DNA of 64,000 nt, from NCBI RefSeq assembly GCF_030162935.1, contig NZ_JASAUZ010000007.1:1-64000 (forward strand). Reading direction: 5' to 3'. Shown piece after piece: positions 1-64,000 of this stretch. A program made the translations under genes and the position numbers. Source of the stretch: Comamonas halotolerans (lineage in GTDB: Bacteria; Pseudomonadota; Gammaproteobacteria; Burkholderiales; Burkholderiaceae_C). Numbering within the stretch: position 1 is the stretch's first letter; each line of letters opens with the position of its first letter. The notes under the pieces were generated by a model. It was given only the letters and a program-made list of their open reading frames with translations. It made no database searches and was not told the DNA's origin.

Positions 1-1
1 G

Positions 2-208
2 GTCAGCATTGAGCTTGATGGCAGCAACATCACGCTGAACATGCCTGCCACGCTGGACATCAAGGGCTCCACCAAGAGCTTTGTGGGGCCGGGCAGCTCT
101 GCGGCGCAGTTGCCCGACTTGCCGGTGGGCAACGTATCACTTGAGCCACCACGGCTGACACCTCCAGTCCATAAATTCATTTTCTCGGTTAGCCCTAGCA
201 AGCAATGA
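2..208 (+). CDS. vgrG: VgrG-type T6SS tip protein, C-terminal end only (partial)
   Basis: An open frame enters from the left edge and stops with TGA at 206-208. The 68 visible residues (for example IELDGSNITLNMPATLDIKG) look like the beta-helical DUF2345 tail found at the C-terminus of many VgrG spike proteins, followed by a proline-rich extension. Tips of this kind carry effectors fused to or docked on the tail. The stop overlaps the ATG of the next gene (ATGA), so the two are translationally coupled, which supports a tip-cargo relationship. The body of the gene lies outside the window, so the identification rests on the short tail and the context. Confidence 0.7.
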   Translation, partial: VSIELDGSNITLNMPATLDIKGSTKSFVGPGSSAAQLPDLPVGNVSLEPPRLTPPVHKFIFSVSPSKQ

Positions 209-2544
209 TCATCAGCCCACCTTTTCTGTCGAGAACAGATACTGCTGTCTACGACGAGCAATGTGTACGTAGTGTGATGTCCGGGGGCATTTTGGGTAGC
301 GGTGGATTCCCCCTCGGCCAAGCCATGGTCTGGCATGGCGGCGCTCACATCACAGCCCCCAACGCCAATGAGCCTGTGCGGGCTATTGCAGATGGCATCG
401 TGATCTTCCGGCGTGAAGGCGGTACCGCCGAATACGACGGTCAGCCGCACTCCACCGGCTGCGTCGTCATTCGCCACACCACAGAAATCGGTGCTGACCC
501 AGGAACCAACGGCGCTACAGCGGTTGAAGTCACCTACTACTCCATTTACCAGCACCTGAGAAAGCTGGACGCTGCCTTGCCAGCACTCAACCAGCCCATC
601 TACCGCAAAGACAAACTGGGTCTGGCAGGTGATATTCACGGGCAACCCAACCGCATCCACCTGGAAATCATTGCTGGCGATGCAGACACGCAAAAGCTGG
701 TGGGCCGCAATACAGCGGAGCTACCCCTCAACCAAGACGGACGCTCCAACACGGTCTATGGGCAGCTCTATGTTTTGCTGCCCGCCCAAAGCGTATGTCA
801 CGCCACGCAGCCAGGAAACTCTCCGTTGCCAATTGCGAGTGGAGACAGCGGTGATGCAGACTTGATCATCGGCATTCAATATGAGCAAGGCCACGCCACA
901 CTCACCACCTACCAGCTCACGGGAGAGATTGTTGGCAGTGCTCCGGTCGAAACCGATGCCGAATACCGGCTCTACGCTGAGGCCAACCAACGCCACGCTG
1001 CGCTCAGCCCTAATGAGCGAGCCAACAGCAGCCCTAGCGGCTGGTATGAACTGCTGCGCTTTGGCCGCAACCTGGGTCCCGATCCATTGCCTGCCCATGC
1101 TGAGCATTGGCGCAAGGTCGTTTTACCCAGCCATCCCCAAGGCGCGTGGGTCAACCTCAACGCAGCAGGCACCTACAAATTCAGTGATGCGGATTTCCCG
1201 CACTGGATGGGCTGGAAGCTCATAGACGACGATACCGAGGACAACAACAGCCAGTGCAACTCGGCCCTGATTGATGCCATGCTCTCACCAGCCGCCCAGC
1301 CCAAGACAGCGCCTGCTGGGCCACCCAGCCTCATCGGCCCATCAACTCCCCCGCCACAAGCCCCGGAAACCGCACAAACCACGCCCGAGCAAAGAGCGGC
1401 CAACCGATTGCAAAACCTGTGCAAGCCTGACGTGCAAGAAAAACTGGCCAAAACAATTTGCAAGTTCCCCACCGAATGGGCCAAAAACGAACTCAGAAGC
1501 AGATGGGCATGGATCAAAGCCAAAGGCAACCCTTACATGCCGTTTCCGCTGGACGACGAAGAGTTCGAGAAAGTAGTGACATTTGCAGAAAAACTATGCT
1601 TTTGGGAAGACCTACCCCAGGAAGACAGGGACAGGCTGACTTTTACACACTGGCATTTTCATCCACGCGAATTTATTGCGCATTTTAGAAAGTGTGGGTG
1701 GTTGAGTGAAGATGAGCTCGCACAAACATTTCCAAGATATTTTTTTTATGAAAAATCCGGAAATAAGTATATCGCTCACAAAACAGGCAACCCTAATATT
1801 TATCAAATAAATAGTACTCAAGCAAAAGAAAGAATTGGTAATTATAGATTACCTCTTTGTAGAGTAATGAGAAAGTATTTAATCTCCAACCCCCAAAGAA
1901 TAACAATGTTTTTAGCCCAGATTTTCTTGGAAACTGATCGCTGGCGGACAATGGAGGAATATGGTTATGGCGCTGAAAATAAAAATATACCTATGGCTAA
2001 ATACTATTCAGCATTTTACGGTAGAGGAGTCATGCAGTTGACTTGGGCTGGAAATTATGATGATTATGGGAAATACCGATCAAAGCACGCTCTCCCCGAT
2101 GTACCTAATGGACGTTACAATGACAGGCTTCAGAGAATAAACACTACATCCACACACTATTTCGCTGACCCAACCTTACGTGATAAAAAAGGAGTGATTA
2201 TAGGTGTTTCAGGGACTGCAAGAGTATGGTTTCCTCGCTATGATCCGTCTACGGTAAAAAATGACCCATATGCAGCATGCGACAGCGGTGGATTTTATTG
2301 GGTAAGTCGTTCTACTGGTAATAAAAATATAAACATTAATCGTGTGTGTGATCGTGCTTTTGATGGGCAGTCTATCGGTAGAGTAAATGTCTTGGTAAAT
2401 GGAGGAGGGAATGGCTATTTTGATCGACAAGCCTACTCTCAATTCATTTTTCGCAGTTTATCTGACTCCGTTGAGGAGGAGGTCGCTAAAGAATATGTAA
2501 CGCCGCGTGGAATAATACTGGTAGATTTTTCTAGGATCCAATAG
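205..2544 (+). CDS. T6SS cargo effector, M23-like plus GH19/lysozyme-like peptidoglycan hydrolase
   Basis: A 779-residue protein coupled to the vgrG stop, with no signal peptide, as expected for T6SS cargo. Residues ~40-160 resemble an M23 endopeptidase fold: WHGGAHITAP near residue 43, a DGIV turn, and RIHLEI at 150-155 where M23 enzymes have their HxH box. Some M23 metal ligands are not obvious, so this part may not be active. A Pro-rich linker spans about 355-395. The C-terminal part from ~560 resembles GH19 chitinase/endolysin domains: FLETDRW with E576 as likely catalytic acid, then YGRGVMQLT at 605-613. The likely role is attack on periplasmic peptidoglycan of a rival cell. Base composition drops sharply at about 1650-1700, suggesting the C-terminal toxin module was swapped in. 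The next gene starts 1 bp after the stop. Confidence 0.72.
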   Translation: MIISPPFLSRTDTAVYDEQCVRSVMSGGILGSGGFPLGQAMVWHGGAHITAPNANEPVRAIADGIVIFRREGGTAEYDGQPHSTGCVVIRHTTEIGADPGTNGATAVEVTYYSIYQHLRKLDAALPALNQPIYRKDKLGLAGDIHGQPNRIHLEIIAGDADTQKLVGRNTAELPLNQDGRSNTVYGQLYVLLPAQSVCHATQPGNSPLPIASGDSGDADLIIGIQYEQGHATLTTYQLTGEIVGSAPVETDAEYRLYAEANQRHAALSPNERANSSPSGWYELLRFGRNLGPDPLPAHAEHWRKVVLPSHPQGAWVNLNAAGTYKFSDADFPHWMGWKLIDDDTEDNNSQCNSALIDAMLSPAAQPKTAPAGPPSLIGPSTPPPQAPETAQTTPEQRAANRLQNLCKPDVQEKLAKTICKFPTEWAKNELRSRWAWIKAKGNPYMPFPLDDEEFEKVVTFAEKLCFWEDLPQEDRDRLTFTHWHFHPREFIAHFRKCGWLSEDELAQTFPRYFFYEKSGNKYIAHKTGNPNIYQINSTQAKERIGNYRLPLCRVMRKYLISNPQRITMFLAQIFLETDRWRTMEEYGYGAENKNIPMAKYYSAFYGRGVMQLTWAGNYDDYGKYRSKHALPDVPNGRYNDRLQRINTTSTHYFADPTLRDKKGVIIGVSGTARVWFPRYDPSTVKNDPYAACDSGGFYWVSRSTGNKNININRVCDRAFDGQSIGRVNVLVNGGGNGYFDRQAYSQFIFRSLSDSVEEEVAKEYVTPRGIILVDFSRIQ

Positions 2545-2545
2545 A

Positions 2546-3079
2546 ATGATTAGGCTCATTTTTTTAATAATTGCTTTTTATATGCCTGCTTATGCGGATC
2601 AGCAAGAAGTAGATGAAATAATATATTTTGCAAGTTCAAAGCTAAATACAAAGAAGATACTTAACCAAATTTCAAAAAAGAATAATATTCAACTTAAATA
2701 TCTGCGTATTCCAAAGATTGGGGTCCAAGAATGGAAGTCTTTAAATAGTCAAGGAATTATCGTTCCAATTAAAGATACGAGCGATGGAAGTTGTTCACTT
2801 AATTGGGTATCCGACAATAGATTAGGGAGCTACATCGGATGGCCTTATTGCGATTTTGTGAAAAAACCTGTGTTTTTAGATATCGATGGAGATGGGTTTA
2901 AAGACATAATTTACACAATAGATATAAAAACAAGTATTGATGGTCCAATATACACTCATGAATTTTCATTGATATACCGCCTAGATTCAAAAGGATTTTG
3001 CCTTAGTAGCGCATCAGTTCCATGGTATGTTTTTAATGGAACTGGTTATTTCACCCCATACACATTGCAATGTCCATAA
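2546..3079 (+). CDS. exported protein, probable cognate immunity protein
   Basis: A 177-residue protein whose ATG lies one base after the effector stop, so the pair is almost certainly co-expressed. Residues 1-17 form a hydrophobic signal peptide ending at AYA, which puts the product in the periplasm, where the effector would act. Residues 112-120 (DIDGDGFKD) match a calcium-binding EF-hand/dockerin-type loop. Four cysteines could form disulfides. I do not recognise the family; position and export suggest it blocks the cell-wall hydrolase encoded upstream. The gene is AT-rich like the 3' part of the effector gene and unlike the vgrG end, so toxin module and immunity gene probably moved together. 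Confidence 0.62.
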   Translation: MIRLIFLIIAFYMPAYADQQEVDEIIYFASSKLNTKKILNQISKKNNIQLKYLRIPKIGVQEWKSLNSQGIIVPIKDTSDGSCSLNWVSDNRLGSYIGWPYCDFVKKPVFLDIDGDGFKDIIYTIDIKTSIDGPIYTHEFSLIYRLDSKGFCLSSASVPWYVFNGTGYFTPYTLQCP

Positions 3080-3167
3080 TTTACAAATAAAATTGGAAAT
3101 AAATTATATTGACCAGCCTAGTAAGAATGGAAGGTTCTAAGACCTATTACTGAAGCCCATCATTCTG

Positions 3168-3345
3168 GAAGGCTTCTTCAGCTGTCAATCTGCCAGCAAA
3201 AATCAACAGCCTCTATAGTTCAATTCTTAATGGGTTTGACTCTAGATGTTGTGTGTATGGTTACGCCATGGTAATACTCACTGAAGCAAAGCTCCCCGAT
3301 ACACGAGGAGAGTTAATGCTTGATTTTCCTGAAGGTTACACAAAA
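3168..3345. repeat. diverged direct repeat, copy A, with a protein-tail relic
   Basis: This stretch aligns with 4762-4934. Shared blocks include AATCTGCCAGCAAAAA, CACTCTAGATGTTGTGTGTA (with one change) and a common 3' part. Read in the frame ending at TGA 3358-3360, copy A is open from 3154 and ends ...GELMLDFPEGYTKRKPL. The matching part of copy B reads GEFVPNFHEGYTKGIAK, so the 3' part was once coding in both. The copy A stop overlaps the ATG at 3357 by ATGA, the coupling seen between toxin and immunity genes. I read it as the abandoned C-terminal tail of an earlier effector. Confidence 0.6.
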
Positions 3346-3356
3346 AGGAAGCCTCT

Positions 3357-3992
3357 ATGATGAAATACCTCTTCATCATCATTTCTCTTTTTCAATTAAC
3401 TGCCGAAGCTCAAGTAGAAAAAGACCGCGCAGAATTTATACGGACAGGGAAATTTGAATCACAAATTGCAAATCTTGGTCCAGGTTGCAGAATAAAATTA
3501 GATCTCCCTACAGGGGTGAAAATTGGCCAAGGAGATCAAAGAAAAAATTACAAAGGAATTGCTGGTTTTTCAATTGAAATAGGACCTAATTTTTCCCACA
3601 ATGGAAAATAGGGATTTGATTTCGAATGTTATAGCACCGAAGAAAAACAATTTCATGAGGCTTGGAAAAATAGATCCACAATGGGGGATTATAATTTCAT
3701 CATTAAAGACGGTAGAAGAATTTACACAGATGAAGATGGCGTTATACGTATTCCGTTTCATTCAGTGAATGCGGAAGGCTGGACACTTTTATTTGATGAT
3801 ACAACAGGAGAGGAGCGTTTTCGCCTAAGACATCTGTGGTATTGCATAAAATATAAAGAAAGCGCTATTTGTGGTAGCAGTGAGATAGGATATATTGACT
3901 TTATAAAAAATAAAAAAAATATTGATATCCCATCTTATTCTTTCAGAATTTTAGAGAGCATTGAATTTTTGGAAGATGTAGTACCAAATTAG
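3357..3992 (+). pseudogene. exported immunity-type gene split by an in-frame TAG
   Basis: Two open stretches, 3357-3611 and 3612-3992, lie in the same frame and are separated only by TAG at 3609-3611. Joined, they encode about 211 residues: a signal peptide (MMKYLFIIISLFQLTAEA), then a sequence that continues without a shift as GFDFECYSTEEKQFHEAW. An internal ATG at 3681 could restart a 103-residue fragment, but it would lack the signal peptide. The gene is coupled by ATGA to the relic tail upstream, so it probably protected against a toxin that is now gone and has decayed since. A sequencing error or stop readthrough is the alternative. The protein family is not recognised. Confidence 0.6.
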
Positions 3993-4184
3993 TGGTTTTG
4001 CATTGTCTTTAAATTATAGGCAAATGCTTCATAACGATGAGTAAATTACACGAATAGGGGAGTCTGAAGGGAAGATGATTTTACATATTCATGGGATTTC
4101 TTTGATGTGAAATCAACTTTATAATTCAAGTTAATGTTAAATGTTGTTAGATATAATCTTTTGGCCTATTTTTTAAGGACTGTG

Positions 4185-4631
4185 ATGCTTTTGAAAGTGG
4201 CTATAATTTCTTATTTTTTATTTTCTAATCCTGTATTGGCTAAAACAAATGATTTACCTATTGAAATAAAAATAAGCAAGAAAGCAACATTAAATTCGGA
4301 AAAAAATTTTCTAGAGATAATAAATAAAAATGTCGGAGAAGATTATCAATTATATGCGCTGATGACGGTAAGAAGTAATGAATCTTTTATTCATATAGCT
4401 AGTTTGAATTTGGAAAACTACTGTAGCATAATTTTTTACAAAGAATCTGAAATTCAAATAATATTTGAAGAGCCTTTCTGTGTGTGGAGTAAAAAACCAT
4501 TTTTCTCGAATAAATTAAAAGAAAATTTAATATATTTCCCCATGAAGATGAAAGCATATTCTGATGACTTTCCTGGAGATTCGGAAGTAAGTATAAAAAT
4601 TAACACGGATCCATTGGGTTTATCATTTTGA
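4185..4631 (+). CDS. exported small protein of unknown family, possible orphan immunity protein
   Basis: This 148-residue protein begins MLLKVAIISYFLFSNPVLA, a good signal peptide with an Ala-x-Ala-like end. The ATG at 4185 is preferred over the in-frame ATG at 4134 because AAGGA lies six bases before it and because the signal peptide starts there. The mature part is Lys/Glu-rich with two cysteines and no motif I recognise. It sits alone among AT-rich immunity-like genes with no toxin gene attached, consistent with a retained orphan immunity gene. That role is inferred from position, size and export only. Confidence 0.5.
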   Translation: MLLKVAIISYFLFSNPVLAKTNDLPIEIKISKKATLNSEKNFLEIINKNVGEDYQLYALMTVRSNESFIHIASLNLENYCSIIFYKESEIQIIFEEPFCVWSKKPFFSNKLKENLIYFPMKMKAYSDDFPGDSEVSIKINTDPLGLSF

Positions 4632-4761
4632 ATCATGTGTGATATAGAATGAAAATATATTTAAATTAATTTAAGGGTTTTGATTTATATATAGATTTTT
4701 AAGTTAACTTGATTGTTTTTGCAATGAGTCATGTTTAAAAATGATAAATAATATTTACTAT

Positions 4762-4934
4762 GAAAGGTTCTGCAGTGGTGAATCTGCCAGCAAAAAAATC
4801 AACAGTATTCTATAGCTCAAGCCTTAATGCTTTCCACTCTAGATGTTGTGTGTATGGCTACGCTATGGCAATACTCACCTCCCAATGCACAAGGAGAGTT
4901 TGTACCCAATTTTCATGAAGGCTATACAAAAGGC
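4762..4934. repeat. diverged direct repeat, copy B, with a protein-tail relic
   Basis: This is the second copy of the sequence at 3168-3345. One frame is open from 4782 to TAA 4944-4946 and ends WQYSPPNAQGEFVPNFHEGY then TKGIAK. Its last ~18 residues are about half identical to the copy A tail. The upstream halves of the two copies match in DNA but not in one continuous frame, so small indels have broken the ancestral reading frame. Further on, an ATG at 4961 opens a 49-codon stretch that may be debris of another immunity gene. Confidence 0.55.
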
Positions 4935-5186
4935 ATTGCTAAATAATGATATTAGGGAGATGTTGAATCAATCTTCTTGTGGTAAAGTATATTTTATTTT
5001 AAATTGTCGCCGTTTGCTTAGGGTGCTAAAAATCAATGACTTGCCAATTATTTATAATGAAGAAATGATGCTTCTAAAATTTTTGGTAGGAAAATTCTGG
5101 TTTTTGTAAGTGTTTGTAAAGATTGGGTGAATCACTTTTCTTAATCAGGTGAAATATTTAAATTATTGAACCACATCAGTTATGCT

Positions 5187-5645
5187 ATGCGGATATTTTT
5201 ACTAAAAAATTTGATATTGTTCATTTTTCTATTCTCTCATGCTTCTTACTCGATGAGTTCTGAGTTTAGAGTTTGTTTTGATACGCATACATGTGTTGAA
5301 ACGAAAGAGTCAGAAGTCAAAAAAACATCAATAGATAATAGAATTGAAGATTTGCTTGAAAAAGCAGAATACTTTCGCCTTATACCCGACACAATAAAAT
5401 ATGTAAATGGGATTTACTATAGTGTAGGAATAATCAGGACAAAATCCAACCCAGATTCACCGGAGAAGTTTTGCGGTGCAGGTTATGAAGATTACTTGGT
5501 ATTTCTAGAATTTAACAAAAAGACTCTCAATCTTCTGGATAAAATAATTATACAAAGCTGTTTAAATTCAATATCATTAATTTCTGATGCTGGTGATGAT
5601 CCGGAGAAATCAATAAAAGCAAAGTCATCACCTATATCAATTTAA
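5187..5645 (+). CDS. exported small protein, possible immunity protein
   Basis: A 152-residue product starting MRIFLLKNLILFIFLFSHAS, a clear signal peptide. A TTG codon at 5166 would add seven residues ahead of the signal, so the ATG at 5187 is preferred, although no strong ribosome site is visible for either. The mature chain has four cysteines, two close to the N-terminus (VCFDTHTC) and two distal, possibly disulfide-forming. No known family is recognised. It follows repeat copy B as the split gene follows copy A, so by position it may be the immunity partner of the lost effector whose tail remains in copy B. Confidence 0.5.
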   Translation: MRIFLLKNLILFIFLFSHASYSMSSEFRVCFDTHTCVETKESEVKKTSIDNRIEDLLEKAEYFRLIPDTIKYVNGIYYSVGIIRTKSNPDSPEKFCGAGYEDYLVFLEFNKKTLNLLDKIIIQSCLNSISLISDAGDDPEKSIKAKSSPISI

Positions 5646-5899
5646 TATGAAGCAAGCTCACCACCTGATTTTAAATTGAAAAAATATAGAATTACGATAA
5701 GCAATTTCAACTTCAAAAAAGAGATTGTAAATTATTTTCCATAAAGTATAAATTAATTTTTCTATAAATAAATATGTTGTGTATGACGTGATTAAGATCT
5801 TAAAATTTTTTTAATATTGGTCCATACTCCTGTAAATGGCAATTGGCGAATTTATTCGTTAATGGAAAGTAAACGCTATGAACAACACACAGGCAAACA

Positions 5900-6352
5900 A
5901 TGAAACATAGAAAAATATATCGAGCTATCACCTTTGCTTTTCTTATGAGCTTGTCAATTTTCATTGTCAATCATTCTTTAAAAATCTATCAAGAGAAAAG
6001 TAAACCACTGGTATATAAACTAGAGTTTCCGTTAATGCTCACTGGTGCTGGAGAGGTGAAACAAACATATCTTCTCCCGAAAGGGACAAGTCTTTACTAC
6101 GATCAGAGCTTTCCGGAAGGGTTTGCAAGATATAAGGTTTACATCAATGTAGAAGGAGTAATGCTTGAGCCCAAACAAGTGACAGAAAAATTCTGGTTAG
6201 ATCCTCTTACTGCATTTCCAATTGGCGCAGAGCAACTCAAACAACTTCTGTTTGAATATCCTTTGTCTAAAGAGGATCTTGTTGCAGTATTAAATTCAAA
6301 ATCTCTATCAAAAGAAGATATTCGATCATTGCTTGAGGAATACAGCAAATAG
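5900..6352 (+). CDS. membrane-anchored small protein, T6SS-associated, possible immunity protein
   Basis: A 150-residue protein with an N-terminal membrane anchor (about residues 9-27) lacking an evident cleavage site, so the rest should face the periplasm. A central segment reads LPKGTSLYYDQSFPEGFARY and continues to a conserved-looking WLDPLTAFP. I have an impression, without a search, of having seen such sequences near T6SS tip genes in related bacteria. The C-terminus is helical and rich in Lys, Glu and Leu. It is the last gene of the AT-rich island. Its precise function is unknown. Confidence 0.5.
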   Translation: MKHRKIYRAITFAFLMSLSIFIVNHSLKIYQEKSKPLVYKLEFPLMLTGAGEVKQTYLLPKGTSLYYDQSFPEGFARYKVYINVEGVMLEPKQVTEKFWLDPLTAFPIGAEQLKQLLFEYPLSKEDLVAVLNSKSLSKEDIRSLLEEYSK

Positions 6353-6934
6353 AGCAAGAAATTGCTTAGACATCAGCCCCTTGTTTGTATTCGACGTGGA
6401 TAGATTGAATGTCATTGCGTAAACGGCTACCGTTGTAGTGAGTTGCGGGCATGTGCGTATTCGCACAATCTCTACTGCACACGATCAACCAGAGGCACTA
6501 CAACAACTCGAAGTTGACAGTGGCTGTTTATGGACTTGACTGAAATAGGTATCAGTATCAATACCGAAAACCAAATTGATATCTGTTTGGAATGATCGAC
6601 CAAAAGCTGGGCGATTCAACGGCGGCTAATTAGTTGGCGCGTTGTATGCTGAATAAGTCAAAGAGTTAACACGCCGTTCAGCTTACATTCATAACGGTAT
6701 TGCCAAAATGCCACTCAACGGGGGAGCAATTACCGTTTGCATGACAAATTTGTGCAGGAATTGCATCAATGGTTGATCACTGCAGCCATGGAGACCGTCA
6801 CGCTTTCGGGCTTGGCGTGACCTTCTCACACGCTGTAGTCCTTGATGTGCTGGGTAGGGCTCCTGCGTCTTCATACAAGAGATCGCCTGCACGGCGAGCT
6901 GTCATGTGCAAGCCCTTTTTGATAGGAGCCTTCC
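6353..6934. other. intergenic stretch, no gene recognised
   Basis: Here the AT-rich T6SS island gives way to normal-GC DNA. No convincing reading frame is visible. A 9 bp inverted repeat (GTTGTAGTG near 6433 and CACTACAAC near 6497) has a long loop. The sequence AAAAGCTGGGCGATTCAAC at 6602-6620 recurs with one change at 11490-11508 in the next large gap. The 3' end should hold the promoter of the PepSY gene, but I cannot place it. Confidence 0.4.
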
Positions 6935-7354
6935 ATGGAACACCCTCAGACTTTGCGCCATGTCCTGCTGGCCTTGTCTCTAGGCTTGGGTGCTATGCCC
7001 TCATGGGCCGGTGACGATTGCGATGCACCTTTGCATCGCTGGCAAACGCGGGAAGCTGTGCGAGATATGGCCGCTGCTCAAGGGTGGGAAATCCAGCGGC
7101 TGAAGATTGACGATGGCTGCTACGAAATACGTGGCACAGATGCACAAGGGCGCAGCTTCAAAGCCAAGATTGATCCGGAAACATTGAAGGTGTTGAAGAT
7201 CAAGCAAAGCAAGCATCAGCGCGACCACAAACGTGACCGAGACCGCGATCACGAGGCTTCAAGTCGCTACACCCAGCCGCAATCTCCAGATAACACCGCT
7301 GAGCCAACGCCTTTGTCCAACCCTGGCACTTTGCCCAGGGGGCAAATCGAGTAA
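6935..7354 (+). CDS. exported PepSY-domain protein
   Basis: A 139-residue protein with a signal peptide (about residues 1-25, ending PSWA). Residues ~34-88 have the PepSY pattern: a helix (REAVRDMAAAQGW), then strands and an AKIDPETLKVLKI ending typical of the fold. The C-terminus is low-complexity, first rich in Lys, Arg, Asp and His, then in Pro, Thr and Ser. GATAGGAG precedes the ATG. PepSY proteins often accompany membrane redox systems. This gene lies 25 bp before the DUF2271 gene and in series with the reductase and ApbE, so it is probably an accessory periplasmic subunit of that electron-transfer system. Confidence 0.75.
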   Translation: MEHPQTLRHVLLALSLGLGAMPSWAGDDCDAPLHRWQTREAVRDMAAAQGWEIQRLKIDDGCYEIRGTDAQGRSFKAKIDPETLKVLKIKQSKHQRDHKRDRDRDHEASSRYTQPQSPDNTAEPTPLSNPGTLPRGQIE

Positions 7355-7379
7355 CCGCCATTCCAACAGGAGCAATACC

Positions 7380-7856
7380 ATGTCCAAACCTCTTTCGACT
7401 ATTTTGGCTACCGCTTGTGCGCTGGCCTTTCCTGCACTGGCGCAAAGCCGCCCGCTGACCCTGACCGCCCAGCTCAAGAACTATGGAGGCGATGGCGCTT
7501 ACTTGGCTGCGTATCTGACCGATGCCAATGGTTCCTATGTGCGTACGCTCTGGGTGGCAGGAGGCAAGGCCAAGTACTACAAGCATTTATCTGACTGGAA
7601 CCGGCTTTCTGCTGGTGATACCAAACGCCTGGACGGAGTCACTGGCGCAAGCGTGGGCGCAGGACGTACGCTGAAAGTCACAATGGATCTGGCAGATGCA
7701 CTGATTGACGCAGGTTATGAAATTCGCATTGATGCTGCCGTGGAAGACATGCGAGACAGCCCTTCGGAGGTTCGCGTTCCGCTGACCTCAAGCAACGTCG
7801 GCAAGCCGCAGGCTGGCAAGCAATACATCCAGTCGGTGAACTTTCAATTCCAGTAA
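7380..7856 (+). CDS. exported DUF2271 protein, predicted flavinylated electron carrier
   Basis: A 158-residue protein with a signal peptide ending ALA at residue 20. The ATG at 7380, preceded by CAGGAG, is chosen because longer frames upstream lack the signal sequence. The body matches the DUF2271 pattern (YLAAYLTDANGSYVRTLWV). Residues 85-91 read DGVTGAS, which fits the D-x-x-[S/T]-G-A-[T/S] motif to which ApbE attaches FMN, with Ser91 as the predicted acceptor. An apbE gene lies at the end of the same gene run and a membrane flavin reductase is directly downstream. The likely role is to take electrons from the reductase and pass them on outside the cytoplasm; the final acceptor is unknown. 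Confidence 0.75.
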   Translation: MSKPLSTILATACALAFPALAQSRPLTLTAQLKNYGGDGAYLAAYLTDANGSYVRTLWVAGGKAKYYKHLSDWNRLSAGDTKRLDGVTGASVGAGRTLKVTMDLADALIDAGYEIRIDAAVEDMRDSPSEVRVPLTSSNVGKPQAGKQYIQSVNFQFQ

Positions 7857-7866
7857 GAGGCTTCTC

Positions 7867-10074
7867 ATGGGTTGGAAAGCAATCCACCGCTGGCTGGGCC
7901 TGACTATTGGCACATTGGCCATGATACTGGGTGTCACAGGTGCCATCCTGGCAATAGACCCGGTGCAACAGGCGTGGCATGCACCTGCTGCGTCGGACGA
8001 TTTGTCCGTAGCTTTACTGGTAGAGCGCGTGACCCGCAACATCACGGGGGTAGAGGAGGTTCGTCGCTTGCCCTCGGGTTCCATCGTGGTGTTCAGCTTT
8101 GCTGATGAGCAGCCTCAGGCGTTTTATGTGGATCCAGGCGATGGCAGGGTGCTGGACACGTGGCAACCATCAGTGTTGCCGCGCTGGGTGAAAAATTTGC
8201 ACCGGTCACTGCTTTTGGGTGATGCAGGACGCTGGGGAGCCGCGGGCACAGCGTTGACCATGGGCCTGTTGTGCATCTCTGCCGTGGTGCTTTTGCTAAG
8301 GCGTATGGGTGGCTGGCGACGGCTGGGGGCACGAGTGCGTGGCACGCTGGCGCAGCGCATCCACGTGGTCGCAGGCCGTGTGTTGCTCGCATTTCTATGC
8401 GTGATATCGCTCACGGCGCTGACCATGAGTGCCTCGACGCTGGGGTTGATAGAGCTTGATTCCAGGGTCGAGCCTGAGGTCTATTCCGAGATAAACAGCA
8501 ATCCTGCCTTGTCTGGCGAGCAGCTTGCGCCTCTGCAAAGCATGGCGGTGCAGGATTTGCGCAAGCTGAACTTTCCCGCCGCCACGGACCCGGAAGACAC
8601 CTGGAATATCACCACATTCCAGGGACAGGGCTGGATAGACCAGTACTCCGGCAAGATGCTAGCCTGGCAGGATGCAACCCTTGCACAGCGCATTCACGAT
8701 CTGGCCGTGGTGCTCCACACGGGCGAGGCTGCGTGGCTCTGGGCCGTGGTGCTCGGATTCACAGGCGCCAGCGTGCTGCTGTTCTGGCTGTCGGGCCTTG
8801 TCATCTGGTGGCAGGCACGCCTTCAGATGCCGCACATCACTGGCAACACTCCGCTGGCACAGGCAGACGTGCTCATCTTCGTGGCTAGCGAAGGTGGCAG
8901 CACCTGGGGATTTGCCCAGACGCTGCAAGACGCTTTGCGCCAAGGCGGCCACTGTGTGCACACGAGTGCATTGGAGAATTTTCAAACCACGCCTGCTACG
9001 CGGCAGGTGTTGGTGCTTGCTGCCACCTATGGAGAAGGCCAACCTCCGGCGCATGCCAGCCACGCGCTGGAGCGGATCACCAAGCTCAGTGCCAGCGCAG
9101 TTCCGGTCACAGTGCTGGGCTTTGGCGACCGGCAGTTCCCGGCCTTCTGCGCTTTTGCCAAGGCGCTGGATGAGACGCTGCGCACACATGGCTGGCCTGC
9201 GTTGCTGCCGCTGGAGTGCATCCATCAGCAATCGGGCCAGCAGTTCGCACGCTGGGGCTTGGCCCTGGCGGAAGCGCTCGGCGAACCCCTTGTGCTGGAG
9301 CATGTACCACGCGTACCTCCTACTGTGGCGCTCACGCTCATCGCGCGGCAAGACTACTCCGGTGCTACCGGGCAGGCGACGGCGATCCTGCGCTTTGCGT
9401 GGCCAGCACAGAGTCTGTGCGCACGCCTGCTCGGACGCGGTCTGGCGCGGTTTGCAGCAGGTGATCTTGTGGGCATCGTGCCTCCGGGCTCGCCTGTGCC
9501 ACGCTATTACTCTCTGGCCTCGGGCTGGAAAGACAGGTTCGTGGAAATCTGCGTGCGCCAGATACCCTCCGGCCTGTGCTCCACACATTTGCTGGGCTTG
9601 CAGATGGGAGACAGCATCCGCTGCTTCATCCGGCCCAACCCCAGCTTTGCACTGCCGCGATCACGACGCCCCGTGCTGCTGATCGGCGCAGGCACAGGCG
9701 TGGCGCCACTGGCCGGCTTCATCCGCAGTAACGACAAGCGCAGCCCGATGCACCTGTACTTTGGCGGACGCAACCCGGAAAAGGACTTTTACTTTGCTCC
9801 CGAAATTCAGCTCTGGCTGGAACAAGGGCGTCTGACGACCTTGCACACGGCGTTCTCCCGCGTGCCCGACGGCGGTGGCTATGTGCAAGATGCTCTGCGC
9901 CGAAATGCCGACCATGTATGCAAGCTAGTGGCACAGGGAGCCATTGTGCGAGTTTGCGGCAGCCGCGCCATGGCGCAGGGTGTGTCCGAAGCACTGGACT
10001 CGGTGCTTGCGCCACTGCAGCTGAGCGTCTCGGCGCTGAAAGCCAAGGAGCGCTATGCCGAAGATGTCTTCTGA
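7867..10074 (+). CDS. membrane PepSY / flavodoxin / NAD(P)H-flavin reductase fusion
   Basis: A 735-residue fusion. Residues 1-320 form a PepSY-associated membrane module with helices near 11-30, 123-145, 171-190 and 292-315, and His residues beside the helices (H8, H112, H166, H284) that could bind haem. Residues ~334-475 are flavodoxin-like (DVLIFVASEGGSTWGFAQ). The C-terminal part is ferredoxin-NADP reductase-like: RYYS at 546-549 for FAD, LLIGAGTGVAP at 604-614 and a GGRN segment for NAD(P)H. The order resembles the sulfite reductase flavoprotein set on a membrane anchor. It should carry electrons from cytoplasmic NAD(P)H across the membrane to the exported flavoprotein. It begins 10 bp after the DUF2271 gene and overlaps apbE. 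Confidence 0.85.
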   Translation: MGWKAIHRWLGLTIGTLAMILGVTGAILAIDPVQQAWHAPAASDDLSVALLVERVTRNITGVEEVRRLPSGSIVVFSFADEQPQAFYVDPGDGRVLDTWQPSVLPRWVKNLHRSLLLGDAGRWGAAGTALTMGLLCISAVVLLLRRMGGWRRLGARVRGTLAQRIHVVAGRVLLAFLCVISLTALTMSASTLGLIELDSRVEPEVYSEINSNPALSGEQLAPLQSMAVQDLRKLNFPAATDPEDTWNITTFQGQGWIDQYSGKMLAWQDATLAQRIHDLAVVLHTGEAAWLWAVVLGFTGASVLLFWLSGLVIWWQARLQMPHITGNTPLAQADVLIFVASEGGSTWGFAQTLQDALRQGGHCVHTSALENFQTTPATRQVLVLAATYGEGQPPAHASHALERITKLSASAVPVTVLGFGDRQFPAFCAFAKALDETLRTHGWPALLPLECIHQQSGQQFARWGLALAEALGEPLVLEHVPRVPPTVALTLIARQDYSGATGQATAILRFAWPAQSLCARLLGRGLARFAAGDLVGIVPPGSPVPRYYSLASGWKDRFVEICVRQIPSGLCSTHLLGLQMGDSIRCFIRPNPSFALPRSRRPVLLIGAGTGVAPLAGFIRSNDKRSPMHLYFGGRNPEKDFYFAPEIQLWLEQGRLTTLHTAFSRVPDGGGYVQDALRRNADHVCKLVAQGAIVRVCGSRAMAQGVSEALDSVLAPLQLSVSALKAKERYAEDVF

Positions 10075-11032
10075 TTCCGCTACTGCCTTGCAGCGAACCA
10101 CCTTGCACGGGCCGACCATGGGAACACGCTGGTCTGCCACCATTGATGCCGAAAACACCGTGAACCTGACGGTCTTGCACCAGGACCTCTGTGCTGTGGT
10201 GGCGCAGATAGACCAGCAGATGTCGCCCTGGAAGCCGGACAGCGACCTCATGCGCCTGAACCAGGCGACCGTGGGCGACTGGGTGAACCTCACCAAGGAA
10301 ATAATGGAGGTGCTGGACTGTGCGCTCGATGTCCAGCGTCTGAGCGCAGGTGCCTTCAATCCATGCGTTGGGGCGTTGGTTGATGCCTGGGGCTTTGGCG
10401 CGGTGCGTAATGCTCCTGATGCGCAGGCGATCCGCGCAGCACGCCAGTCCATGCTTCTTGCTGCGCACGGATGCCTGGAGCTGGAAAAGTCCATGGGTCG
10501 CGCGCGCAAACATGCGCCCTTGCAACTCGACCTGTGCGGTATTGCCAAAGGGTACGCAGTGGATCGCATAGCCCATGTGCTGCAACAACACGGTGTGCGC
10601 CATGCGCTGGCTGCACTGGACGGCGAACTGCGCGCCGTGGGCAGTCAGGCCAGCGGCCACCCCTGGGCCGTGGCGCTTGAAAGCCCGGAAGATTCGCACC
10701 GGGCGGTGCACGCAGTCATTGAGCTGGAGGAGCTGGCTGTAGCCACTTCCGGTGACTACAGACACTATGTGAAAGTAGGCTATGCGCGCCTTGCTCACAC
10801 CATGGACGCACGCCGCTGCGCACCCGTGAACAACGCCGTGGCCTCAGTCACCGTACTGGCGCCCACCTGCATGCAAGCGGATGCCTGGGCCACGGCCTTA
10901 CTTGTAGCAGGCGCTGACGAAGGCCTGGTCATGGCACAGCGTATGGGGATGGATGTGCTGTTCCTGGTGCGCTGTGCCGAAGGGTTGATGGAGATGGGAC
11001 TGGGCCGGTTTGCTAAAACTGCGGCCCCGTGA
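10055..11032 (+). CDS. apbE: ApbE-like FAD:protein FMN transferase
   Basis: A 325-residue ApbE family member that would transfer FMN from FAD to a Thr or Ser of a partner protein. Family landmarks: TMGTRWSA near the start, LCGIAKGYAVDRIA, SGDYRHYVK, AHTMDARRCAPVNNAVASVT and CMQADAWATALLVAG. The usual DPRTGRP segment is changed to DARRCAP and the GG of the flavin-binding loop is LDGELRA, so the active site is slightly unusual. No signal peptide is visible, whereas many ApbE proteins are exported lipoproteins, which raises the question of where modification occurs. ATG 10055 overlaps the reductase by 20 bp; ATG 10064 is an alternative. The obvious substrate is the DUF2271 protein. Confidence 0.85.
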   Translation: MPKMSSDSATALQRTTLHGPTMGTRWSATIDAENTVNLTVLHQDLCAVVAQIDQQMSPWKPDSDLMRLNQATVGDWVNLTKEIMEVLDCALDVQRLSAGAFNPCVGALVDAWGFGAVRNAPDAQAIRAARQSMLLAAHGCLELEKSMGRARKHAPLQLDLCGIAKGYAVDRIAHVLQQHGVRHALAALDGELRAVGSQASGHPWAVALESPEDSHRAVHAVIELEELAVATSGDYRHYVKVGYARLAHTMDARRCAPVNNAVASVTVLAPTCMQADAWATALLVAGADEGLVMAQRMGMDVLFLVRCAEGLMEMGLGRFAKTAAP

Positions 11033-12476
11033 AGCCTTGCATGTCACGCTCACTGAAGCGCGCAGCAAGCTGCTCAATATCAGTCATCGAGTGATCGCAC
11101 TGCCCAATGGTGTGTCTGCTGATCCAGCAGAAGGCACTGTCCAGCAATAGGAGAGTTGCGTTATAGGGAAGTTCATGGGGGGCAACAACTGAATTTCCGC
11201 AAGCCATTGAGCTGCATGACGATTAATGCTGACTTCCGCACCCCAAAATTCGTCGCTGCTGCACTGCCAGCATCGCCGCTCAGGTGACCGCTAGGTGGCC
11301 TGTAGCCGATAGATTGCGATGCGACCATGTGCAATTGCTACCGTTGCAAAGCAGATCAAGGGGGCAGAGGGTTGTTTCAGGCTGATTGCGGTCTTTCAGC
11401 TCACATATGCCAATGACTGCTGATGCTCAGGGCAGTCATTGAACTAATGCTTCTTCAGTGCTCTGCTCATTGCCCGAAAGCTGTTTAGGAAAAGCTGGTC
11501 GATTCAACCCTGTCATATCCTGCCTCTTCAGTTCGATATGACTCCAAGCCTTAGATTTCGCACTTCTTCATACTAGAGATTCTCATTGTGAACTCTCTAC
11601 TTCTTAAGACACTGGTTATCCGGGGGGATGCCACGCGCCCTGGTGAAATCGGGCAATTTGTGTAAAATGCCGCGAAAGTTAGTTCTGACTTTGGTAGTTA
11701 GCTCTCCTTTTGGAAGCTGTATTTATCTTGTTGCTTATGCAGACTCGTGCACCCACGACGCTGGGTATTGACTTTGTGACTTCCAACTCAGCAATGCTGT
11801 GGTGCATTCGCACCCATGTTGCACGCCTATTGCCACTGCAAGGCAAGCTGGCGCACTCCCGCTAACTGCGAACATCTGACTACGCACGATGGGTCTGCGG
11901 CGATCCTGCCGTTGAGGTAGGTGAAGTAATTCGCCCACTGCTTTCCCTCTGCAGCCTACTTCCCTCCAAAGCACCTGTTGGCATCCCATTGCTGCTATAG
12001 CAGGATGCATGTCGGCATGTCTGCACAACGCCTTGGCTGCGTTCGCATGCAAACGCGTATGGATGGTCTGCAAGCCTGTCGTGCACGCTCTAGCCCCACA
12101 TTACCCACGATTCCAAGATCGCCAGCATCCGCGCGACACGGTGCCCGTGTTGTGTGCTTTGCTGCTCTTGAATGCACGCGGTGATTGCGGCTGCGACTAC
12201 CTGTGAACAATGCGTCGGAGCCGCATCAATATGGTGATGCGTCTCCATCTTAGCCATTATCTTTATTTAAAAGTTAACGATGGCAGGATTTGTTTCATAC
12301 CTTAATTTTTATTCATGGCTTTGAAATGATGTGAAAAAAATTCGGTTCATGAATAAAACAGCTTCATTTTTTAACGGTTTTCAAGAAAGAAACCATCTGA
12401 TAGATCAAACACACCGAGTCTACGATAGCAATATCAAAGACTTTTTTTTAACCCATATCAGAGACTGAAATTAGAT
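11033..12476. other. 1.4 kb stretch without an intact gene
   Basis: No frame here looks like an intact gene. A decayed Hsp70-like start lies at 11736. A 19 bp sequence at 11490-11508 matches 6602-6620 with one change. From about 12240 the DNA becomes AT-rich up to the dat start and probably contains its promoter. No RNA gene was recognised. Confidence 0.45.
11736..11866 (+). pseudogene. fragment of an Hsp70/YegD-like gene
   Basis: An ATG at 11736 opens a 42-codon frame reading TLGIDFVTSNSAMLWC and then HVARLLPLQGK. This mirrors the N-terminus of actin-fold Hsp70-like proteins (GIDFGTSNSAV, then a LLPLEG-like strand), with the critical phosphate-loop Gly replaced by Val. The frame then stops and no continuation of the ATPase domain is evident. 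It looks like the start of a gene that was deleted and mutated. The match is short, so confidence is limited. Confidence 0.42.
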
Positions 12477-13850
12477 ATGAGCCTTGCATTAGTAAAAACC
12501 ACTTCTCGATCAACCAACGAATATTATTTGACACGTCAAAACCAAATGGAATCGAACGTGCGTAGTTATCCACGCAAATTACCGTTGGCCATTGCCAAAG
12601 CCCACGGCTGCTGGGTGACCGACGTGGAGGGCACTGAGTATCTGGACTGCCTGGCAGGCGCGGGTACTTTAGCTTTGGGACACAACCATCCAGCAGTGAT
12701 TGAAAGCATTCAAACCACGCTGGCCAGCGGGTTGCCCTTGCATACGCTTGATTTGACGACGCCACTCAAAGATGCGTTTACCGAAGCTTTGCTGGAACAA
12801 TTACCCGGTGGCAAAGACGCGTATTGCCTGCAGTTTTGCGGCCCATCGGGAGCAGATGCGACCGAGGCGGCCATCAAGCTGGCCAAAACTTTTACCGGCC
12901 GCAGCTCGGTGATTAGCTTTTCAGGCGGTTACCACGGCATGACGCACGGCTCTTTGGCCATGACAGGCAATCTGTCTGCCAAAAATGCGGTGCATGGCTT
13001 GATGCCCGGCGTGCAATTCATGCCTTACCCCCATGAATACCGCTGCCCACTGGGAATTGGTGGTGAAGCAGGCGTTGATGCCTTGACCTATTACTTCGAG
13101 AACTTTATCGAAGATGTGGAAAGTGGCGTGACCAAACCTGCTGCTGTGATTTTGGAAGCCATTCAAGGCGAAGGTGGTGTGGTGGTAGCACCTACCAAAT
13201 GGCTCAAAAAAGTCCGCGAAGTGACCGAAAAACACGGCATTGTGTTGATCTTGGATGAGGTGCAAGCTGGCTTTGCCCGCTCCGGCAAGATGTTTGCCTT
13301 CGAGCATGCGGGGATTGAACCGGACATCATCGTAATGTCCAAAGCCGTTGGGGGCAGCTTGCCACTTGCGGTGCTGGGTATCAAGCGCAAGTTCGATGCA
13401 TGGCAGCCCGCAGGCCATACCGGCACGTTCCGCGGCAACCAGATGGCTATGGGCACAGGCATTGCCACACTGAAAGCCATCCAAGCGCAAAACCTTGCCC
13501 AAAATGCCCAAGCGCGTGGCGATTTTCTTCAAACCGAACTGAAGAAAATGGCAGCGGAATTTCCCTGCATTGGCAATGTGCGTGGTCGTGGCCTCATGCT
13601 GGGTATTGAAATTGTGGACGAGAGTCAGCCCCCAGACCACATGGGTTCGTTGCCTGCCGATGCCGAGCTGGCGGCGGCCATTCAAACGACATGTTTCAAC
13701 AACCAGTTGCTGCTGGAAAAGGGTGGGCGCAATGGCACAGTGATTCGTTTGCTATGCCCGCTGATCATCACACAAGCCGAGTGTAAAGAAGTGCTGGTGC
13801 GCTTTAAGCGCGCAGTAGCGCAGGCGCTGGTCGCGGTACGCGGAGCATAA
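12477..13850 (+). CDS. dat: L-2,4-diaminobutyrate:2-oxoglutarate aminotransferase
   Basis: A 457-residue class III aminotransferase, about the family's usual length. It would interconvert aspartate-semialdehyde plus glutamate with L-2,4-diaminobutyrate plus 2-oxoglutarate, using PLP. Visible landmarks: the N-terminal [13 protein letters not shown], the substrate segment [47 protein letters not shown] and [14 protein letters not shown] with the PLP lysine. The stop is 2 bp before ddc, so the genes form an operon for 1,3-diaminopropane. The upstream 230 bp and first codons are AT-rich compared with the rest of the gene. The pairing recalls the dat-ddc locus of Acinetobacter. Confidence 0.9.
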
Positions 13851-13852
13851 AC

Positions 13853-15385
13853 ATGGTGCATTTTTCTGAACACCGCAAAGCATTGCTTTGCAACGATGCT
13901 GCATCGATTGCCGACTACACGCAGGCCATGGCGCAAGCTACTCAGGCCGTGGCTTCCTGGCTGCAAAACGACAAGATGTATACGGGCGGCAGCATCAGGG
14001 ATCTGCGCAGCGCGATTGCATTCCTCCCCTCGAAAGAGGGCATGGGCGTGCAACCAGCGTTGCAGCGCATGGTCGAGCTTTTCTTGCACAAAAGCCTGAA
14101 AGTGCACCACCCCCATTCGCTCGCGCATTTGCACTGTCCGACGATGGTGGCCAGCCAAATCGCAGAGGTGCTGATCAACGCCACCAACCAGTCTATGGAT
14201 TCGTGGGACCAAAGCCCGGCGGGTTCGTTGATGGAAGTGCAGTTGATTGACTGGTTGCGCCAAAAAGTGGGCTATTGCGCAGGCAACGCGGGCGTCTTTA
14301 CATCGGGCGGCACACAGTCCAACTTGATGGGCGTGCTGCTGGCGCGAGATGCCTGCATTGCCAAGCACTGGAAGAACGAGCAGGGCCAGTCTTGGTCGGT
14401 GCAGCGCGACGGCATTCCTGCGGATGCGATGCGCAAGGTCAAAGTCATCTGTTCGGAGAACGCACACTTCTCCGTGCAAAAAAACATGGCCATGATGGGC
14501 ATGGGCTTTCAGTCCGTGGTGACCGTTCCAGTAGATGTAGATGCTCGCATGGACATAGATGCGCTGGCGCAGACCATGGCCCGCCTGCAGGCTGAAGGCA
14601 ATATCGTGGCATGCGTAGTGGCTACGGCGGGCACCACCGATGCAGGGGCGATCGATCCACTACCGCAAGTGCGCGCCATCAGTGCCCAATATGGAGCGTG
14701 GATGCACGTGGATGCAGCCTGGGGTGGTGCGTTGATTCTCTCGCAGCACCACCGCGACCTTTTGGTAGGCATGGAGCTGGCTGACTCGATCACGCTGGAC
14801 TTTCACAAGCATTTCTTCCAAAGCATCTCTTGTGGCGCGTTCTTGCTCAAAGAGGAAGCGAACTACCGCTTCATGCACTACGAGGCTGAGTATCTGAACT
14901 CTGCTTACGACGAAGAGCATGGCGTGCCGAATCTGGTGTCCAAATCGCTGCAAACCACGCGCCGTTTTGATGCGCTGAAGCTGTGGATGACGATTGAAGC
15001 CCTGGGCGAAGATCTGTACGGCTCCATGATTGACCATGGCGTAAAGCTGACCCGTGAGGTGGCGAACTACATCACGGCGACTGAAGGTTTGGAGCTGCTG
15101 GTGGAGCCGCAGTTCGCATCAGTTTTATTTCGCGTGATACCACAGGGCTATCCCGCAGAACTGCTAGATGCACTGAACCAAAACGTCGCCGACGAATTGT
15201 TTGCACGCGGTGAGGCCAATATCGGTGTGACCAAAGTGGGGCAAGTGCAATCGTTGAAGATGACCACCTTGAGCCCGATTGCCACGCTGGAAAACGTTCA
15301 GCAATTGCTGGCACAGGTACTCAGTGAGGCCGATCGCATCAAAAAACCTATTGCTGATGGGACTTATAAACCAGCGATCGACTAA
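13853..15385 (+). CDS. ddc: L-2,4-diaminobutyrate decarboxylase
   Basis: A 510-residue group II PLP decarboxylase that would convert L-2,4-diaminobutyrate to 1,3-diaminopropane and CO2. Landmarks are [20 protein letters not shown] near the N-terminus, [47 protein letters not shown] and the PLP-lysine segment [13 protein letters not shown]. It follows dat by 2 bp and is followed by a strong terminator, so the operon has two genes. No siderophore synthetase lies nearby to use the product, which suggests 1,3-diaminopropane serves as a polyamine here or is consumed by enzymes elsewhere. Confidence 0.9.
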
Positions 15386-15393
15386 TTGATAAT

Positions 15394-15423
15394 AAATAAA
15401 GGGCTCTGCGGAGCTCTTTATTT
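15394..15423 (+). terminator. terminator after dat-ddc
   Basis: A 13 bp stem, AAATAAAGGGCTC pairing with GAGCTCTTTATTT (one G-U), encloses a TGCG loop and lies 8 bp after the ddc stop. A and T runs on the two arms would let it work in both directions. Confidence 0.85.
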
Positions 15424-15799
15424 AAGGCATATAATAATATTCACAAAGAAATTTATCTAGACTTGATATTGCATTAATTATTTTGTGTAATATTATCTAT
15501 AATATCCATTCATTTGCTTAAATGGATACAGGAGATTTTTAAAATAGGTAGTTAGCATGCCACCCGTAACTGCTGAAAAGAAGATCTAAGAATGCAAGTC
15601 GGCTGTGGTCGCTCTGAATCGAGCAGCTAACCTCAGATACCTTCTGACTGCGTCCAACTCTCTCATCGCTTGTTCCTAAAGCCTGCATCTCGGAAAAAAG
15701 CAGCCATTCATATCACGCATTCGATGGGCAGCAATCGCTGCAAAAAAGCCATCCAAATGGGATGACTCTTCATAATCATGTCCTTTCCGTAGTGGAAAT
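15424..15799. other. intergenic stretch between convergent units
   Basis: The first ~120 bp are AT-rich and the rest has mixed composition. No gene or RNA is recognised. It lies between the dat-ddc terminator and the end of the minus-strand Bug receptor gene. Confidence 0.4.
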
Positions 15800-16814
15800 T
15801 TAGTTCTTTCCTATCAGATTTTCTGTCTTTGCAGCAGCATGCAATTCATTATTAAAGACTCCTCTCCAGCGGATCGCCTCCTGGGCTACTAAATCGCTGA
15901 ACGCTTGTGTTTGTGTAGGTGCTTGTGCTTGCAATACTGCGTATCGTGAAAGAACTTGCGGGCTCTTTTGAACTTGTGCAACCGCCTGCGCAATGTCATT
16001 GAGGATGTGTTGGGGGGTACCAGCAGGCGCCATGAACCCGTTCCATGGAACCACCACGGCATTGGGGTAACCCACTTCTGCCAGCGTTGGCACATCAGGG
16101 ATAGCGGCAAGACGTGTATCACCAATGACAGCCAATACTTTTAGCTTGCCACTTTGCACATGTGGCAGTGCCAAGGCTGCTGTGACAGGCGCAATATCTA
16201 GACGACCATTTATCAAGTCTGCAATGAATGGCGGCTGACCTTGATAGTTGATTTGTGTGAGTTCAATTTTTGCGTCCGCAGTCAAACGCTCAATACCAAG
16301 GTGGTTAGAGCTGCCATGACCTGGATTGGCGACGTTGAAGACACCAGGCTTTTGCTTCGCTTCAGCAATGAAGTTTTTCAGCGAATTGAACTTGGAAGTT
16401 GCAGGAACAACCCACAAATTAGGCGTAGAGCCGATTCTTGCAATGGGCTGGAAGTCAGAAGTTTTAAACCGGGTGCTGCTGTCAGTCAGTGGATTGATCA
16501 CTGTAAACATTGAGCCCACGAGCAAGGTGTAGCCATCAGGCTTGGCTTGACGGACAGTGTCCGCCCCAAGATTGCCATTTGCACCCGGCTTGTTCTCAAC
16601 AATCACAGGCTGACCCCATTTAGTAGCCAAAGCTTCCGTGACTGCGCGGGCTGTGACATCAACAACGCCTCCAGCAGGGTATGGGACCACTTACCTTGAT
16701 AGGTCGATTGGGAAACGGTGTGATGTCTTGGGCCCAAGCAGTTGCGTATGTGGCTAAAGCTGTGGCTCCAGTCAATACTGCATTCAATATAGATCGGCGG
16801 CTCAATGTTTGCAT
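15800..16814 (-). pseudogene. Bug-family periplasmic solute receptor, frameshifted near the signal peptide
   Basis: The long frame (16690 down to 15800) is a Bug/TctC-type binding protein: VPYPAGGVVDVTARAV, GQPVIVENKPGANGNLGAD, KPDGYTLLVGS, and a C-terminus around GVFNNELHAAAKT. It lacks a signal peptide. Just upstream, an ATG at 16814 encodes MQTLSRRSILNAVLTGATAL, a Tat-like signal peptide, continuing to FPNRPIKV. An extra A on the coding strand at about 16691-16692 then breaks the frame; removing it gives the expected PIKVVVPYPAGG junction. The gene is therefore probably inactive unless this is a sequencing error. Such receptors bind carboxylates or aromatic acids for a partner transporter; none lies nearby. 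Confidence 0.8.
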
Positions 16815-16826
16815 GTCAGCCTCCGT

Positions 16827-17312
16827 TTAGAACGCTGCGCCAGGCGACAAAATGCCTGCGTAGCTGGAGCGAGATTGCACACCCCAGTGACCGTCTTTAT
16901 TCGTCACGATATAGAGCGCTTGAAACGATTGCTGTGCACGGTCTTGAGCGTCGTAGCGCGTGAATTGCAAAGCAAAGTGCACCTTGCTGGCGTCGGCTTG
17001 GATGACGCGAATCCAGTCCCACTTGCTGTAGTTCCAGCCGGTGTTGGCCAAAGGCGTTAAATCGTTGCTAGCCGCATATGTTGCAGCGTCGTCCCACACG
17101 GTGACTTGGTTTCCAGCAAAACGGACGTGTGGATAGTTCATGACCGCGGCCCAAGATTTGGCATCACGGGCATTGAAAGTGCGCATGAAGTCTTGCAAAA
17201 CTTGCAGTCCAGCCTGCACTGCTGCTTGTGCGTCGGAAGTGGTCACGCCAGTGCCGGCTACGAGCAGCGCTAAAGTGTCAGAGGTCAATACATTGTTGTC
17301 GCGTGCAGTCAT
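16827..17312 (-). CDS. NTF2/SnoaL-like protein
   Basis: A 161-residue protein with the NTF2-like alpha+beta cone pattern: a helix (LQVLQDFMRTFNARDAKSW), then FPHVR-type strand residues (NYPHVRFAGNQVTVW), YSKWDWIRVIQADASKVHFA and a final YIVTNKDGHWGVQSRSSYA. Members are small enzymes or ligand-binding proteins. There is no signal peptide. It ends 12 bp before the start of the Bug receptor gene on the same strand and is probably co-transcribed with it, so the two may have served uptake and first conversion of the same compound. The substrate cannot be told. Confidence 0.65.
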   Translation of the reverse strand: MTARDNNVLTSDTLALLVAGTGVTTSDAQAAVQAGLQVLQDFMRTFNARDAKSWAAVMNYPHVRFAGNQVTVWDDAATYAASNDLTPLANTGWNYSKWDWIRVIQADASKVHFALQFTRYDAQDRAQQSFQALYIVTNKDGHWGVQSRSSYAGILSPGAAF

Positions 17313-17794
17313 TTCAGTCCTTGAAAGAAGTGGATTGCTGCGAATGTAGAGAAACTTCTATATTTCAAAAAATATTGTTTTTTTGTTTGTTTATTAACTA
17401 AACATCTTTAAAACTGTTCCGAAAGCGCTTTCTTTCATCGGTAAAGCTGAATGGTTTATCTCTTGGACTAGCCGCAGAACTTCCAACTGGGCACCTGAAA
17501 CAGGAAACCTTGGGACAATTGCGTGATACAAGGGGCGACTGCCCTGTGTGAATAGACCTACTTCTCCAGTAAAGCTTTCACTCTCTCGCAATGCATTTCG
17601 CCGTGACATTTGTAGATGACTGGTATGCAGCAATCATCTTCATTTCAAGTTTTATTCTTGACCGACATTAATGACTCTGCAGCAGTCATAAATGGACGTA
17701 GTTCAATCGCCGCCAAGCTCCTACTGTCGTCATTTGGCGGATCAATTAGCACTTCCTCCTTGCATCTTTGACACCTTGGTGTGCAATAAGCAAC
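17313..17794. other. intergenic stretch with a doubtful short frame
   Basis: A minus-strand frame at 17394-17633 could encode 79 residues, but I recognise nothing in it and see no good ribosome site. It may be remains of a gene linked to the NTF2/Bug pair. The AT-rich part at 17340-17400 probably includes the promoter for the NTF2-like gene. Confidence 0.35.
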
Positions 17795-17822
17795 AAAAAG
17801 GGCACCTTAGGTGCCCTTTTTT
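17795..17822 (-). terminator. terminator of the LivK-like gene
   Basis: A perfect stem AAAAAGGGCACC / GGTGCCCTTTTT with a TTA loop lies 14 bp past the stop of the minus-strand binding-protein gene. T-runs on both strands make it bidirectional. Confidence 0.9.
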
Positions 17823-17836
17823 ACATATGTCGTGAA

Positions 17837-18964
17837 TTACTTCACTTGTGAGCGGGTGCCGTCCTTGGCCAGCTCAAAGACCACAAATTCGAAGTCCTTC
17901 AGGTCGCCTTTGGCGTCAAAAGCCACCTTGCCAATCACGGTGTCAAATGTGTTGGCATGCATGTAGTCGGCTACTTTCTTGGCGTCTGGGCCCACGGCCT
18001 TCAGCGATTTGTCCAGCACTTGCAATGCAGCGTAGGAGGGCATCTGGTAAGCGCCGTTGGCCGAGCGGTTGGCCTTTTTGAATGCGTCCACCACGCCCTT
18101 GTTTTCGGGGCGTTGGCTGAAGTCCGCAGGGAAGGTGAACATCATGCCTTCAACGGCAGGGCCGGCGATTTCGATCAACCCCTGATTGAAAGCACCTTCG
18201 GCACCGACAAAGCGGGTTTTCAGACCTTGCTCCTTGGCCTGCCGCAGCAGCAAACCCATTTCGGGGTGGTAGCCACCGAAGAACACCACATCCACCTTGG
18301 CTGTTTTGAGCTTGGTGATCACGGCGGAGTAATCGCTGTCACCGGCATTGATGCCGTCATACATCACCACCGGAGCTTTCAGGCTATCCAGCGTGTTCTT
18401 GACGTGCTGGGCCACGCCTGCGCCGTAGGTCTGTTTGTCGTGCAGCACGGCCACAGCCTTGGGTTTGAGTTTTTCAGCGATGAACTTGGCCGCGAAAGGG
18501 CCTTGCTGATCGTCACGGCCAATGGTGCGGAAGAAGTAGTGGCCCTTGAGTCCGTCGGTTACCTGTGGGGCAGTGGCGCCTGGCGTGATGGCGACGATGC
18601 CTTCTTCCTCATAAATTTTGGAGGCGGGCACGGTCACGCCGGAGCACACGTGGGTGATGGCGAACTTGGCACCCGAGTTGAGGACCCGGTTGGCTGCGGG
18701 AACGGCTTGTTTGGGCTCGCAGGCATCGTCCACGAACACAGGTTTGTATTCACGGCCATTCATGCCGCCAGCGGCGTTCATGGTTTCAATGGCTGTCATC
18801 AGACCGGCTTTCACTTCATCGCCGTACTGGGTGTTTGGCCCTGTCATGGGGATAGGAACACCAATGAGAATGGGGTCAGCGGCATGGGCGCTGAGGGAGG
18901 CAGCACCCAGCAGTGCGGCAGCAGCCCAGGAGGTACTCAGGCGGATGAATGTTTTGCGTTGCAT
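17837..18964 (-). CDS. ABC transporter substrate-binding protein, branched-chain amino acid (LivK) type
   Basis: A 375-residue periplasmic-binding protein of fold type I. The start at 18964 gives MQRKTFIRLSTSWAAAALLG and a signal peptide ending AHA, so it is preferred over longer frames. Mature landmarks: DPILIGVPIPMTGPNTQYGD, AAGGMNGREYKPVFVDDACE, TRFVGAEGAFNQGLIEIAG and a C-terminal LKDFEFVVFELAKDGT. It would deliver leucine-like amino acids or related small molecules to a Liv-type ABC importer. No permease or ATPase gene is adjacent, so it probably works with components encoded elsewhere. A strong terminator follows immediately. Confidence 0.88.
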   Translation of the reverse strand: MQRKTFIRLSTSWAAAALLGAASLSAHAADPILIGVPIPMTGPNTQYGDEVKAGLMTAIETMNAAGGMNGREYKPVFVDDACEPKQAVPAANRVLNSGAKFAITHVCSGVTVPASKIYEEEGIVAITPGATAPQVTDGLKGHYFFRTIGRDDQQGPFAAKFIAEKLKPKAVAVLHDKQTYGAGVAQHVKNTLDSLKAPVVMYDGINAGDSDYSAVITKLKTAKVDVVFFGGYHPEMGLLLRQAKEQGLKTRFVGAEGAFNQGLIEIAGPAVEGMMFTFPADFSQRPENKGVVDAFKKANRSANGAYQMPSYAALQVLDKSLKAVGPDAKKVADYMHANTFDTVIGKVAFDAKGDLKDFEFVVFELAKDGTRSQVK

Positions 18965-19385
18965 ATAGGTGTGAGCCTTCCGATAAATGGGTGGATTGCG
19001 TGTGCGTGCTGAACACACAGTGCACATTGTTGAGGCGTCGCAGTGACAAGCAGTTATGGCTTTCCCCAGCGTTTTTTTGCAGCCACACTTGGTCGGTGCA
19101 AGGTGTTCAGCGAATGCGCTGCCATATGTGCAAGAACTGCGCCATGTGCGGATGGGCTGCTAACCGTTTGTCGGATTCTGAGCGAATGTTCTCCAGGCTC
19201 CAAAGTAGGGTGTACTTCGCTACAGTCTGTTTGCTCATCAGGTTCCGCATGTCGGAACTTGCCCGGAAAGCTTTGTCCCGATTGAGACAATACAGGGGCA
19301 AAACGCGATAGCGTTGGACGGCATCCCTTTCTAGAATGGATTACAGAACGCCCGTTCTTTTTTCTAGAACTGAAGGAGACAAGCC
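18965..19385. other. divergent intergenic region between the LivK-like gene and fadB
   Basis: About 420 bp separate the divergent starts. I see no gene. The fadB-proximal end holds an operator-like arrangement described separately. The promoter of the binding-protein gene must also lie here. Confidence 0.45.
19329..19369 (+). promoter_or_regulatory. operator-like dyad before fadB
   Basis: AGAACG-CC-CGTTCT at 19345-19358 is a perfect 6 bp dyad. It is flanked by two identical palindromes TTCTAGAA at 19329-19336 and 19362-19369. The last ends 16 bp before the fadB start, just ahead of the GAAGGAG ribosome site. A GAACG-nn-CGTTC dyad is the kind of site bound by TetR-family regulators of fatty acid degradation. 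No regulator gene is adjacent. Confidence 0.5.
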
Positions 19386-21500
19386 ATGTCGGCTGATTAC
19401 AAAGTGCACGGCTCGGTTGCTGTGATCACACTCAACAACCCACCGGTCAATGGGCTGGGTTTGTCCACCCGCCGTGCCGTGATTGATGGCCTCAACCAAG
19501 CCAATGCCGATGCTGCGGTGCAGGCGATTGTGATCACGGGAGCTGGCAAGGCGTTCTCCGGCGGAGCCGACATCAAGGAGTTTGGCAAGGAAGCCGCACT
19601 GCAAGAGCCGAATCTGCACACCGTGATTGCCCAGGTAGAGCAGTCCGCCAAGCCAGTGGTGGCCGCGATTCACAGTGTATGCATGGGCGGTGGGCTGGAG
19701 CTGGCTCTGGGTTGTCACTACCGCATTGCTGCACCAGGTACGGTTGTGGCCTTGCCTGAAGTGAAGCTGGGTTTGCTGCCCGGAGCTGGTGGCACGCAGC
19801 GCTTGCCACGCGCCATTGGGGTGGAGCCAGCGCTGAACATGATTGTCAGTGGCGAATCGATCAAGAGCGAGATGCTCGCCCAAATTCCAGGCCAGCAGTT
19901 GTTCAACAAGCTGGCTGCCAGCCCTGAGGCTTTGGCCGCAGAAGCGCTCGCTTTGGCGCAGGAAGTGGGCGAGCGCCATGTTGCTTGCAATGAGCCTTTA
20001 CCACTGGTGCGTGACCTCAAGTGCAAGCATCCCAAGGGCGATGCCTACTTTGGTTTTGTGCGCAACATGGTCAAGGGCATGTCCAAAAACTATCCCGCAC
20101 CATTGAAGTGCGTGGATGCGGTGGAAGCTGCCACCAAGCGCAAGTTTCAGGATGGCTTGCTCTATGAGCGCGAGCTGTTCGTCAACCTGATGTGGACACC
20201 CGAGTCCCGTGCGCTGCGCCACTTGTTCATGGCGGAGCGCGCGACCACCAAGATTGCCGACATTCCGGCTGAGACGCCCACCCGCGAGATCAAGAAAGTG
20301 GGCGTGATTGGTGCTGGCACCATGGGTGGCGGTATCAGCATGAACTTCCTGAATGCGGGTATTCCGGTGACTATTCTGGAGATGAAGCAAGAAGCGCTGG
20401 AGCGTGGTGTCGGCATCATCAAAAAGAACTACGAAGCACAGGTCAAGAAGGGCAAGCTCAAGGAAGACAAGTACGCCCAGCGCATGGCATTGCTCTCCAC
20501 CACACTGAACTACGACGATCTCAAGGACTGCGACCTGATCATCGAAGCCGTGTTTGAAGAGCTGGGTGTGAAAGAAGCCGTGTTCAGGCAGCTGGATGCT
20601 GTTGCCAAGCCCGGTGCCATCCTGGCTTCCAACACTTCCACTCTGGATGTGGACAAGATTGCAGCATTCACAGCCCGTCCGCAGGATGTGGTCGGCATGC
20701 ACTTCTTCAGTCCTGCCAACGTCATGAAGCTGCTGGAAGTGGTGCGCGGCAAAGCCACAGGCAAGGATGTGATGGCGACGGTGATGCAGATTGCCAAGAA
20801 GATCCGCAAGACCGCCGTGGTCTCTGGCGTGTGCGACGGCTTTATCGGCAACCGCATGATTGAGCAGTACAGCCGCCAAGCAGGCTTCTTGCTGGACGAA
20901 GGTGCCACGCCCGAGCAGGTGGACAAGGCTGTCGAGAAGTTCGGTTTTGCCATGGGGCCCTTCCGCATGGGCGATCTGGCGGGTAACGACATTGGCTGGG
21001 CGATTCGCAAGCGCCGGGCGGTGGAGCGCCCCGGTATGAAATACAGCGCCAGTGCTGACCGGTTGTGCGAGATGGGTCGCTTTGGCCAAAAAACAGGCAA
21101 AGGCTGGTACGACTACGCGCCGGGCAAGCGCGATGCCATTCCCAGCCAGGAAGTGCTGGACATGATTGATGCGCACCGCAAGGCGATTGGCATCACTCCA
21201 CGCAAGATTTCGGACGAAGAAATCGTGCAACGCCTGGTGTTCTCCTTGGTCAACGAGGGTGCGCACATCCTGGAGGACGGCATTGCGAGCAAGCCGGGTG
21301 ATATCGACATGGTGTATCTGACGGGTTATGGCTTCCCCATCTACCGTGGTGGCCCCATGCATTACGCCAGCGAGCTGGGCCTGACCAATGTGGTGCAAGC
21401 CATGCAGCGCTTTGCCCAGAACCCCAATGACGATGGGGAGTTCTGGAAGCCTGCGCCGCTGTTGGCCCGTCTGGCCGCTGAAGGCAAGCCCTTCGCATGA
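19386..21500 (+). CDS. fadB: bifunctional enoyl-CoA hydratase / 3-hydroxyacyl-CoA dehydrogenase
   Basis: A 704-residue multifunctional beta-oxidation enzyme. The N-terminal crotonase domain shows GAGKAFSGGADIKEFG (oxyanion loop) and MGGGLELALGCHYRIA, then LPEVKLGLLPGAGGTQRLPR with the catalytic glutamates. The dehydrogenase part starts near residue 300 with the NAD loop VGVIGAGTMGGG and continues with ASNTSTLDVDKIA and GMHFFSPANVMKLLEVV holding the catalytic His. Length and order fit the FadB/FadJ-like family. GAAGGAG lies before the ATG. The thiolase gene follows 45 bp downstream, so hydration, oxidation and thiolysis of acyl-CoA are co-expressed. Confidence 0.9.
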   Translation: MSADYKVHGSVAVITLNNPPVNGLGLSTRRAVIDGLNQANADAAVQAIVITGAGKAFSGGADIKEFGKEAALQEPNLHTVIAQVEQSAKPVVAAIHSVCMGGGLELALGCHYRIAAPGTVVALPEVKLGLLPGAGGTQRLPRAIGVEPALNMIVSGESIKSEMLAQIPGQQLFNKLAASPEALAAEALALAQEVGERHVACNEPLPLVRDLKCKHPKGDAYFGFVRNMVKGMSKNYPAPLKCVDAVEAATKRKFQDGLLYERELFVNLMWTPESRALRHLFMAERATTKIADIPAETPTREIKKVGVIGAGTMGGGISMNFLNAGIPVTILEMKQEALERGVGIIKKNYEAQVKKGKLKEDKYAQRMALLSTTLNYDDLKDCDLIIEAVFEELGVKEAVFRQLDAVAKPGAILASNTSTLDVDKIAAFTARPQDVVGMHFFSPANVMKLLEVVRGKATGKDVMATVMQIAKKIRKTAVVSGVCDGFIGNRMIEQYSRQAGFLLDEGATPEQVDKAVEKFGFAMGPFRMGDLAGNDIGWAIRKRRAVERPGMKYSASADRLCEMGRFGQKTGKGWYDYAPGKRDAIPSQEVLDMIDAHRKAIGITPRKISDEEIVQRLVFSLVNEGAHILEDGIASKPGDIDMVYLTGYGFPIYRGGPMHYASELGLTNVVQAMQRFAQNPNDDGEFWKPAPLLARLAAEGKPFA

Positions 21501-21545
21501 TGCGCAGTGCGCCGTTGAACACCCAGAATTTGAAGGATTGAAGCT

Positions 21546-22721
21546 ATGACATCCGCAGTGATTGTTTCTACCGCGCGCACCCCGCTGGCCAAGAGCTGGA
21601 AGGGTTCGTTCAATATGACTTACGCGCCCACACTGGGTGCCCACGCCGTGCAGCATGCCGTGCAGCGCGCAGGCATCGATGGGGCAGACGTTGAAGACGT
21701 GATCATGGGCATGTCTTTGCCCGAAGGCACGCAAGGGGGCAATGTGGCCCGCCTGATTGCCATTCGCGCAGGCTTGCCGGTCACCACTTCGGGCCTGACC
21801 ATCAACCGTTTTTGCTCATCCGGGCTGCAATCCATTGCCTTGGCAGCGCAGCGCATCATTGCGGGTGAAAACGATGTATTGGTGGCTGGTGGCCTGGAGT
21901 CTATCTCCTGTGTGCAGCAGGAGCTGAACCATCACATGTTCCATGACCCTGATCTCATGAAGATGAAGCCAGAGGTTTACTGGAGCATGCTGCAAACCGC
22001 CGAGCAAGTGGCGCAGCGCTATCAGATCAGCCGTGATGCCATGGACGAATATGGCGCGGCCAGCCAGCAAAAAGCATGTGCAGCCCAGGCTGCAGGCCTG
22101 TTCGATCAGGAAATTGCTCCGATCACCGTGACCATGGGAGTGGCCGACAAGGTCATGGGGCTGAGCACCAAGCAAGTCACCGTCTCCAAGGACGAAGGCA
22201 CGCGTGAAGGCACCACCAAGGAAGGTATCTCCGGGCTACGCAGCGCATTGCCTGGGGGCGTGATCACAGCCGGAAATGCCAGCCAGTTCTCAGACGGTGC
22301 AGGTGCCTGTGTGCTGGTGCATGAAGACTATGCGAGCAAAAAAGGCTTGCAGCCCTTGGGGCGCTTTCTGGGCTTTGCCGTGGCAGGCTGCGAACCTGAT
22401 GAAATGGGTATTGGACCGGTGTTTGCCATCCCCAAGGTGCTCAAGAAGCTGGGCCTGAAGGTGGATGACATTGATCTGTGGGAGCTCAATGAAGCGTTTG
22501 CCGTGCAGGTGATCTACTGCCGCGACAAGCTTGGCATCCCAGGGAACAGGCTGAACGTTAACGGCGGCGCAATTGCGCTGGGCCATCCCTATGGACTTTC
22601 TGGCCAGCGCCTGACCGGCCACGCCCTCATTGAAGGCAAGCGCCGTGGCGCCAAGCGCGTGTGCGTGACCATGTGCATTGGTGGAGGCATGGGCGCTGCC
22701 GGGATTTTTGAGGTGCTTTGA
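21546..22721 (+). CDS. fadA: acetyl-CoA acyltransferase (3-ketoacyl-CoA thiolase)
   Basis: A 391-residue thiolase, which cleaves 3-ketoacyl-CoA with CoA in the last step of beta-oxidation. The acylated cysteine is C90 in [18 protein letters not shown]. The C-terminal catalytic segments are [15 protein letters not shown] with the His and [14 protein letters not shown] with the second Cys. Residues near 240 ([15 protein letters not shown]) carry the usual substrate-loop pattern; the pentapeptide commonly seen as GNASG is changed slightly. It follows fadB and is closed by a strong terminator, so fadB-fadA form one transcript. Confidence 0.9.
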
Positions 22722-22795
22722 GCCACTTTGGCGCAGTCGGGGGCCCATCCGTGATGGGCATGTGCACACCAGTGTCCCCCGCATTTCAATAAGCC

Positions 22796-22832
22796 AAGCC
22801 GCCCCTTCGAGCCGAGGGAAGGCGGCTTTTTT
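22796..22832 (+). terminator. terminator after fadA
   Basis: AAGCCGCC and GGCGGCTT form a GC-rich 8 bp stem, extended inward by CTTC pairing, followed by TTTTTT at 22827-22832. Confidence 0.88.
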
Positions 22833-22921
22833 ACCGCTTTGATTTTTCTTTAAACATAGCTGCCATCGCCGTTGCTTGTAGCTTGGTGAATGGGTGTTGG
22901 CAGTTATATCTGGTGCAAAAG

Positions 22922-24757
22922 ATGTCTCAACTACGATCAACCCTGGAATTTTTGGTGTATGACTGGCTGCAGGCCGAGAACCTGACCTCCCGAGAACGCT
23001 ATGCCGATCACAGCCGCGAGACTTTTGATGCAGTGATGGACACTTGCGAGCGCATTGCACGTGAAAAATACGCGCCCTTCAATCGCACGGTGGATACCCA
23101 GGAGCCAACGTTTGATGGCGAAAAAGTCATCCAGCCCGCCTGCACCAGCGAAGCACGCAAAGCCTATGCAGAAAGTGGCATGCTCAGCGCAGCCCAACCC
23201 TACGAAAAAGGCGGCATGCAGCTGCCTTATGTGGTGGAGGCGGCTGCCAACAGTTTTTTTGCCTGTGCCAGCATCAGCATTGGCTCCAACTTGCTCACGG
23301 TGGGCAATGCCAACTTGCTGCGTGTGCATGGCACGGCAATGCAACAGCAGGTGTTTGCGGACAATGAGTTCAATGGTCGCTGGGCGGGCACCATGGCCTT
23401 GTCGGAGCCGCAGGCAGGCTCCAGTCTGAGTGACATTGCCACCCGTGCAGAACCTGATGGCGCAGATTTTGAAAGCGACCCGCTGGGGGCACGATACCGC
23501 CTCAAGGGCAACAAGATGTGGATCAGTTCGGGCGATCACGAGCTGACTGAAAACATCGTGCATCTGGTGCTGGCCAAGATTCCGGGCCCAGATGGCAAAC
23601 TCATTGCGGGTGTGAAAGGTATTTCGCTGTTTATCGTGCCCAAGAAGCTGGTGGATACTGAAGGCCAGCTCACGGGTGAGCGCAACGATGTGGCGCTGGC
23701 CGGTCTGAACCACAAGCTGGGATGGCGCGGCACGACCAACACGCTGCTGAACTTTGGCGAAGGCAGATATCCGGTGCGCGGTGCTGCGGGTGCGATTGGT
23801 TATCTGGTGGGCAAGCCGCACGAAGGTCTCAAGTGCATGTTCCACATGATGAATGAAGCGCGCATCGGCATTGGCATGGCCGCCACGATGCTGGGCTTGG
23901 CAGGTTATTACGCCAGTCTGGACTACGCCAAGAATCGTCCCCAGGGCCGCCCCATGACCGAAGGTGGCAAAGATGCCAGCAGCGCGCAAGTGCCCATCAT
24001 TGAGCACTCGGATGTCAAGCGTATGTTGCTGGCCCAAAAGGCGTACTGCGAAGGCGCGCTGGCGCTGAATATGTACTGCGCCAGACTGGTGGATGAAGGT
24101 CGCACGGGCACGGCAGATGAAGCCGCACGCGCCAGGCTGCTGCTGGAAGTGCTGACGCCGATTGCCAAGAGCTGGCCCAGCGAAAACTGTCTGGAAGCCA
24201 ATTCCCTGGCCATACAGATTCATGGCGGTTATGGCTACACGCGGGACTTCCCCGTGGAGCAGTATTGGCGTGACAACCGTCTGAACATGATCCATGAAGG
24301 CACACATGGCATTCAGGCGGCAGACTTGCTGGGCCGCAAGGTGTTGATGCAAAACGGCGCAGGGCTGCAACTGTTGGCCCAAACAATTCAGGGCACGATT
24401 GAAAAGGCGTTGCCACAAGCTGCCTTGGCGCAATATGCCAATGATCTGGCGCAGGCACTGCAAGCGGTGTGTGCTGCCACCAAGACCGCGTGGGCGACAG
24501 GCAACCCGCAAGAAGCGCTGGCCAATGCCGTGCCTTATATGCAAGCCTTTGGGCATACAGTGCTGGCCTGGATATGGCTGGAGGTGGCGCTGAAGGTGCA
24601 AGAGCGCGATGCAGCGCTTGCTACTGCTGCCAACGCAGGGCGAATGGGAGCCGTGCGCTATTTCTACCACTATGAATTGCCCAAGATTGCAGCGTGGTTG
24701 AAGGTGGTGAATGCGCGGGACATGACATGTGCGCACATGTCGGTCGAGGCTTTCTAG
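22922..24757 (+). CDS. acyl-CoA dehydrogenase (long type with C-terminal extension)
   Basis: A 611-residue FAD flavoprotein that would introduce the 2,3 double bond into acyl-CoA. The start MSQLRSTLEFLVYDWLQ at 22922 is preferred over an upstream frame start at 22883, though the ribosome site is weak. Landmarks: AGTMALSEPQAGSSLSDIAT (FAD/substrate loop), KMWISSGDHEL, LIAGVKGISLFIVPK, HMMNEARIGIGMAATMLGLA, and QIHGGYGYTRDFPVEQYWRD then MIHEGTHGIQA. The extra ~150 residues at the C-terminus match the DmdC/FadE-like long subfamily. It follows the fad terminator, so it has its own promoter, but fits the same degradation pathway. Confidence 0.88.
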   Translation: MSQLRSTLEFLVYDWLQAENLTSRERYADHSRETFDAVMDTCERIAREKYAPFNRTVDTQEPTFDGEKVIQPACTSEARKAYAESGMLSAAQPYEKGGMQLPYVVEAAANSFFACASISIGSNLLTVGNANLLRVHGTAMQQQVFADNEFNGRWAGTMALSEPQAGSSLSDIATRAEPDGADFESDPLGARYRLKGNKMWISSGDHELTENIVHLVLAKIPGPDGKLIAGVKGISLFIVPKKLVDTEGQLTGERNDVALAGLNHKLGWRGTTNTLLNFGEGRYPVRGAAGAIGYLVGKPHEGLKCMFHMMNEARIGIGMAATMLGLAGYYASLDYAKNRPQGRPMTEGGKDASSAQVPIIEHSDVKRMLLAQKAYCEGALALNMYCARLVDEGRTGTADEAARARLLLEVLTPIAKSWPSENCLEANSLAIQIHGGYGYTRDFPVEQYWRDNRLNMIHEGTHGIQAADLLGRKVLMQNGAGLQLLAQTIQGTIEKALPQAALAQYANDLAQALQAVCAATKTAWATGNPQEALANAVPYMQAFGHTVLAWIWLEVALKVQERDAALATAANAGRMGAVRYFYHYELPKIAAWLKVVNARDMTCAHMSVEAF

Positions 24758-24977
24758 CCTGCAGCATCAACACTTTTGCATCACCCACATGCGGCGGAAC
24801 GTTCCTGTTGTACGCAGCAGCAGTGCGCAAAAGCTTCTGGTTAGCTGCACAGGCTTCGTAACAGTCTGTACGCGAGGTGGTGTTCCTGCAGCGCTTCGCT
24901 ATCATGCGCCGCATGCTGTGTTTTGATGTATCCATCGCCGCGCCTGAACTGGCGCTTGCCGTGGAGTGGTTTTAGCG

Positions 24978-25727
24978 ATGGATGCGGGTCTGTGGTTTAC
25001 GCAGCTCAATGTCTGGCAGGTCATGCTGGTGGGTTTGGCGTTTTTTGCAGCCTTGTATGTGCTCGGCGGCTGGAGCATGCAGGCGCTGACACGGGCGCTG
25101 CATCAACGTGGCATAGGCAGGGTGCTGGATACGCGTCCGGTCAAGCCTGAACAGTTGCACAGAGAATGGCGACAGTCATTGCATTCCGTACTGATTTTTG
25201 GCACCGGCATGGTGGTGCCCTGGGGGCTGCTGCAACTGGGTTGGGCGCATTTGGCGCCAACCGCCAGCACAGGGCGTGTGCTGCTGGAAATTGTGGCGCT
25301 GATGCTCTGGAACGATGTGCACTTCTGGGTCAACCATCGTTTGCTGCATACCCGCTGGCTGTCACGCTTTCACACGGATCACCATCGCTCTTATGTGACC
25401 ACACCGTGGTCCACGTATAGTTTTCACCCGATTGAGGCGCTGATGCTGGGCAACATCATCCTGCTGCCCATGGTAGTGCACGACTTTTATTTCTGGTCGT
25501 TGGCCGCAGTACCGGTGTTGAGTCTGGTGCTGAATGTGATTGGTCACTCCAACTACGATTTTTTTCCACGAGTTTCCGACACGCATCCGCTGGCAGCCAG
25601 CCGCCGCCATCATTTGCACCATGCCCGGCCCAAGGGCAACTATGGTTTTGCGCTGGCATTCATGGATCAGTGGATGCGCACCCAGGCTGAGCCGTGGACC
25701 CCGCCACCAGCGAAAGGGTCACACTGA
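24978..25727 (+). CDS. membrane fatty acid hydroxylase / sterol desaturase family protein
   Basis: A 249-residue multi-spanning protein of the di-iron fatty acid hydroxylase superfamily. Four hydrophobic segments are visible (about 14-33, 69-90, 100-112, 145-185). The histidine boxes are HFWVNH at 115-120, HTDHH at 132-136 and HHLHH at 211-215, with further His residues between, giving the eight-His set of the family. Enzymes of this group hydroxylate or desaturate alkyl chains with O2. The ATG at 24978 is chosen; a GTG four codons upstream is possible. Its stop touches the ATG of the desaturase gene, so it heads a tight operon with other lipid-modifying genes. The substrate is unknown. Confidence 0.82.
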   Translation: MDAGLWFTQLNVWQVMLVGLAFFAALYVLGGWSMQALTRALHQRGIGRVLDTRPVKPEQLHREWRQSLHSVLIFGTGMVVPWGLLQLGWAHLAPTASTGRVLLEIVALMLWNDVHFWVNHRLLHTRWLSRFHTDHHRSYVTTPWSTYSFHPIEALMLGNIILLPMVVHDFYFWSLAAVPVLSLVLNVIGHSNYDFFPRVSDTHPLAASRRHHLHHARPKGNYGFALAFMDQWMRTQAEPWTPPPAKGSH

Positions 25728-26660
25728 ATGCCGCCAGCGCCGAACCGCACGGTCTTGCCGCGCTTGCGCCACTGGCGTGATCTGCAGTCTTTGGCGTATA
25801 TGGTGGCGCTGCCGCTGCTGGCCTGGTGGCAATGGCAGCATGGCTGGGTCTGGTGGCTTTACGGCTTGCAGCTGTTTTTGACCTTGGGCATTGGTGTGAT
25901 TCACCATAACCACACGCATTTGCGCATGTGGCACGGGCGCTGGGCCAACCGTGTGACCGATTACGCGCTCACGCTGTTGCAGGGGCACCCAACCTTTGTG
26001 TTCTGGCCAGCGCATGTGGGCAACCATCATCGTTTCCGGCATGGCCCGCAGGATGTCGCACGCACTTATCGGCCGGAGTTCGGTGGCGATACCAACCATC
26101 TGTGGGGTTATCTTATTCACCCTGCGCAAGCCGTGTGTGTGCTCTATCCCTTGTTCCTGCGATGGCTGGGCGGACTGCGCCACACCAGCCCAGGCGCATT
26201 TCGCTACTGCATGAGGCAATACGCGCTGTGGCTGAGCAGTTGGGCAGCGTTGCTGGTGCTGGACTGGCAGAAGGCATTGCTGTTGGTGATCGTGCCGCAG
26301 TTGCATGGGCTGCATTGGCTGCTGGCGACCAATTACCTGCAGCATGCGCATGCCGATGGTCGTCCGTTGAGCCGCTCGCAGCGAATTGATCCAGCGGTTT
26401 CCCTGAATTACGCACGCAATTTTGAAGGCTGGGTGAATCCTTTGCTGTTCAACATTGGCTTGCATACCGCGCACCATGAACACCCACAAGCCCATTGGTC
26501 GCAGCTGACGCAGCTGCATGCGCAGCATTACAGGCACCGGGTGACACCTGCACTCAACGAAGCTGGTTTGCTGTCCTATATGGGGCGCGTCTTTGTCTTG
26601 GGGCTGTTTTGGCGCAAGGCGCGCACCCAGCCACAAATGCCACCTGAAACTCTTTGCTAA
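25728..26660 (+). CDS. membrane fatty acid desaturase family protein
   Basis: A 310-residue acyl desaturase-like protein with several membrane helices (about 21-38, 41-58, 125-150, 170-195). The three His boxes characteristic of membrane di-iron desaturases are HHNHTH at 59-64, HVGNHH at 96-101 and HTAHHEHP near 243-250. They bind two irons and use O2 to desaturate or hydroxylate acyl chains. The start is directly after the hydroxylase stop with no gap, and the ketosynthase follows after 16 bp. Two different di-iron membrane oxygenases in one operon suggest successive modification of the same alkyl chain. Confidence 0.83.
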   Translation: MPPAPNRTVLPRLRHWRDLQSLAYMVALPLLAWWQWQHGWVWWLYGLQLFLTLGIGVIHHNHTHLRMWHGRWANRVTDYALTLLQGHPTFVFWPAHVGNHHRFRHGPQDVARTYRPEFGGDTNHLWGYLIHPAQAVCVLYPLFLRWLGGLRHTSPGAFRYCMRQYALWLSSWAALLVLDWQKALLLVIVPQLHGLHWLLATNYLQHAHADGRPLSRSQRIDPAVSLNYARNFEGWVNPLLFNIGLHTAHHEHPQAHWSQLTQLHAQHYRHRVTPALNEAGLLSYMGRVFVLGLFWRKARTQPQMPPETLC

Positions 26661-26676
26661 TCAGGATTTATTGCCT

Positions 26677-28635
26677 ATGCCAGTTGCCTATTCCAACGTC
26701 TATTTGCATGCAGCGGGCATGTTCTTGCCGGGCGAGCCCGTAGATAACGACGGTATGGATGCTTTTGTGGCGCCGCTGAACCGCATTTCAGAGCGCATCA
26801 AGCGCCGCATCTTGGCAGAAAACGGGATCCAGACGCGCCATTACGCCATCGATGGTGAGGGACGCACGGTTTTCAGCAATGCGCAAATGGCAGCAGGAGC
26901 GATTGAGCAGACTTTGGCGCAGTCGGGCAGGGCGTTGAGCGATGTGAGTTTTTTGTCCAGTGGATCTTCGGGTGGTGATTCCTTGATGCCCGGCTTTGCC
27001 AGCATGATCCAGGGAGAGATGTCAGCGCCACCAATGGAAACCTTGTCGGTACACGGTGTGTGTGCTGCCAGCGTGGGCGCATTGCAGGCAGCGGCTTTAG
27101 CCGTGGAGAGTGGGGCGCATGCGCTGGCACTGTCTGTGGCGAGTGAAATGCCTTCGCGCCTGTTCAAGCGCTCGCGCTATGCAGCGCAGGGCTACGATAC
27201 CGATTTTGATGCGCATTTCTTGCGCTGGATGCTTTCCGACGGTGCAGGCGCGGTGTTGCTGGGTGGTCCTCAGGCCCTGCCGCATGCGAAGGGTCTGCGA
27301 TTGAAGCTCAAATGGACGCACCAGCGCAGCTTTGCTGGCGACTACCCGGTATGCATGCAACTGGGTTTGACTCCTGACCGCAGCAAGAGCCATCTGGACT
27401 TTCCCGCCTGGTCAGACGCAGAGGCTGCAGGGGCGCTGGCCTTGCGCCAGGATATCCGCCTGTTGCCCCATCTGTTTGATGTATGCATTCATGAGTACGC
27501 CGACCTGGCCCATAAAGGCTGGGTGCCTGAGCGCGGCATTGACCACTTTTTGTGCCACTACTCGTCAGAGCGCTTCATGCCAGTGGTTGAAGAGTTGCTG
27601 GACAAGGCCCAGTTGTCGATACCGCGCGAGCGTTGGTGGAGCAATCTGGCCTGGCGTGGCAACACAGGCGCGGCTTCTATTTTTGTCATGCTCTGCGAGT
27701 TTTTGCAGAAGGAGGCCGCACGACTGAAGGCTGGCGACACTGTGTTGTGCTTCATTCCGGAGTCAGGCCGCTTCACCGCAGGCTATATGTTGTGGGAGGT
27801 GGAGCAGAACACACCTGAGGCTTCTGCTGGGCAATCTGTCGCGGGTGGCTTCAATGTGACTGCACAGCCTGCCGTTGCATCTGCCGCGCAGGTGGTGGAC
27901 GATGCCTTGCCTGATGTGCGCACCATTGCGGCGCCCCACGATCCAGCCACGGCACCTGTCGTGCTGGCGCCGCTGCTGACCGAGCTGGCCAGCATCTGGC
28001 AGGAGTACCGTTCCCAGGTGTGGCGCACACCTTTGCTTCAGCGTATTCGCACACGTGAGTTGCGTACCGAAGACTATGTGCGCTGGATGGGGCACTGGAT
28101 TCCGCAAGTGCGTGAAGGCAGTCTCTGGATGCGGGAGGGCGCGGCATCATTGACCGGCGATTACGCAGCGCTGGCAGCCTTGATCGATCTGCATGCCGAT
28201 GATGAGCAGCACGATTTCAAGGTGCTGCACAGTGACTACCTCAAGGCGGGAGGCACCGTGACAGATATTGCCCAGCTGCGCCGCAACCCAGGTGGTGAGG
28301 CTTTGAACTCCTATCTGCATGGGCTTGCGGCAACACCCAACCCCATCGGCTTGCTGGGAGCCATCTATATCATCGAAGGCACGGGTCAGCGTATTGTGCC
28401 GAGTCTGCTGCCTTTGCTGCGGGCGGCCTTGCCTCTGCCTCCTGATGCCTTCCGCTTTCTGGAGTATCACGGAGAGAATGATGTACACCACCTGGAGCGC
28501 TGGCTCATGGCGGTGCAAATTGCCATGGAGCTTGATGGCAGTGGCACAGCGCAGCAAACCATCGTGCAGACAGCAAGGCACACTGCTGCGCTGTATCTGA
28601 TGCAGTTCCAGCATGTGCTGCCTGTGCAGCACTGA
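26677..28635 (+). CDS. ketosynthase III fused to a haem-oxygenase-like di-metal oxidase domain
   Basis: A 652-residue fusion. Residues 1-~385 have the KAS III/thiolase fold with the likely catalytic triad C129 (VHGVCAASVG), H294 (FLCHYSS) and N329 (RGNTGAASI). After a Pro/Ala-rich linker (~390-435), residues ~438-650 look like the haem-oxygenase-like di-metal oxidase family (relatives of UndA, TenA and PqqC): a His/Asp/Glu cluster at 506-512 (HADDEQH), E567, and H598-x3-D602-x2-H605. KAS III enzymes join acyl units; the oxidase domain usually cleaves or oxidises a carboxylate. The fusion could condense an acyl chain and then oxidise or decarboxylate the product. The start at 26677 follows the desaturase stop by 16 bp. 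The product is unknown. Confidence 0.8.
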   Translation: MPVAYSNVYLHAAGMFLPGEPVDNDGMDAFVAPLNRISERIKRRILAENGIQTRHYAIDGEGRTVFSNAQMAAGAIEQTLAQSGRALSDVSFLSSGSSGGDSLMPGFASMIQGEMSAPPMETLSVHGVCAASVGALQAAALAVESGAHALALSVASEMPSRLFKRSRYAAQGYDTDFDAHFLRWMLSDGAGAVLLGGPQALPHAKGLRLKLKWTHQRSFAGDYPVCMQLGLTPDRSKSHLDFPAWSDAEAAGALALRQDIRLLPHLFDVCIHEYADLAHKGWVPERGIDHFLCHYSSERFMPVVEELLDKAQLSIPRERWWSNLAWRGNTGAASIFVMLCEFLQKEAARLKAGDTVLCFIPESGRFTAGYMLWEVEQNTPEASAGQSVAGGFNVTAQPAVASAAQVVDDALPDVRTIAAPHDPATAPVVLAPLLTELASIWQEYRSQVWRTPLLQRIRTRELRTEDYVRWMGHWIPQVREGSLWMREGAASLTGDYAALAALIDLHADDEQHDFKVLHSDYLKAGGTVTDIAQLRRNPGGEALNSYLHGLAATPNPIGLLGAIYIIEGTGQRIVPSLLPLLRAALPLPPDAFRFLEYHGENDVHHLERWLMAVQIAMELDGSGTAQQTIVQTARHTAALYLMQFQHVLPVQH

Positions 28636-28652
28636 GACACGAGGAGGTGTGG

Positions 28653-29573
28653 ATGGACAAGCACAAGGACTTCTTGGATCAGCCTTGGGATGAGCGTGAC
28701 CCCAGCCCATGGCTGGCACTGTACCTGGACCAGAGCACGCCGCTGCCAGACGCGGTGAAAGCTGCGTGGTTGCGTGACTGCAGCAGCAGCTCTCGCCAAT
28801 ACATGCTGCCTTTTTTGCGCCCCTTGGCACGGCTGAGCATCATCCTGATCCAGATTCTCAAAGTGCTGCTGCCCAAGCGCTGGGCGCATTCGAAACTGCT
28901 GCACAAAATACTAGCATTCAGCATGAACACCTTTGTCTCTCCTGAGGCGAACTGGTTGATCATGCGCCACTTTCATCTGGGCTCGCACATCCTGGCTTTT
29001 GTGGCTGGCAATGCCCCAACGCGTGTGAGTACCACGCCTATAGAGCCCACCTGTATTGATGACATCAAGGACGAGCTGTTCCTCAAGCACGACTTGAATC
29101 TGTTCAATTTTGTCATCCGCCTCAATCACGCGCTGCGTGCGGCAGGGCAAGAGTTACAGCCTGTGGCTGCACCCGATTTTTCGATGGTGAAAGAGCCTGA
29201 TTTGCGCCTGGAAGATATGCCCCGAGGCCGCTTCAACAAGCTGGACCTGCAAAGCGCGATTGAGGTTTACACCCCGGTCTACCAGTTGCTGCTGACCGAC
29301 AACGACTTCTGGCGTGCCAGCAATTCTTTGCAGCTCGACGAAACCATTGCCATTTACTGCGCCAAGATTCTGGCTTCGCCTGAGCACCTGGTCATGCTTA
29401 ACAACAAGCATCCGCTGGTGCCGCTGTCTACATTGCGTGCTGGTCACCGCCTGGTGTTGCACGGTTTGTCGACAGAGATGCTGCATTGCCTGCTGATGCG
29501 CATGGGCAGTGGTGAGCAAGTCGTACCTGCACAAACGCTGGCCAGAATGCACGCAATGATGCAAGCTGCTTAA
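28653..29573 (+). CDS. uncharacterised protein of the lipid-modifying operon
   Basis: A 306-residue protein with no recognised domain. The ATG at 28653 is chosen because GAGGAGG lies five bases upstream; it follows the fusion gene by 17 bp. Features: an acidic N-terminus (DFLDQPWDERDPSPW), a hydrophobic or amphipathic stretch around 50-75 (LARLSIILIQILKVLLP), FHLGSHILAF, and a generally helical C-terminal half with LQLDETIAIYC. The hydrophobic patch suggests membrane association. As the last gene of the operon before a hairpin, it is probably a dedicated partner of the ketosynthase fusion. Confidence 0.65.
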   Translation: MDKHKDFLDQPWDERDPSPWLALYLDQSTPLPDAVKAAWLRDCSSSSRQYMLPFLRPLARLSIILIQILKVLLPKRWAHSKLLHKILAFSMNTFVSPEANWLIMRHFHLGSHILAFVAGNAPTRVSTTPIEPTCIDDIKDELFLKHDLNLFNFVIRLNHALRAAGQELQPVAAPDFSMVKEPDLRLEDMPRGRFNKLDLQSAIEVYTPVYQLLLTDNDFWRASNSLQLDETIAIYCAKILASPEHLVMLNNKHPLVPLSTLRAGHRLVLHGLSTEMLHCLLMRMGSGEQVVPAQTLARMHAMMQAA

Positions 29574-29582
29574 AGCAAAAAA

Positions 29583-29608
29583 AGCCGCCTCTTTCAAGGG
29601 AGGCGGCT
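29583..29608 (+). terminator. hairpin at the end of the lipid-modifying operon
   Basis: A 9 bp perfect stem AGCCGCCTC / GAGGCGGCT lies 9 bp after the last stop. An A-run precedes it but no T-run follows on the plus strand, so it may end transcription weakly or act mainly on the other strand. Confidence 0.6.
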
Positions 29609-30024
29609 GAAGATACAAGCGTCAGCGCTGAGATTCACCACAGTTCTAGACGGGCAAATTCTAGGATTCTTTGTACCGTTGGGGGCGCCATGGCTGGGTT
29701 GGTTTTTTACATTACGAAATGCAAATTTTTCAGTCAATGCAGTAATTAGGCAAGGCGCACTTTTATTGCAACTGCTGGGTTTTTAGTAAAAAGCTATGCA
29801 GCTGATAGTCTTATATAAGACATTGTTTTGCGTATTTTTGTAAATGTAAGCAGTGGAAAAAATCCAACTCTTTTATAAGACTTGATGTTTTTTTGAGCAA
29901 TATCGAGAGCCCTGCCTGGAAACCCTTTGGTTTGATCTGGTATTTTTTGCTTAGTCATCTAGGGTGAGAGGGGATTGTCAAGGCCGCCGTGCATGCTTTA
30001 GGCGCTTGCTGCAAAATACTTGGC
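29609..30024. other. AT-rich promoter region before the MarR gene
   Basis: About 400 bp without a gene, AT-rich especially at 29700-29900 (for example GATAGTCTTATATAAGACATTG). The repeated motif CTTATA(T)AAGAC occurs at 29809-29820 and, as CTTTTATAAGAC, at 29869-29880. It may be a binding site for the MarR protein encoded next. I cannot place promoters. Confidence 0.45.
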
Positions 30025-30525
30025 ATGCAAACTATTTCTGCGGAAGCTCCGCATACCAACGCGCCTGACGTCGTCCAGGCGCGTTGTCGTTTTGGACTTT
30101 TGATTGGCAGCGTTTATCGCCAATGGCGTAAGAAAGTGGACGAAAGCTTTAAAGCCCAGGGCTTGAGCGATGCAACACGTATGCCCTTGTTGATCTTGTA
30201 TGCGCAAGGTGAAGCCATGTTGCAAAAAGACCTGGCGCATGCGCTGTCGCTGGACACCTCATCGCTGGTGCGTGTGCTGGCGCAGTTGCGCGATGCCAAT
30301 CTGGTGCAGTGGGCCAGCAATCCAGCCGATCGACGTACCAAGTGCATTGCATTGACGCCCTCGGGAGAGAAAACTGCGGCGCTGATTTTGCAAAAAAGCC
30401 TGGAAATTGAGCAGGCCATCCTGGCGGATTTGACCGATACGGAACTGTCCGTCACGCGAGCTACCTTGCAAAAGATCGCGTGCAGCTTTGAGCGCCTGGA
30501 TGAAGCCGCTGCGCGTAGCGCGTAA
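30025..30525 (+). CDS. MarR family transcriptional regulator
   Basis: A 166-residue winged-helix regulator. The start at 30025 (MQTISAEAP) is preferred over one 12 codons upstream. The DNA-binding part runs from ~45 to 110: PLLILYAQGEAMLQKDLAHA, LSLDTSSLVRVLAQL (recognition helix) and the wing NPADRRTKCIALTPSGEK, with the conserved D-x-R of the family. The helical ends would form the dimer. MarR proteins usually repress neighbouring efflux or catabolic genes until a small ligand binds. Its gene lies directly before two MFS transporter genes on the same strand and just after the lipid operon, so these are the likely targets. Confidence 0.85.
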   Translation: MQTISAEAPHTNAPDVVQARCRFGLLIGSVYRQWRKKVDESFKAQGLSDATRMPLLILYAQGEAMLQKDLAHALSLDTSSLVRVLAQLRDANLVQWASNPADRRTKCIALTPSGEKTAALILQKSLEIEQAILADLTDTELSVTRATLQKIACSFERLDEAAARSA

Positions 30526-30568
30526 TTGTCGTGGACACCCTAAAAACACATAACAACGGTTGTTGAAA

Positions 30569-31774
30569 ATGAAATTCAAAGTTTCACCCTTTGTCTGGGT
30601 GAGTTTTGCCATGATCGTGGGGGTGATGGGTACGGCCCTCATCAGCCCCTTGTACGCTTTGTACAAGGAAACATGGCAGTTGCAGGCCAGTGATATCTCG
30701 CTGATCTATGTGATCTACATGGGCGGTGCGTTGTGCAGCCTGTTGTTCCTCGGGCGCCTGCCGGATCGTGCAGGTTTCAAACGTGTGATGCAGGCAGGTT
30801 TGCTGCTGGTGTTGTTGGGCACCGTGGTGAGCATGCTGGCATGGAATATGACCAGCCTGATTCTGGGGCGCATTTTGGTGGGTGTGGCATCCAGCATGTT
30901 GACGACCAGCGCTACGCTGGGTCTGTCGCAGCTGTCGCGGCCAGGCCAAATGCAGCGGGTTGCCATGATCACCGGTTTTTTGCTGGCCTTTGGTTTCGGG
31001 CTTGGCCCATTGGTTGGCGGCATCATGGGTCAATGGGCACCATACCCGCTGGTTACAACCTACATCCCTACATTGCTTCTGGGCTGCATTGGTTTCTATG
31101 CGCTCACACACCTTGCCTTGCCTGCATCGGTGCAGGCCGAGAAGCCGCAACCGCTGCATTGGCGCGATGCGCTGCCCAAGTTGACCTGGCCTCACTCCAG
31201 TGACTCGAAAGCCTTTTTACTCACGAGTGCACTTCCATTTCTGGCCTTTGGCGTTTTTGGCCTGTATGCCTCCATGTCGCCGTTGTTCCTGGACAAGTTG
31301 GTACCCTGGCATGGCCCGGTTGTCAGTGGCACCGCGATTGCAGTGATCTTGCTGGCCTCGGCTTGCGTGCAAATCCTTGCTGGCAATGTGCCGACGCACT
31401 GGTGCGGTCTGGGCGGTTTGCTGAGTCTGGCACTGAGCAATGCCTTGCTGATGCTGAACCTGTGGGCTGGCTCGGCCACCTTGTTTGCTCTGGGCGTGGC
31501 GCTGACAGCCATCGGCCACGGTATGAGCATGTTGTCAGGCATGGGCATGATCAATCGCATTGCGCGTCCTGACAATCGATCGGGGCTGCTGTCCACCTAT
31601 CTGGTGATTGGGTATATCGGCAGCATGGTGCCGATGATGGCCATCGGCTGGATTGCCGACCACTGGGGGATGAACGTTGCAGTTTCCAGTTTTTGCAGCT
31701 TTGTGGTGGTGCTGGCAGTGACTGTGGCGGCGCTGTTCTTCAAACACCCCCGCATGCGTACAGCCATTCATTGA
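30569..31774 (+). CDS. MFS transporter
   Basis: A 401-residue, 12-helix major facilitator protein. The ATG at 30569 begins MKFKVSPFVWVSF and leads into the first membrane helix. The loop between helices 2 and 3 reads LFLGRLPDRAGFKRVMQAG, the G-x-L-x-D-R-x-G-r signature. Helix 5 has AFGFGLGPLVGGIMGQW, the proline/glycine-rich motif C common in drug-efflux members. It follows the MarR gene by 43 bp, is probably controlled by it, and precedes another MFS gene by 2 bp. Likely a proton-driven exporter of a small lipophilic compound; the substrate is not evident. Confidence 0.85.
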   Translation: MKFKVSPFVWVSFAMIVGVMGTALISPLYALYKETWQLQASDISLIYVIYMGGALCSLLFLGRLPDRAGFKRVMQAGLLLVLLGTVVSMLAWNMTSLILGRILVGVASSMLTTSATLGLSQLSRPGQMQRVAMITGFLLAFGFGLGPLVGGIMGQWAPYPLVTTYIPTLLLGCIGFYALTHLALPASVQAEKPQPLHWRDALPKLTWPHSSDSKAFLLTSALPFLAFGVFGLYASMSPLFLDKLVPWHGPVVSGTAIAVILLASACVQILAGNVPTHWCGLGGLLSLALSNALLMLNLWAGSATLFALGVALTAIGHGMSMLSGMGMINRIARPDNRSGLLSTYLVIGYIGSMVPMMAIGWIADHWGMNVAVSSFCSFVVVLAVTVAALFFKHPRMRTAIH

Positions 31775-31776
31775 TC

Positions 31777-32979
31777 ATGTCTAGCGTTCGATCTGAGTCC
31801 GCAGCACTGAAGGTGCCGCTCTGGTTGCTGGTGCTGGTGACCCTGAGCGGCACCATGGCCATGCATATTTTTGTTCCTGCCCTGCCTGTAGCGGGTGCTG
31901 CGTTGGGTGCGGCACCGTCAGGCATGCAGCAGACAATTACTTTATACGTTTTGGGTTTGGCAGTAGGTCAGCTGATCTATGGACCGCTGTCGGACACCTT
32001 GGGTCGCCGTCCAACCTTGCTTGTCGGGCTGGGCCTGTACCTGCTTGGCAGTGTGCTGGCTTTATGCGCACCCACACTGGATTGGCTGGTGGGTGCTCGC
32101 TTGCTTCAGGCTTTGGGCGGGGCTTCAGGTATCACGCTGGGCAGGGCTATTGTGCGTGATACTTCGGCGGCAGACCGTGTGACCAAAGATTTGGCACTGC
32201 TGAATTTGCTGACGCTCGTAGGGCCGGGTCTGGGGCCTGTGGTAGGTGGCTATCTGGCAGAGCATTTCGGATGGCGTGCCATCTATCTGTTTCTGGTATT
32301 CATGGCATGTGCCATGGTGGCTTGTGCATGGCGCTTGCTGCCGGAGACGAATGTGCAGCGACGGCCTTTGTTTCTCAGCAGTATTGCAGCCGATTACCGT
32401 AGCTTGCTGACCAATCCGCGCTATGTAGCGTTTATGGTTGGCGGCGCTTGCTCCACCACGGCTTTGTATCCGTATCTGGCCACGGCGCCATATATAGTGC
32501 ATGAGCAACTGGGCTTGCCTATCAGCAGCGTAGGCTGGTTTGCCGCCAGCACCATTGTTGGAGCCAGCTTGGGCACCATGACCACCCGTCGTTTGGCGGG
32601 CAAAGTGGCTACCGAGCGTTTTTTGTATGTGGGCGCCAGCATTGGCCTGTGCTTTGCCATCTTGTTCCTGCTGGTGCAGTTGTTGGGATGGATGACTGCG
32701 CCGCTGCTTTTGGGGCTGACGATTGCAATGACGTTTGGTGCTGGCTTGGCCAGCCCAGCTGCACTGTCCCGCGCGTTGTCTGCAGCGCCTGCACTGGCTG
32801 GGGCGGCAGCAGGTTTCTATGGCTTTGGCCAAATGGCAATGGGTGCCATTGGCACCAAAATAGTGGGCCTGGGCGAGGTGCCTGCAGTTGCATGTGCGCT
32901 GAGCCAGATTGCAATAACGGGGTTGGCACTGCTCAGTTACCGCTTTGCTGCTTCGCGGCCCACGCCCGGAAACGCTTAA
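31777..32979 (+). CDS. Bcr/CflA-type MFS drug exporter
   Basis: A 400-residue, 12-helix transporter of the Bcr/CflA drug-resistance group. The start at 31777 (MSSVRSESAALKVPLW) is 2 bp after the previous stop, so the two MFS genes are coupled. Landmarks: SGTMAMHIFVPALPVAGAAL in helix 1, QLIYGPLSDTLGRRPTLLVG (loop 2-3) and LVGPGLGPVVGGYLAEHFGW (motif C). These are usually proton antiporters for chloramphenicol-like drugs, cystine or other small molecules. The stop codon overlaps the stop of the convergent gene on the other strand. Confidence 0.87.
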   Translation: MSSVRSESAALKVPLWLLVLVTLSGTMAMHIFVPALPVAGAALGAAPSGMQQTITLYVLGLAVGQLIYGPLSDTLGRRPTLLVGLGLYLLGSVLALCAPTLDWLVGARLLQALGGASGITLGRAIVRDTSAADRVTKDLALLNLLTLVGPGLGPVVGGYLAEHFGWRAIYLFLVFMACAMVACAWRLLPETNVQRRPLFLSSIAADYRSLLTNPRYVAFMVGGACSTTALYPYLATAPYIVHEQLGLPISSVGWFAASTIVGASLGTMTTRRLAGKVATERFLYVGASIGLCFAILFLLVQLLGWMTAPLLLGLTIAMTFGAGLASPAALSRALSAAPALAGAAAGFYGFGQMAMGAIGTKIVGLGEVPAVACALSQIAITGLALLSYRFAASRPTPGNA

Positions 32980-34220
32980 GCTGCGGTAGCTTGTGGTTCT
33001 CGCCGCAATGTCCACGCTACCGCACTGGCCAGCAAGAGCAGCGCTGCGGCTGCGCCAAAAGCCACCCAGTGCGTGTGGTGGGTCTCATAGCCCCAACCAC
33101 CAAGCCAGGCACTGATCATGGCCCCCACCTGGTGGCCCAGGTAAGCCCAGCCATAAAGAACGCCTACTTTTTTCACGCCATAAACGTCAGCCAGTATGGC
33201 GGAAGACAGCGCAATGCTTCCAGCCCATACCACGCCGCCCACAGCGGCCACACCATAAAGTTGCCAGGCACTGCCAACCAGCAGCAAACCGATAAACCCA
33301 AGGCCCCGGACACCGTAAATCACGCTCAACAGCTTGCGCCGCTCCACCTTGTCGGCAATGCGCCCCAACACCATGGTGCTAGGAATGGCGACCAGCCCAA
33401 TCAGCCCGATGCCCAAGGCGCTGGTTGAGGCATCGAAACCATGGTCTTGAAGCATGGGCATGCAGTGGGTGCCCATCAGATTCATGCTGAAGCCGCAGGC
33501 AAAAAGGCCAAAAGTCACCTTCCAGAAAGTGCGGCTGCGCATGGACTCCCAGACGCTTAGCGCGGCCAGCGGTGCTGTGCGAGCTGCTGCAGGTGCACCA
33601 TGGGCTGAGGGCAGTGGCGCATCTGCATTCTCGGGTGCGTTATCACGGACCACCAGCAGTGCAGTGGGCACCGTGATGAGTGCAAAGATGGCGGCAAAGC
33701 CCAGCAGCGTGTGCTGCCAGCTAAAGAATTGCAAGGCCCAGCCCAGCGCAGGCGTCATCACCGCAATGCCCGCCATGGAGCCGGTGGACAGGAAGAACAA
33801 TGCCATACCGCGGCGACGATTGAACCAGCGGCTGATGACGGGGGTGAGGGCGACGGGGCTGGTCAGCGCAGCGCCCACCGACATCCATACACCAAAGCTC
33901 CAGAAGATGCCCGATGCCGTGCGCGTGTTAACGGCCCACAGGGTGGACAGCACCAGGATAGCAGTGCCTAGCAGCAGCACTTTGCGGGTACTGGTGCGCG
34001 CCACTAGCCACCCCGCCAGCGGCATGCCAAGGCCATAGCACAGCATGCCAATGGCCACAATGCTGGCCAACAGGCTGCGGCTGAATCCCAGGTCCTGCGC
34101 CATGGGCAGAAACAGTGGGCCAATGCCCAAGCGCAGACCAACGGTCAAAAGTGTCAGGATGGTGGCGGCAGCCACGATGTTCCAGCCAAAGTACCAGCTG
34201 GACGATGTTGTGCGTGTCAT
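32976..34220 (-). CDS. MFS transporter
   Basis: A 414-residue, 12-helix major facilitator. The start at 34220 (MTRTTSSSWYFGWN) is preferred over an upstream ATG because it places helix 1 at the usual distance. Visible: a monocarboxylate/oxalate-like first helix (GWNIVAAATILTLLTVGLRL), YGLGMPLAGWLVARTSTRKV in loop 2-3 and RGMALFFLSTGSMAGIAVMT. It is convergent with the Bcr-like gene; the two stop codons share the palindrome CTTAAG. Substrate unknown; organic acids are typical for this branch. Confidence 0.8.
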   Translation of the reverse strand: MTRTTSSSWYFGWNIVAAATILTLLTVGLRLGIGPLFLPMAQDLGFSRSLLASIVAIGMLCYGLGMPLAGWLVARTSTRKVLLLGTAILVLSTLWAVNTRTASGIFWSFGVWMSVGAALTSPVALTPVISRWFNRRRGMALFFLSTGSMAGIAVMTPALGWALQFFSWQHTLLGFAAIFALITVPTALLVVRDNAPENADAPLPSAHGAPAAARTAPLAALSVWESMRSRTFWKVTFGLFACGFSMNLMGTHCMPMLQDHGFDASTSALGIGLIGLVAIPSTMVLGRIADKVERRKLLSVIYGVRGLGFIGLLLVGSAWQLYGVAAVGGVVWAGSIALSSAILADVYGVKKVGVLYGWAYLGHQVGAMISAWLGGWGYETHHTHWVAFGAAAALLLLASAVAWTLRREPQATAA

Positions 34221-34403
34221 TGTTATCAAGCTTCCACTGAGAGTAGGGCAGCTTGTCTCCATGCCTGCCCAGGCCTGGAGCGCATCCTAAAGGCGCTTGC
34301 CTGCGATTGTTGTCACGCAAGCTATTAGGATTAATAAAATTTGATAGCGAGAGATGCTTGAAATCTCTACGCTGACGGCTGATTGGGCTGTAGGTGAAAA
34401 ATA

Positions 34404-34817
34404 TCAGGCTTCAATATGGAGCCAGGGCGTCAGCCAGCGCTGAATCATGGCACTGTCCAGAGACAAGGTGGATTCCGACACGATCAACATTTCCTGGCGG
34501 CTCGGCAGCAGAGGGTGCGGGCAGCAGTGTGCAATCGCTGAAGTGCGGTAATGATGTTCTAGCACTTGGCTTACCGCCTGGAATAGCGTGTGAAAAGGCA
34601 GACTGCGTTGATGGGTGGGAGAAGGCATGGCCTCTACCGCCTCTCCCTGCCACTGCTGCAGGAGCAAGCTTGCACAAGCACGGTCGGAGGCTGGCAGGGC
34701 CAAGGCCGCAGTGCGTGCTCGCAGTGCCAATTCACGGTCGGAAGTGGTCTCAGACCATACTGGCTGGCCGAGTGCCAAAAGGCAAGCGGCGCTCAGAACG
34801 GATAGTGTGTGTCGCAT
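34404..34817 (-). CDS. small exported protein of unknown function
   Basis: A 137-residue product with a signal peptide (MRHTLSVLSAACLLALGQPV, ending around WSE). The mature part is mostly helical with three to four cysteines (ACASLLLQQW, HCCPHPLL) and no motif I know. A frame this long on the minus strand with a good signal peptide is credible, but the opposite strand is also open over much of it, so support is moderate. It stands between an MFS gene and bioY and shows no operon link. Confidence 0.5.
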   Translation of the reverse strand: MRHTLSVLSAACLLALGQPVWSETTSDRELALRARTAALALPASDRACASLLLQQWQGEAVEAMPSPTHQRSLPFHTLFQAVSQVLEHHYRTSAIAHCCPHPLLPSRQEMLIVSESTLSLDSAMIQRWLTPWLHIEA

Positions 34818-34961
34818 ATCCAGTCAAATGTTGTGCCGATGAGTTGCCCCAGAGCGAAGACATATGCTTTCGCCAAGCTTACGCTTGGGATGTGGCTGTC
34901 ACAATGCTTGTTACAAGTAATTGCACTGCGAGGGCTGTATCGCTATTTTCTGATTGAGGCA

Positions 34962-35549
34962 CTAGCGGGAGGCCACGCCACCCAGCCGCCAGTCCGGCAT
35001 GGCGCGTGCAATGCTGTGCACCACCAAGGCAGTGAGGGTGCACTTGATCAGATCACCAGGAACAAAAGCCGCGTTGGCCCATATGGCTTGGGTGAGAGGC
35101 ACTTTGGCCAGCCATACCAAGCCTGCAATACCGCAGACATAGAGCACGGCAATGCAGCCGATCGCTGATGCCAAAAAAGCGCTGCATGCTGCACGCAATG
35201 GTGTGGATTTGGGCAGCAGTGCCATCAACCAGCCTGTGACAAAGGCGGCTGCAGTCCAGCCTACGAGGTAGCCGGCAGTGGGGGACATGAATACGCCAAG
35301 GCCTCCACGCCCGCCAGACAGCAAAGGCAGCCCAACGGCCACGGCGACCAGGAACACCAGCATCGCTTGCAGGCCGCGCCAAGGTCCCAGCAGGCAACCA
35401 GCCAACATCACTCCAAGAGTCTGAATGGAGATGTGCACGCCCAGTGGGAGATCAATCTTGGGGATCAGACCCATCACGCCCAACAGGGCGGCAAACAAGG
35501 CCACCAAGGCAATGGATTCGGAGTGACGGCGGGTTAAAGCATTCGTCAT
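34962..35549 (-). CDS. bioY: biotin transporter BioY
   Basis: A 195-residue membrane protein with six predicted helices, the length usual for BioY, the biotin-binding S component of ECF importers. Landmarks: LIPKIDLPLGVHISIQTLGV (the conserved loop before helix 2), MLAGCLLGPWRGLQAM, GGRGGLGVFMSPTAGYLVGW and FVPGDLIKCTLTA near the end. No bioM or bioN gene for the energising module is adjacent; solitary BioY proteins occur in proteobacteria and can work alone or with a shared module. No biotin-repressor site was recognised upstream. Confidence 0.9.
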   Translation of the reverse strand: MTNALTRRHSESIALVALFAALLGVMGLIPKIDLPLGVHISIQTLGVMLAGCLLGPWRGLQAMLVFLVAVAVGLPLLSGGRGGLGVFMSPTAGYLVGWTAAAFVTGWLMALLPKSTPLRAACSAFLASAIGCIAVLYVCGIAGLVWLAKVPLTQAIWANAAFVPGDLIKCTLTALVVHSIARAMPDWRLGGVASR

Positions 35550-35820
35550 AGTGCACTTTCAGCAAACAAAAAAATGAAGCGAAAACCCCTAGGTGAGGCC
35601 CGCCTCAATCATTCTAGACACGCAAATTGCAGTGAAACAAGCTCTAACTTGAATTCATTTGCATTTAAATGCGCGAACTTTACTGCCTCTATCTGCGCTT
35701 AAATGTCTGCCGGAATGCCGCTGTTTTGATGTCAGTTGGCAGCGGATCACTGCCAATTCGCCATGTTGAAAAAGTGATGCTCGTAACGTGTCGCAAAAAA
35801 CTTCTAAAAATCGCTAAAAC
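35550..35820. other. intergenic region before bioY
   Basis: This holds the bioY promoter on the minus strand, after the hydrolase gene. GCATTTAAATGC at 35661-35672 is a perfect 12 bp palindrome, with a half-like copy GCGCTTAAATGTC near 35695. Neither matches the biotin-regulator sites I know. Confidence 0.4.
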
Positions 35821-36792
35821 TCAGGAGAGCTGACGCGCAGATGCTGTGAGTTGCTGCAACATGGCGCAGCCCGCTTCCACATATTGGCGTGCAGCAGGAC
35901 TTGCGACCAGCATGCGCGCAAAGCCATGCACCATGCCATTGGCACGCTGCCATAGTACGCGTGGCCCAGAGGACAGGCCTTGGAGCTGGCGGGCAAAGTC
36001 TTCAGCCTCGTCACGCAAGATGTCGTGGCTGGCAGTTACCAGTGCGATGGGAGGCAGCAGTGGCAGCGCAGATCCGCACAAGCTGGGCGTGCGCAAAGGG
36101 TTGTCATCACTGCCCAAGGCATCCCAATACTGCGACATGGCGTGATCGGTCAGCCCAAAACCTTGGGCAAAGCTGCGCATGCTTGGGGTGTTCTGGCGAG
36201 GAAGCAGGCAAGGGTAGAACAGCAGCAGGGCACGAATGTGTGCGCTAGGGTTTTGAGGCTGTAGCACAGCCTGTGTGGCGGTGGCCAAAGCGAGATGGCC
36301 GCCTGCGCTGTCACCGCCCAGCAGTATCTGGGAATGTGCAAACGGCAAGACCCCACTCATCTGGTGCAGCCACTGCAACACGGCTTGCACATCCTCAACA
36401 GCAGCCGGGAAGGGGTTCTCAGGGGTGCGGCGGTAATGCACGCTCACAACGGTGTGGCCGGTGTAATGTGTCAAGTGCTCACACAAGTCGTCGTGTGTAT
36501 CAAGGCTACCCACCATCCAGCCTCCGCCATGCAGCCAGACCAGGGTCTGGCCCGCCGCCCTGTGGCTAGGCATATAGCTGCGCACGGCAATCTCGCGGCC
36601 TTGCGCTGCGACATAGTGGTTGTGCACGGCAATGTCTGGCAGTGCTTGTGTGCGCAGCAAGCGCGCCTGCAACTCACTGAGGAGTCGGCGGCGCTGAATG
36701 TAGTTCAGCTGCGGTGTGGCAGTTTCTGCATCCAATCGTGCAAAGCGTTGCAGGCAGATGGCCAAGGCGGGGTCTATGGTTGCGTTGCTCAT
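35821..36792 (-). CDS. alpha/beta hydrolase, HSL-type esterase/lipase
   Basis: A 323-residue hydrolase of the hormone-sensitive-lipase family. The oxyanion motif HGGGW is at 88-92 and the nucleophile S162 lies in LLGGDSAGGHLAL. The acid is probably in SHDILRDEAEDF and the His in GMVHGFARM, completing a Ser-Asp-His triad. There is no signal peptide, so it acts in the cytoplasm on short to medium acyl esters. The gene ends 271 bp before bioY and starts 58 bp after the methyltransferase stop on the same strand, so loose co-transcription is possible. Confidence 0.87.
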   Translation of the reverse strand: MSNATIDPALAICLQRFARLDAETATPQLNYIQRRRLLSELQARLLRTQALPDIAVHNHYVAAQGREIAVRSYMPSHRAAGQTLVWLHGGGWMVGSLDTHDDLCEHLTHYTGHTVVSVHYRRTPENPFPAAVEDVQAVLQWLHQMSGVLPFAHSQILLGGDSAGGHLALATATQAVLQPQNPSAHIRALLLFYPCLLPRQNTPSMRSFAQGFGLTDHAMSQYWDALGSDDNPLRTPSLCGSALPLLPPIALVTASHDILRDEAEDFARQLQGLSSGPRVLWQRANGMVHGFARMLVASPAARQYVEAGCAMLQQLTASARQLS

Positions 36793-36850
36793 GGAAGGCG
36801 AGACTTTCTAGCGCTGCGAGTATCAGCACCAGCAGATGGTTATCGAATGC

Positions 36851-37828
36851 TTAGTTTTGCGTTGCTGCGTCCGTGGTTTCAGGCGCGCGGTACACCAGTA
36901 CTTTCAGGCTGCGTTCTTCGTCCACATCGGCAAACACCTCAGGGTTGCTCACGCGCTCCACAAACTGCAGGTCCGGGGCGATTTCAGCCATCTGATTGCG
37001 CAGAAAGTCGGTGCCCAGTTCCGGGGCGTTTAGACAGAGCAAAACATGACCGCCAGGGCGCAGCAAGTCTGGCAGGCGGCGCATGAGTTTGGCGTAGTCT
37101 TTGGTCGCCACAAAGCTGCCCTTTTGGTAGCTGGGCGGGTCAATGATGATCAGATGGTAGGGGCCACCACGGTTGATCTTGCCCCAGCTGCTGAAAATAT
37201 CGTGCGCCAAAAAGCTGGCGCCGCTCAAATGGTTGAGCTGGTGGTTTTGCTGCCCGACAGCCAAGGCGCCCTGGGCCATGTCCATATTCAGAACCTGCCG
37301 TGCACCAGCCTGCAGGGCTGAGACAGAAAATGCGCAGGTGTAGGCGAACAGGTTCAGTACCTTGATGCCATGGCGGTGTTCTGGGTGGTTGGCCACATGG
37401 TCATAGACCCAGCGACGTCCCTCGGCCATATCCAGAAACAGGCCGTGGTTTTGTCCGCGCAGCACATGAACACGATATTTCAAACCTGCCTCGCTCACGA
37501 TGTGAGGCTCTGGCACGCTGCCCGACATCAACCGCGTTTCGGCCTTGGCGCCGGGCTGGCGCATCTGGTAGACCCAATTGAGCGGCTGGTCTTGGCCCAA
37601 CTGCGCCCAGCGCGTCTGCAGGGCTTGGCCCAGCTGCGCCAAAGCGTCTTCTTCCAGAGGCTGAAAACTGGTAAGCACCAACACGGGCGGAAACGCATCC
37701 AGCAGCAGATGTTCACAACCCGGATAACGCCCGCCCCGGCCATGGAAAATGCGCGTGGCATCGGTCGGCATTTCAAACTGGGCAATGGCGTCGAGCAGGG
37801 CTTGCATGGAATTCACGGAAAACGTCAA
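36851..37828 (-). CDS. class I SAM-dependent methyltransferase, RlmI/RlmL-like
   Basis: A protein of up to 325 residues (start at 37828, or at 37807 seven codons on) with a Rossmann methyltransferase domain. SAM motif I is LNLFAYTCAFSVSALQAGA, the next acidic strand LNMDMAQGALAVGQQN, and the catalytic strand IIIDPPSYQKGSFVATKDYA has the DPPSY signature of rRNA cytosine/guanine methyltransferases. It lacks an N-terminal PUA domain, so it is not a standard RlmI; the N-terminal ~120 residues differ. The likely target is rRNA or another nucleic acid base. Confidence 0.75.
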   Translation of the reverse strand: MTFSVNSMQALLDAIAQFEMPTDATRIFHGRGGRYPGCEHLLLDAFPPVLVLTSFQPLEEDALAQLGQALQTRWAQLGQDQPLNWVYQMRQPGAKAETRLMSGSVPEPHIVSEAGLKYRVHVLRGQNHGLFLDMAEGRRWVYDHVANHPEHRHGIKVLNLFAYTCAFSVSALQAGARQVLNMDMAQGALAVGQQNHQLNHLSGASFLAHDIFSSWGKINRGGPYHLIIIDPPSYQKGSFVATKDYAKLMRRLPDLLRPGGHVLLCLNAPELGTDFLRNQMAEIAPDLQFVERVSNPEVFADVDEERSLKVLVYRAPETTDAATQN

Positions 37829-37853
37829 AGGCCGAGAGTATGCGCGATTCGAT

Positions 37854-38540
37854 TCACTTGGCGCAGGCTTGACTTGCTATGTCCTCGTGTGCAAGTTGCC
37901 TGGTATCAGGTCCCGTACTGCTGCAGGCGGCGACAGAGGCGGGCGTAAAGCTGCCGTCGCTCACGTTGAACACATACACCTGCCCTTCCTCTATCACGTA
38001 GTGCCATCCGTGCAATGAGATCCGTTCTTCCTCGACGCGCTGTCTCACCATGGGATAGCCCATGAGGCGTTCAAGCTGCAACACCACTGCGCGTTGCTCG
38101 GTGCGGCGCAGCGCTTCAGGCGTGGGCTGCACCGGCAGTACAGCGTCACGTCCCAGATCGAGCCAGCGATCAAGATGTCGTGCTTCTTCAGGCACCTCTT
38201 CATACATCGCCTTGATGCCCCCACAGTGACTGTGCCCACATACCACGATGTGGCTCACATTCAGGTTGAGCACTGCAAACTCGATCGCAGCGGCAGTGCC
38301 ATGGTGACCCTGCGAGCCGTCGTAAGGAGGAACAAAGGCCCCCACGTTGCGCACCAGGAACAGCTCGCCCGGCCCGGTTCCCGTAAGCAGGTATGGAACC
38401 AGGCGCGAGTCGGAGCAGCCAATGAACAAGATATTCGGATGCTGGCCCTCATCAACCAGAGATTGAAACTGCTCGCGGTAACGAGGAAACGCGTCATGGT
38501 GAAAGCAGCGCAGGCGTTGCAGCAGATCATCGTCGGGCAT
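37854..38540 (-). CDS. can: beta-class carbonic anhydrase
   Basis: A 228-residue beta carbonic anhydrase (CO2 plus water to bicarbonate). Zinc ligands lie in LFIGCSDSRLVP (Cys, with the Asp-Arg dyad) and CGHSHCGGIKAM (His and Cys), the standard arrangement. RNVGAFVPPYDGSQGHHGTA and EFAVLNLNVSHIVVCG fit the fold, and the C-terminal YVFNVSDGSF is usual for the family. It lies 27 bp after the parvulin gene on the same strand, so it may be the last gene of the nitrate reductase transcript, supplying or removing bicarbonate during anaerobic growth. Confidence 0.9.
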   Translation of the reverse strand: MPDDDLLQRLRCFHHDAFPRYREQFQSLVDEGQHPNILFIGCSDSRLVPYLLTGTGPGELFLVRNVGAFVPPYDGSQGHHGTAAAIEFAVLNLNVSHIVVCGHSHCGGIKAMYEEVPEEARHLDRWLDLGRDAVLPVQPTPEALRRTEQRAVVLQLERLMGYPMVRQRVEEERISLHGWHYVIEEGQVYVFNVSDGSFTPASVAACSSTGPDTRQLAHEDIASQACAK

Positions 38541-38567
38541 GCACTCTCCCTGAAACTCAAAAGGGCA

Positions 38568-39413
38568 TCACTGCACAAGCGGCGAATTCACCGCGTCGAT
38601 ATCCACGCCTTCCATGTGCGCATCACCCGCAAGCATCTGCAGATATTGGCGCACGGCGTTGGTCCAGGCCTGTTGCTGCAAGGTGCGCAGCACACTGGCA
38701 CGTGCATCCTCGTATCCAACCGGCTGGCCGGTTTTGCGCTCCTGAACTTCGACGACATGCAAACCAAACCGGCTGTGTACCAGCCGCGCCAGCACGCCCA
38801 CCTCGTTCGATGCGAAGATTTCTGCTGCAAATTCCGGTGCGCAATCTGTGCGGGAAAGCCAGCCCAGCTCGCCACCTTGGGCACCGCTGGGGCAGTTGGA
38901 CAGCTCGCGTGCCACATCGGCAAAGCGCGTTGGCTCGTTCGCGTCTGCTGTGCGCAGCTCCAGTAGCGCTGCTTCGGCACGCTGGCGCAGCGCACCGACG
39001 TTCACCCCCGGTGTCACAGCGAACAGCACATGCCGCAGCCTGACCTGTTCGTCGCGATACAAAGGATGCGCGGCATAGTAACGCTGGCAATCCGCTTCCG
39101 TGGGCTCGGGCAAAGCCAGGTCGCGCTCCAGCATCTGCTCTATCGCTTCGGCTGCTGCCTCGCTGATGGCACCCTGCACATGCGGATGGTCCGCAGCATC
39201 GAGCAATCCGGTGCGTTGGGCATGCTGTCGCAACAGCTCCGTGCAGGCGCGTTGGCGCAACTCATCTGGATGCGGCAAAGTATCTGCTGCGTGCAGCGCC
39301 ACTTCGTTGATGCGCGCTATCGGCACAACGTTATGCGGCGCAGAAACATGCTCGGAGCCACAGCCACCTGCGCTGTGGGAGCCACAATCACATGCATGAT
39401 TTTCAAGAGACAT
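38568..39413 (-). CDS. parvulin-type peptidyl-prolyl isomerase of the nar operon
   Basis: A 281-residue protein. The start at 39413 follows GGAGGT closely, better than an ATG nine codons upstream. The C-terminal half is a parvulin domain: VRLRHVLFAV, ARELSNCPSGAQGGELGWLS and SRFGLHVVEVQERKTG. The N-terminus carries a Cys/His cluster (HACDCGSHSAGGCGSEH) that may bind a metal. There is no signal peptide. NifM-like parvulins follow narGHJI in several denitrifiers and are thought to help nitrate reductase mature. It begins 16 bp after narI. Confidence 0.82.
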   Translation of the reverse strand: MSLENHACDCGSHSAGGCGSEHVSAPHNVVPIARINEVALHAADTLPHPDELRQRACTELLRQHAQRTGLLDAADHPHVQGAISEAAAEAIEQMLERDLALPEPTEADCQRYYAAHPLYRDEQVRLRHVLFAVTPGVNVGALRQRAEAALLELRTADANEPTRFADVARELSNCPSGAQGGELGWLSRTDCAPEFAAEIFASNEVGVLARLVHSRFGLHVVEVQERKTGQPVGYEDARASVLRTLQQQAWTNAVRQYLQMLAGDAHMEGVDIDAVNSPLVQ

Positions 39414-39429
39414 GATGACCTCCATCTGC

Positions 39430-40167
39430 TCAAGCCGCATTGTTGTGGCGTGGCGGAGTGTTGTGATCGGCTGGCACGTTCATGCGGCGCGCGCGCACTA
39501 CCTGATAGGGGCGGCGCAGATAAGCCAGCGTGGCGAACCCGCTCCACACGTGCACCAGGCGGGTGAACGGGAAGATCAGGAACAGGCTCATGCCCAGGAA
39601 CATATGCGCCTTGAACACCCAGCTGGCATCGGCCAGCAACGCCACGCCACCAGAACGGAAGGTGATCAGGCGCTGCGCCCATTCAGCCAGATTCATCATC
39701 ATGCCGCCGTCCAGATGCTGCGCTGAAAGCGGAATGGTCGCCAGACCAAGCACTAGTTGAATCCACAGCAGCCACAGCAGCATGATGTCGCTGGTCTTGG
39801 ACGTGACCCGGATACGCGTATCGCCCAGGCGGCGCACCAGCAGCAGCGTCACTCCGATGAATGCCAGCACACCGGCGATGCCGCCCGTCACCATCGCCAT
39901 CATCTGCTTCTGGCCTGCGCTGATGAAACCCTCATACATGAAGTGTGGCGTGAGCATGCCGACCGAGTGGCCGAAGAAAAGGAACAGCACGCCGATATGG
40001 AACAGATTGCTGCCCCAGCGCAGGCTGCCCTTGCGCAGAAGCTGGGATGAATCGGTCTTCCAGGTGTACTGGTCACGGTCAAAGCGCATCCAGCTGCCGA
40101 TGAAAAAAACGGCCAGACACACATAGGGGTAGATGCCGAACACAAGAGTGTTGAGCCAGTCGGTCAT
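39430..40167 (-). CDS. narI: respiratory nitrate reductase gamma subunit (cytochrome b)
   Basis: A 245-residue integral membrane subunit with five helices. It takes electrons from quinol through two b haems and passes them to NarH. Landmarks are FGIYPYVCLAVFFIGSWMRF at the start, LFHIGVLFLFFGHSVGMLTP with haem-ligand His residues, and AHMFLGMSLFLIFPFTRLVH near the end with the other ligands. Length and order are typical. Its ATG overlaps the narJ stop by 4 bp. It anchors NarGH on the cytoplasmic face. Confidence 0.93.
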   Translation of the reverse strand: MTDWLNTLVFGIYPYVCLAVFFIGSWMRFDRDQYTWKTDSSQLLRKGSLRWGSNLFHIGVLFLFFGHSVGMLTPHFMYEGFISAGQKQMMAMVTGGIAGVLAFIGVTLLLVRRLGDTRIRVTSKTSDIMLLWLLWIQLVLGLATIPLSAQHLDGGMMMNLAEWAQRLITFRSGGVALLADASWVFKAHMFLGMSLFLIFPFTRLVHVWSGFATLAYLRRPYQVVRARRMNVPADHNTPPRHNNAA

Positions 40168-40865
40168 GCTGCTTCTCCTGAGGTTTGTTTCGAAAGATCG
40201 GTCTTGCGTACGAAGTGCACAGGCTGCGGTGTTCCCGGCTTGGACTGGCCGTGCGAGCTGCAGCCAATAAAGGCTTCGGGTTCGCTCCAGGTATCGTCCA
40301 GGTCGGGCTCAGGATCGATGGCGACGGCGTGCGCCTTGGTGCCCGCAAGCTCCAGTACGGCCGCGATGACGCTGGCGTACGGGCTTTCGCGCTGCACCAG
40401 TGCGGAAAAGATGGCGTTGAGGATCTGGACCATCTCGCCGAGAAATTCCCGTGCAATCTCTGGTGGTTGCGTGGATGCAAATTCGAGCACCACCGGCAGG
40501 TGATCGGGTAGTTCGCCGGCGTTGAACTGTAGGCCTGCTTTCTCATAGGTTTGCTGCAGATCGACAAGCGCGGGACCACGTTCGCGGGAATCACCGTGGA
40601 TATGTTCGAACAGGTGCAGCGAGGTCTTGTGTCCGCGATCGAAAAGATCCACGAAACGCGCCTGTGCCTCCCATTCGCCAAGCGTTGTCAAGTGTGCGCT
40701 CAGTTGCGCTATTTCATCGATGCGCTCACGGGGCAATGCCTGCTCCATGCGCAGTGCGTCAACCATTGCGGGCAGGTCGGCCAGCATCAGCGCATCAGGG
40801 TAGCCCAGCAGTCGCGAGAGCACCCGCAGCGTATAGCGCATGGTCTGAGGTGTTGTCTGGAACAT
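40164..40865 (-). CDS. narJ: nitrate reductase molybdenum cofactor assembly chaperone
   Basis: A 233-residue TorD/NarJ family chaperone that binds apo-NarG and allows insertion of the molybdenum cofactor and the iron-sulfur centre before membrane attachment. It is helical throughout; conserved-looking segments are RLLGYPDALMLADLPAMVDA, FVDLFDRGHKTSLHLFEHIHG and DHLPVVLEFASTQP. It starts 35 bp after narH and overlaps narI by 4 bp, the usual order of the operon. It is not part of the mature enzyme. Confidence 0.93.
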   Translation of the reverse strand: MFQTTPQTMRYTLRVLSRLLGYPDALMLADLPAMVDALRMEQALPRERIDEIAQLSAHLTTLGEWEAQARFVDLFDRGHKTSLHLFEHIHGDSRERGPALVDLQQTYEKAGLQFNAGELPDHLPVVLEFASTQPPEIAREFLGEMVQILNAIFSALVQRESPYASVIAAVLELAGTKAHAVAIDPEPDLDDTWSEPEAFIGCSSHGQSKPGTPQPVHFVRKTDLSKQTSGEAA

Positions 40866-40900
40866 GTTCTTTACTTCCTTTTCGTTGTGATGCTGTCGCT

Positions 40901-42424
40901 TCAGACATTGGCCCTGATGGGAATGGTGCGCTGCTTCTTGCCTCCGAACATGCTGACTTCAGACGTTCCGTCCGAGCAGCCGTTACCGAACGAGAATCCG
41001 CAGCCACCACGCAGATCGAAGGCGTTTTCCGCATACTCGCGGTGCGCTGAAGGAATCACGAAACGGTCTTCGTAGTTGGCGATTGCCATCACGTGGTACA
41101 TGTCCTGCACTTCGTCTGCAGTGAGGCCCACCTGCTTGAGCACATTGATGTTTTCGATCTGGTCGACGTGCTTGCTGCGCTGATACGTGCGCATTGCCAA
41201 CATGCGCTCCAGGGCCCGCACGACCGGCTTGCGGTCGCCTGCCGTCAGCAGATTGGCGAGGTACTGCACAGGAATGCGCAGTTGCGAGACGTCGGGAATC
41301 TCGCCATTGGTGCTGATGTGACCCGCGTTGGCCGCCGAGGTGATGGGCGAGAGCGGTGGCACATACCAGACCATGGGCAGCGTACGGTACTCGGGGTGCA
41401 GCGGCAGTGCCACCTTCCAGTCCACGGCCATTTGGTAGACCGGGCTTTTGCGTGCGGCTTCCATCCAGTCGTCGGGAATGCCGTCAATGCGTGCTTGCTT
41501 GATGACTTCCGGGTCGTTGGGGTCAAGGAAGATGCTCATCTGCGCTTCGTACAGATCGCGATCCTTCTCGACACTTGCCGCCTCCGCAATACGGTCGGCG
41601 TCATAGAGCATCACGCCCAGATAGCGGATGCGGCCCACACAGGTTTCCGAGCACACGGTCGGCTGGCCTGCCTCGATGCGGGGATAGCAGAAGATGCACT
41701 TCTCGGCCTTGCCGCTTTGCCAGTTGTAGTAAATTTTCTTGTAGGGGCAGCCCGAGATGCACATGCGCCAGCCGCGGCACTTGTCCTGGTCAATCAGCAC
41801 AATGCCGTCTTCCTCGCGCTTGTAGATCGAGCCGGAAGGGCACGATGCCACGCATGCCGGATTCAGACAGTGCTCGCACAAGCGCGGCAGGTACATCATG
41901 AAGGTGTTCTCAAACTGGCCGTAGATGTCCTTTTGCACATCTTCGAAATTCACATCGGCACTGCGCTTGGAGAACTCGCCGCCGAGAATTTCCTCCCAGT
42001 TCGGACCCCATTCGATTTTCTGCATGCGCTGCCCGGTGATCAGGCTGCGCGGGCGTGCCGTGGGAGCCGCCTTGCTTTCCTTGGCAGATTGCAGGTGATC
42101 GTAGTCGTAGGTGAAGGGCTCGTAGTAGTCGTCAATCTGTGGCAGGTTGGGGTTGGCGAAGATGCGCATCAGCAGCTTCCACTTGCCACCCTGTCTGGGT
42201 GTGATGGAGCCGTCGGCATGGCGCGTCCAGCCACCATTCCACTTCGCCTGGTTCTCCCACTCCTTGGGATAGCCGATGCCTGGCTTGGTCTCGACGTTGT
42301 TGAACCATGCGTATTCCATGCCAGGGCGGCTGGTCCAAACGTTCTTGCAGGTGACCGAGCAAGTATGGCAACCGATGCATTTGTCGAGATTGAGCACCAT
42401 GCCGATTTGCGCGCGTACTTTCAT
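40901..42424 (-). CDS. narH: respiratory nitrate reductase beta subunit (iron-sulfur)
   Basis: A 507-residue electron-transfer subunit with four Fe-S clusters. Cysteine groups visible: CIGCHTCSVTCKNVW near the N-terminus, CEHCLNPACVASCP, CRGWRMCISGCP and CIFCYP with CSETCVGR. The Trp in CRGWRMC replaces a cysteine, which marks the [3Fe-4S] centre. It carries electrons from NarI to NarG in the cytoplasm. The gene starts 23 bp after narG, in the standard order. Length matches the family. Confidence 0.95.
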   Translation of the reverse strand: MKVRAQIGMVLNLDKCIGCHTCSVTCKNVWTSRPGMEYAWFNNVETKPGIGYPKEWENQAKWNGGWTRHADGSITPRQGGKWKLLMRIFANPNLPQIDDYYEPFTYDYDHLQSAKESKAAPTARPRSLITGQRMQKIEWGPNWEEILGGEFSKRSADVNFEDVQKDIYGQFENTFMMYLPRLCEHCLNPACVASCPSGSIYKREEDGIVLIDQDKCRGWRMCISGCPYKKIYYNWQSGKAEKCIFCYPRIEAGQPTVCSETCVGRIRYLGVMLYDADRIAEAASVEKDRDLYEAQMSIFLDPNDPEVIKQARIDGIPDDWMEAARKSPVYQMAVDWKVALPLHPEYRTLPMVWYVPPLSPITSAANAGHISTNGEIPDVSQLRIPVQYLANLLTAGDRKPVVRALERMLAMRTYQRSKHVDQIENINVLKQVGLTADEVQDMYHVMAIANYEDRFVIPSAHREYAENAFDLRGGCGFSFGNGCSDGTSEVSMFGGKKQRTIPIRANV

Positions 42425-42447
42425 CGTATTTCTCCTTGTGCTGTCGC

Positions 42448-45400
42448 TCAGGCGTGGGTTGTGTGGTTGCGCTGTTCTTCGTCGAGCCAGTCGACGCGGC
42501 GCATCTTGCGCACCAGCACGAACTCGTCGCGGTTGGTGCCGATGGTTCCGTAGTAGTTGAAACCGTAGCTGTACTGCGCGTAGCCGCCGATCATGTGCGT
42601 GGGCTTGAGCACGATGCGTGTAACCGAGTTGTGGATGCCGCCGCGCGTGCCCGTGATCTCGGAGCCGGGCGTGTTGATGATCTTTTCCTGTGCGTGGTAC
42701 ATCATCACCATGCCCTGGTTCACGCGCTGGCTCACCACCGCACGTGCCGCAATCGCACCGTTGGTGTTGAAGAGCTCGACCCAGTCGTTGTCCTCAATAC
42801 CTGCCCGCTTGGCGTCATCCTCGCTGAGCCATACGACTGGACCACCACGGTTGAGCGTGAGCATGTGCAGGTTGTCGCTGTACGTGCTGTGGATGCCCCA
42901 TTTCTGGTGCGGCGTGATGAAGTTCAGCGCAATCTCGGGGTTACCGTTGGGCTTCCTGCCTTCGACTTCGTGCAGCGTTTTCAGGTGCACTGGTGGGCGG
43001 TAGCTGACAAAGCCCTCGCCGAAGTCACGCATCCACGGGTGGTCCTGATAGAACTGCTGGCGACCGGTGAGCGTGCGCCATGGGATCAGCTCGTGCACAT
43101 TGGTGTAGCCTGCGTTGTAGCTGACCTTCTCGCTCTCCAGCCCGGACCATGTGGGCGAGCTGATGATCTTGCGCGGTTGCGCCTGGATGTCACGGAAGCG
43201 AATCTTCTCGTCCTCGCGATGCAGTGCCAGATGCACATGGTCGCGGCCGGTCTGTCTGGACAGCGCATCCCACGCCTTGCAGGCCACGTGGCCGTTGGTT
43301 TCGGGCGCAAGCATCATCACCACTTCGGTGGCATCGATATCGCTAACAATGCGGGGCATGCCCTTGGTGACGCCTTCTTCGCGGACGCGGCCATTGAGGT
43401 CACCAAGCTGACCCACTTCGGTCTCGGTATTCCATGCAATGCCCTTGCCGCCGTTGCCCACCTTCTCCATCAGTGGGCCAAGCGCCGTGAAGCGTTTGTA
43501 CACGTTCGGGTAGTCACGCTCGACCACGGCAATTTGTGGCGCAGTTTTGCCAGGAATGAGTGCGCATTCGCCGCGCTTCCAGTCTTTGACGCCGTAGGGC
43601 TGAGCCAGCTCGGCAGCGGTGTCGTGCATGATGGGGGTGAGCACTACCTCCTTTTCTACGCCAAGGTGGCCTACGCACAGTTCGCTGAAGGCTTTGGCGA
43701 AGCCCTTGTAGATCTCCCAGTCACTGCGTGCCTGCCATGCCGGATCCACCGCTGCAGACAGTGGGTGGATGAATGGGTGCATGTCGCTGGTGTTGAGATC
43801 GTTCTTCTCGTACCAGGTGGCCGTGGGCAGCACGATGTCGGAGTACAGACAGGTGGTGCTCATGCGGAAGTCAAGCGTGACCAGCAGGTCCAGCTTGCCC
43901 TCGGGTGCATTCGCATGCCATTGCACCTCTTCGGGTTTGGCTTCCTGCGGTCCCAGATCCCTGCCTTGAACGCCGTGGGTGGTGCCCAGCAGGTGCTTGA
44001 GAAAGTACTCATGCCCCTTGCCCGATGAGCCAAGGATGTTGGAACGCCACACAAACATGTTGCGCGGCCAGTTGGCTGGGTGGTCGGGGTCTTCGCAGCT
44101 CATCTCCAGCGAGCCGGATGTCAGTCCCTCGACGACATAGGCTTTGGGGTCGATATTGGCGGACTGCGCATCGCGCACGACCTGCAGCGGGTTGGTTTTG
44201 AGCTGAGGGGCGCTTGGCAGCCACCCCATGCGCTCGGCACGCACGTTGTAGTCGATCATCGAGCCGCTGTAGTTGCTTTGATCGGCCAGCGGCGATAGCA
44301 CTTCCTCCACACCCAGTTTTTCATAACGCCACTGGTCAGTGTGCGCGTAAAAGAAGCTGGTGGAGTTCTGCTGGCGCGGAGGGCGCATCCAGTCCAGGGC
44401 AAAGGCCAGCGCTGTCCAGCCGGTTTGCGGGCGCAGTTTTTCCTGGCCCACGTAGTGGGCCCAGCCACCGCCGCTTTGGCCGATGCAGCCACACAGCATC
44501 AACATGTTGATGATGCCGCGATAGTTCATATCGCAGTGGTACCAGTGGTTCATTGCCGCGCCGATGATGACCATGGATTTGCCCTGCGTCTTGTCCGCGT
44601 TGTCGGCGAACTCGCGTGCGGTGCGAATGACCTGGTCGCGTGGCACACCAGTGATCTGCTCTTGCCAGGCTGGTGTATATGGCACGTTGTCGTCATAGCC
44701 GATGGCGGCACCTTCTCCTTCGAGCCCGCGATGGATGCCGTAGTTGGCGGCCAGCAGATCGAACACGGTGGCCACCGCCACGGTGCCTTCAAGACCGTCG
44801 CCCGAAAGTTGCATGTGCGAGATGGGGACACGGCGCACCAGCACGTCGCTGTTCTGATCGTTGGCCTTGAAGTTGGGTGACTCCACACCGCCGAAATAGG
44901 GGAACGCCACATCGGCCACAGCAGCGGGCTGTGCACCGTCTTCCATCACCGAGAGCTTCAGGCGCACGTCCTTGCCTTCGCCTGCTTCCTTGGCTTCCAG
45001 GTTCCACAGACCTTGATCGGTGCGGCCATCTGTGCCCCAGCGAAATCCGATGGAGCCGTTGGGTACCACAACGCGGCCATCTTCCTCGAAGGCCACGGTC
45101 TTCCAGTCCGGATGGTTTTCCTGGCCGAGACTGGCCGCAAAGTCACTGGCGCGCACGTAGCGATCGGGCACCAGTGCCGTGCGACCGTCGGAAAGCTTTT
45201 GCTCCTTGAGTGCAACCAGCAGCGGCAGGTCGGTATACCGGCGTGCGTACTCGTCGAAGTAAGCGCTCTTTTTATCGAAGTAGAACTCCTTGAGGATCAC
45301 GTGCCCCATGGCCATTGCGACTGCGGCGTCCGTGCCCTGCTGAGGGTGCATCCACAGGTCTGCCAGCTTGGCAACTTCGGAGTAATCGGGTGTGACTGCC

Positions 45401-46236
45401 ACAACCTTTGCGCCCTTGTAGCGCACTTCGGTGAAGAAGTGGGCATCGGGCGTGCGCGTCTGCGGCACATTGGAGCCCCAGGCGATGATGTAATTGGAGT
45501 TGTACCAGTCGGCGCTTTCGGGCACATCGGTCTGCTCGCCCCAGGTCTGGGGGCTGGCGGGAGGCAAGTCGCAGTACCAGTCGTAAAAGCTCATGCACAC
45601 GCCGCCGATCAGGCTGAGATAGCGGCTGCCTGCGGCATACGAGATCATCGACATGGCAGGAATTGGGGAAAAACCAATGACGCGATCCGGGCCGTGCTTC
45701 TTGATGGTGTAGATGTTGGCCGCAGCAATGATCTGGTTGACCTCGTCCCAGGTGCTGCGCACAAAACCGCCCAGGCCCCGTTGTTTTTGCCACTCGGTGC
45801 GTGCGCTCTGGTTCTCGACAATGTTGGCCCAGGCGTCCACCGGGCTGTTGGCCACGGCCAGCGCAGCGCGCCAATGCTTGAGCAGGCGCGCACGAACCAT
45901 CGGGTACTTCACGCGGTTGGCACTGTACAGATACCAGCTGTAGCTGGCTCCGCGCGCGCAGCCACGCGGCTCATGGTTGGGCAGGTCGGGACGGGTGCGG
46001 GGGTAATCGGTCTGCTGGGTTTCCCAGGTAACAATGCCACCCTTGACATAAATCTTCCACGAGCACGAGCCCGTGCAGTTCACACCGTGCGTGGAGCGAA
46101 CGATCTTGTCGTGTGCCCAACGATCACGGTAGGCATCTTCCCAGGTTCGGTCCTCGCCATTGGTCTGGCCGTGACCGCCGGAGAAACTCTCGGTGGGCTG
46201 TGAGAAATACGTGAGTCGGTCGAGGAAATGGCTCAT
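42448..46236 (-). CDS. narG: respiratory nitrate reductase alpha subunit (molybdenum)
   Basis: A 1262-residue catalytic subunit that reduces nitrate to nitrite with a bis-MGD molybdenum cofactor. The N-terminal Fe-S ligands are H50, C54, C58 (THGVNCTGSCSW) and C93 (RGCARG), the His-plus-three-Cys pattern typical of NarG. The segment WGEQTDVPESADWYN should include the Asp that binds Mo. Length and spacing are normal. AGGAG lies before the ATG. In front, towards narK2, is a 143 bp gap with two strong hairpins, so expression relative to the transporters may be adjusted there. Confidence 0.96.
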   Translation of the reverse strand: MSHFLDRLTYFSQPTESFSGGHGQTNGEDRTWEDAYRDRWAHDKIVRSTHGVNCTGSCSWKIYVKGGIVTWETQQTDYPRTRPDLPNHEPRGCARGASYSWYLYSANRVKYPMVRARLLKHWRAALAVANSPVDAWANIVENQSARTEWQKQRGLGGFVRSTWDEVNQIIAAANIYTIKKHGPDRVIGFSPIPAMSMISYAAGSRYLSLIGGVCMSFYDWYCDLPPASPQTWGEQTDVPESADWYNSNYIIAWGSNVPQTRTPDAHFFTEVRYKGAKVVAVTPDYSEVAKLADLWMHPQQGTDAAVAMAMGHVILKEFYFDKKSAYFDEYARRYTDLPLLVALKEQKLSDGRTALVPDRYVRASDFAASLGQENHPDWKTVAFEEDGRVVVPNGSIGFRWGTDGRTDQGLWNLEAKEAGEGKDVRLKLSVMEDGAQPAAVADVAFPYFGGVESPNFKANDQNSDVLVRRVPISHMQLSGDGLEGTVAVATVFDLLAANYGIHRGLEGEGAAIGYDDNVPYTPAWQEQITGVPRDQVIRTAREFADNADKTQGKSMVIIGAAMNHWYHCDMNYRGIINMLMLCGCIGQSGGGWAHYVGQEKLRPQTGWTALAFALDWMRPPRQQNSTSFFYAHTDQWRYEKLGVEEVLSPLADQSNYSGSMIDYNVRAERMGWLPSAPQLKTNPLQVVRDAQSANIDPKAYVVEGLTSGSLEMSCEDPDHPANWPRNMFVWRSNILGSSGKGHEYFLKHLLGTTHGVQGRDLGPQEAKPEEVQWHANAPEGKLDLLVTLDFRMSTTCLYSDIVLPTATWYEKNDLNTSDMHPFIHPLSAAVDPAWQARSDWEIYKGFAKAFSELCVGHLGVEKEVVLTPIMHDTAAELAQPYGVKDWKRGECALIPGKTAPQIAVVERDYPNVYKRFTALGPLMEKVGNGGKGIAWNTETEVGQLGDLNGRVREEGVTKGMPRIVSDIDATEVVMMLAPETNGHVACKAWDALSRQTGRDHVHLALHREDEKIRFRDIQAQPRKIISSPTWSGLESEKVSYNAGYTNVHELIPWRTLTGRQQFYQDHPWMRDFGEGFVSYRPPVHLKTLHEVEGRKPNGNPEIALNFITPHQKWGIHSTYSDNLHMLTLNRGGPVVWLSEDDAKRAGIEDNDWVELFNTNGAIAARAVVSQRVNQGMVMMYHAQEKIINTPGSEITGTRGGIHNSVTRIVLKPTHMIGGYAQYSYGFNYYGTIGTNRDEFVLVRKMRRVDWLDEEQRNHTTHA

Positions 46237-46280
46237 CGTGGAACTCCTAACTCTTTTTCAATCAATCTTCTGTTTCTTGT

Positions 46281-46306
46281 TTTCTTCACCGAGCTTGGTG
46301 AAGAAA
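46281..46306 (-). promoter_or_regulatory. hairpin 1 between narK2 and narG
   Basis: A perfect 10 bp inverted repeat, TTTCTTCACC and GGTGAAGAAA, with a 6-base GAGCTT loop. It lies between narK2 and narG, downstream of hairpin 2 in the direction of transcription, and has no strong T-run. It may affect mRNA stability or cause pausing. Confidence 0.6.
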
Positions 46307-46344
46307 GCTGGGGCAAGAAGGTGCTTGGGCCTTCTCGCTCCGTC

Positions 46345-46367
46345 CTTCTCCTTGCTCCAAGGAGAAG
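46345..46367 (-). promoter_or_regulatory. hairpin 2 between narK2 and narG
   Basis: A perfect 10 bp inverted repeat, CTTCTCCTTG and CAAGGAGAAG, with a 3-base loop, 12 bp after the narK2 stop. On the transcribed strand it contains AAGGAG-like and anti-AAGGAG arms. It is a likely processing or partial-termination signal separating transporter and reductase mRNAs. Confidence 0.6.
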
Positions 46368-46379
46368 CAATCAAACCGG

Positions 46380-47825
46380 TCAGCACGGCATTTCGGCGTC
46401 CTTTCGCGAGTAGTACCACCAGGTGATCACCACGCAGATTGCGTAGAAGACGGCAAAGCACCACAGCGCCAGCTCTGGCCCGCCGGTAGCGGCAATCGAG
46501 CTGCCATAGCTTTTGGGAATGAAGAAGCCGCCATAGGCGCCCAGCGCACCGGCAAAGCCCACAGCAGCCGCTCCTTCGGTGTTGCCTTCCTTGATGGCGT
46601 GGGCCTCGGCGGTCTTGTCGCCCGCCCGCACGCCACGCATCTTCTGTATGAGAAAGATCACCGGGATCATCCGAAAGGTCGAGCCGTTGCCGATGCCGGT
46701 GGTGAAGAACAGCACCAGGAACATCAGAAAGAAGCCTGTGAAGCTGCCTTCGGCAGGACCGAATGGGAAGGCGAACCCGCCCGTGCCTTTGGGCAGGAAG
46801 AACAGCACGCCCATTACAGCCAAGGTCATGACGATGAAGTTCCAGAAGGTGACCACGCCGCCTCCGATCTTGTCGGAAAGCCAGCCACCGAAGGGCCGCA
46901 CAGCAGCTCCTACCAATGGGCCAAGCCAGGCATACGCCAGTGGATTGACTGCGGGGAACAGCGCTTTGATAAGCAGCGGAAAGCCTGCAGCGAAGCCAAT
47001 GAACGAGCCGAATGTGCCCAGGTACAACACGCACATGATCCAGTTGTGCTTGTTCTTGAAAATGGTGGCCTGATCGGCAAAGCTGGCTTTGGCGTCGGCC
47101 AGATCATTCATGCCGAACCAGGCAAACACTGACACCAGTGCAATCCATGGCACCCAGATGAAGGCCGCGTTTTGTGCCCACAGGGTCTGCGTTTCACCAG
47201 CTTTCACGATGGTCTGCGGTTCACCGCCGAAGATGCCGAAGATGCCTGCAGTGATTACCAGCGGGCTCAGGAACTGCACCGCCGAGACGCCCAGATTGCC
47301 AAGGCCTGCATTCACGCCCAGCGCCGATCCCTTGCGCTCCTTGGGGAAAAAGAAACTGATGTTGGACATGCTGGAGCTGAAGTTGCCGCCGCCCAGTCCG
47401 CACAGCAACGCCAGGATCAGCATTGTGGGGTAGCTGGTGGTGTTGTCCTGCACTGCATAGCCGATGCCGATGGCCGGGATCAGCAGTGATGCGGTGGAGA
47501 TTGCCGTCCAGCGACGTCCACCGAACACGGGGACCATGAAGGAGTAAAAAATGCGCAGCGTGGCGCCAGATAGCGCGGGCGCCGCAGCCAGCCAGAAAAG
47601 CTGGTTGGTTGAATACTTGAAGCCCATGGATGGCAGATTGACCGCCACCACACTCCAGACCTGCCAGATGCAGAATGCCAAAAATAGCGCAGGCACCGAG
47701 ATCCAGAGATTGCGCTTGGCGATGGCCTCGCCTTCGCGTTCCCAGAAGGCCTTGTCCTCCGGGGTCCAGAGGGTCAGCAGGCGGCCCTTGCGGTTCGCTG
47801 CCATGTGGGTTGATGAGTTGGACAT
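46380..47825 (-). CDS. narK2: nitrate/nitrite transporter NarK2-type
   Basis: A 481-residue, 12-helix member of the NNP (nitrate/nitrite porter) family, longer than its neighbour and resembling E. coli NarK. The start at 47825 (MSNSSTHMAANRKGRLLTLW) is preferred to a frame start 24 codons upstream that would overlap the previous gene. Landmarks: MLILALLCGLGGGNFSSSMS and GVNAGLGNLGVSAVQFLSPL, the two nitrate-signature regions, and AVRPFGGWLSDKIGGGVVTF. It likely exchanges nitrate for nitrite. It follows narK1 by 22 bp. Confidence 0.9.
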   Translation of the reverse strand: MSNSSTHMAANRKGRLLTLWTPEDKAFWEREGEAIAKRNLWISVPALFLAFCIWQVWSVVAVNLPSMGFKYSTNQLFWLAAAPALSGATLRIFYSFMVPVFGGRRWTAISTASLLIPAIGIGYAVQDNTTSYPTMLILALLCGLGGGNFSSSMSNISFFFPKERKGSALGVNAGLGNLGVSAVQFLSPLVITAGIFGIFGGEPQTIVKAGETQTLWAQNAAFIWVPWIALVSVFAWFGMNDLADAKASFADQATIFKNKHNWIMCVLYLGTFGSFIGFAAGFPLLIKALFPAVNPLAYAWLGPLVGAAVRPFGGWLSDKIGGGVVTFWNFIVMTLAVMGVLFFLPKGTGGFAFPFGPAEGSFTGFFLMFLVLFFTTGIGNGSTFRMIPVIFLIQKMRGVRAGDKTAEAHAIKEGNTEGAAAVGFAGALGAYGGFFIPKSYGSSIAATGGPELALWCFAVFYAICVVITWWYYSRKDAEMPC

Positions 47826-47847
47826 GGATAACGCTCCGTTGCTTGGG

Positions 47848-49170
47848 TTAGCGAGATGTCGCCACGGCATCCGTGGGGTGCTTGCCGCCGACAACATCGG
47901 TGCGGCGCACTTCGGTGAAATACATCCAGATCAGCGATACCCAGACCACGCCATACATGAGCATGAAGGCGCTGGAGCGAATGCCGGTCCAGTCCATGAG
48001 CATGCCGAAAAGAATCGGCAGAATGAAGCCGCCCATACCGCCGGCCAGGCCCACGATGCCGCTGATGGCGCCGATGTTTCCGGCGTAGTCGTCGCTGATG
48101 TACTTGAAGACGCTGGCCTTGCCGAAGGCCCAGGCAATGCCCAGGATGAACATCAGTGCGGTGAACACATATACGTTCAGACCAATGTGGAAGGTGCTGG
48201 GGCCATCCACGGTCATCACGGTGAAATCGGTCTGTGGGTATGACAGCAGGAACAGGCAGATCCAGCTCACCCACATCACCCACCAGGTGACGGTATGTGC
48301 GCCGTATTTGTCGCTGAGCACACCTCCGATGGCGCGCAGCACGCCACCGGGCAGCGAGAAGCAGGCGGCAAGAAGCGCGGCCACACGGATGTCCAGGCCA
48401 TACTCACCCACGTAGTACTGCACCATCCACAGAGACAATGCGACGTAGCCGCCGAACACGATGCTGTAGTACTGGCAGTACTTGAGCACCTTGGGATCTT
48501 TGAGAGCCTTGACCTGGTCACCAAAAGTGACGCTGCTGGGAACAAGGTGAGAGGGATCGCTATAGCTGAAAAACCAGAACAGGATGACCGCGCCCAGCAT
48601 GATGGCGGCATACACATGCGGCACTGCAGCCCAGCCGAATGCAACCAGGATCACCGGCGCGACGAATTTGTTGACCGCAGCGCCCGAGTTGCCAGCACCG
48701 TAGACACCCATTGCCATGCCCTGGCGACTCTTGGGAAACCAGCGGGCTACATAAGGTGTACCTACCGAGAACGAACCTCCTGCCAGACCTACGAACAGGC
48801 CTGCCACAAGGAAGTGCCAGTATTCGGTGGCGTAGCCCATCATCCATATGGCGGGTACAGTGACCGCCATGAGTACGGTCATCACAATGCGACCTCCGTA
48901 CTTGTCGGTCCAGATACCGAGTGGCACGCGCACCAGCGAGCCGGTGAGTACGGGCATGGCAGTGAGTAGGCCGAACTGTGTGGCGTTCAGGTTCAGCATC
49001 TTCTTGATCGGGATGCCGATGACGCCGAACATCATCCAGACCATGAAACAGACGGTGAATGCGAAAGTGCTGGCGATGAGCACGGACCACGCGCGACGGC
49101 TGTGGAGTTGTTGTTCGTCAACCGTGGTGTTATTGCCGCTGGAGGTGGCAGGGATTGAAGCTTTGACCAT
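47848..49170 (-). CDS. narK1: nitrate transporter NarK1-type
   Basis: A 440-residue, 12-helix NNP/MFS transporter. Landmarks: VCFMVWMMFGVIGIPIKKML in helix 1, VRVPLGIWTDKYGGRIVMTV in loop 2-3, GLAGGSFSVGTPYVARWFP and GVYGAGNSGAAVNKFVAPVI (nitrate signatures), and LRAIGGVLSDKYGAHTV in the second half. NarK1-type proteins are thought to act as proton-nitrate symporters, complementing the NarK2 exchanger; many relatives fuse the two, while here they are separate. It is the first gene of the transport-reductase run, preceded by a 190 bp gap with an inverted repeat. Confidence 0.9.
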   Translation of the reverse strand: MVKASIPATSSGNNTTVDEQQLHSRRAWSVLIASTFAFTVCFMVWMMFGVIGIPIKKMLNLNATQFGLLTAMPVLTGSLVRVPLGIWTDKYGGRIVMTVLMAVTVPAIWMMGYATEYWHFLVAGLFVGLAGGSFSVGTPYVARWFPKSRQGMAMGVYGAGNSGAAVNKFVAPVILVAFGWAAVPHVYAAIMLGAVILFWFFSYSDPSHLVPSSVTFGDQVKALKDPKVLKYCQYYSIVFGGYVALSLWMVQYYVGEYGLDIRVAALLAACFSLPGGVLRAIGGVLSDKYGAHTVTWWVMWVSWICLFLLSYPQTDFTVMTVDGPSTFHIGLNVYVFTALMFILGIAWAFGKASVFKYISDDYAGNIGAISGIVGLAGGMGGFILPILFGMLMDWTGIRSSAFMLMYGVVWVSLIWMYFTEVRRTDVVGGKHPTDAVATSR

Positions 49171-49230
49171 GGGGAAGTCCTCTCCTCGAATGTGACCCCA
49201 TGATCTGCAAATGGACGCGCGCTGAATATC

Positions 49231-49261
49231 CTTCTGCAGTAGGTTTGCTGCACTGCAGAAG
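49231..49261 (-). promoter_or_regulatory. perfect inverted repeat upstream of narK1
   Basis: CTTCTGCAGT and ACTGCAGAAG form a perfect 10 bp inverted repeat with an 11-base spacer, 60 bp before the narK1 start. It could be a regulator's binding site or fold in the leader RNA. It does not match the FNR consensus, and NarL heptamers nearby are only partial. Confidence 0.55.
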
Positions 49262-49360
49262 AACGATGGTGCCGAGGTGAGGACTACTCCCTAAGAACTA
49301 TGTCCCTCATCACAAAGGAGGGCATAAGACGTGGCAGGAAGGGAAAGACGCACAGCGGCG

Positions 49361-50047
49361 TCAGGCCTGGTGTTCGGAGGGGCGCTGACGGTCGGATGCA
49401 TAGACCGCAGCCTGCACGCGTGATGTCAGGCCAAGCTTGCGCAGGATGTGTTGAACGTGGATTTTGACCGTGGTCTCCGCGATATCCAGCGTGCGAGCGA
49501 TCTCCTTGTTGCTGGCCCCGCGAGCGATTTCCCTGAGCACTTCTTCCTCGCGTGGCGACAGTGGCGATGTGGTCTCGGTATGCGACAGATCCGTATCAGG
49601 TGCGGGCTCTGCGGCTTCCTGTGAGCGCAGCGCAGCCACAAGCTTGCCCATCATCTCAGGGCTGACCACAGACTCACCACGCATGGCCCTGTGGATGGCA
49701 TCGGCCAGCATGTGGCCTTCGATGGTCTTGAGCAGATACCCCTGCGCGCCCTGGCGCAACGCAGCCGACAGGTCTTCGCCGTCTTCACTGACAGTGAGCA
49801 TGAGAATGCGGCTGTCCGGTGATGCTTCACGAAGCCCCGCAATTGCGTCAATGCCGGTGACGCCAGGCAGATGGTTGTCCAGCAGGATCACATCGGGTTG
49901 CAGTTCGGGCACCTGGCGCAGAGCCTGGCTGGCATCGGCGGCTTCGCCCACCACCTTGAGTTCTGGCTGCTGCGCAAGCAGCGCCACCAGCCCCCTGCGC
50001 AGCAGGGTGTGGTCATCAATGAGGAAAACGGAAACCGGGGATTTCAT
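49361..50047 (-). CDS. narL: nitrate/nitrite response regulator NarL
   Basis: A 228-residue response regulator. The receiver domain has FLIDDHTLLRRG (acidic pocket) and DVILLDNHLPGVTG (phosphorylated Asp). The C-terminal LuxR-type helix-turn-helix is LSPREEEVLREIARGASNKE then TVKIHVQHILRKLGL. The ATG overlaps the narX stop by ATGA. Phosphorylated by NarX when nitrate is present, it would activate the nar genes downstream. It lies 190 bp before narK1 on the same strand, so the system is next to its targets. Confidence 0.92.
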   Translation of the reverse strand: MKSPVSVFLIDDHTLLRRGLVALLAQQPELKVVGEAADASQALRQVPELQPDVILLDNHLPGVTGIDAIAGLREASPDSRILMLTVSEDGEDLSAALRQGAQGYLLKTIEGHMLADAIHRAMRGESVVSPEMMGKLVAALRSQEAAEPAPDTDLSHTETTSPLSPREEEVLREIARGASNKEIARTLDIAETTVKIHVQHILRKLGLTSRVQAAVYASDRQRPSEHQA

Positions 50048-52032
50048 GGCGCAGAAAGTGAAGATGAGGAAGGAAGGGCAGGCGTCTGCGTTGTTGGTGT
50101 GCTGGAGCTTGTCGATGTTGCTGAGGCGTGGTCCTTGGCCGGCTGCAGCGTAGGTGATGGTATTACTGTGGGAGGCAGGTAGACGGCCACACGCGTGCCG
50201 ACACCTTGACTGCGCGGGCCAACTTCAAGCGTAGCACCGATGCGCTGTGCGCGTTCATGCATGATTCCCAGTCCCACGTGCAGCGAATCGGGTGGAACGT
50301 CCTCGACATTGAAGCCGCAGCCATCGTCGAGCACCTCAAAGTGCCAGAACGGATGCCGTTGTACCAGCACATCCACGCTCGATGCACCCGCGTGCTTGCG
50401 CACATTGGAGAGTGCTTCCTGCAGGATGTGGAGTATCTGGATCTGCACATCCGAAGCCAGTGGATAGCCGTGGCCGGACATCGACAACGAGGTCGCAATG
50501 CCCGTCTGGTGCTCGAATTTGGAAAGCGTAGAACGCAGTGCATCCTCGATGTCCTCATCCTGCGTGCGTGTGCGAAAGTGCACCAGCAATTCGCGCACGT
50601 CGTCATAGCATTCCTGGACGCCGATTTCCAGTTCACCCAGTGTGCGATTGCGTGCGTCATTGTCGTTGCGGGCAGCAGCATCACGCAGCAGCTGTGTCTG
50701 GATCTTGAGGAAGGCGAGCGATTGTGCAATCGAGTCATGCAGCTCGCGGGCGATGAAGCTGCGCTCCTGAGCCACGGCAGACTCCATTTCTAGCGCCGTC
50801 GCACGCATGCCCTCCATCGAACTGGCCAAATGGTGCGCCATCGTGGTGAGCAGATCGCGCATGCCTGGGCTGAGCTCCTCCTGCGTGCGGTAGAAAAGAT
50901 CCACCTCGCCCAGCACGCGGTGCTGAAGCTGCACGGGAATGCTCACTACGGTTCTGAATCCCGCCTGCAGGCAGTGCGAGAGCTCTGTCTCGAGCTCAGC
51001 CTTGGGCACCAGCTTGATGACCCGCATGGTGGGATCGTTTTGCGTTTGGCCGCATTCACATACGCCGGCGAGCAGGCATTGTTCCTCGTCGCGCACTGCA
51101 TCGGGCATGCCTTCCGAGGCCAGCATCACGTAACGCTTATTGCCTTCATCCGACCAGCGCACCACTGCAGCATCGCATTGGGCGATGTTCTTGATCTGCT
51201 CAATAAAACCTCGTGTGAGCGTTGGCAGATCCGATGCTTCGGCAGCCAGCGCACTCACTGCGTACAGTGCAGCCAGGCGCTGATTCTGAATTTCTATGCT
51301 GGCAGTCTTCTCGCGCACCTTCTGTTCAAGGTCCTCATGCGAGGACTGAAGCGCATGGGCCATGAGGTTGAAGCCCGCGTGGAGCTGGCCGAATTCATCG
51401 GTGCGGTCCACTTCCACACGCGTGCTCAGGTCTCCCTGGCGCATGCGCGTCAGCGCCGCCTGCAAGCGCGAGACCGGGTTGAGCACTAGCAGGTAGCTCA
51501 GCGCAATGAAAGCCACCGCTGAGCCGATGGCCAGCGCCACCATAAAGAGCTGGAAAAGATGCAGCGCTGCTGTCAGCCGTGCAATCTGGTGCTCGATAGT
51601 CTCCACAAATTCATCGACGAGATGCACGAAGGCGTCCGCATGTGCCAATGATTGTGCTGCATCGAGTTGCGGTTGTTTCTGCCATCCCTGAGACAGGGTG
51701 GTCCATGCGGCTTGTACGGCTGCATATTGCGAGCGTGCCTCGTCATTCCAAGGGACAAACAACGGACGGGAAGGATCACCTGAACGTAGCAGCTCCAGCG
51801 ATTCATTGAAGCGTTGCATGCGCCCCTGCAACTCGGTAGCCGGTTCCTGCTGCTGCGCCAGCACCATGCGCATCATGTTCATGCGCAGGCGACCCGCCTC
51901 GTTTACGGCTGCAGCGCCACCCTCCAGTCGCCAGGTGATCCACAGTGTGAAACCGATGGACGCCAAGGCAACCAGCAGGAAGATGATGCCCAAGGCCTGC
52001 AGTTTGGTGGAGAGGGAGGGCCGTGTTTGCAT
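50044..52032 (-). CDS. narX: nitrate/nitrite sensor histidine kinase NarX
   Basis: A 662-residue membrane kinase. TM1 spans about 12-32, with the nitrate-binding P-box at about 38-52 (AAVNEAGRLRMNMMRM). TM2 spans about 163-188 and is followed by HAMP (VSRLQAALTRMRQGDLS) and a coiled segment. A central GAF-like part has the Cys motif CLLAGVCECGQTQ seen in NarX. The HisKA_3 phosphoacceptor lies in FIARELHDSIAQSLAFLK, and the ATPase in LQEALSNVRKHAGA and DDGCGFN. It detects periplasmic nitrate/nitrite and phosphorylates NarL. An FNR-like site lies before it. Confidence 0.92.
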   Translation of the reverse strand: MQTRPSLSTKLQALGIIFLLVALASIGFTLWITWRLEGGAAAVNEAGRLRMNMMRMVLAQQQEPATELQGRMQRFNESLELLRSGDPSRPLFVPWNDEARSQYAAVQAAWTTLSQGWQKQPQLDAAQSLAHADAFVHLVDEFVETIEHQIARLTAALHLFQLFMVALAIGSAVAFIALSYLLVLNPVSRLQAALTRMRQGDLSTRVEVDRTDEFGQLHAGFNLMAHALQSSHEDLEQKVREKTASIEIQNQRLAALYAVSALAAEASDLPTLTRGFIEQIKNIAQCDAAVVRWSDEGNKRYVMLASEGMPDAVRDEEQCLLAGVCECGQTQNDPTMRVIKLVPKAELETELSHCLQAGFRTVVSIPVQLQHRVLGEVDLFYRTQEELSPGMRDLLTTMAHHLASSMEGMRATALEMESAVAQERSFIARELHDSIAQSLAFLKIQTQLLRDAAARNDNDARNRTLGELEIGVQECYDDVRELLVHFRTRTQDEDIEDALRSTLSKFEHQTGIATSLSMSGHGYPLASDVQIQILHILQEALSNVRKHAGASSVDVLVQRHPFWHFEVLDDGCGFNVEDVPPDSLHVGLGIMHERAQRIGATLEVGPRSQGVGTRVAVYLPPTVIPSPTLQPAKDHASATSTSSSTPTTQTPALPSSSSLSAP

Positions 52033-52066
52033 TGTGAAAGTCTATGGTCATGCCAATTTTTGCTGA

Positions 52067-52080
52067 TTGATGATGATTAA
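52067..52080 (-). promoter_or_regulatory. FNR-like site upstream of narX
   Basis: Plus-strand TTGAT-GATG-ATTAA matches the FNR/Anr consensus TTGAT-N4-ATCAA at nine of ten positions. It is centred about 41 bp before the narX start codon. If it activates narX from the usual -41.5 position, the mRNA would be almost leaderless. Confidence 0.55.
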
Positions 52081-52448
52081 TTTCCTACTGTTAAAGCTGC
52101 AGTAATTAAGGATGGGTCGGGAAACCTGGTCTCGATACCTTGCATGTGTGACTGGCCTGCGTTCCATGGACGCGAGCATCAATAGCCATGGAGGCAAGGA
52201 ATGACTTGGACTGCGTCTTAGGCCATGAAAGGCATGCAAGCCAGCACCCATTTCTCGTGCAGATGCTGCTATGCACTCAAATCTCGTGGTGGTACACACG
52301 CGTTGCCACCATGGGTGTCAGGAAAAGGCGTAGGACTGCAAGCTGCTGGTGCATGGGCGCCACATCACCAATTTGTCATAGATATGACCCAAGACTGTCA
52401 CATCGCACCGTGACGATGGCAGGGTGTTTAGCTCTAGCACCAAGCGCC
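52081..52448. other. divergent intergenic region between narX and the OlsF-like gene
   Basis: About 370 bp with no convincing gene. It should contain the promoter of the plus-strand acyltransferase gene, but I cannot place it. Some in-frame upstream start codons (for example at 52413) lie here. Confidence 0.4.
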
Positions 52449-54191
52449 ATGATTTCAGTCGATCACATCGTTGACATGCATTTGCCGCAATTGCAGCGCC
52501 ATCCCCGGCTGAGTGTGGGGGTGCGTGGTGTGCTGCGGCGTTTGCTGCGTGAGCAAAGTTTTCGTCATTTTGCGCAGCAGTACCCCCACCTTGAAGGCTT
52601 TCAATTTATCGAGCAGGTGCTGGAGCACTTTGCCTTCAGCTATGCCGTGCGTGATAACGAACGTGAGCGCATTCCTACGCAGGGACGTGTGGTGATTATT
52701 GCCAACCATCCTATCGGGTCGCTGGATGGGCTGGCCCTGCTGAATCTGGTGGGCGGTATTCGGCGTGATGTCAAGATCGTGGCTAACGGACTGCTGGCTG
52801 AACTGGAGCCTCTCAAGCGTTTGCTGTTGCCGGTGACCGTGCTGGGTGGGCGCAGCGGAGCGCGTCAACTCAAAGCCATTTTGGAGCACCTGCAAGGAGA
52901 AGGCGCGGTGATCATCTTTCCGGCAGGCGAAGTTTCGCGTCTGCATCCCGAAGGTGTGCGTGATGGGCGCTGGAACACGGGCTTCTTGCGGCTGGCAGGC
53001 CAGACGCAGTCACCCATCGTGCCCATCCATATTGATGGCCGAAATTCTGCGCTGTTTTACGGCGCGTCCATGCTCTACAAGCCGCTGGCAACGCTGTTGC
53101 TGGTCAAGGAGATGTTCGGGCAGCATCAGAAAAGTATTGACTTGCGCATTGGTCATCCGATTCCACACAGCAGTTACGGTGCCTTGCCTCTGGAGCTGGG
53201 CGCGGTGGCCAAGATGTTGCGCAAGCATCTCTACCGCGTGGCGCAGGACAAAGCCAATTTGCTGCGCGTTGAAACGGCCATTGCTCACCCGGTGGATCGC
53301 AGTGCGTTGGCACAGGCTGTGTCAGCTTGCGAGTTGCTGGGAGAGACGCCCGATGGCAAACGCATCCATTGCTTCAGCGGTGGGCTGGACTCTCCCATCC
53401 TGCGTGAGGTAGGGCGGCTGCGGGAGCTGTCGTTCCGTGCCGTGGGCGAGGGCAGCGGCACCCGGCGTGATCTGGATCGCTTTGATGCGCACTATGACCA
53501 CCTGATCTTGTGGGATCCCCAAGATCTGGAGATTGCCGGTGCCTATCGCATGGCGCGTACGGCAAAGGTGCTGGCGCAGCAGGGCGTGCAAGGGCTGTAT
53601 ACGCACAGCCTGTTCGAGTTCACTCCCGGTATGGAGCCATTTTTGCAGCAGGGGCTGGAACTGGGCCGCTCGTTTGTGCAGCCACGTTATTGGGGCAAAA
53701 GGTCTTTGGACTATCTGTGGTTTGGTATCGGTGCATATATGCGCCGCAATCCCGAGTGCCGTTACCTGTTTGGCCCTGTCTCCATCAGTCGCGATATGCC
53801 GCCAGCAGCGCGTGACCTGTTGATTTACCATTATCGCAACCACTTTGGCGCAGCCTGCCTGGCACATGCCCGACGCCCTTATGTGCCTGGAGAGGGACGG
53901 GACTTGCGTGCGCAGTTTTCGGGTGAGGATGCCGCAGCAGACTTTGTGCGCCTCAAGCATCTGCTGGCTCACATGGGCTCCGCGGTGCCGACGCTGTACA
54001 AGCAATACGCCGAGGTGGCTGAACCAGGCGGGGTGCGTTTTCTGGATTTTGGTGTGGACCCCGATTTTTCCCACTGTGTTGATGGTCTGGTGCTGGTGGA
54101 TGTGGAGAAACTCAAGCCCCACAAGAAAGCGCGTTATATGGGGGAGCGCAGCACTGAAGCGGAGCAGTCATCGACCACACATGGCACATAG
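52449..54191 (+). CDS. olsF: OlsF-like bifunctional ornithine lipid synthase
   Basis: A 580-residue protein from ATG 52449 (MISVDHIVDMHLPQLQRHP); an in-frame ATG at 52413 is possible. The N-terminal half is a PlsC-type acyltransferase with NHPIGSLDGLAL (H87, D93) and an IIFPAGEVSRL segment. The C-terminal half is GNAT-like, as in OlsB: LRELSFRAVGEGSGTRRDLD then RFDAHYDHLILWD and AGAYRMARTAKV. In OlsF enzymes the C-terminal part makes lyso-ornithine lipid and the N-terminal part adds the second acyl chain. The protein would thus make a phosphorus-free membrane lipid. The gene stands alone. Confidence 0.75.
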   Translation: MISVDHIVDMHLPQLQRHPRLSVGVRGVLRRLLREQSFRHFAQQYPHLEGFQFIEQVLEHFAFSYAVRDNERERIPTQGRVVIIANHPIGSLDGLALLNLVGGIRRDVKIVANGLLAELEPLKRLLLPVTVLGGRSGARQLKAILEHLQGEGAVIIFPAGEVSRLHPEGVRDGRWNTGFLRLAGQTQSPIVPIHIDGRNSALFYGASMLYKPLATLLLVKEMFGQHQKSIDLRIGHPIPHSSYGALPLELGAVAKMLRKHLYRVAQDKANLLRVETAIAHPVDRSALAQAVSACELLGETPDGKRIHCFSGGLDSPILREVGRLRELSFRAVGEGSGTRRDLDRFDAHYDHLILWDPQDLEIAGAYRMARTAKVLAQQGVQGLYTHSLFEFTPGMEPFLQQGLELGRSFVQPRYWGKRSLDYLWFGIGAYMRRNPECRYLFGPVSISRDMPPAARDLLIYHYRNHFGAACLAHARRPYVPGEGRDLRAQFSGEDAAADFVRLKHLLAHMGSAVPTLYKQYAEVAEPGGVRFLDFGVDPDFSHCVDGLVLVDVEKLKPHKKARYMGERSTEAEQSSTTHGT

Positions 54192-54287
54192 TGGGCACCT
54201 CGGGTGCACACATGCCAAAAGCTGTACGCCATATGTGAGTGCCGACAGTACAAAGCGCTAACTCAACCAAGAGTGCGGATGGTATGT

Positions 54288-54938
54288 CTAACGCATCTCC
54301 AGCACCATCTCATTGCCGCGGCGTGTCATGTGTACCTGGGACAAAAAACTGTTGCCTAGCAGCACATAGGGCATGGGTTGCGGGCCGACGATGGCATCTA
54401 CGCCATAAACCGTAAGATCGCCCACACGCACAGTGTCCAGTCTGACATGCCAGCCTAAAGCGTTGCCATTGGCTGTGCGGAAGTTCACGCGTGCGCCTTT
54501 TTCGTAGTCCAGTCCCATGCGCTGCGCATCAGTCAGTCCGATACCGATAATGCTGGCACCGGTGTCCACCATGTATTCCATGGGTTTGTTGTTGATATAT
54601 CCGGACTCGCGAAAGTGTCCCCGGCTGTCTGCACGGAGCACCACTTTGCGACCGCCGCCCAGGCCCTGGCCAACGCTGACCGGAGAGCCGCCAACGCGCA
54701 GAGTCTGGTGCTGGCCCTGCCACTCAATGGTGGCGCTGTTTCCCTGAACCTGGATGACACGTACACCCTGGTGGCTTTCATTGGCGCTGAGGGCCTTGGG
54801 CGCCCCTCCATTGATGACCAGCAGTGCTTTGCTGCCCATCACGCCAGTCATCGCAACCGATTGTGCGTAGCTGGTAGTGTTCGCCAGTGCGCTGCTTGCA
54901 AGCAGCGCCAGCACGATGCGCAGTACAGGGTGAGACAT
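54288..54938 (-). CDS. exported retropepsin-like aspartic protease
   Basis: A 216-residue protein with an N-terminal signal sequence (MSHPVLRIVLALLASSALAN). The C-terminal ~120 residues form a clan AA retropepsin domain: the active-site EYMVDTGASIIGIG, a flap region, and YVLLGNSFLSQVHMTRRGN with the hydrophobic G that closes the fold. This is the single-domain family that would dimerise. Before it is a beta-rich part (EWQGQHQTLRVGGSPVSVGQ). It acts in the periplasm; substrates are unknown. Confidence 0.82.
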   Translation of the reverse strand: MSHPVLRIVLALLASSALANTTSYAQSVAMTGVMGSKALLVINGGAPKALSANESHQGVRVIQVQGNSATIEWQGQHQTLRVGGSPVSVGQGLGGGRKVVLRADSRGHFRESGYINNKPMEYMVDTGASIIGIGLTDAQRMGLDYEKGARVNFRTANGNALGWHVRLDTVRVGDLTVYGVDAIVGPQPMPYVLLGNSFLSQVHMTRRGNEMVLEMR

Positions 54939-54984
54939 GGTGTTCCGGTAGACAGTGGGTGTGCCACAGTCTACCGAAGCCGCT

Positions 54985-55470
54985 TTAGTCGCGGAAGTTG
55001 TTAAAAGACAGCGGATGGTCGGCCAGATCCTTGCGAATCAGCGCCATAGCTGCTTGCAAATCATCGCGCTTGGCGCCGGTGATGCGCACGGCGTCACCTT
55101 GAATGGCGGCTTGCACCTTGAGCTTGCTGTCTTTGATCATTTTTTGCAGCTTCTTGGCCAGATCGGACTCGATGCCGTTTTTGATCTTCACGGTTTGCTT
55201 GACCTTGTCGCCACCCATCTTCTGGCTGGCTTGCACGTCCATGAAACGTACGTCTACGTTGCGTTTGGTCAACTTGTTGCGCAAGATATCTTCGACTTGC
55301 TGCAATTGAAAATCGGCATCTCCGTACAAGGTGATTTCCTTGTCCTTGAGTTCAATGCCCGCAGAGGTGCCTTTGAAGTCAAAGCGGGTGCCAATTTCTT
55401 TGGCGGTATTTTCAACGGCGTTCTTGACCTCAACGAAATCGGCTTCGAGCACAGTGTCAAAAGATGGCAT
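54985..55470 (-). CDS. yajQ: YajQ family nucleotide-binding protein
   Basis: A 161-residue protein starting [20 protein letters not shown] at 55470 and ending [10 protein letters not shown], typical ends for the family. It has two ferredoxin-like halves with [20 protein letters not shown] and [20 protein letters not shown]. Some relatives bind cyclic di-GMP and affect gene regulation; others bind tRNA or phage proteins. It is 46 bp after the retropepsin gene's start on the same strand, and divergent from murB. Confidence 0.92.
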
Positions 55471-55557
55471 GGCTTTTCTTTCTTTAATAGGGTGGTGGGC
55501 AGGGCACTTGGTGAGCCTGATAGGCACAGGCCACAGCACAGTGCGACAATCTCAGGG

Positions 55558-56637
55558 ATGTTAGTCGAGAAAAATACCCCCCTGCAGGACTGCAACACCT
55601 TCGGCATTGTTGCCAGCGCTGACACCCTGGTGCGCATTCGCAGTGCTGCCGATGTGAAGGCGTTTGCTGCCAGCCCGCATTACCAGGGACGTAAAGTGTT
55701 TGTCCTGGGTGGAGGCAGCAATATTGTCCTGACGGGCGATGTGGTGGACGCTGTGGTACTGAAGATGGAAATTCCAGGCATTGCAGTCGTGTCCGAGACC
55801 GATAGCCACTGGATCATTGAGTCTGGTGCCGGTGTTCGTTGGCATGATCTGGTGGCCTGGACGGTAGAGCATGGCTATCCAGGTCTGGAGAATCTGGCGC
55901 TGGTGCCCGGAACTGTGGGGGCTGCGCCGGTACAGAACATCGGTGCTTACGGTGTGGAGTTGCAAGATCGTTTTCATGAGCTGGATGCGGTAGATCTGGT
56001 GACCGGTGAGGCATTCACTTTGAATGCGGCTCAATGCGCCTTTGGCTATCGGGATTCGGTATTCAAACATGCACCCGCTGCACCGCAAGGCACACCAGTT
56101 GCCAAGGCGCAGGGCATGGGGCTTGCAGGGCGTGCAGTCATCACAACAGTACGCTTTGCCTTGTCCAAACACTGGAAGCCCGAGATGGACTATCTGGATT
56201 TGCAGCGCAAGCAAGCCGAGGAAGGCGTGGAGCAACCCACATCCAAGCAGATTTTTGATTGGGTCGTGGCTATTCGCCGGGCCAAACTGCCAGACCCTGC
56301 GGTTGTAGGCAATGCCGGGAGCTTCTTCAAGAACCCGACGGTGACTGAAGACCAGTGCCGAGACATCATTGCGCGTGAGCCCAAAATTGTGCACTACCCC
56401 ATGCCAGATGGGTCGGTCAAACTGGCTGCGGGCTGGATGATTGATGCTTGCGGCTGGAAGGGCAAGACAGTGGGCAATGCCGGGGTCTACGACAAGCAAG
56501 CGCTGGTTTTGGTCAACTGTGGCACAGGCGGGGACAGCGTGACGGGGGGAGAGGTCATGACATTGGCAGGAGCGATCCAGACCAGTGTCTATGAGCGTTT
56601 TGGCATTCGCCTGGAGCCGGAGCCTGTGGTTGTCTGA
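55558..56637 (+). CDS. murB: UDP-N-acetylmuramate dehydrogenase
   Basis: A 359-residue flavoprotein that reduces UDP-GlcNAc-enolpyruvate to UDP-MurNAc with NADPH during peptidoglycan synthesis. The start at 55558 begins MLVEKNTPLQDCNTFGIVAS; the frame is open far upstream but the family begins here. Landmarks: KVFVLGGGSNIVLTGDV (FAD), NLALVPGTVGAAPVQNIGAY, CAFGYRDSVFK, and VVGNAGSFFKNPTVTEDQC with the catalytic Ser/Glu region. The length fits the E. coli type. The divergent yajQ gene is 87 bp away. Confidence 0.95.
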   Translation: MLVEKNTPLQDCNTFGIVASADTLVRIRSAADVKAFAASPHYQGRKVFVLGGGSNIVLTGDVVDAVVLKMEIPGIAVVSETDSHWIIESGAGVRWHDLVAWTVEHGYPGLENLALVPGTVGAAPVQNIGAYGVELQDRFHELDAVDLVTGEAFTLNAAQCAFGYRDSVFKHAPAAPQGTPVAKAQGMGLAGRAVITTVRFALSKHWKPEMDYLDLQRKQAEEGVEQPTSKQIFDWVVAIRRAKLPDPAVVGNAGSFFKNPTVTEDQCRDIIAREPKIVHYPMPDGSVKLAAGWMIDACGWKGKTVGNAGVYDKQALVLVNCGTGGDSVTGGEVMTLAGAIQTSVYERFGIRLEPEPVVV

Positions 56638-56652
56638 TTCGGCCCGGGCAAT

Positions 56653-56684
56653 AAAAAAGCGCTGTGCAATGCATAGCGCTTTTC
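56653..56684 (+). terminator. terminator after murB
   Basis: AAAAGCGCT and AGCGCTTTT form a 9 bp stem 17 bp after the murB stop, with an A-run before and a T-run after, so it can act in both directions. Confidence 0.85.
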
Positions 56685-56730
56685 ATTGTTGAATGGCAGC
56701 CACACCTGCTGCCGAAAATGCCTGAAGTCA

Positions 56731-56973
56731 TCAGGCCAGGGATTTTTGCTTCATCCACTCACTAGCTTGTTGTACCGCATAAGCGATGGCACGGTCAGCA
56801 GATTGGAACAGTGGCGTGAAAGTGAAAAAACGCTGAGTGCGTTCGGTTCCGTTACCGCTGTCCACAGTGAGGTGGGCTTGAAAGCGACCATCGGCTTCGG
56901 CCAGAGCTTTGGGCTCAAATGTGAAGCGGTCGATGGTAATGGTGCGCGAGGGCTGTTGTTGAAATTCGGACAT
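56731..56973 (-). CDS. small conserved-looking protein of unknown function
   Basis: An 80-residue protein starting MSEFQQQPSRTITIDRFTFE. The pattern is strands (ITIDRFTFEPKAL, RFQAHLTVDSGNGTERTQRF) followed by a C-terminal helix (SADRAIAYAVQQASEWM). There is no signal or membrane segment. GGGAGAG precedes the start. It lies between the murB terminator and the amino acid importer, in its own unit. No function can be assigned. Confidence 0.6.
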   Translation of the reverse strand: MSEFQQQPSRTITIDRFTFEPKALAEADGRFQAHLTVDSGNGTERTQRFFTFTPLFQSADRAIAYAVQQASEWMKQKSLA

Positions 56974-57098
56974 TTGTCTCTCCCTTCTTGATGTCGCTTA
57001 CACACGTGCAAAACACGGTGTGCACCAAGGATAGAGCCTTACGTGCCTTCAAAGTTCCTCGAGGGCTTGTTTTTCATCAAGGAATTCCCTAGAAAACC

Positions 57099-57875
57099 TT
57101 ATTTCAGGCTGCCTGAGAGGAACTTGGCCAAGCGTTCACTTTGCGGGTTAACCAGAACTTGGCGAGGATTGCCTTGCTCTTCGATCAAACCCTGATGCAA
57201 GAAGACGACATGGTTGGAAACTTCGCGCGCAAAGCCGATTTCGTGGGTCACGACCACCATGGTGCGGCCTTCCTGCGCCAGCACCTGCATCACGCGAAGC
57301 ACTTCACCAACCAGCTCGGGGTCCAGTGCGCTGGTGGGCTCGTCAAACAGCATGACCTCAGGTTCGACCGCCAGAGCGCGTGCAATCGCCACACGCTGCT
57401 GTTGGCCGCCACTCATGTGGTTGGGCCATGTGTCTTCACGGTTTTCAAGGCCAACCAGGTGCAAGTATTTACGGGCACGTTCAACGGCTTCATCTTTGGG
57501 GATGCCCAGCACGTGAACCGGTGCTTCAATGATGTTTTGCAGCACGGTTTTGTGTGCCCACAGGTTGAAATGCTGAAACACCATGGCGAGCTTGGTGCGC
57601 AGGAGCTGCAGCTGCTTGGGGTTGACGGCTTCCAGCTCGCCGCTGCGGCCTAGTTTCAGTTCCAGTGCTTCGCCTGCCACCACAATGCGCCCTTGCTGGG
57701 GTTTTTCCAGCAGGTTAATGCATCGCAGCAGGGTGGATTTTCCGGAGCCGGAGCTGCCAATGAGGCTGATCACGTCGCCCGCCTTGGCATTGAGCGTGAC
57801 GCCCTTGAGAACATGGTTGCTGCCGTAGCTCTTGTGAATACCTTCGGCCTGAAGTTTGTAAGCTGTGGATGTCAT
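57099..57875 (-). CDS. hisP: ABC importer ATPase for basic amino acids (HisP-like)
   Basis: A 258-residue ATPase of the polar amino acid uptake family. Walker A is [15 protein letters not shown], the signature [15 protein letters not shown], and Walker [13 protein letters not shown], followed by the switch His in [10 protein letters not shown]. The early [20 protein letters not shown] is typical of HisP. It energises the importer formed by the two permeases encoded just upstream. It begins 29 bp after the second permease gene and ends the operon. Confidence 0.88.
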
Positions 57876-57904
57876 GGATGCAATGCGTCAATGCGTGTGC
57901 GTGG

Positions 57905-58618
57905 TTAGTGCGTACGGGGTGCCAGATAGGCCAGAAAGCGTTTTTCCAGCAAGCGGAAAAAGCCAATCAGCGCAAAGGTCACGCACAAATAGATGGCGGC
58001 AGCGGCCAGATAAGCCTCAAACGGCAGGTAATAGTCTGAATAGATACGGCTGGCTACAGCGGTGATATCGGTCAGCGCGGGCACCACGCTGGCCAGACTG
58101 GTGGAGTGCAGCATCATCACGGCCTCGTTGCAGTAGGGCGGCAGGGTGCGGCGCAAGGCACTGGGCATCACAATGCGCAGCATGATCTGCCAGCGGCTCA
58201 TGCCCATGGCACGCGCGGCTTCCACCTCACCAGGATTGGTCTCGCGGATAGCCCCTGCCAGCATCTCTGCGGTATAGCCTGCGGTATTCAGCGCAAATGC
58301 CAGCAGGGCACAAAAGAACGGCTCTTTGAAATGTGTCCAGGGCCAGACGTCATCCCAGCGGGCCTGAATCCACTCCAGTTGCGCCAGACCGTAGTAAATC
58401 AGGTAGACCTGAATCAGCAGCGGTGTGCCCCGGACAAAGTAGGTGCAGGCACCGACCAGCTTTTCGAGCAGGACATTGCCACTGGTCAGCGCAATGGCGC
58501 CCAGCAGCGCAAGGACGCAGCCAATGGCCAGACTGGACAGCAGCAGCCAGAGCGTGGTGAGCAAGCCGTTGCCATACATGGCCAGATGCTCGGGTTGGAA
58601 GATGATGTCCCAGCTCAT
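57905..58618 (-). CDS. hisM: ABC importer permease, HisM-like
   Basis: A 237-residue membrane permease of the histidine/lysine-arginine-ornithine type with five helices. The EAA loop, which contacts the ATPase, is GEVEAARAMGMSRWQIMLRI. FVRGTPLLIQVYLIYYGLAQ after helix 3 is the usual family segment. It overlaps the HisQ-like gene by ATGA and works with it as a heterodimer. The C-terminus ends with basic residues beyond the last helix. Confidence 0.87.
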   Translation of the reverse strand: MSWDIIFQPEHLAMYGNGLLTTLWLLLSSLAIGCVLALLGAIALTSGNVLLEKLVGACTYFVRGTPLLIQVYLIYYGLAQLEWIQARWDDVWPWTHFKEPFFCALLAFALNTAGYTAEMLAGAIRETNPGEVEAARAMGMSRWQIMLRIVMPSALRRTLPPYCNEAVMMLHSTSLASVVPALTDITAVASRIYSDYYLPFEAYLAAAAIYLCVTFALIGFFRLLEKRFLAYLAPRTH

Positions 58619-59301
58619 AACTGCACCTTTTCCGTGCCCAGGCTATAGCGCGCATTCAGGCGCTTGAGCACCCATAGCGAAATGCTGGTGAAGACCAGAT
58701 ACAAGCCGGCTGCAAACAGCAGAAAGATGAAAGGCTCACGTGTGGCTGCGCTGGCTTGCTTGGCCAGATAGGTCATGTCGTGCAGGCCGATGAGGCTGAC
58801 CAGAGCGGTGGCTTTGATCAGCACCAGCCAGTTGTTCGTAAAGCCGGGCAAGGCATAGCGCACCATCTGTGGCAGTGTGATGCGCAGAAAAGTCTGGGTA
58901 GAGCCCATGCCAAAGGCCCAGGCCGCCTCCATCTGTCCGCGTGGGATGGACAGGATGGCACCCCGAAAAGTCTCGGTCATGTAGGCGCCGTAGATAAAAC
59001 CCAAGGTGGCAACGCCTGCGACAAAGGGGTTGAGGTCCAGGACAAAGTCAGAGCCAATGGATTCAAAAAAGCTGTTGATGCCAATGGCTGCGCCATAAAA
59101 AATCAGCAGCATCAGCACCAGCTCAGGGATGCCGCGCACCACGGTGGTGTAGAGCGTCGAAATCCATACCAGCGGTTTTTTCCCTGAGAGCTTGGCTGTG
59201 GCACCCAGCAGGCCAAGTACCGTGGAGACCAAAAGAGATGCAAGGGACACTGCCACTGTCAGCAATGCCCCTTGCAAAATTGATAAGTAGTAATCGCTCA
59301 T
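58615..59301 (-). CDS. hisQ: ABC importer permease, HisQ-like
   Basis: A 228-residue permease, five helices, with the family segment VVRGIPELVLMLLIFYGAAI and an EAA-like loop GQMEAAWAFGMGSTQTFLRI. It pairs with the HisM-like protein. A 76 bp gap with a strong hairpin separates it from the binding-protein gene upstream, and it overlaps the following permease gene by ATGA. Confidence 0.87.
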   Translation of the reverse strand: MSDYYLSILQGALLTVAVSLASLLVSTVLGLLGATAKLSGKKPLVWISTLYTTVVRGIPELVLMLLIFYGAAIGINSFFESIGSDFVLDLNPFVAGVATLGFIYGAYMTETFRGAILSIPRGQMEAAWAFGMGSTQTFLRITLPQMVRYALPGFTNNWLVLIKATALVSLIGLHDMTYLAKQASAATREPFIFLLFAAGLYLVFTSISLWVLKRLNARYSLGTEKVQL

Positions 59302-59327
59302 GCGCGCAGACGCTTTTCCTAAACAAG

Positions 59328-59363
59328 ACTGCCCGCTGCCGGGAAAACCGGGCAGCGGGCAGT
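59328..59363 (-). promoter_or_regulatory. hairpin between the binding-protein and permease genes
   Basis: ACTGCCCGCTGCC and GGCAGCGGGCAGT form a perfect 13 bp, GC-rich stem, 14 bp after the binding-protein stop and without a T-run. Such hairpins protect the binding-protein mRNA so that it is made in excess over the permeases. Confidence 0.75.
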
Positions 59364-59377
59364 GGCGATATTAGTGC

Positions 59378-60142
59378 TTAGTTGCCGTAAGGATCGAAGT
59401 CAAAGTACTTCTTGGCAATGGTGTTGTAGGTACCATTGCTACGAATCGTTTTGATGGCAGCGTTGATCTGCTCTTTCAATTCCTTTTGGTTCTTGCGCAT
59501 GCCAATACCGATGCCTTCACCGTAGTATTTGGTTTCATACTGGTCGTGGCCCACATAGCCATAGTCCTTGCCTTCCGGCTTGCGCAAGAAGCCACCGTGC
59601 ACTTCCACCTTGTCGGCCACAGTACCGTCCAGACGTCCAGCGTTGATGTCCAGATACACCTGATCCTGGGCTTCATATGGGACTACGTTCACACCCGCGG
59701 GCTTGAGCTCTCCCAGAGCCCACTTCTCTTGGGTGCTGCCCTTGAGCACGCCGATGCGCTTGCCTTTGAGCGATGCAGGGCCGGTGTATTCGGTACCCTT
59801 CTTCACGACGATGGCGCTGGGCGTCTTGTAGTAACGGTCCGAGAAGTCGATCACGCGCTTGCGCTCTTCGGTGATGGACAGTGAGCTGACAATCACATCA
59901 TATTTGCGCGCTTGCAAGCCGGGAATCATGCTGTCCCAGACCTGCTCGACGAACACGCAGTTGCGCTTGATTTCAGCGCATACGGCGTTGGCAATGTCTA
60001 CGTCAAAACCAGCGGGCTTGCCATCTGGCGTTTTATAGGTGAAGGGTTCATAGGTGGGGTCAATGGCCACCTTGAGGTCAGCAGCCTGTGACGCAGTTGC
60101 GCAAGCCGCCAACAGAGCCAAACTCAGAAACTTCTTTGTCAT
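59378..60142 (-). CDS. periplasmic basic amino acid binding protein (HisJ/ArgT type)
   Basis: A 254-residue binding protein. The signal peptide is MTKKFLSLALLAACATASQA. The mature part matches the HisJ/LAO protein line: DPTYEPFTYKTPDGKPAGFD, VIVSSLSITEERKRVIDFSD, KGKRIGVLKGSTQEKW and the terminal IAKKYFDFDPYGN. It would bind lysine, arginine, ornithine or histidine and hand it to the two permeases downstream. It leads the operon. Base and hydrophobic pocket details cannot separate the possible ligands. Confidence 0.88.
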   Translation of the reverse strand: MTKKFLSLALLAACATASQAADLKVAIDPTYEPFTYKTPDGKPAGFDVDIANAVCAEIKRNCVFVEQVWDSMIPGLQARKYDVIVSSLSITEERKRVIDFSDRYYKTPSAIVVKKGTEYTGPASLKGKRIGVLKGSTQEKWALGELKPAGVNVVPYEAQDQVYLDINAGRLDGTVADKVEVHGGFLRKPEGKDYGYVGHDQYETKYYGEGIGIGMRKNQKELKEQINAAIKTIRSNGTYNTIAKKYFDFDPYGN

Positions 60143-60327
60143 TCAAGTCTTCCTTCAATGTTGTTATCAACGCCTTGGTCTCTGCAGGATGCGTGCCAAG
60201 ATGTAAACCCATTGTAGGAGCGCTGGATGCAGGAAGTGCTGAGTTTTTTTACCAATATTGTTGCCTGTATGTATGCAAATGCAGTTTCAGGTGAAGAATT
60301 TCGGTTGGCTCAGCATTAATTAGATAG

Positions 60328-60813
60328 TTACAGTTTGGCGTATCCAGGGCGAATAAGCAGGCTCTGCACCTTGTAAGGTGCAGTTTCTTCCACTGAGATA
60401 TCCATGGGCACAAAACCGTTGTCACATTGCAGCAGGTAGCTGCTTACAAATGACACAGGGCCTTTAAGCTGGCCAGCGATACGGCATTTGCCCATTGTCT
60501 GGTGCACTTGAGCAAACACTTGCTTGATCTGGTCTGTACTGACTTGTTTGTTGAAATCCTCGGAAAAGTTCTTGGCGTCTGGTACGGCCGCTTTTCCTTC
60601 CAGTGCCGAGAACAAGGATTGAAAGTGCTTGTGAAGTGCTTTTTCGGCGTCAGGGTTAGGCGGTGGTAGCTTGGGAGCTTCGGCAGGCGCAGCGGGTGCA
60701 TTGCCGGAAGCCGCATCGGTGTTTTGAGCCAGCGCAGCCCCGGATATGGAAAGGCCGATCGCGAATGCGGCGGCCAAAGTCGCGCAGGATGGCTTCAAAG
60801 ACTGAGAAAACAT
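60328..60813 (-). CDS. exported protein of unknown function
   Basis: A 161-residue product from ATG 60813, chosen because it starts a good signal peptide (MFSQSLKPSCATLAAAFAIG, ending ALA). After a Pro/Ala-rich stretch the mature domain runs through DAEKALHKHFQSLFSALEGK and CRIAGQLKGPVSFVSSYLLQ, with two cysteines that may be joined. No known domain is recognised. It stands alone between hisJ-like and argG genes. Confidence 0.65.
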   Translation of the reverse strand: MFSQSLKPSCATLAAAFAIGLSISGAALAQNTDAASGNAPAAPAEAPKLPPPNPDAEKALHKHFQSLFSALEGKAAVPDAKNFSEDFNKQVSTDQIKQVFAQVHQTMGKCRIAGQLKGPVSFVSSYLLQCDNGFVPMDISVEETAPYKVQSLLIRPGYAKL

Positions 60814-60933
60814 ACGTACTCCTAACAATAGATACGTGCAGTCTTTATGCATGGCTCAGGAAAACCCGTAGGTCAAAGCCTTGCCTTGGTATCGCGGCGT
60901 GTCACAGAGGTGTCTAAAAGTAGAGTCAGGCAT

Positions 60934-60961
60934 AAAAAAACCGCTGGGGCTGCCAGCGGTT
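60934..60961 (-). terminator. terminator after argG
   Basis: AACCGCTGG and CCAGCGGTT form a 9 bp stem 32 bp after the argG stop, followed on the minus strand by a run of seven T. Confidence 0.88.
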
Positions 60962-60992
60962 GATCAAAGCGGGGTCAGAATCCCGTACGCTT

Positions 60993-62336
<1,344 letters not shown>

Positions 62337-62422
62337 TTAAATTGACGAGCTACCAGCTCTTGGCGATGAAGGGCTCGGGGCTAAAACGGCTTGAGATTCA
62401 AACCCGCCGTGTTGCCGGATGC

Positions 62423-62740
62423 TTAGGCGTAGTGGCAGATGTAGTGGTAAGCCTCGGTCACGCGAATGTCGAATTTGGAGTTGGCAGGGATGTGAAAGCT
62501 CTCGCCTGCAGTCGCAGTCTTCCATTCATCAGTGCCATCGAGCTTGTATTCGCAAGCGCCACCTACGCACTCCATGATTTCCGCGGCAGCAGTACCGAAG
62601 GTCAATGTGGCAGGCAATACAACGCCGACCGACTTCTTGGTGCCGTCGGCCAGCGTGAAGCTGTGGCTGACGCACTTGCCGTCAAAGTAAACATTGGCCT
62701 TGGTCGTCAAGGTCACGCCGGAGAAATGCTCGGTAGTCAT
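62423..62740 (-). CDS. ppnP: pyrimidine/purine nucleoside phosphorylase
   Basis: A 105-residue cupin-type protein (older name YaiE/DUF1255). Landmarks: FSGVTLTTKANVYFDGKCVS, KSVGVVLPATLTFGTAAAEI and SFHIPANSKFDIRVTEAYHY, ending CHYA. The family splits several nucleosides with phosphate. It lies 98 bp before argG on the same strand and may share its transcript; no metabolic link is obvious. Confidence 0.93.
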   Translation of the reverse strand: MTTEHFSGVTLTTKANVYFDGKCVSHSFTLADGTKKSVGVVLPATLTFGTAAAEIMECVGGACEYKLDGTDEWKTATAGESFHIPANSKFDIRVTEAYHYICHYA

Positions 62741-62858
62741 GTGAACGCGTAGTCGCTGAGGTTGGATCGAAGCTCAGCATTTTAGGCTACCTGCGCATTG
62801 GTTGGGGTTTCGCAAAACGCATATGGCAAAGCCCCTGGGGCAGGGCGTTGCAGATGGA

Positions 62859-63599
62859 TTAGCGCCAGTAACCGGGTTCGCGGGGTGGCGGCGGGTAACT
62901 GCCCACGACCACGTGGTCGGAGTTAGCGGGCGCATAGTTGATGTTTTGCACCACAACCCGGCCGCTAGGCGCTGGCTGGTACACCCCGCTAGGGCCCACA
63001 AAACGCCCGGTATCGGTAGGCGTGGCGTTGAAATGCGGTTGCTGGGGCTGCAACTGGATAGGCATCCAGGCGCCTGGGTGTTGATCCATGCGGGTGGTAT
63101 AGCGCTGTCCCGCATATTCGTAGGTGACATCGTAACCCACGGTGTGATTCTCATAACCCATCTCTTGGGTGCAGCGCTGGACAGTCTCATATTGAGGCTG
63201 GCTGTTGCTGCTTTCTATGACATTGCCGATCAAGCCACCGGCAATGGCCCCGATGATGGTGGCTGCTCCTCGATTGGAGCCTCCCGAGTAGCCGTGATGA
63301 CGGTAGCCATAGCCACGGTGGCCGTGATAACCACGATAAGCGCGTGGGTCAGCATGGCGGCCGCTGCTGCGGCCCAAGGCATTGCCTGCAACACCGCCAA
63401 TGACTGCGCCAATGATGGCTCCGGTGCCGTTGGTACGCTGGCCGCTATAGACCTGTTCATCCTGGCAAAACTGCTGGGGGACCTGCACTTGCTGGACAAC
63501 AGGAATGGCTGACAGCACGCGCGCCTGCTCTTGCGCCATAGCGCTGCCACAGGCCAGTGCTGCAGTCGTCGCCAAAGTGAACCAATGCTTGATACCCAT
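62859..63599 (-). CDS. exported glycine-zipper (2TM) protein
   Basis: A 246-residue protein whose start at 63599 gives MGIKHWFTLATTAALACGSA and a signal peptide ending AMA. Two glycine-zipper stretches follow: GTGAIIGAVIGGVAGNALGR and GAATIIGAIAGGLIGNVIES, between which is a Gly/His/Tyr-rich loop. This is the Rick_17kDa/YMGG type that spans or lines the envelope. Near residue 160 is VGYDVTYEYAGQRYTTRM, which recurs in the next gene. The C-terminus is rich in Pro and Tyr. It resembles SlyB-like envelope proteins without a lipobox. Confidence 0.8.
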   Translation of the reverse strand: MGIKHWFTLATTAALACGSAMAQEQARVLSAIPVVQQVQVPQQFCQDEQVYSGQRTNGTGAIIGAVIGGVAGNALGRSSGRHADPRAYRGYHGHRGYGYRHHGYSGGSNRGAATIIGAIAGGLIGNVIESSNSQPQYETVQRCTQEMGYENHTVGYDVTYEYAGQRYTTRMDQHPGAWMPIQLQPQQPHFNATPTDTGRFVGPSGVYQPAPSGRVVVQNINYAPANSDHVVVGSYPPPPREPGYWR

Positions 63600-63720
63600 A
63601 TGAAAGCTCCTTGTGCAATCACTGTATGTGAGTGATCGCAAGCCGCAGTTTAGGTTTGGTACGCAACTTTCGTTGCCGAGGTGGGTAAAGCTGCGTAAAA
63701 ACAGGTGAGCAAATGTGCGG

Positions 63721-64000
63721 CTAAGGCCGATGAGGTACGTGCCTAGGGTGTATGTCGATAAAGACGGGGAATTCGCTGTCGGGGTGGTGGTATTCAATGC
63801 GTTCGACGTCAGCAACACCTGGTGGCACAGAGCCGTAGGACTTCGCTCCGGGCTTCACGCTGGAGGTGCCGGGCCGATCCGTGCTGCTATGGCGTTGACT
63901 GGTCGTGGCAGCTTGAATGCGAATGCGCTTGCCGGGCTTTTGCGCCATGCGCTGGTTAAATTGCTGCCCGTTGTATTCGTAAAGCACGTCGTAACCCACG
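63721..64000 (-). CDS. paralogous glycine-zipper-type protein, C-terminal part only (partial)
   Basis: An open frame enters from the right edge and stops at 63721. Its first residues, VGYDVLYEYNGQQFNQRM, match VGYDVTYEYAGQRYTTRM of the complete neighbour, so it is the C-terminal half of a tandem paralogue. The tail differs (Arg/Thr/Ser-rich, ending HPRHVPHRP). The gap to the neighbour's start is 121 bp on the same strand. The zipper part lies beyond the window. Confidence 0.75.
   Translation of the reverse strand, partial: VGYDVLYEYNGQQFNQRMAQKPGKRIRIQAATTSQRHSSTDRPGTSSVKPGAKSYGSVPPGVADVERIEYHHPDSEFPVFIDIHPRHVPHRP

Follow-up and report, generated by a model that had tools for sequence, protein, structure and literature searches.

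In the window, the 64,000-nucleotide stretch of Comamonas halotolerans DNA analysed here, four genes follow each other on the plus strand: A (24978–25727), B (25728–26660), C (26677–28635) and D (28653–29573). The gaps between them are 0, 16 and 17 bp, exactly as given by an earlier, sequence-only reading of the same DNA. Gene A encodes a 249 aa protein of the membrane fatty-acid-hydroxylase superfamily (PF04116, 73.1 bits for a cut-off of 31) with His boxes at 115, 132 and 211, and gene B a 310 aa membrane fatty acid desaturase (PF00487, 61.5 bits for a cut-off of 29.7) with the boxes HHNHTH, HVGNHH and HTAHH at 59, 96 and 246. Both membrane enzymes have His boxes, as had been claimed. A search for solved relatives of A and B returned none that was meaningful, and no second match to B was found in this genome. 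Gene C encodes a 652 aa fusion of a StlD/DarB-like ketosynthase (KS; aa 1–377, 26677–27807) to a haem-oxygenase-like dimetal oxidase (HDO) domain (aa 416–652, 27922–28632) through a variable, Ala/Pro-rich linker (aa 378–415, 27808–27921), delimited by alignment, by the linkers of 36 loci and by the structure model. Finally, gene D encodes a 306 aa helical protein of the DUF6999 family (PF22523). With PF04116, PF00487 and PF22523 as the families of the three genes other than C, there is no aromatase among the four.

All four genes are under purifying selection (pN/pS 0.14–0.51 in six pairwise comparisons). A hairpin with a T-run, read on the minus strand, lies immediately 3′ of D (29583–29608); it is a weak candidate from a pattern match, since 5 terminator-like sites were found for a mean of 6.3 in shuffled sequence. 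A consensus scan for promoters found none, and a PADLOC search for a defence function gave no match. We also considered the upstream FadB-FadA-acyl-CoA-dehydrogenase genes (19386–24757) as a substrate supply and rejected them: all three homologues were placed likewise in one of 36 loci (L033), with single weak matches in two others (L045 and L059), the flanks compared reaching some 5 kb upstream from gene A. Pfam profiles detected neither an acyl carrier protein nor an acyl ligase among the four genes, in keeping with the sequence-only reading. The single PP-binding match of the genome is on another contig, near fabH, and the genome contains one further KAS III-like match. The operon is thus likely to draw its acyl units from primary metabolism.

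Conservation of a ketosynthase-HDO-DUF6999 trio

Patterns derived from the window protein retrieved 36 related loci, most of them from close relatives, and 31 of these have the genes in the order A-B-C-D; such an order is not a chance arrangement, and the lipid-type operon proposed earlier is real and conserved. It was found in genomes of Comamonas and Delftia, two genera that include strains able to grow in the laboratory. When co-occurrence of the four genes was counted, as the sequence-only reading had suggested, the constancy of C and D stood out and that of A and B did not hold. Gene A is present in 35 of the 36 related loci but in only 4 of 17 more diverse ones, and gene B in 32 of 36 and 5 of 17 respectively, B being absent from all three Lysobacter loci and from locus L041. 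Hydroxylase and desaturase are dispensable additions, chiefly betaproteobacterial. In contrast, KS and HDO immediately precede DUF6999 in 15 of the 17 more diverse loci. When 398 Pseudomonadota genomes were drawn (one genome per species, the window's own genus included), the nine with DUF6999 were exactly the nine with an HDO match of at least 249 bits, the next HDO match reaching only 98.9 bits; the DUF6999 and HDO draws were taken as the same 398 genomes on the basis of equal numbers and agreeing handles. The conserved unit is therefore the trio of ketosynthase, HDO and DUF6999, with the latter as constant partner. The three are kept together, and KS and HDO are fused in one clade. In one record this unit is annotated under the separate labels ‘beta-ketoacyl-ACP synthase III’, ‘iron-containing redox enzyme’ and ‘hypothetical protein’; naming it joins what that annotation splits.

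The trio spans Beta- and Gammaproteobacteria as well as a second Pseudomonadota class, presumably Alphaproteobacteria (class inferred for genomes G517, G688, G718, G764, G795 and G815). Among 14 named control genomes, through which alone the spread beyond Pseudomonadota was viewed, one, that of Caulobacter vibrioides, carried a DUF6999 match. In this second class, the operon of locus L072 is extended by a transporter-acyltransferase-AMP-ligase fusion, separated from it by 21 bp. This neighbour, together with the membrane hydroxylase and desaturase of Betaproteobacteria, would suit a redox lipid or signal embedded in the membrane, such as a hydroxylated alkyl-ring head group, where the HDO would hydroxylate a condensed ring and DUF6999 would attach or transfer the ring to a lipid. 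However, the neighbour was seen in one of 17 loci and the scanned neighbours vary elsewhere; we regard such a product as quite unlikely. The constant partners also bear on a role in oxidative-stress protection with no dedicated product, in which the HDO would act like DtpC in the desiccation tolerance of Acinetobacter. DtpC, an HDO-type protein that serves in stress, is described in PMC13232832 as co-transcribed with katE, whereas the constant partners here are a full-triad ketosynthase and DUF6999, which makes this role very improbable.

A ketosynthase related to StlD and DarB

The ketosynthase part of C matched PF08541 (31.4 bits, cut-off 26.6) and remained under the cut-off of the partner model PF08545 (17.7 bits for 24). 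A profile search of the fusion, advised by the sequence-only reading, thus recovered the HDO model PF14518 and one of the two ketosynthase models. That reading had called C a KAS III fused to an oxidase. A condensing enzyme fused to an HDO-like oxidase is indeed encoded, but it is not of the FabH type: the score with the FabH/KAS III model TIGR00747 was 56.3 bits for a cut-off of 292.1, compared to 412.9 bits for the genome's own FabH. The StlD/DarB model NF005293 gave 314 bits, below its curated cut-off of 450; five other trio ketosynthases scored 301–414 bits and four StlD/DarB-like controls 492–589. With the model of DarB proper, NF053539, the score of 251 bits did not reach the cut-off of 550, a threshold that does not separate trio from controls because the four controls were also under it (473–536).

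The nearest solved relative is StlD (PDB 5gk0, E = 2.7e-63), and the Cys, His and Asn of the two enzymes align. The catalytic-type triad C129/H294/N329 noticed from the sequence was found invariant in all 22 trio ketosynthases examined. Eight further residues (R183, S187, C226, M227, Q258, N323, E362 and S363), a set chosen in this analysis as present in StlD/DarB-like ketosynthases and absent from this genome's FabH, were shared by 22/22 trio and 11/11 other StlD/DarB-like ketosynthases. Position E157 was considered as a cyclisation-specific residue, the role of E154 in StlD, but proved uninformative: the FabH of this genome shares the E, and D takes its place in one of the 22 trio sequences. 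In the ketosynthase tree the fusions formed one clade (support 100/99) and trio ketosynthases stood apart from ten other StlD/DarB-like sequences. The border between the two groups is unsettled for two long and unstable sequences, a trio ketosynthase (L095) and a Streptomyces one (L097), whose placement is unsure, and the trio label needs three changes on the tree. The structure model of this half is poor (pLDDT below 50 at residues 11–203).

With residues of the StlD/DarB type but a score short of the cut-off of that model, the ketosynthase looks like a sister group of the StlD/DarB enzymes and not like a FabH-type KAS III. Two-chain condensation would hence be more likely than simple chain initiation, and the product may differ from those of StlD and DarB.

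An HDO domain with an altered alpha-1 motif, and its DUF6999 partner

The C-terminal part of C matched PF14518 (35.7 bits, cut-off 28.9), a model to which the free-standing HDO domain of locus L003 gave no match at E 0.1. In line with the sequence-only reading, the domain was modelled as an HDO fold, with pLDDT of about 90 over most of its length (the interdomain linker being below 50 at 380–409). Fold matches, by TM-score at target length, were CADD (1rcw, 0.84), 3dde (0.76) and UndA (4wx0, 0.69). Seven metal-type residues, H506, E510, D513, E567, H598, D602 and H605, were invariant in 20/20 trio HDO sequences, a chosen set made up of the window's own sequence, 6 fused and 9 separate proteins of the 17 more diverse loci, and sequences of 4 among the 36 loci of close kin, and again in a 28-sequence alignment. 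They include the core alpha-2 carboxylate E567 (28375–28377) and the alpha-3 motif H598-x3-D602-x2-H605 (28468–28491), both recognised in the sequence-only reading. The His/Asp/Glu cluster that it placed at 506–512 exists as well, but is in fact the alpha-1 motif H506-x3-E510-x2-D513 (28192–28215), and H512 is not conserved.

This alpha-1 motif is non-canonical: H-x3-E-x2-D was present in 20/20 trio sequences, compared to Y-x3-E-x2-H in 21/21 of the nearest other HDOs examined. The trio histidine thus lies seven residues before D513, the position held by His in the others. The alpha-1 carboxylate-x2-His spacing itself differs in CADD and SznF. Position 480 was E or D in 20/20 sequences, and E480 is a possible extra ligand by analogy with SznF E189, a type of ligand linked in PMC11611611 to HDOs that are not substrate-triggered. 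The same paper describes the AetD alpha-1 motif as D-x2-H and its site as similar to that of UndA and others. By sequence and model, the domain is an HDO-like, putative dimetal oxidase in which the alpha-1 motif is rearranged.

As the alpha-1 metal-type residues depart from those seen in the nearest other HDOs, there are no grounds for taking a decarboxylation of the UndA kind for granted. Such a route would have the ketosynthase make a linear beta-keto product, in an OleA-like head-to-head or FabH-like manner, and the HDO cleave it to a ketone, an alkene or a shortened lipid; it would agree with the presence of UndA among the fold matches and of four genes without aromatase. Against it are the constant E-x2-D and shifted His of alpha-1, unlike the D-x2-H of AetD, the acidic position 480 as a possible SznF-like ligand (comparisons drawn from PMC11611611), and a ketosynthase with residues of the StlD/DarB type and not those of FabH. 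We hold this route to be fairly unlikely. The replacement of His by Asp at position 513 could also be read as the loss of a ligand in a non-catalytic scaffold for the ketosynthase; given that all seven metal-type residues are invariant in 20/20 sequences, nine separate-protein HDOs included, we give this reading almost no weight.

The fourth protein, unrecognised before, belongs to a named family without recorded function: D matched PF22523 (DUF6999) with 427.1 bits for a cut-off of 27. Its invariant residues are R105, H106, H146, D147, D198, N224, D229, H270 and E275. A fold search against the PDB gave no significant match (best E 1.2, PolF entries being at E 1.2 or worse), and a profile search of PDB sequences one match with E 0.15. 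Two resemblances were followed and rejected. The E/H and H-x4-E-x2-H look of a second, hidden HDO was contradicted by a profile comparison probability of 0.2% and by the lack of conservation of E98; for the H...HD...D look of an HD-domain hydrolase, no such title was present among the best 50 of 67 fold-search rows, none of them significant. From its conserved polar residues, our guess is that DUF6999 would be the third enzyme of the module. Its place in the fixed trio gives the family a functional setting.

Proposed pathway and comparison with known systems

The account that we favour, tentatively and at a little under even chances, is that two fatty acyl units are condensed in a StlD/DarB-like manner, that the tethered HDO oxidises the product, and that DUF6999 and the membrane oxygenases finish it. 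Primary metabolism would supply, as acyl-ACP or acyl-CoA, the fatty acyl group to be loaded on C129, and the ketosynthase would join this chain to a second (beta-keto)acyl thioester in StlD/DarB fashion, giving a two-chain product of beta-diketo or cyclohexanedione type. The flexible linker could pass it on to the HDO, whose metal centre would use O2 to oxidise it by aromatisation, hydroxylation or oxidative decarboxylation; the HDO may stand in the place that DarA occupies in dialkylresorcinol pathways. The lack of an aromatase among the four genes and the ketosynthase score under the StlD/DarB cut-off weigh against this account. DUF6999, helical and with an invariant His/Asp/Glu set, would catalyse a third dedicated step. 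The alkyl chains would be decorated by the membrane hydroxylase in Betaproteobacteria and Lysobacter and, in most betaproteobacterial loci, by the desaturase too. The trio would thus be a compact oxygen-dependent biosynthetic module whose product is probably a not yet described fatty molecule; the literature searches made found neither a product nor a description of the gene set.

The locus also suggests a metal oxidase whose ligands differ from the usual set and whose substrate would be delivered by a tethered condensing enzyme. A broader proposition, perhaps one chance in three, is that of a new class of oxygen-tailored two-chain lipids, made by a three-enzyme module in at least two Pseudomonadota classes, in which a relocated-His HDO is channelled to a sister of the StlD/DarB ketosynthases and DUF6999 is a hitherto unrecognised family of helical metalloenzymes. 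If this is true, the relocated histidine would give the metals a new set of ligands, and the chemistry with O2 might be new as well. The module would be within reach of a genetic model if the trio accompanies the DUF6999 match of C. vibrioides.

StlD and DarB, of cyclohexanedione and dialkylresorcinol biosynthesis, are the closest solved and curated relatives of the ketosynthase and have in common with it the Cys/His/Asn triad and the eight family-type residues. They differ in that trio ketosynthases are under the model cut-off, are fused or adjacent to an HDO and DUF6999, and here belong to four genes without aromatase. With the HDO superfamily (UndA, CADD, SznF and AetD; PF14518) the C-terminal domain shares the fold, the core alpha-2 Glu and the alpha-3 H-x3-D-x2-H, whereas its alpha-1 H-x3-E-x2-D contrasts with the E-x2-H of the nearest other HDOs. 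Gene D, for its part, clearly belongs to DUF6999, which is linked here with a genomic partner. No description of an HDO-ketosynthase fusion was found in the literature searches made. A comparable arrangement is that of AMP-binding-HDO fusions (L115 and L117) from other genomes of the window's class, in which an HDO is likewise tethered to an enzyme of acyl-activating type, but with the canonical alpha-1 motif and an AMP-binding domain in the ketosynthase's stead.

Operon layout and neighbourhood

Four genes on the + strand make up the operon (24978-29573), all of them open frames with Pfam matches above cut-off: gene A (FA_hydroxylase, 24978-25727), gene B (FA_desaturase, 25728-26660), gene C (Haem_oxygenas_2 and ACP_syn_III_C, 26677-28635) and gene D (DUF6999, 28653-29573). 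These frames and the gaps of 0, 16 and 17 bp (A/B, B/C and C/D) coincide exactly with those of the sequence-only reading, whose hydroxylase and desaturase calls were borne out by Pfam and whose His boxes in both membrane enzymes were found in A and B. Its 'unrecognised' fourth protein turned out to be DUF6999. The KAS III/di-metal oxidase fusion it had proposed for gene C was recovered by profile HMM: the two domains named passed their cut-offs and the ACP_syn_III match fell below its own. Purifying selection was observed on all four genes (pN/pS 0.14-0.51, six comparisons). The genome is 4.05 Mb in 74 contigs, and the nearest named loci come for the most part from Comamonas and relatives.

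Directly upstream (19386-24757) lie genes of FadB, thiolase and acyl-CoA-dehydrogenase type by Pfam, with all three homologues in place at only 1 of 36 related loci. Downstream (30019-34262), Pfam assigned one gene to the MarR family of regulators and three to the MFS transporters; homologues of the regulator and second transporter occur near the operon in two of the 36 (L024, L033). Near the start of the window (205-6352) is a stretch with GC as low as 29%. It holds a 779-aa ORF and, after it, several small ORFs whose products may be secreted. By eye the 779-aa ORF resembles a peptidoglycan-degrading enzyme, but Pfam gave nothing for it at E 1e-5.

Conservation of ketosynthase, oxidase and DUF6999

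Among the 36 related loci, which are biased to close kin, A was found in 35 and B in 32. D was likewise found in 35, the contig of the remaining locus ending too early to include it, and 31 loci show the complete order A-B-C-D. B is absent from all three Lysobacter loci, and the Corticibacter locus lacks both A and B within the flanks examined. In 17 more diverse loci, picked for a DUF6999, fusion or ketosynthase match and read closely, A occurs in 4 and B in 5, both being absent from the six loci of the class of genome G517. A ketosynthase and a haem-oxygenase-like dimetal oxidase (HDO) stand directly upstream of DUF6999 in 15 of these 17, six times fused and nine times as separate genes. The exceptions, L094 and L096, look damaged: L096 retains ketosynthase and DUF6999 as fragments only, and in L094 (7889-9912) DUF6999 stands without ketosynthase-HDO near a transposase-like gene whose domains are HTH_21 and an integrase core (rve), which suggests loss via an insertion element.

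Of 398 Pseudomonadota genomes searched, 9 carry DUF6999; within single classes the figures are 6 of 240 for that of G517 and 6 of 274 for the window's own, to which G657 belongs. With the same settings, an HDO profile gave nine of the 398 genomes at 249 bits or more, the next HDO scoring 98.9, and these nine are the DUF6999 genomes (G000, G128, G219, G122, G466, G607, G640, G657 and G517). A family-level search of 299 genomes gave 16 with a match. The fusion is present in 11 of them, counting that of the window, each with A, B and D beside it. The other five have a 38-41% ketosynthase match only, in short loci without A, B or D, and a second ketosynthase of this type is also found in some fusion-bearing genomes. 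The conserved unit is thus the trio of ketosynthase, HDO and DUF6999, to which A and B are additions. Of the four-gene association in the sequence-only reading, C and D proved constant, and A and B are often missing in diverse loci.

Several trio loci have further neighbours. A His-rich membrane protein of 185 to 188 aa lies directly upstream in two loci of the window's class (L003:8439-8996 and L073:11441-12001), the former, from Pseudoalteromonas, having no Pfam match. In one genome of a second class, a transporter-acyltransferase-AMP-ligase fusion follows the trio after 21 bp (L072:5697-9098). Among the control genomes, that of the model bacterium Caulobacter vibrioides has a DUF6999 match above cut-off.

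Oxidase domain and DUF6999

In the predicted model of the fusion, the ketosynthase part was poor (mean pLDDT 62.3 overall) and the C-terminal domain mostly reached 85-95. The latter matched CADD (1rcw, TM 0.84 by target length), 3dde (0.76) and UndA (4wx0, 0.69), in agreement with the haem-oxygenase-like domain first proposed. H506, E510, D513, E567, H598, D602 and H605 of gene C are identical in 20 of 20 fused and free-standing proteins and in 28 close relatives; the cluster earlier placed at 506-512 therefore keeps H506 and E510, and its third conserved residue, D513, lies beyond that range. We compared helix alpha-1 with the 21 best-scoring other HDOs with loci returned, out of 80 other genomes matching: the trio carries H-x3-E-x2-D (20/20) and the others Y-x3-E-x2-H (21/21), which points to a change of the alpha-1 His to Asp with a new His seven residues earlier. 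At position 480 the trio has a carboxylate, E or D, where the 21 others show H, Q or F. An auxiliary-helix Glu (SznF E189, RohS E93) is described in excerpts of PMC11611611 as a mark of non-substrate-triggered HDOs; mapped by spacing, the carboxylate at 480 may lie where SznF-type enzymes have this extra ligand. The oxidase domain is HDO-like in predicted fold, with a variant, putative metal site.

The wider, lower-scoring HDO group is carried by 80 of 398 genomes at E 1e-10. Its next-nearest members are fused to an AMP-binding domain in two other genomes of the window's class (L115:19-2142, L117:1468-3519), two of four proteins scanned.

DUF6999 gave a fair, helical model (pLDDT 81, pTM 0.81). 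A fold search of the PDB returned nothing at E 0.001 (best E 1.2), and its profile found no related solved protein among PDB sequences (one match at E 0.15). Nine residues invariant in 21 of 21 sequences (R105, H106, H146, D147, D198, N224, D229, H270 and E275 of gene D) suggest an active site. Kinship with HDOs was also considered, and profile comparison with the HDO domain showed no link.

Ketosynthase, proposed chemistry and known systems

The N-terminal domain of gene C is nearest to the NCBIfam StlD/DarB family (1.4e-93), yet scores 314 bits against a cut-off of 450. Similarly, five other trio ketosynthases gave 301-414 bits, whereas 492-589 was reached by four controls of StlD/DarB-like type, of which three belong to genomes of the same bacterial family and the fourth to Prevotella. 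The narrower DarB model (cut-off 550) does not separate the two groups, since the controls (473-536) also fall short of it. The FabH model gave 56.3 bits (cut-off 292.1) against 412.9 for the genome's own FabH. The KAS III assignment thus stands for a ketosynthase with a Cys/His/Asn triad, of StlD/DarB-like rather than FabH type. Eight residues that StlD/DarB-like enzymes share and this FabH lacks are present in all 22 trio members compared. A 34-row tree groups the fused proteins in one clade and ten StlD/DarB-like rows in another (support 100/99 for both); the long rows L095 and L097 blur the exact border, and three changes on the tree are required to account for the trio label. On these comparisons, the condensing domain of gene C appears to be a sister group to StlD/DarB.

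The only PP-binding match in the genome (C1:402616-402813) is on another contig near fabH (C1:405209), which makes primary fatty acid synthesis or CoA esters the expected source of acyl units. From the parts list, its conservation and the fold, which are observed, we infer all the reaction steps. The ketosynthase would condense two chains, by analogy with DarB and DarA, labelled 'DAR-cyclase' and 'DAR-aromatase' in a table of PMC3949708; the tethered HDO would oxidise the condensed product, possibly in the aromatase role; DUF6999 would perform a further step, and A and B would decorate the chains.

In the open-licence literature searched, outside which earlier work may exist, 'DUF6999' is absent, the terms 'iron-containing redox enzyme family' and 'ACP synthase III' never occur together, and the titles and abstract starts of the papers listed showed no ketosynthase-HDO fusion; 'ketosynthase' and 'fusion' appear nowhere in the main text of a 2026 HDO review (PMC13108848). 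Neither the product nor the gene set was found described there. We accordingly rate the superfamilies as known, and their combination and the metal-site change as without a description found in that literature.

Among known systems, the closest solved structure to the ketosynthase is StlD (2.7e-63), whose Cys, His and Asn correspond to C129, H294 and N329; the aligned His fits a PDB entry titled 'H302A mutant of StlD' after allowing for a 20-residue tag. The score of the gene C ketosynthase under the StlD/DarB cut-off sets it apart from the controls above it. The C-terminal domain is similar in predicted fold to CADD and UndA. In AetD, according to PMC11611611, D76 and H79 come from core helix alpha-1, with a Glu on alpha-2 and an H-x3-E-x2-H motif on alpha-3, whereas alpha-1 of the trio would offer H506, E510 and D513.
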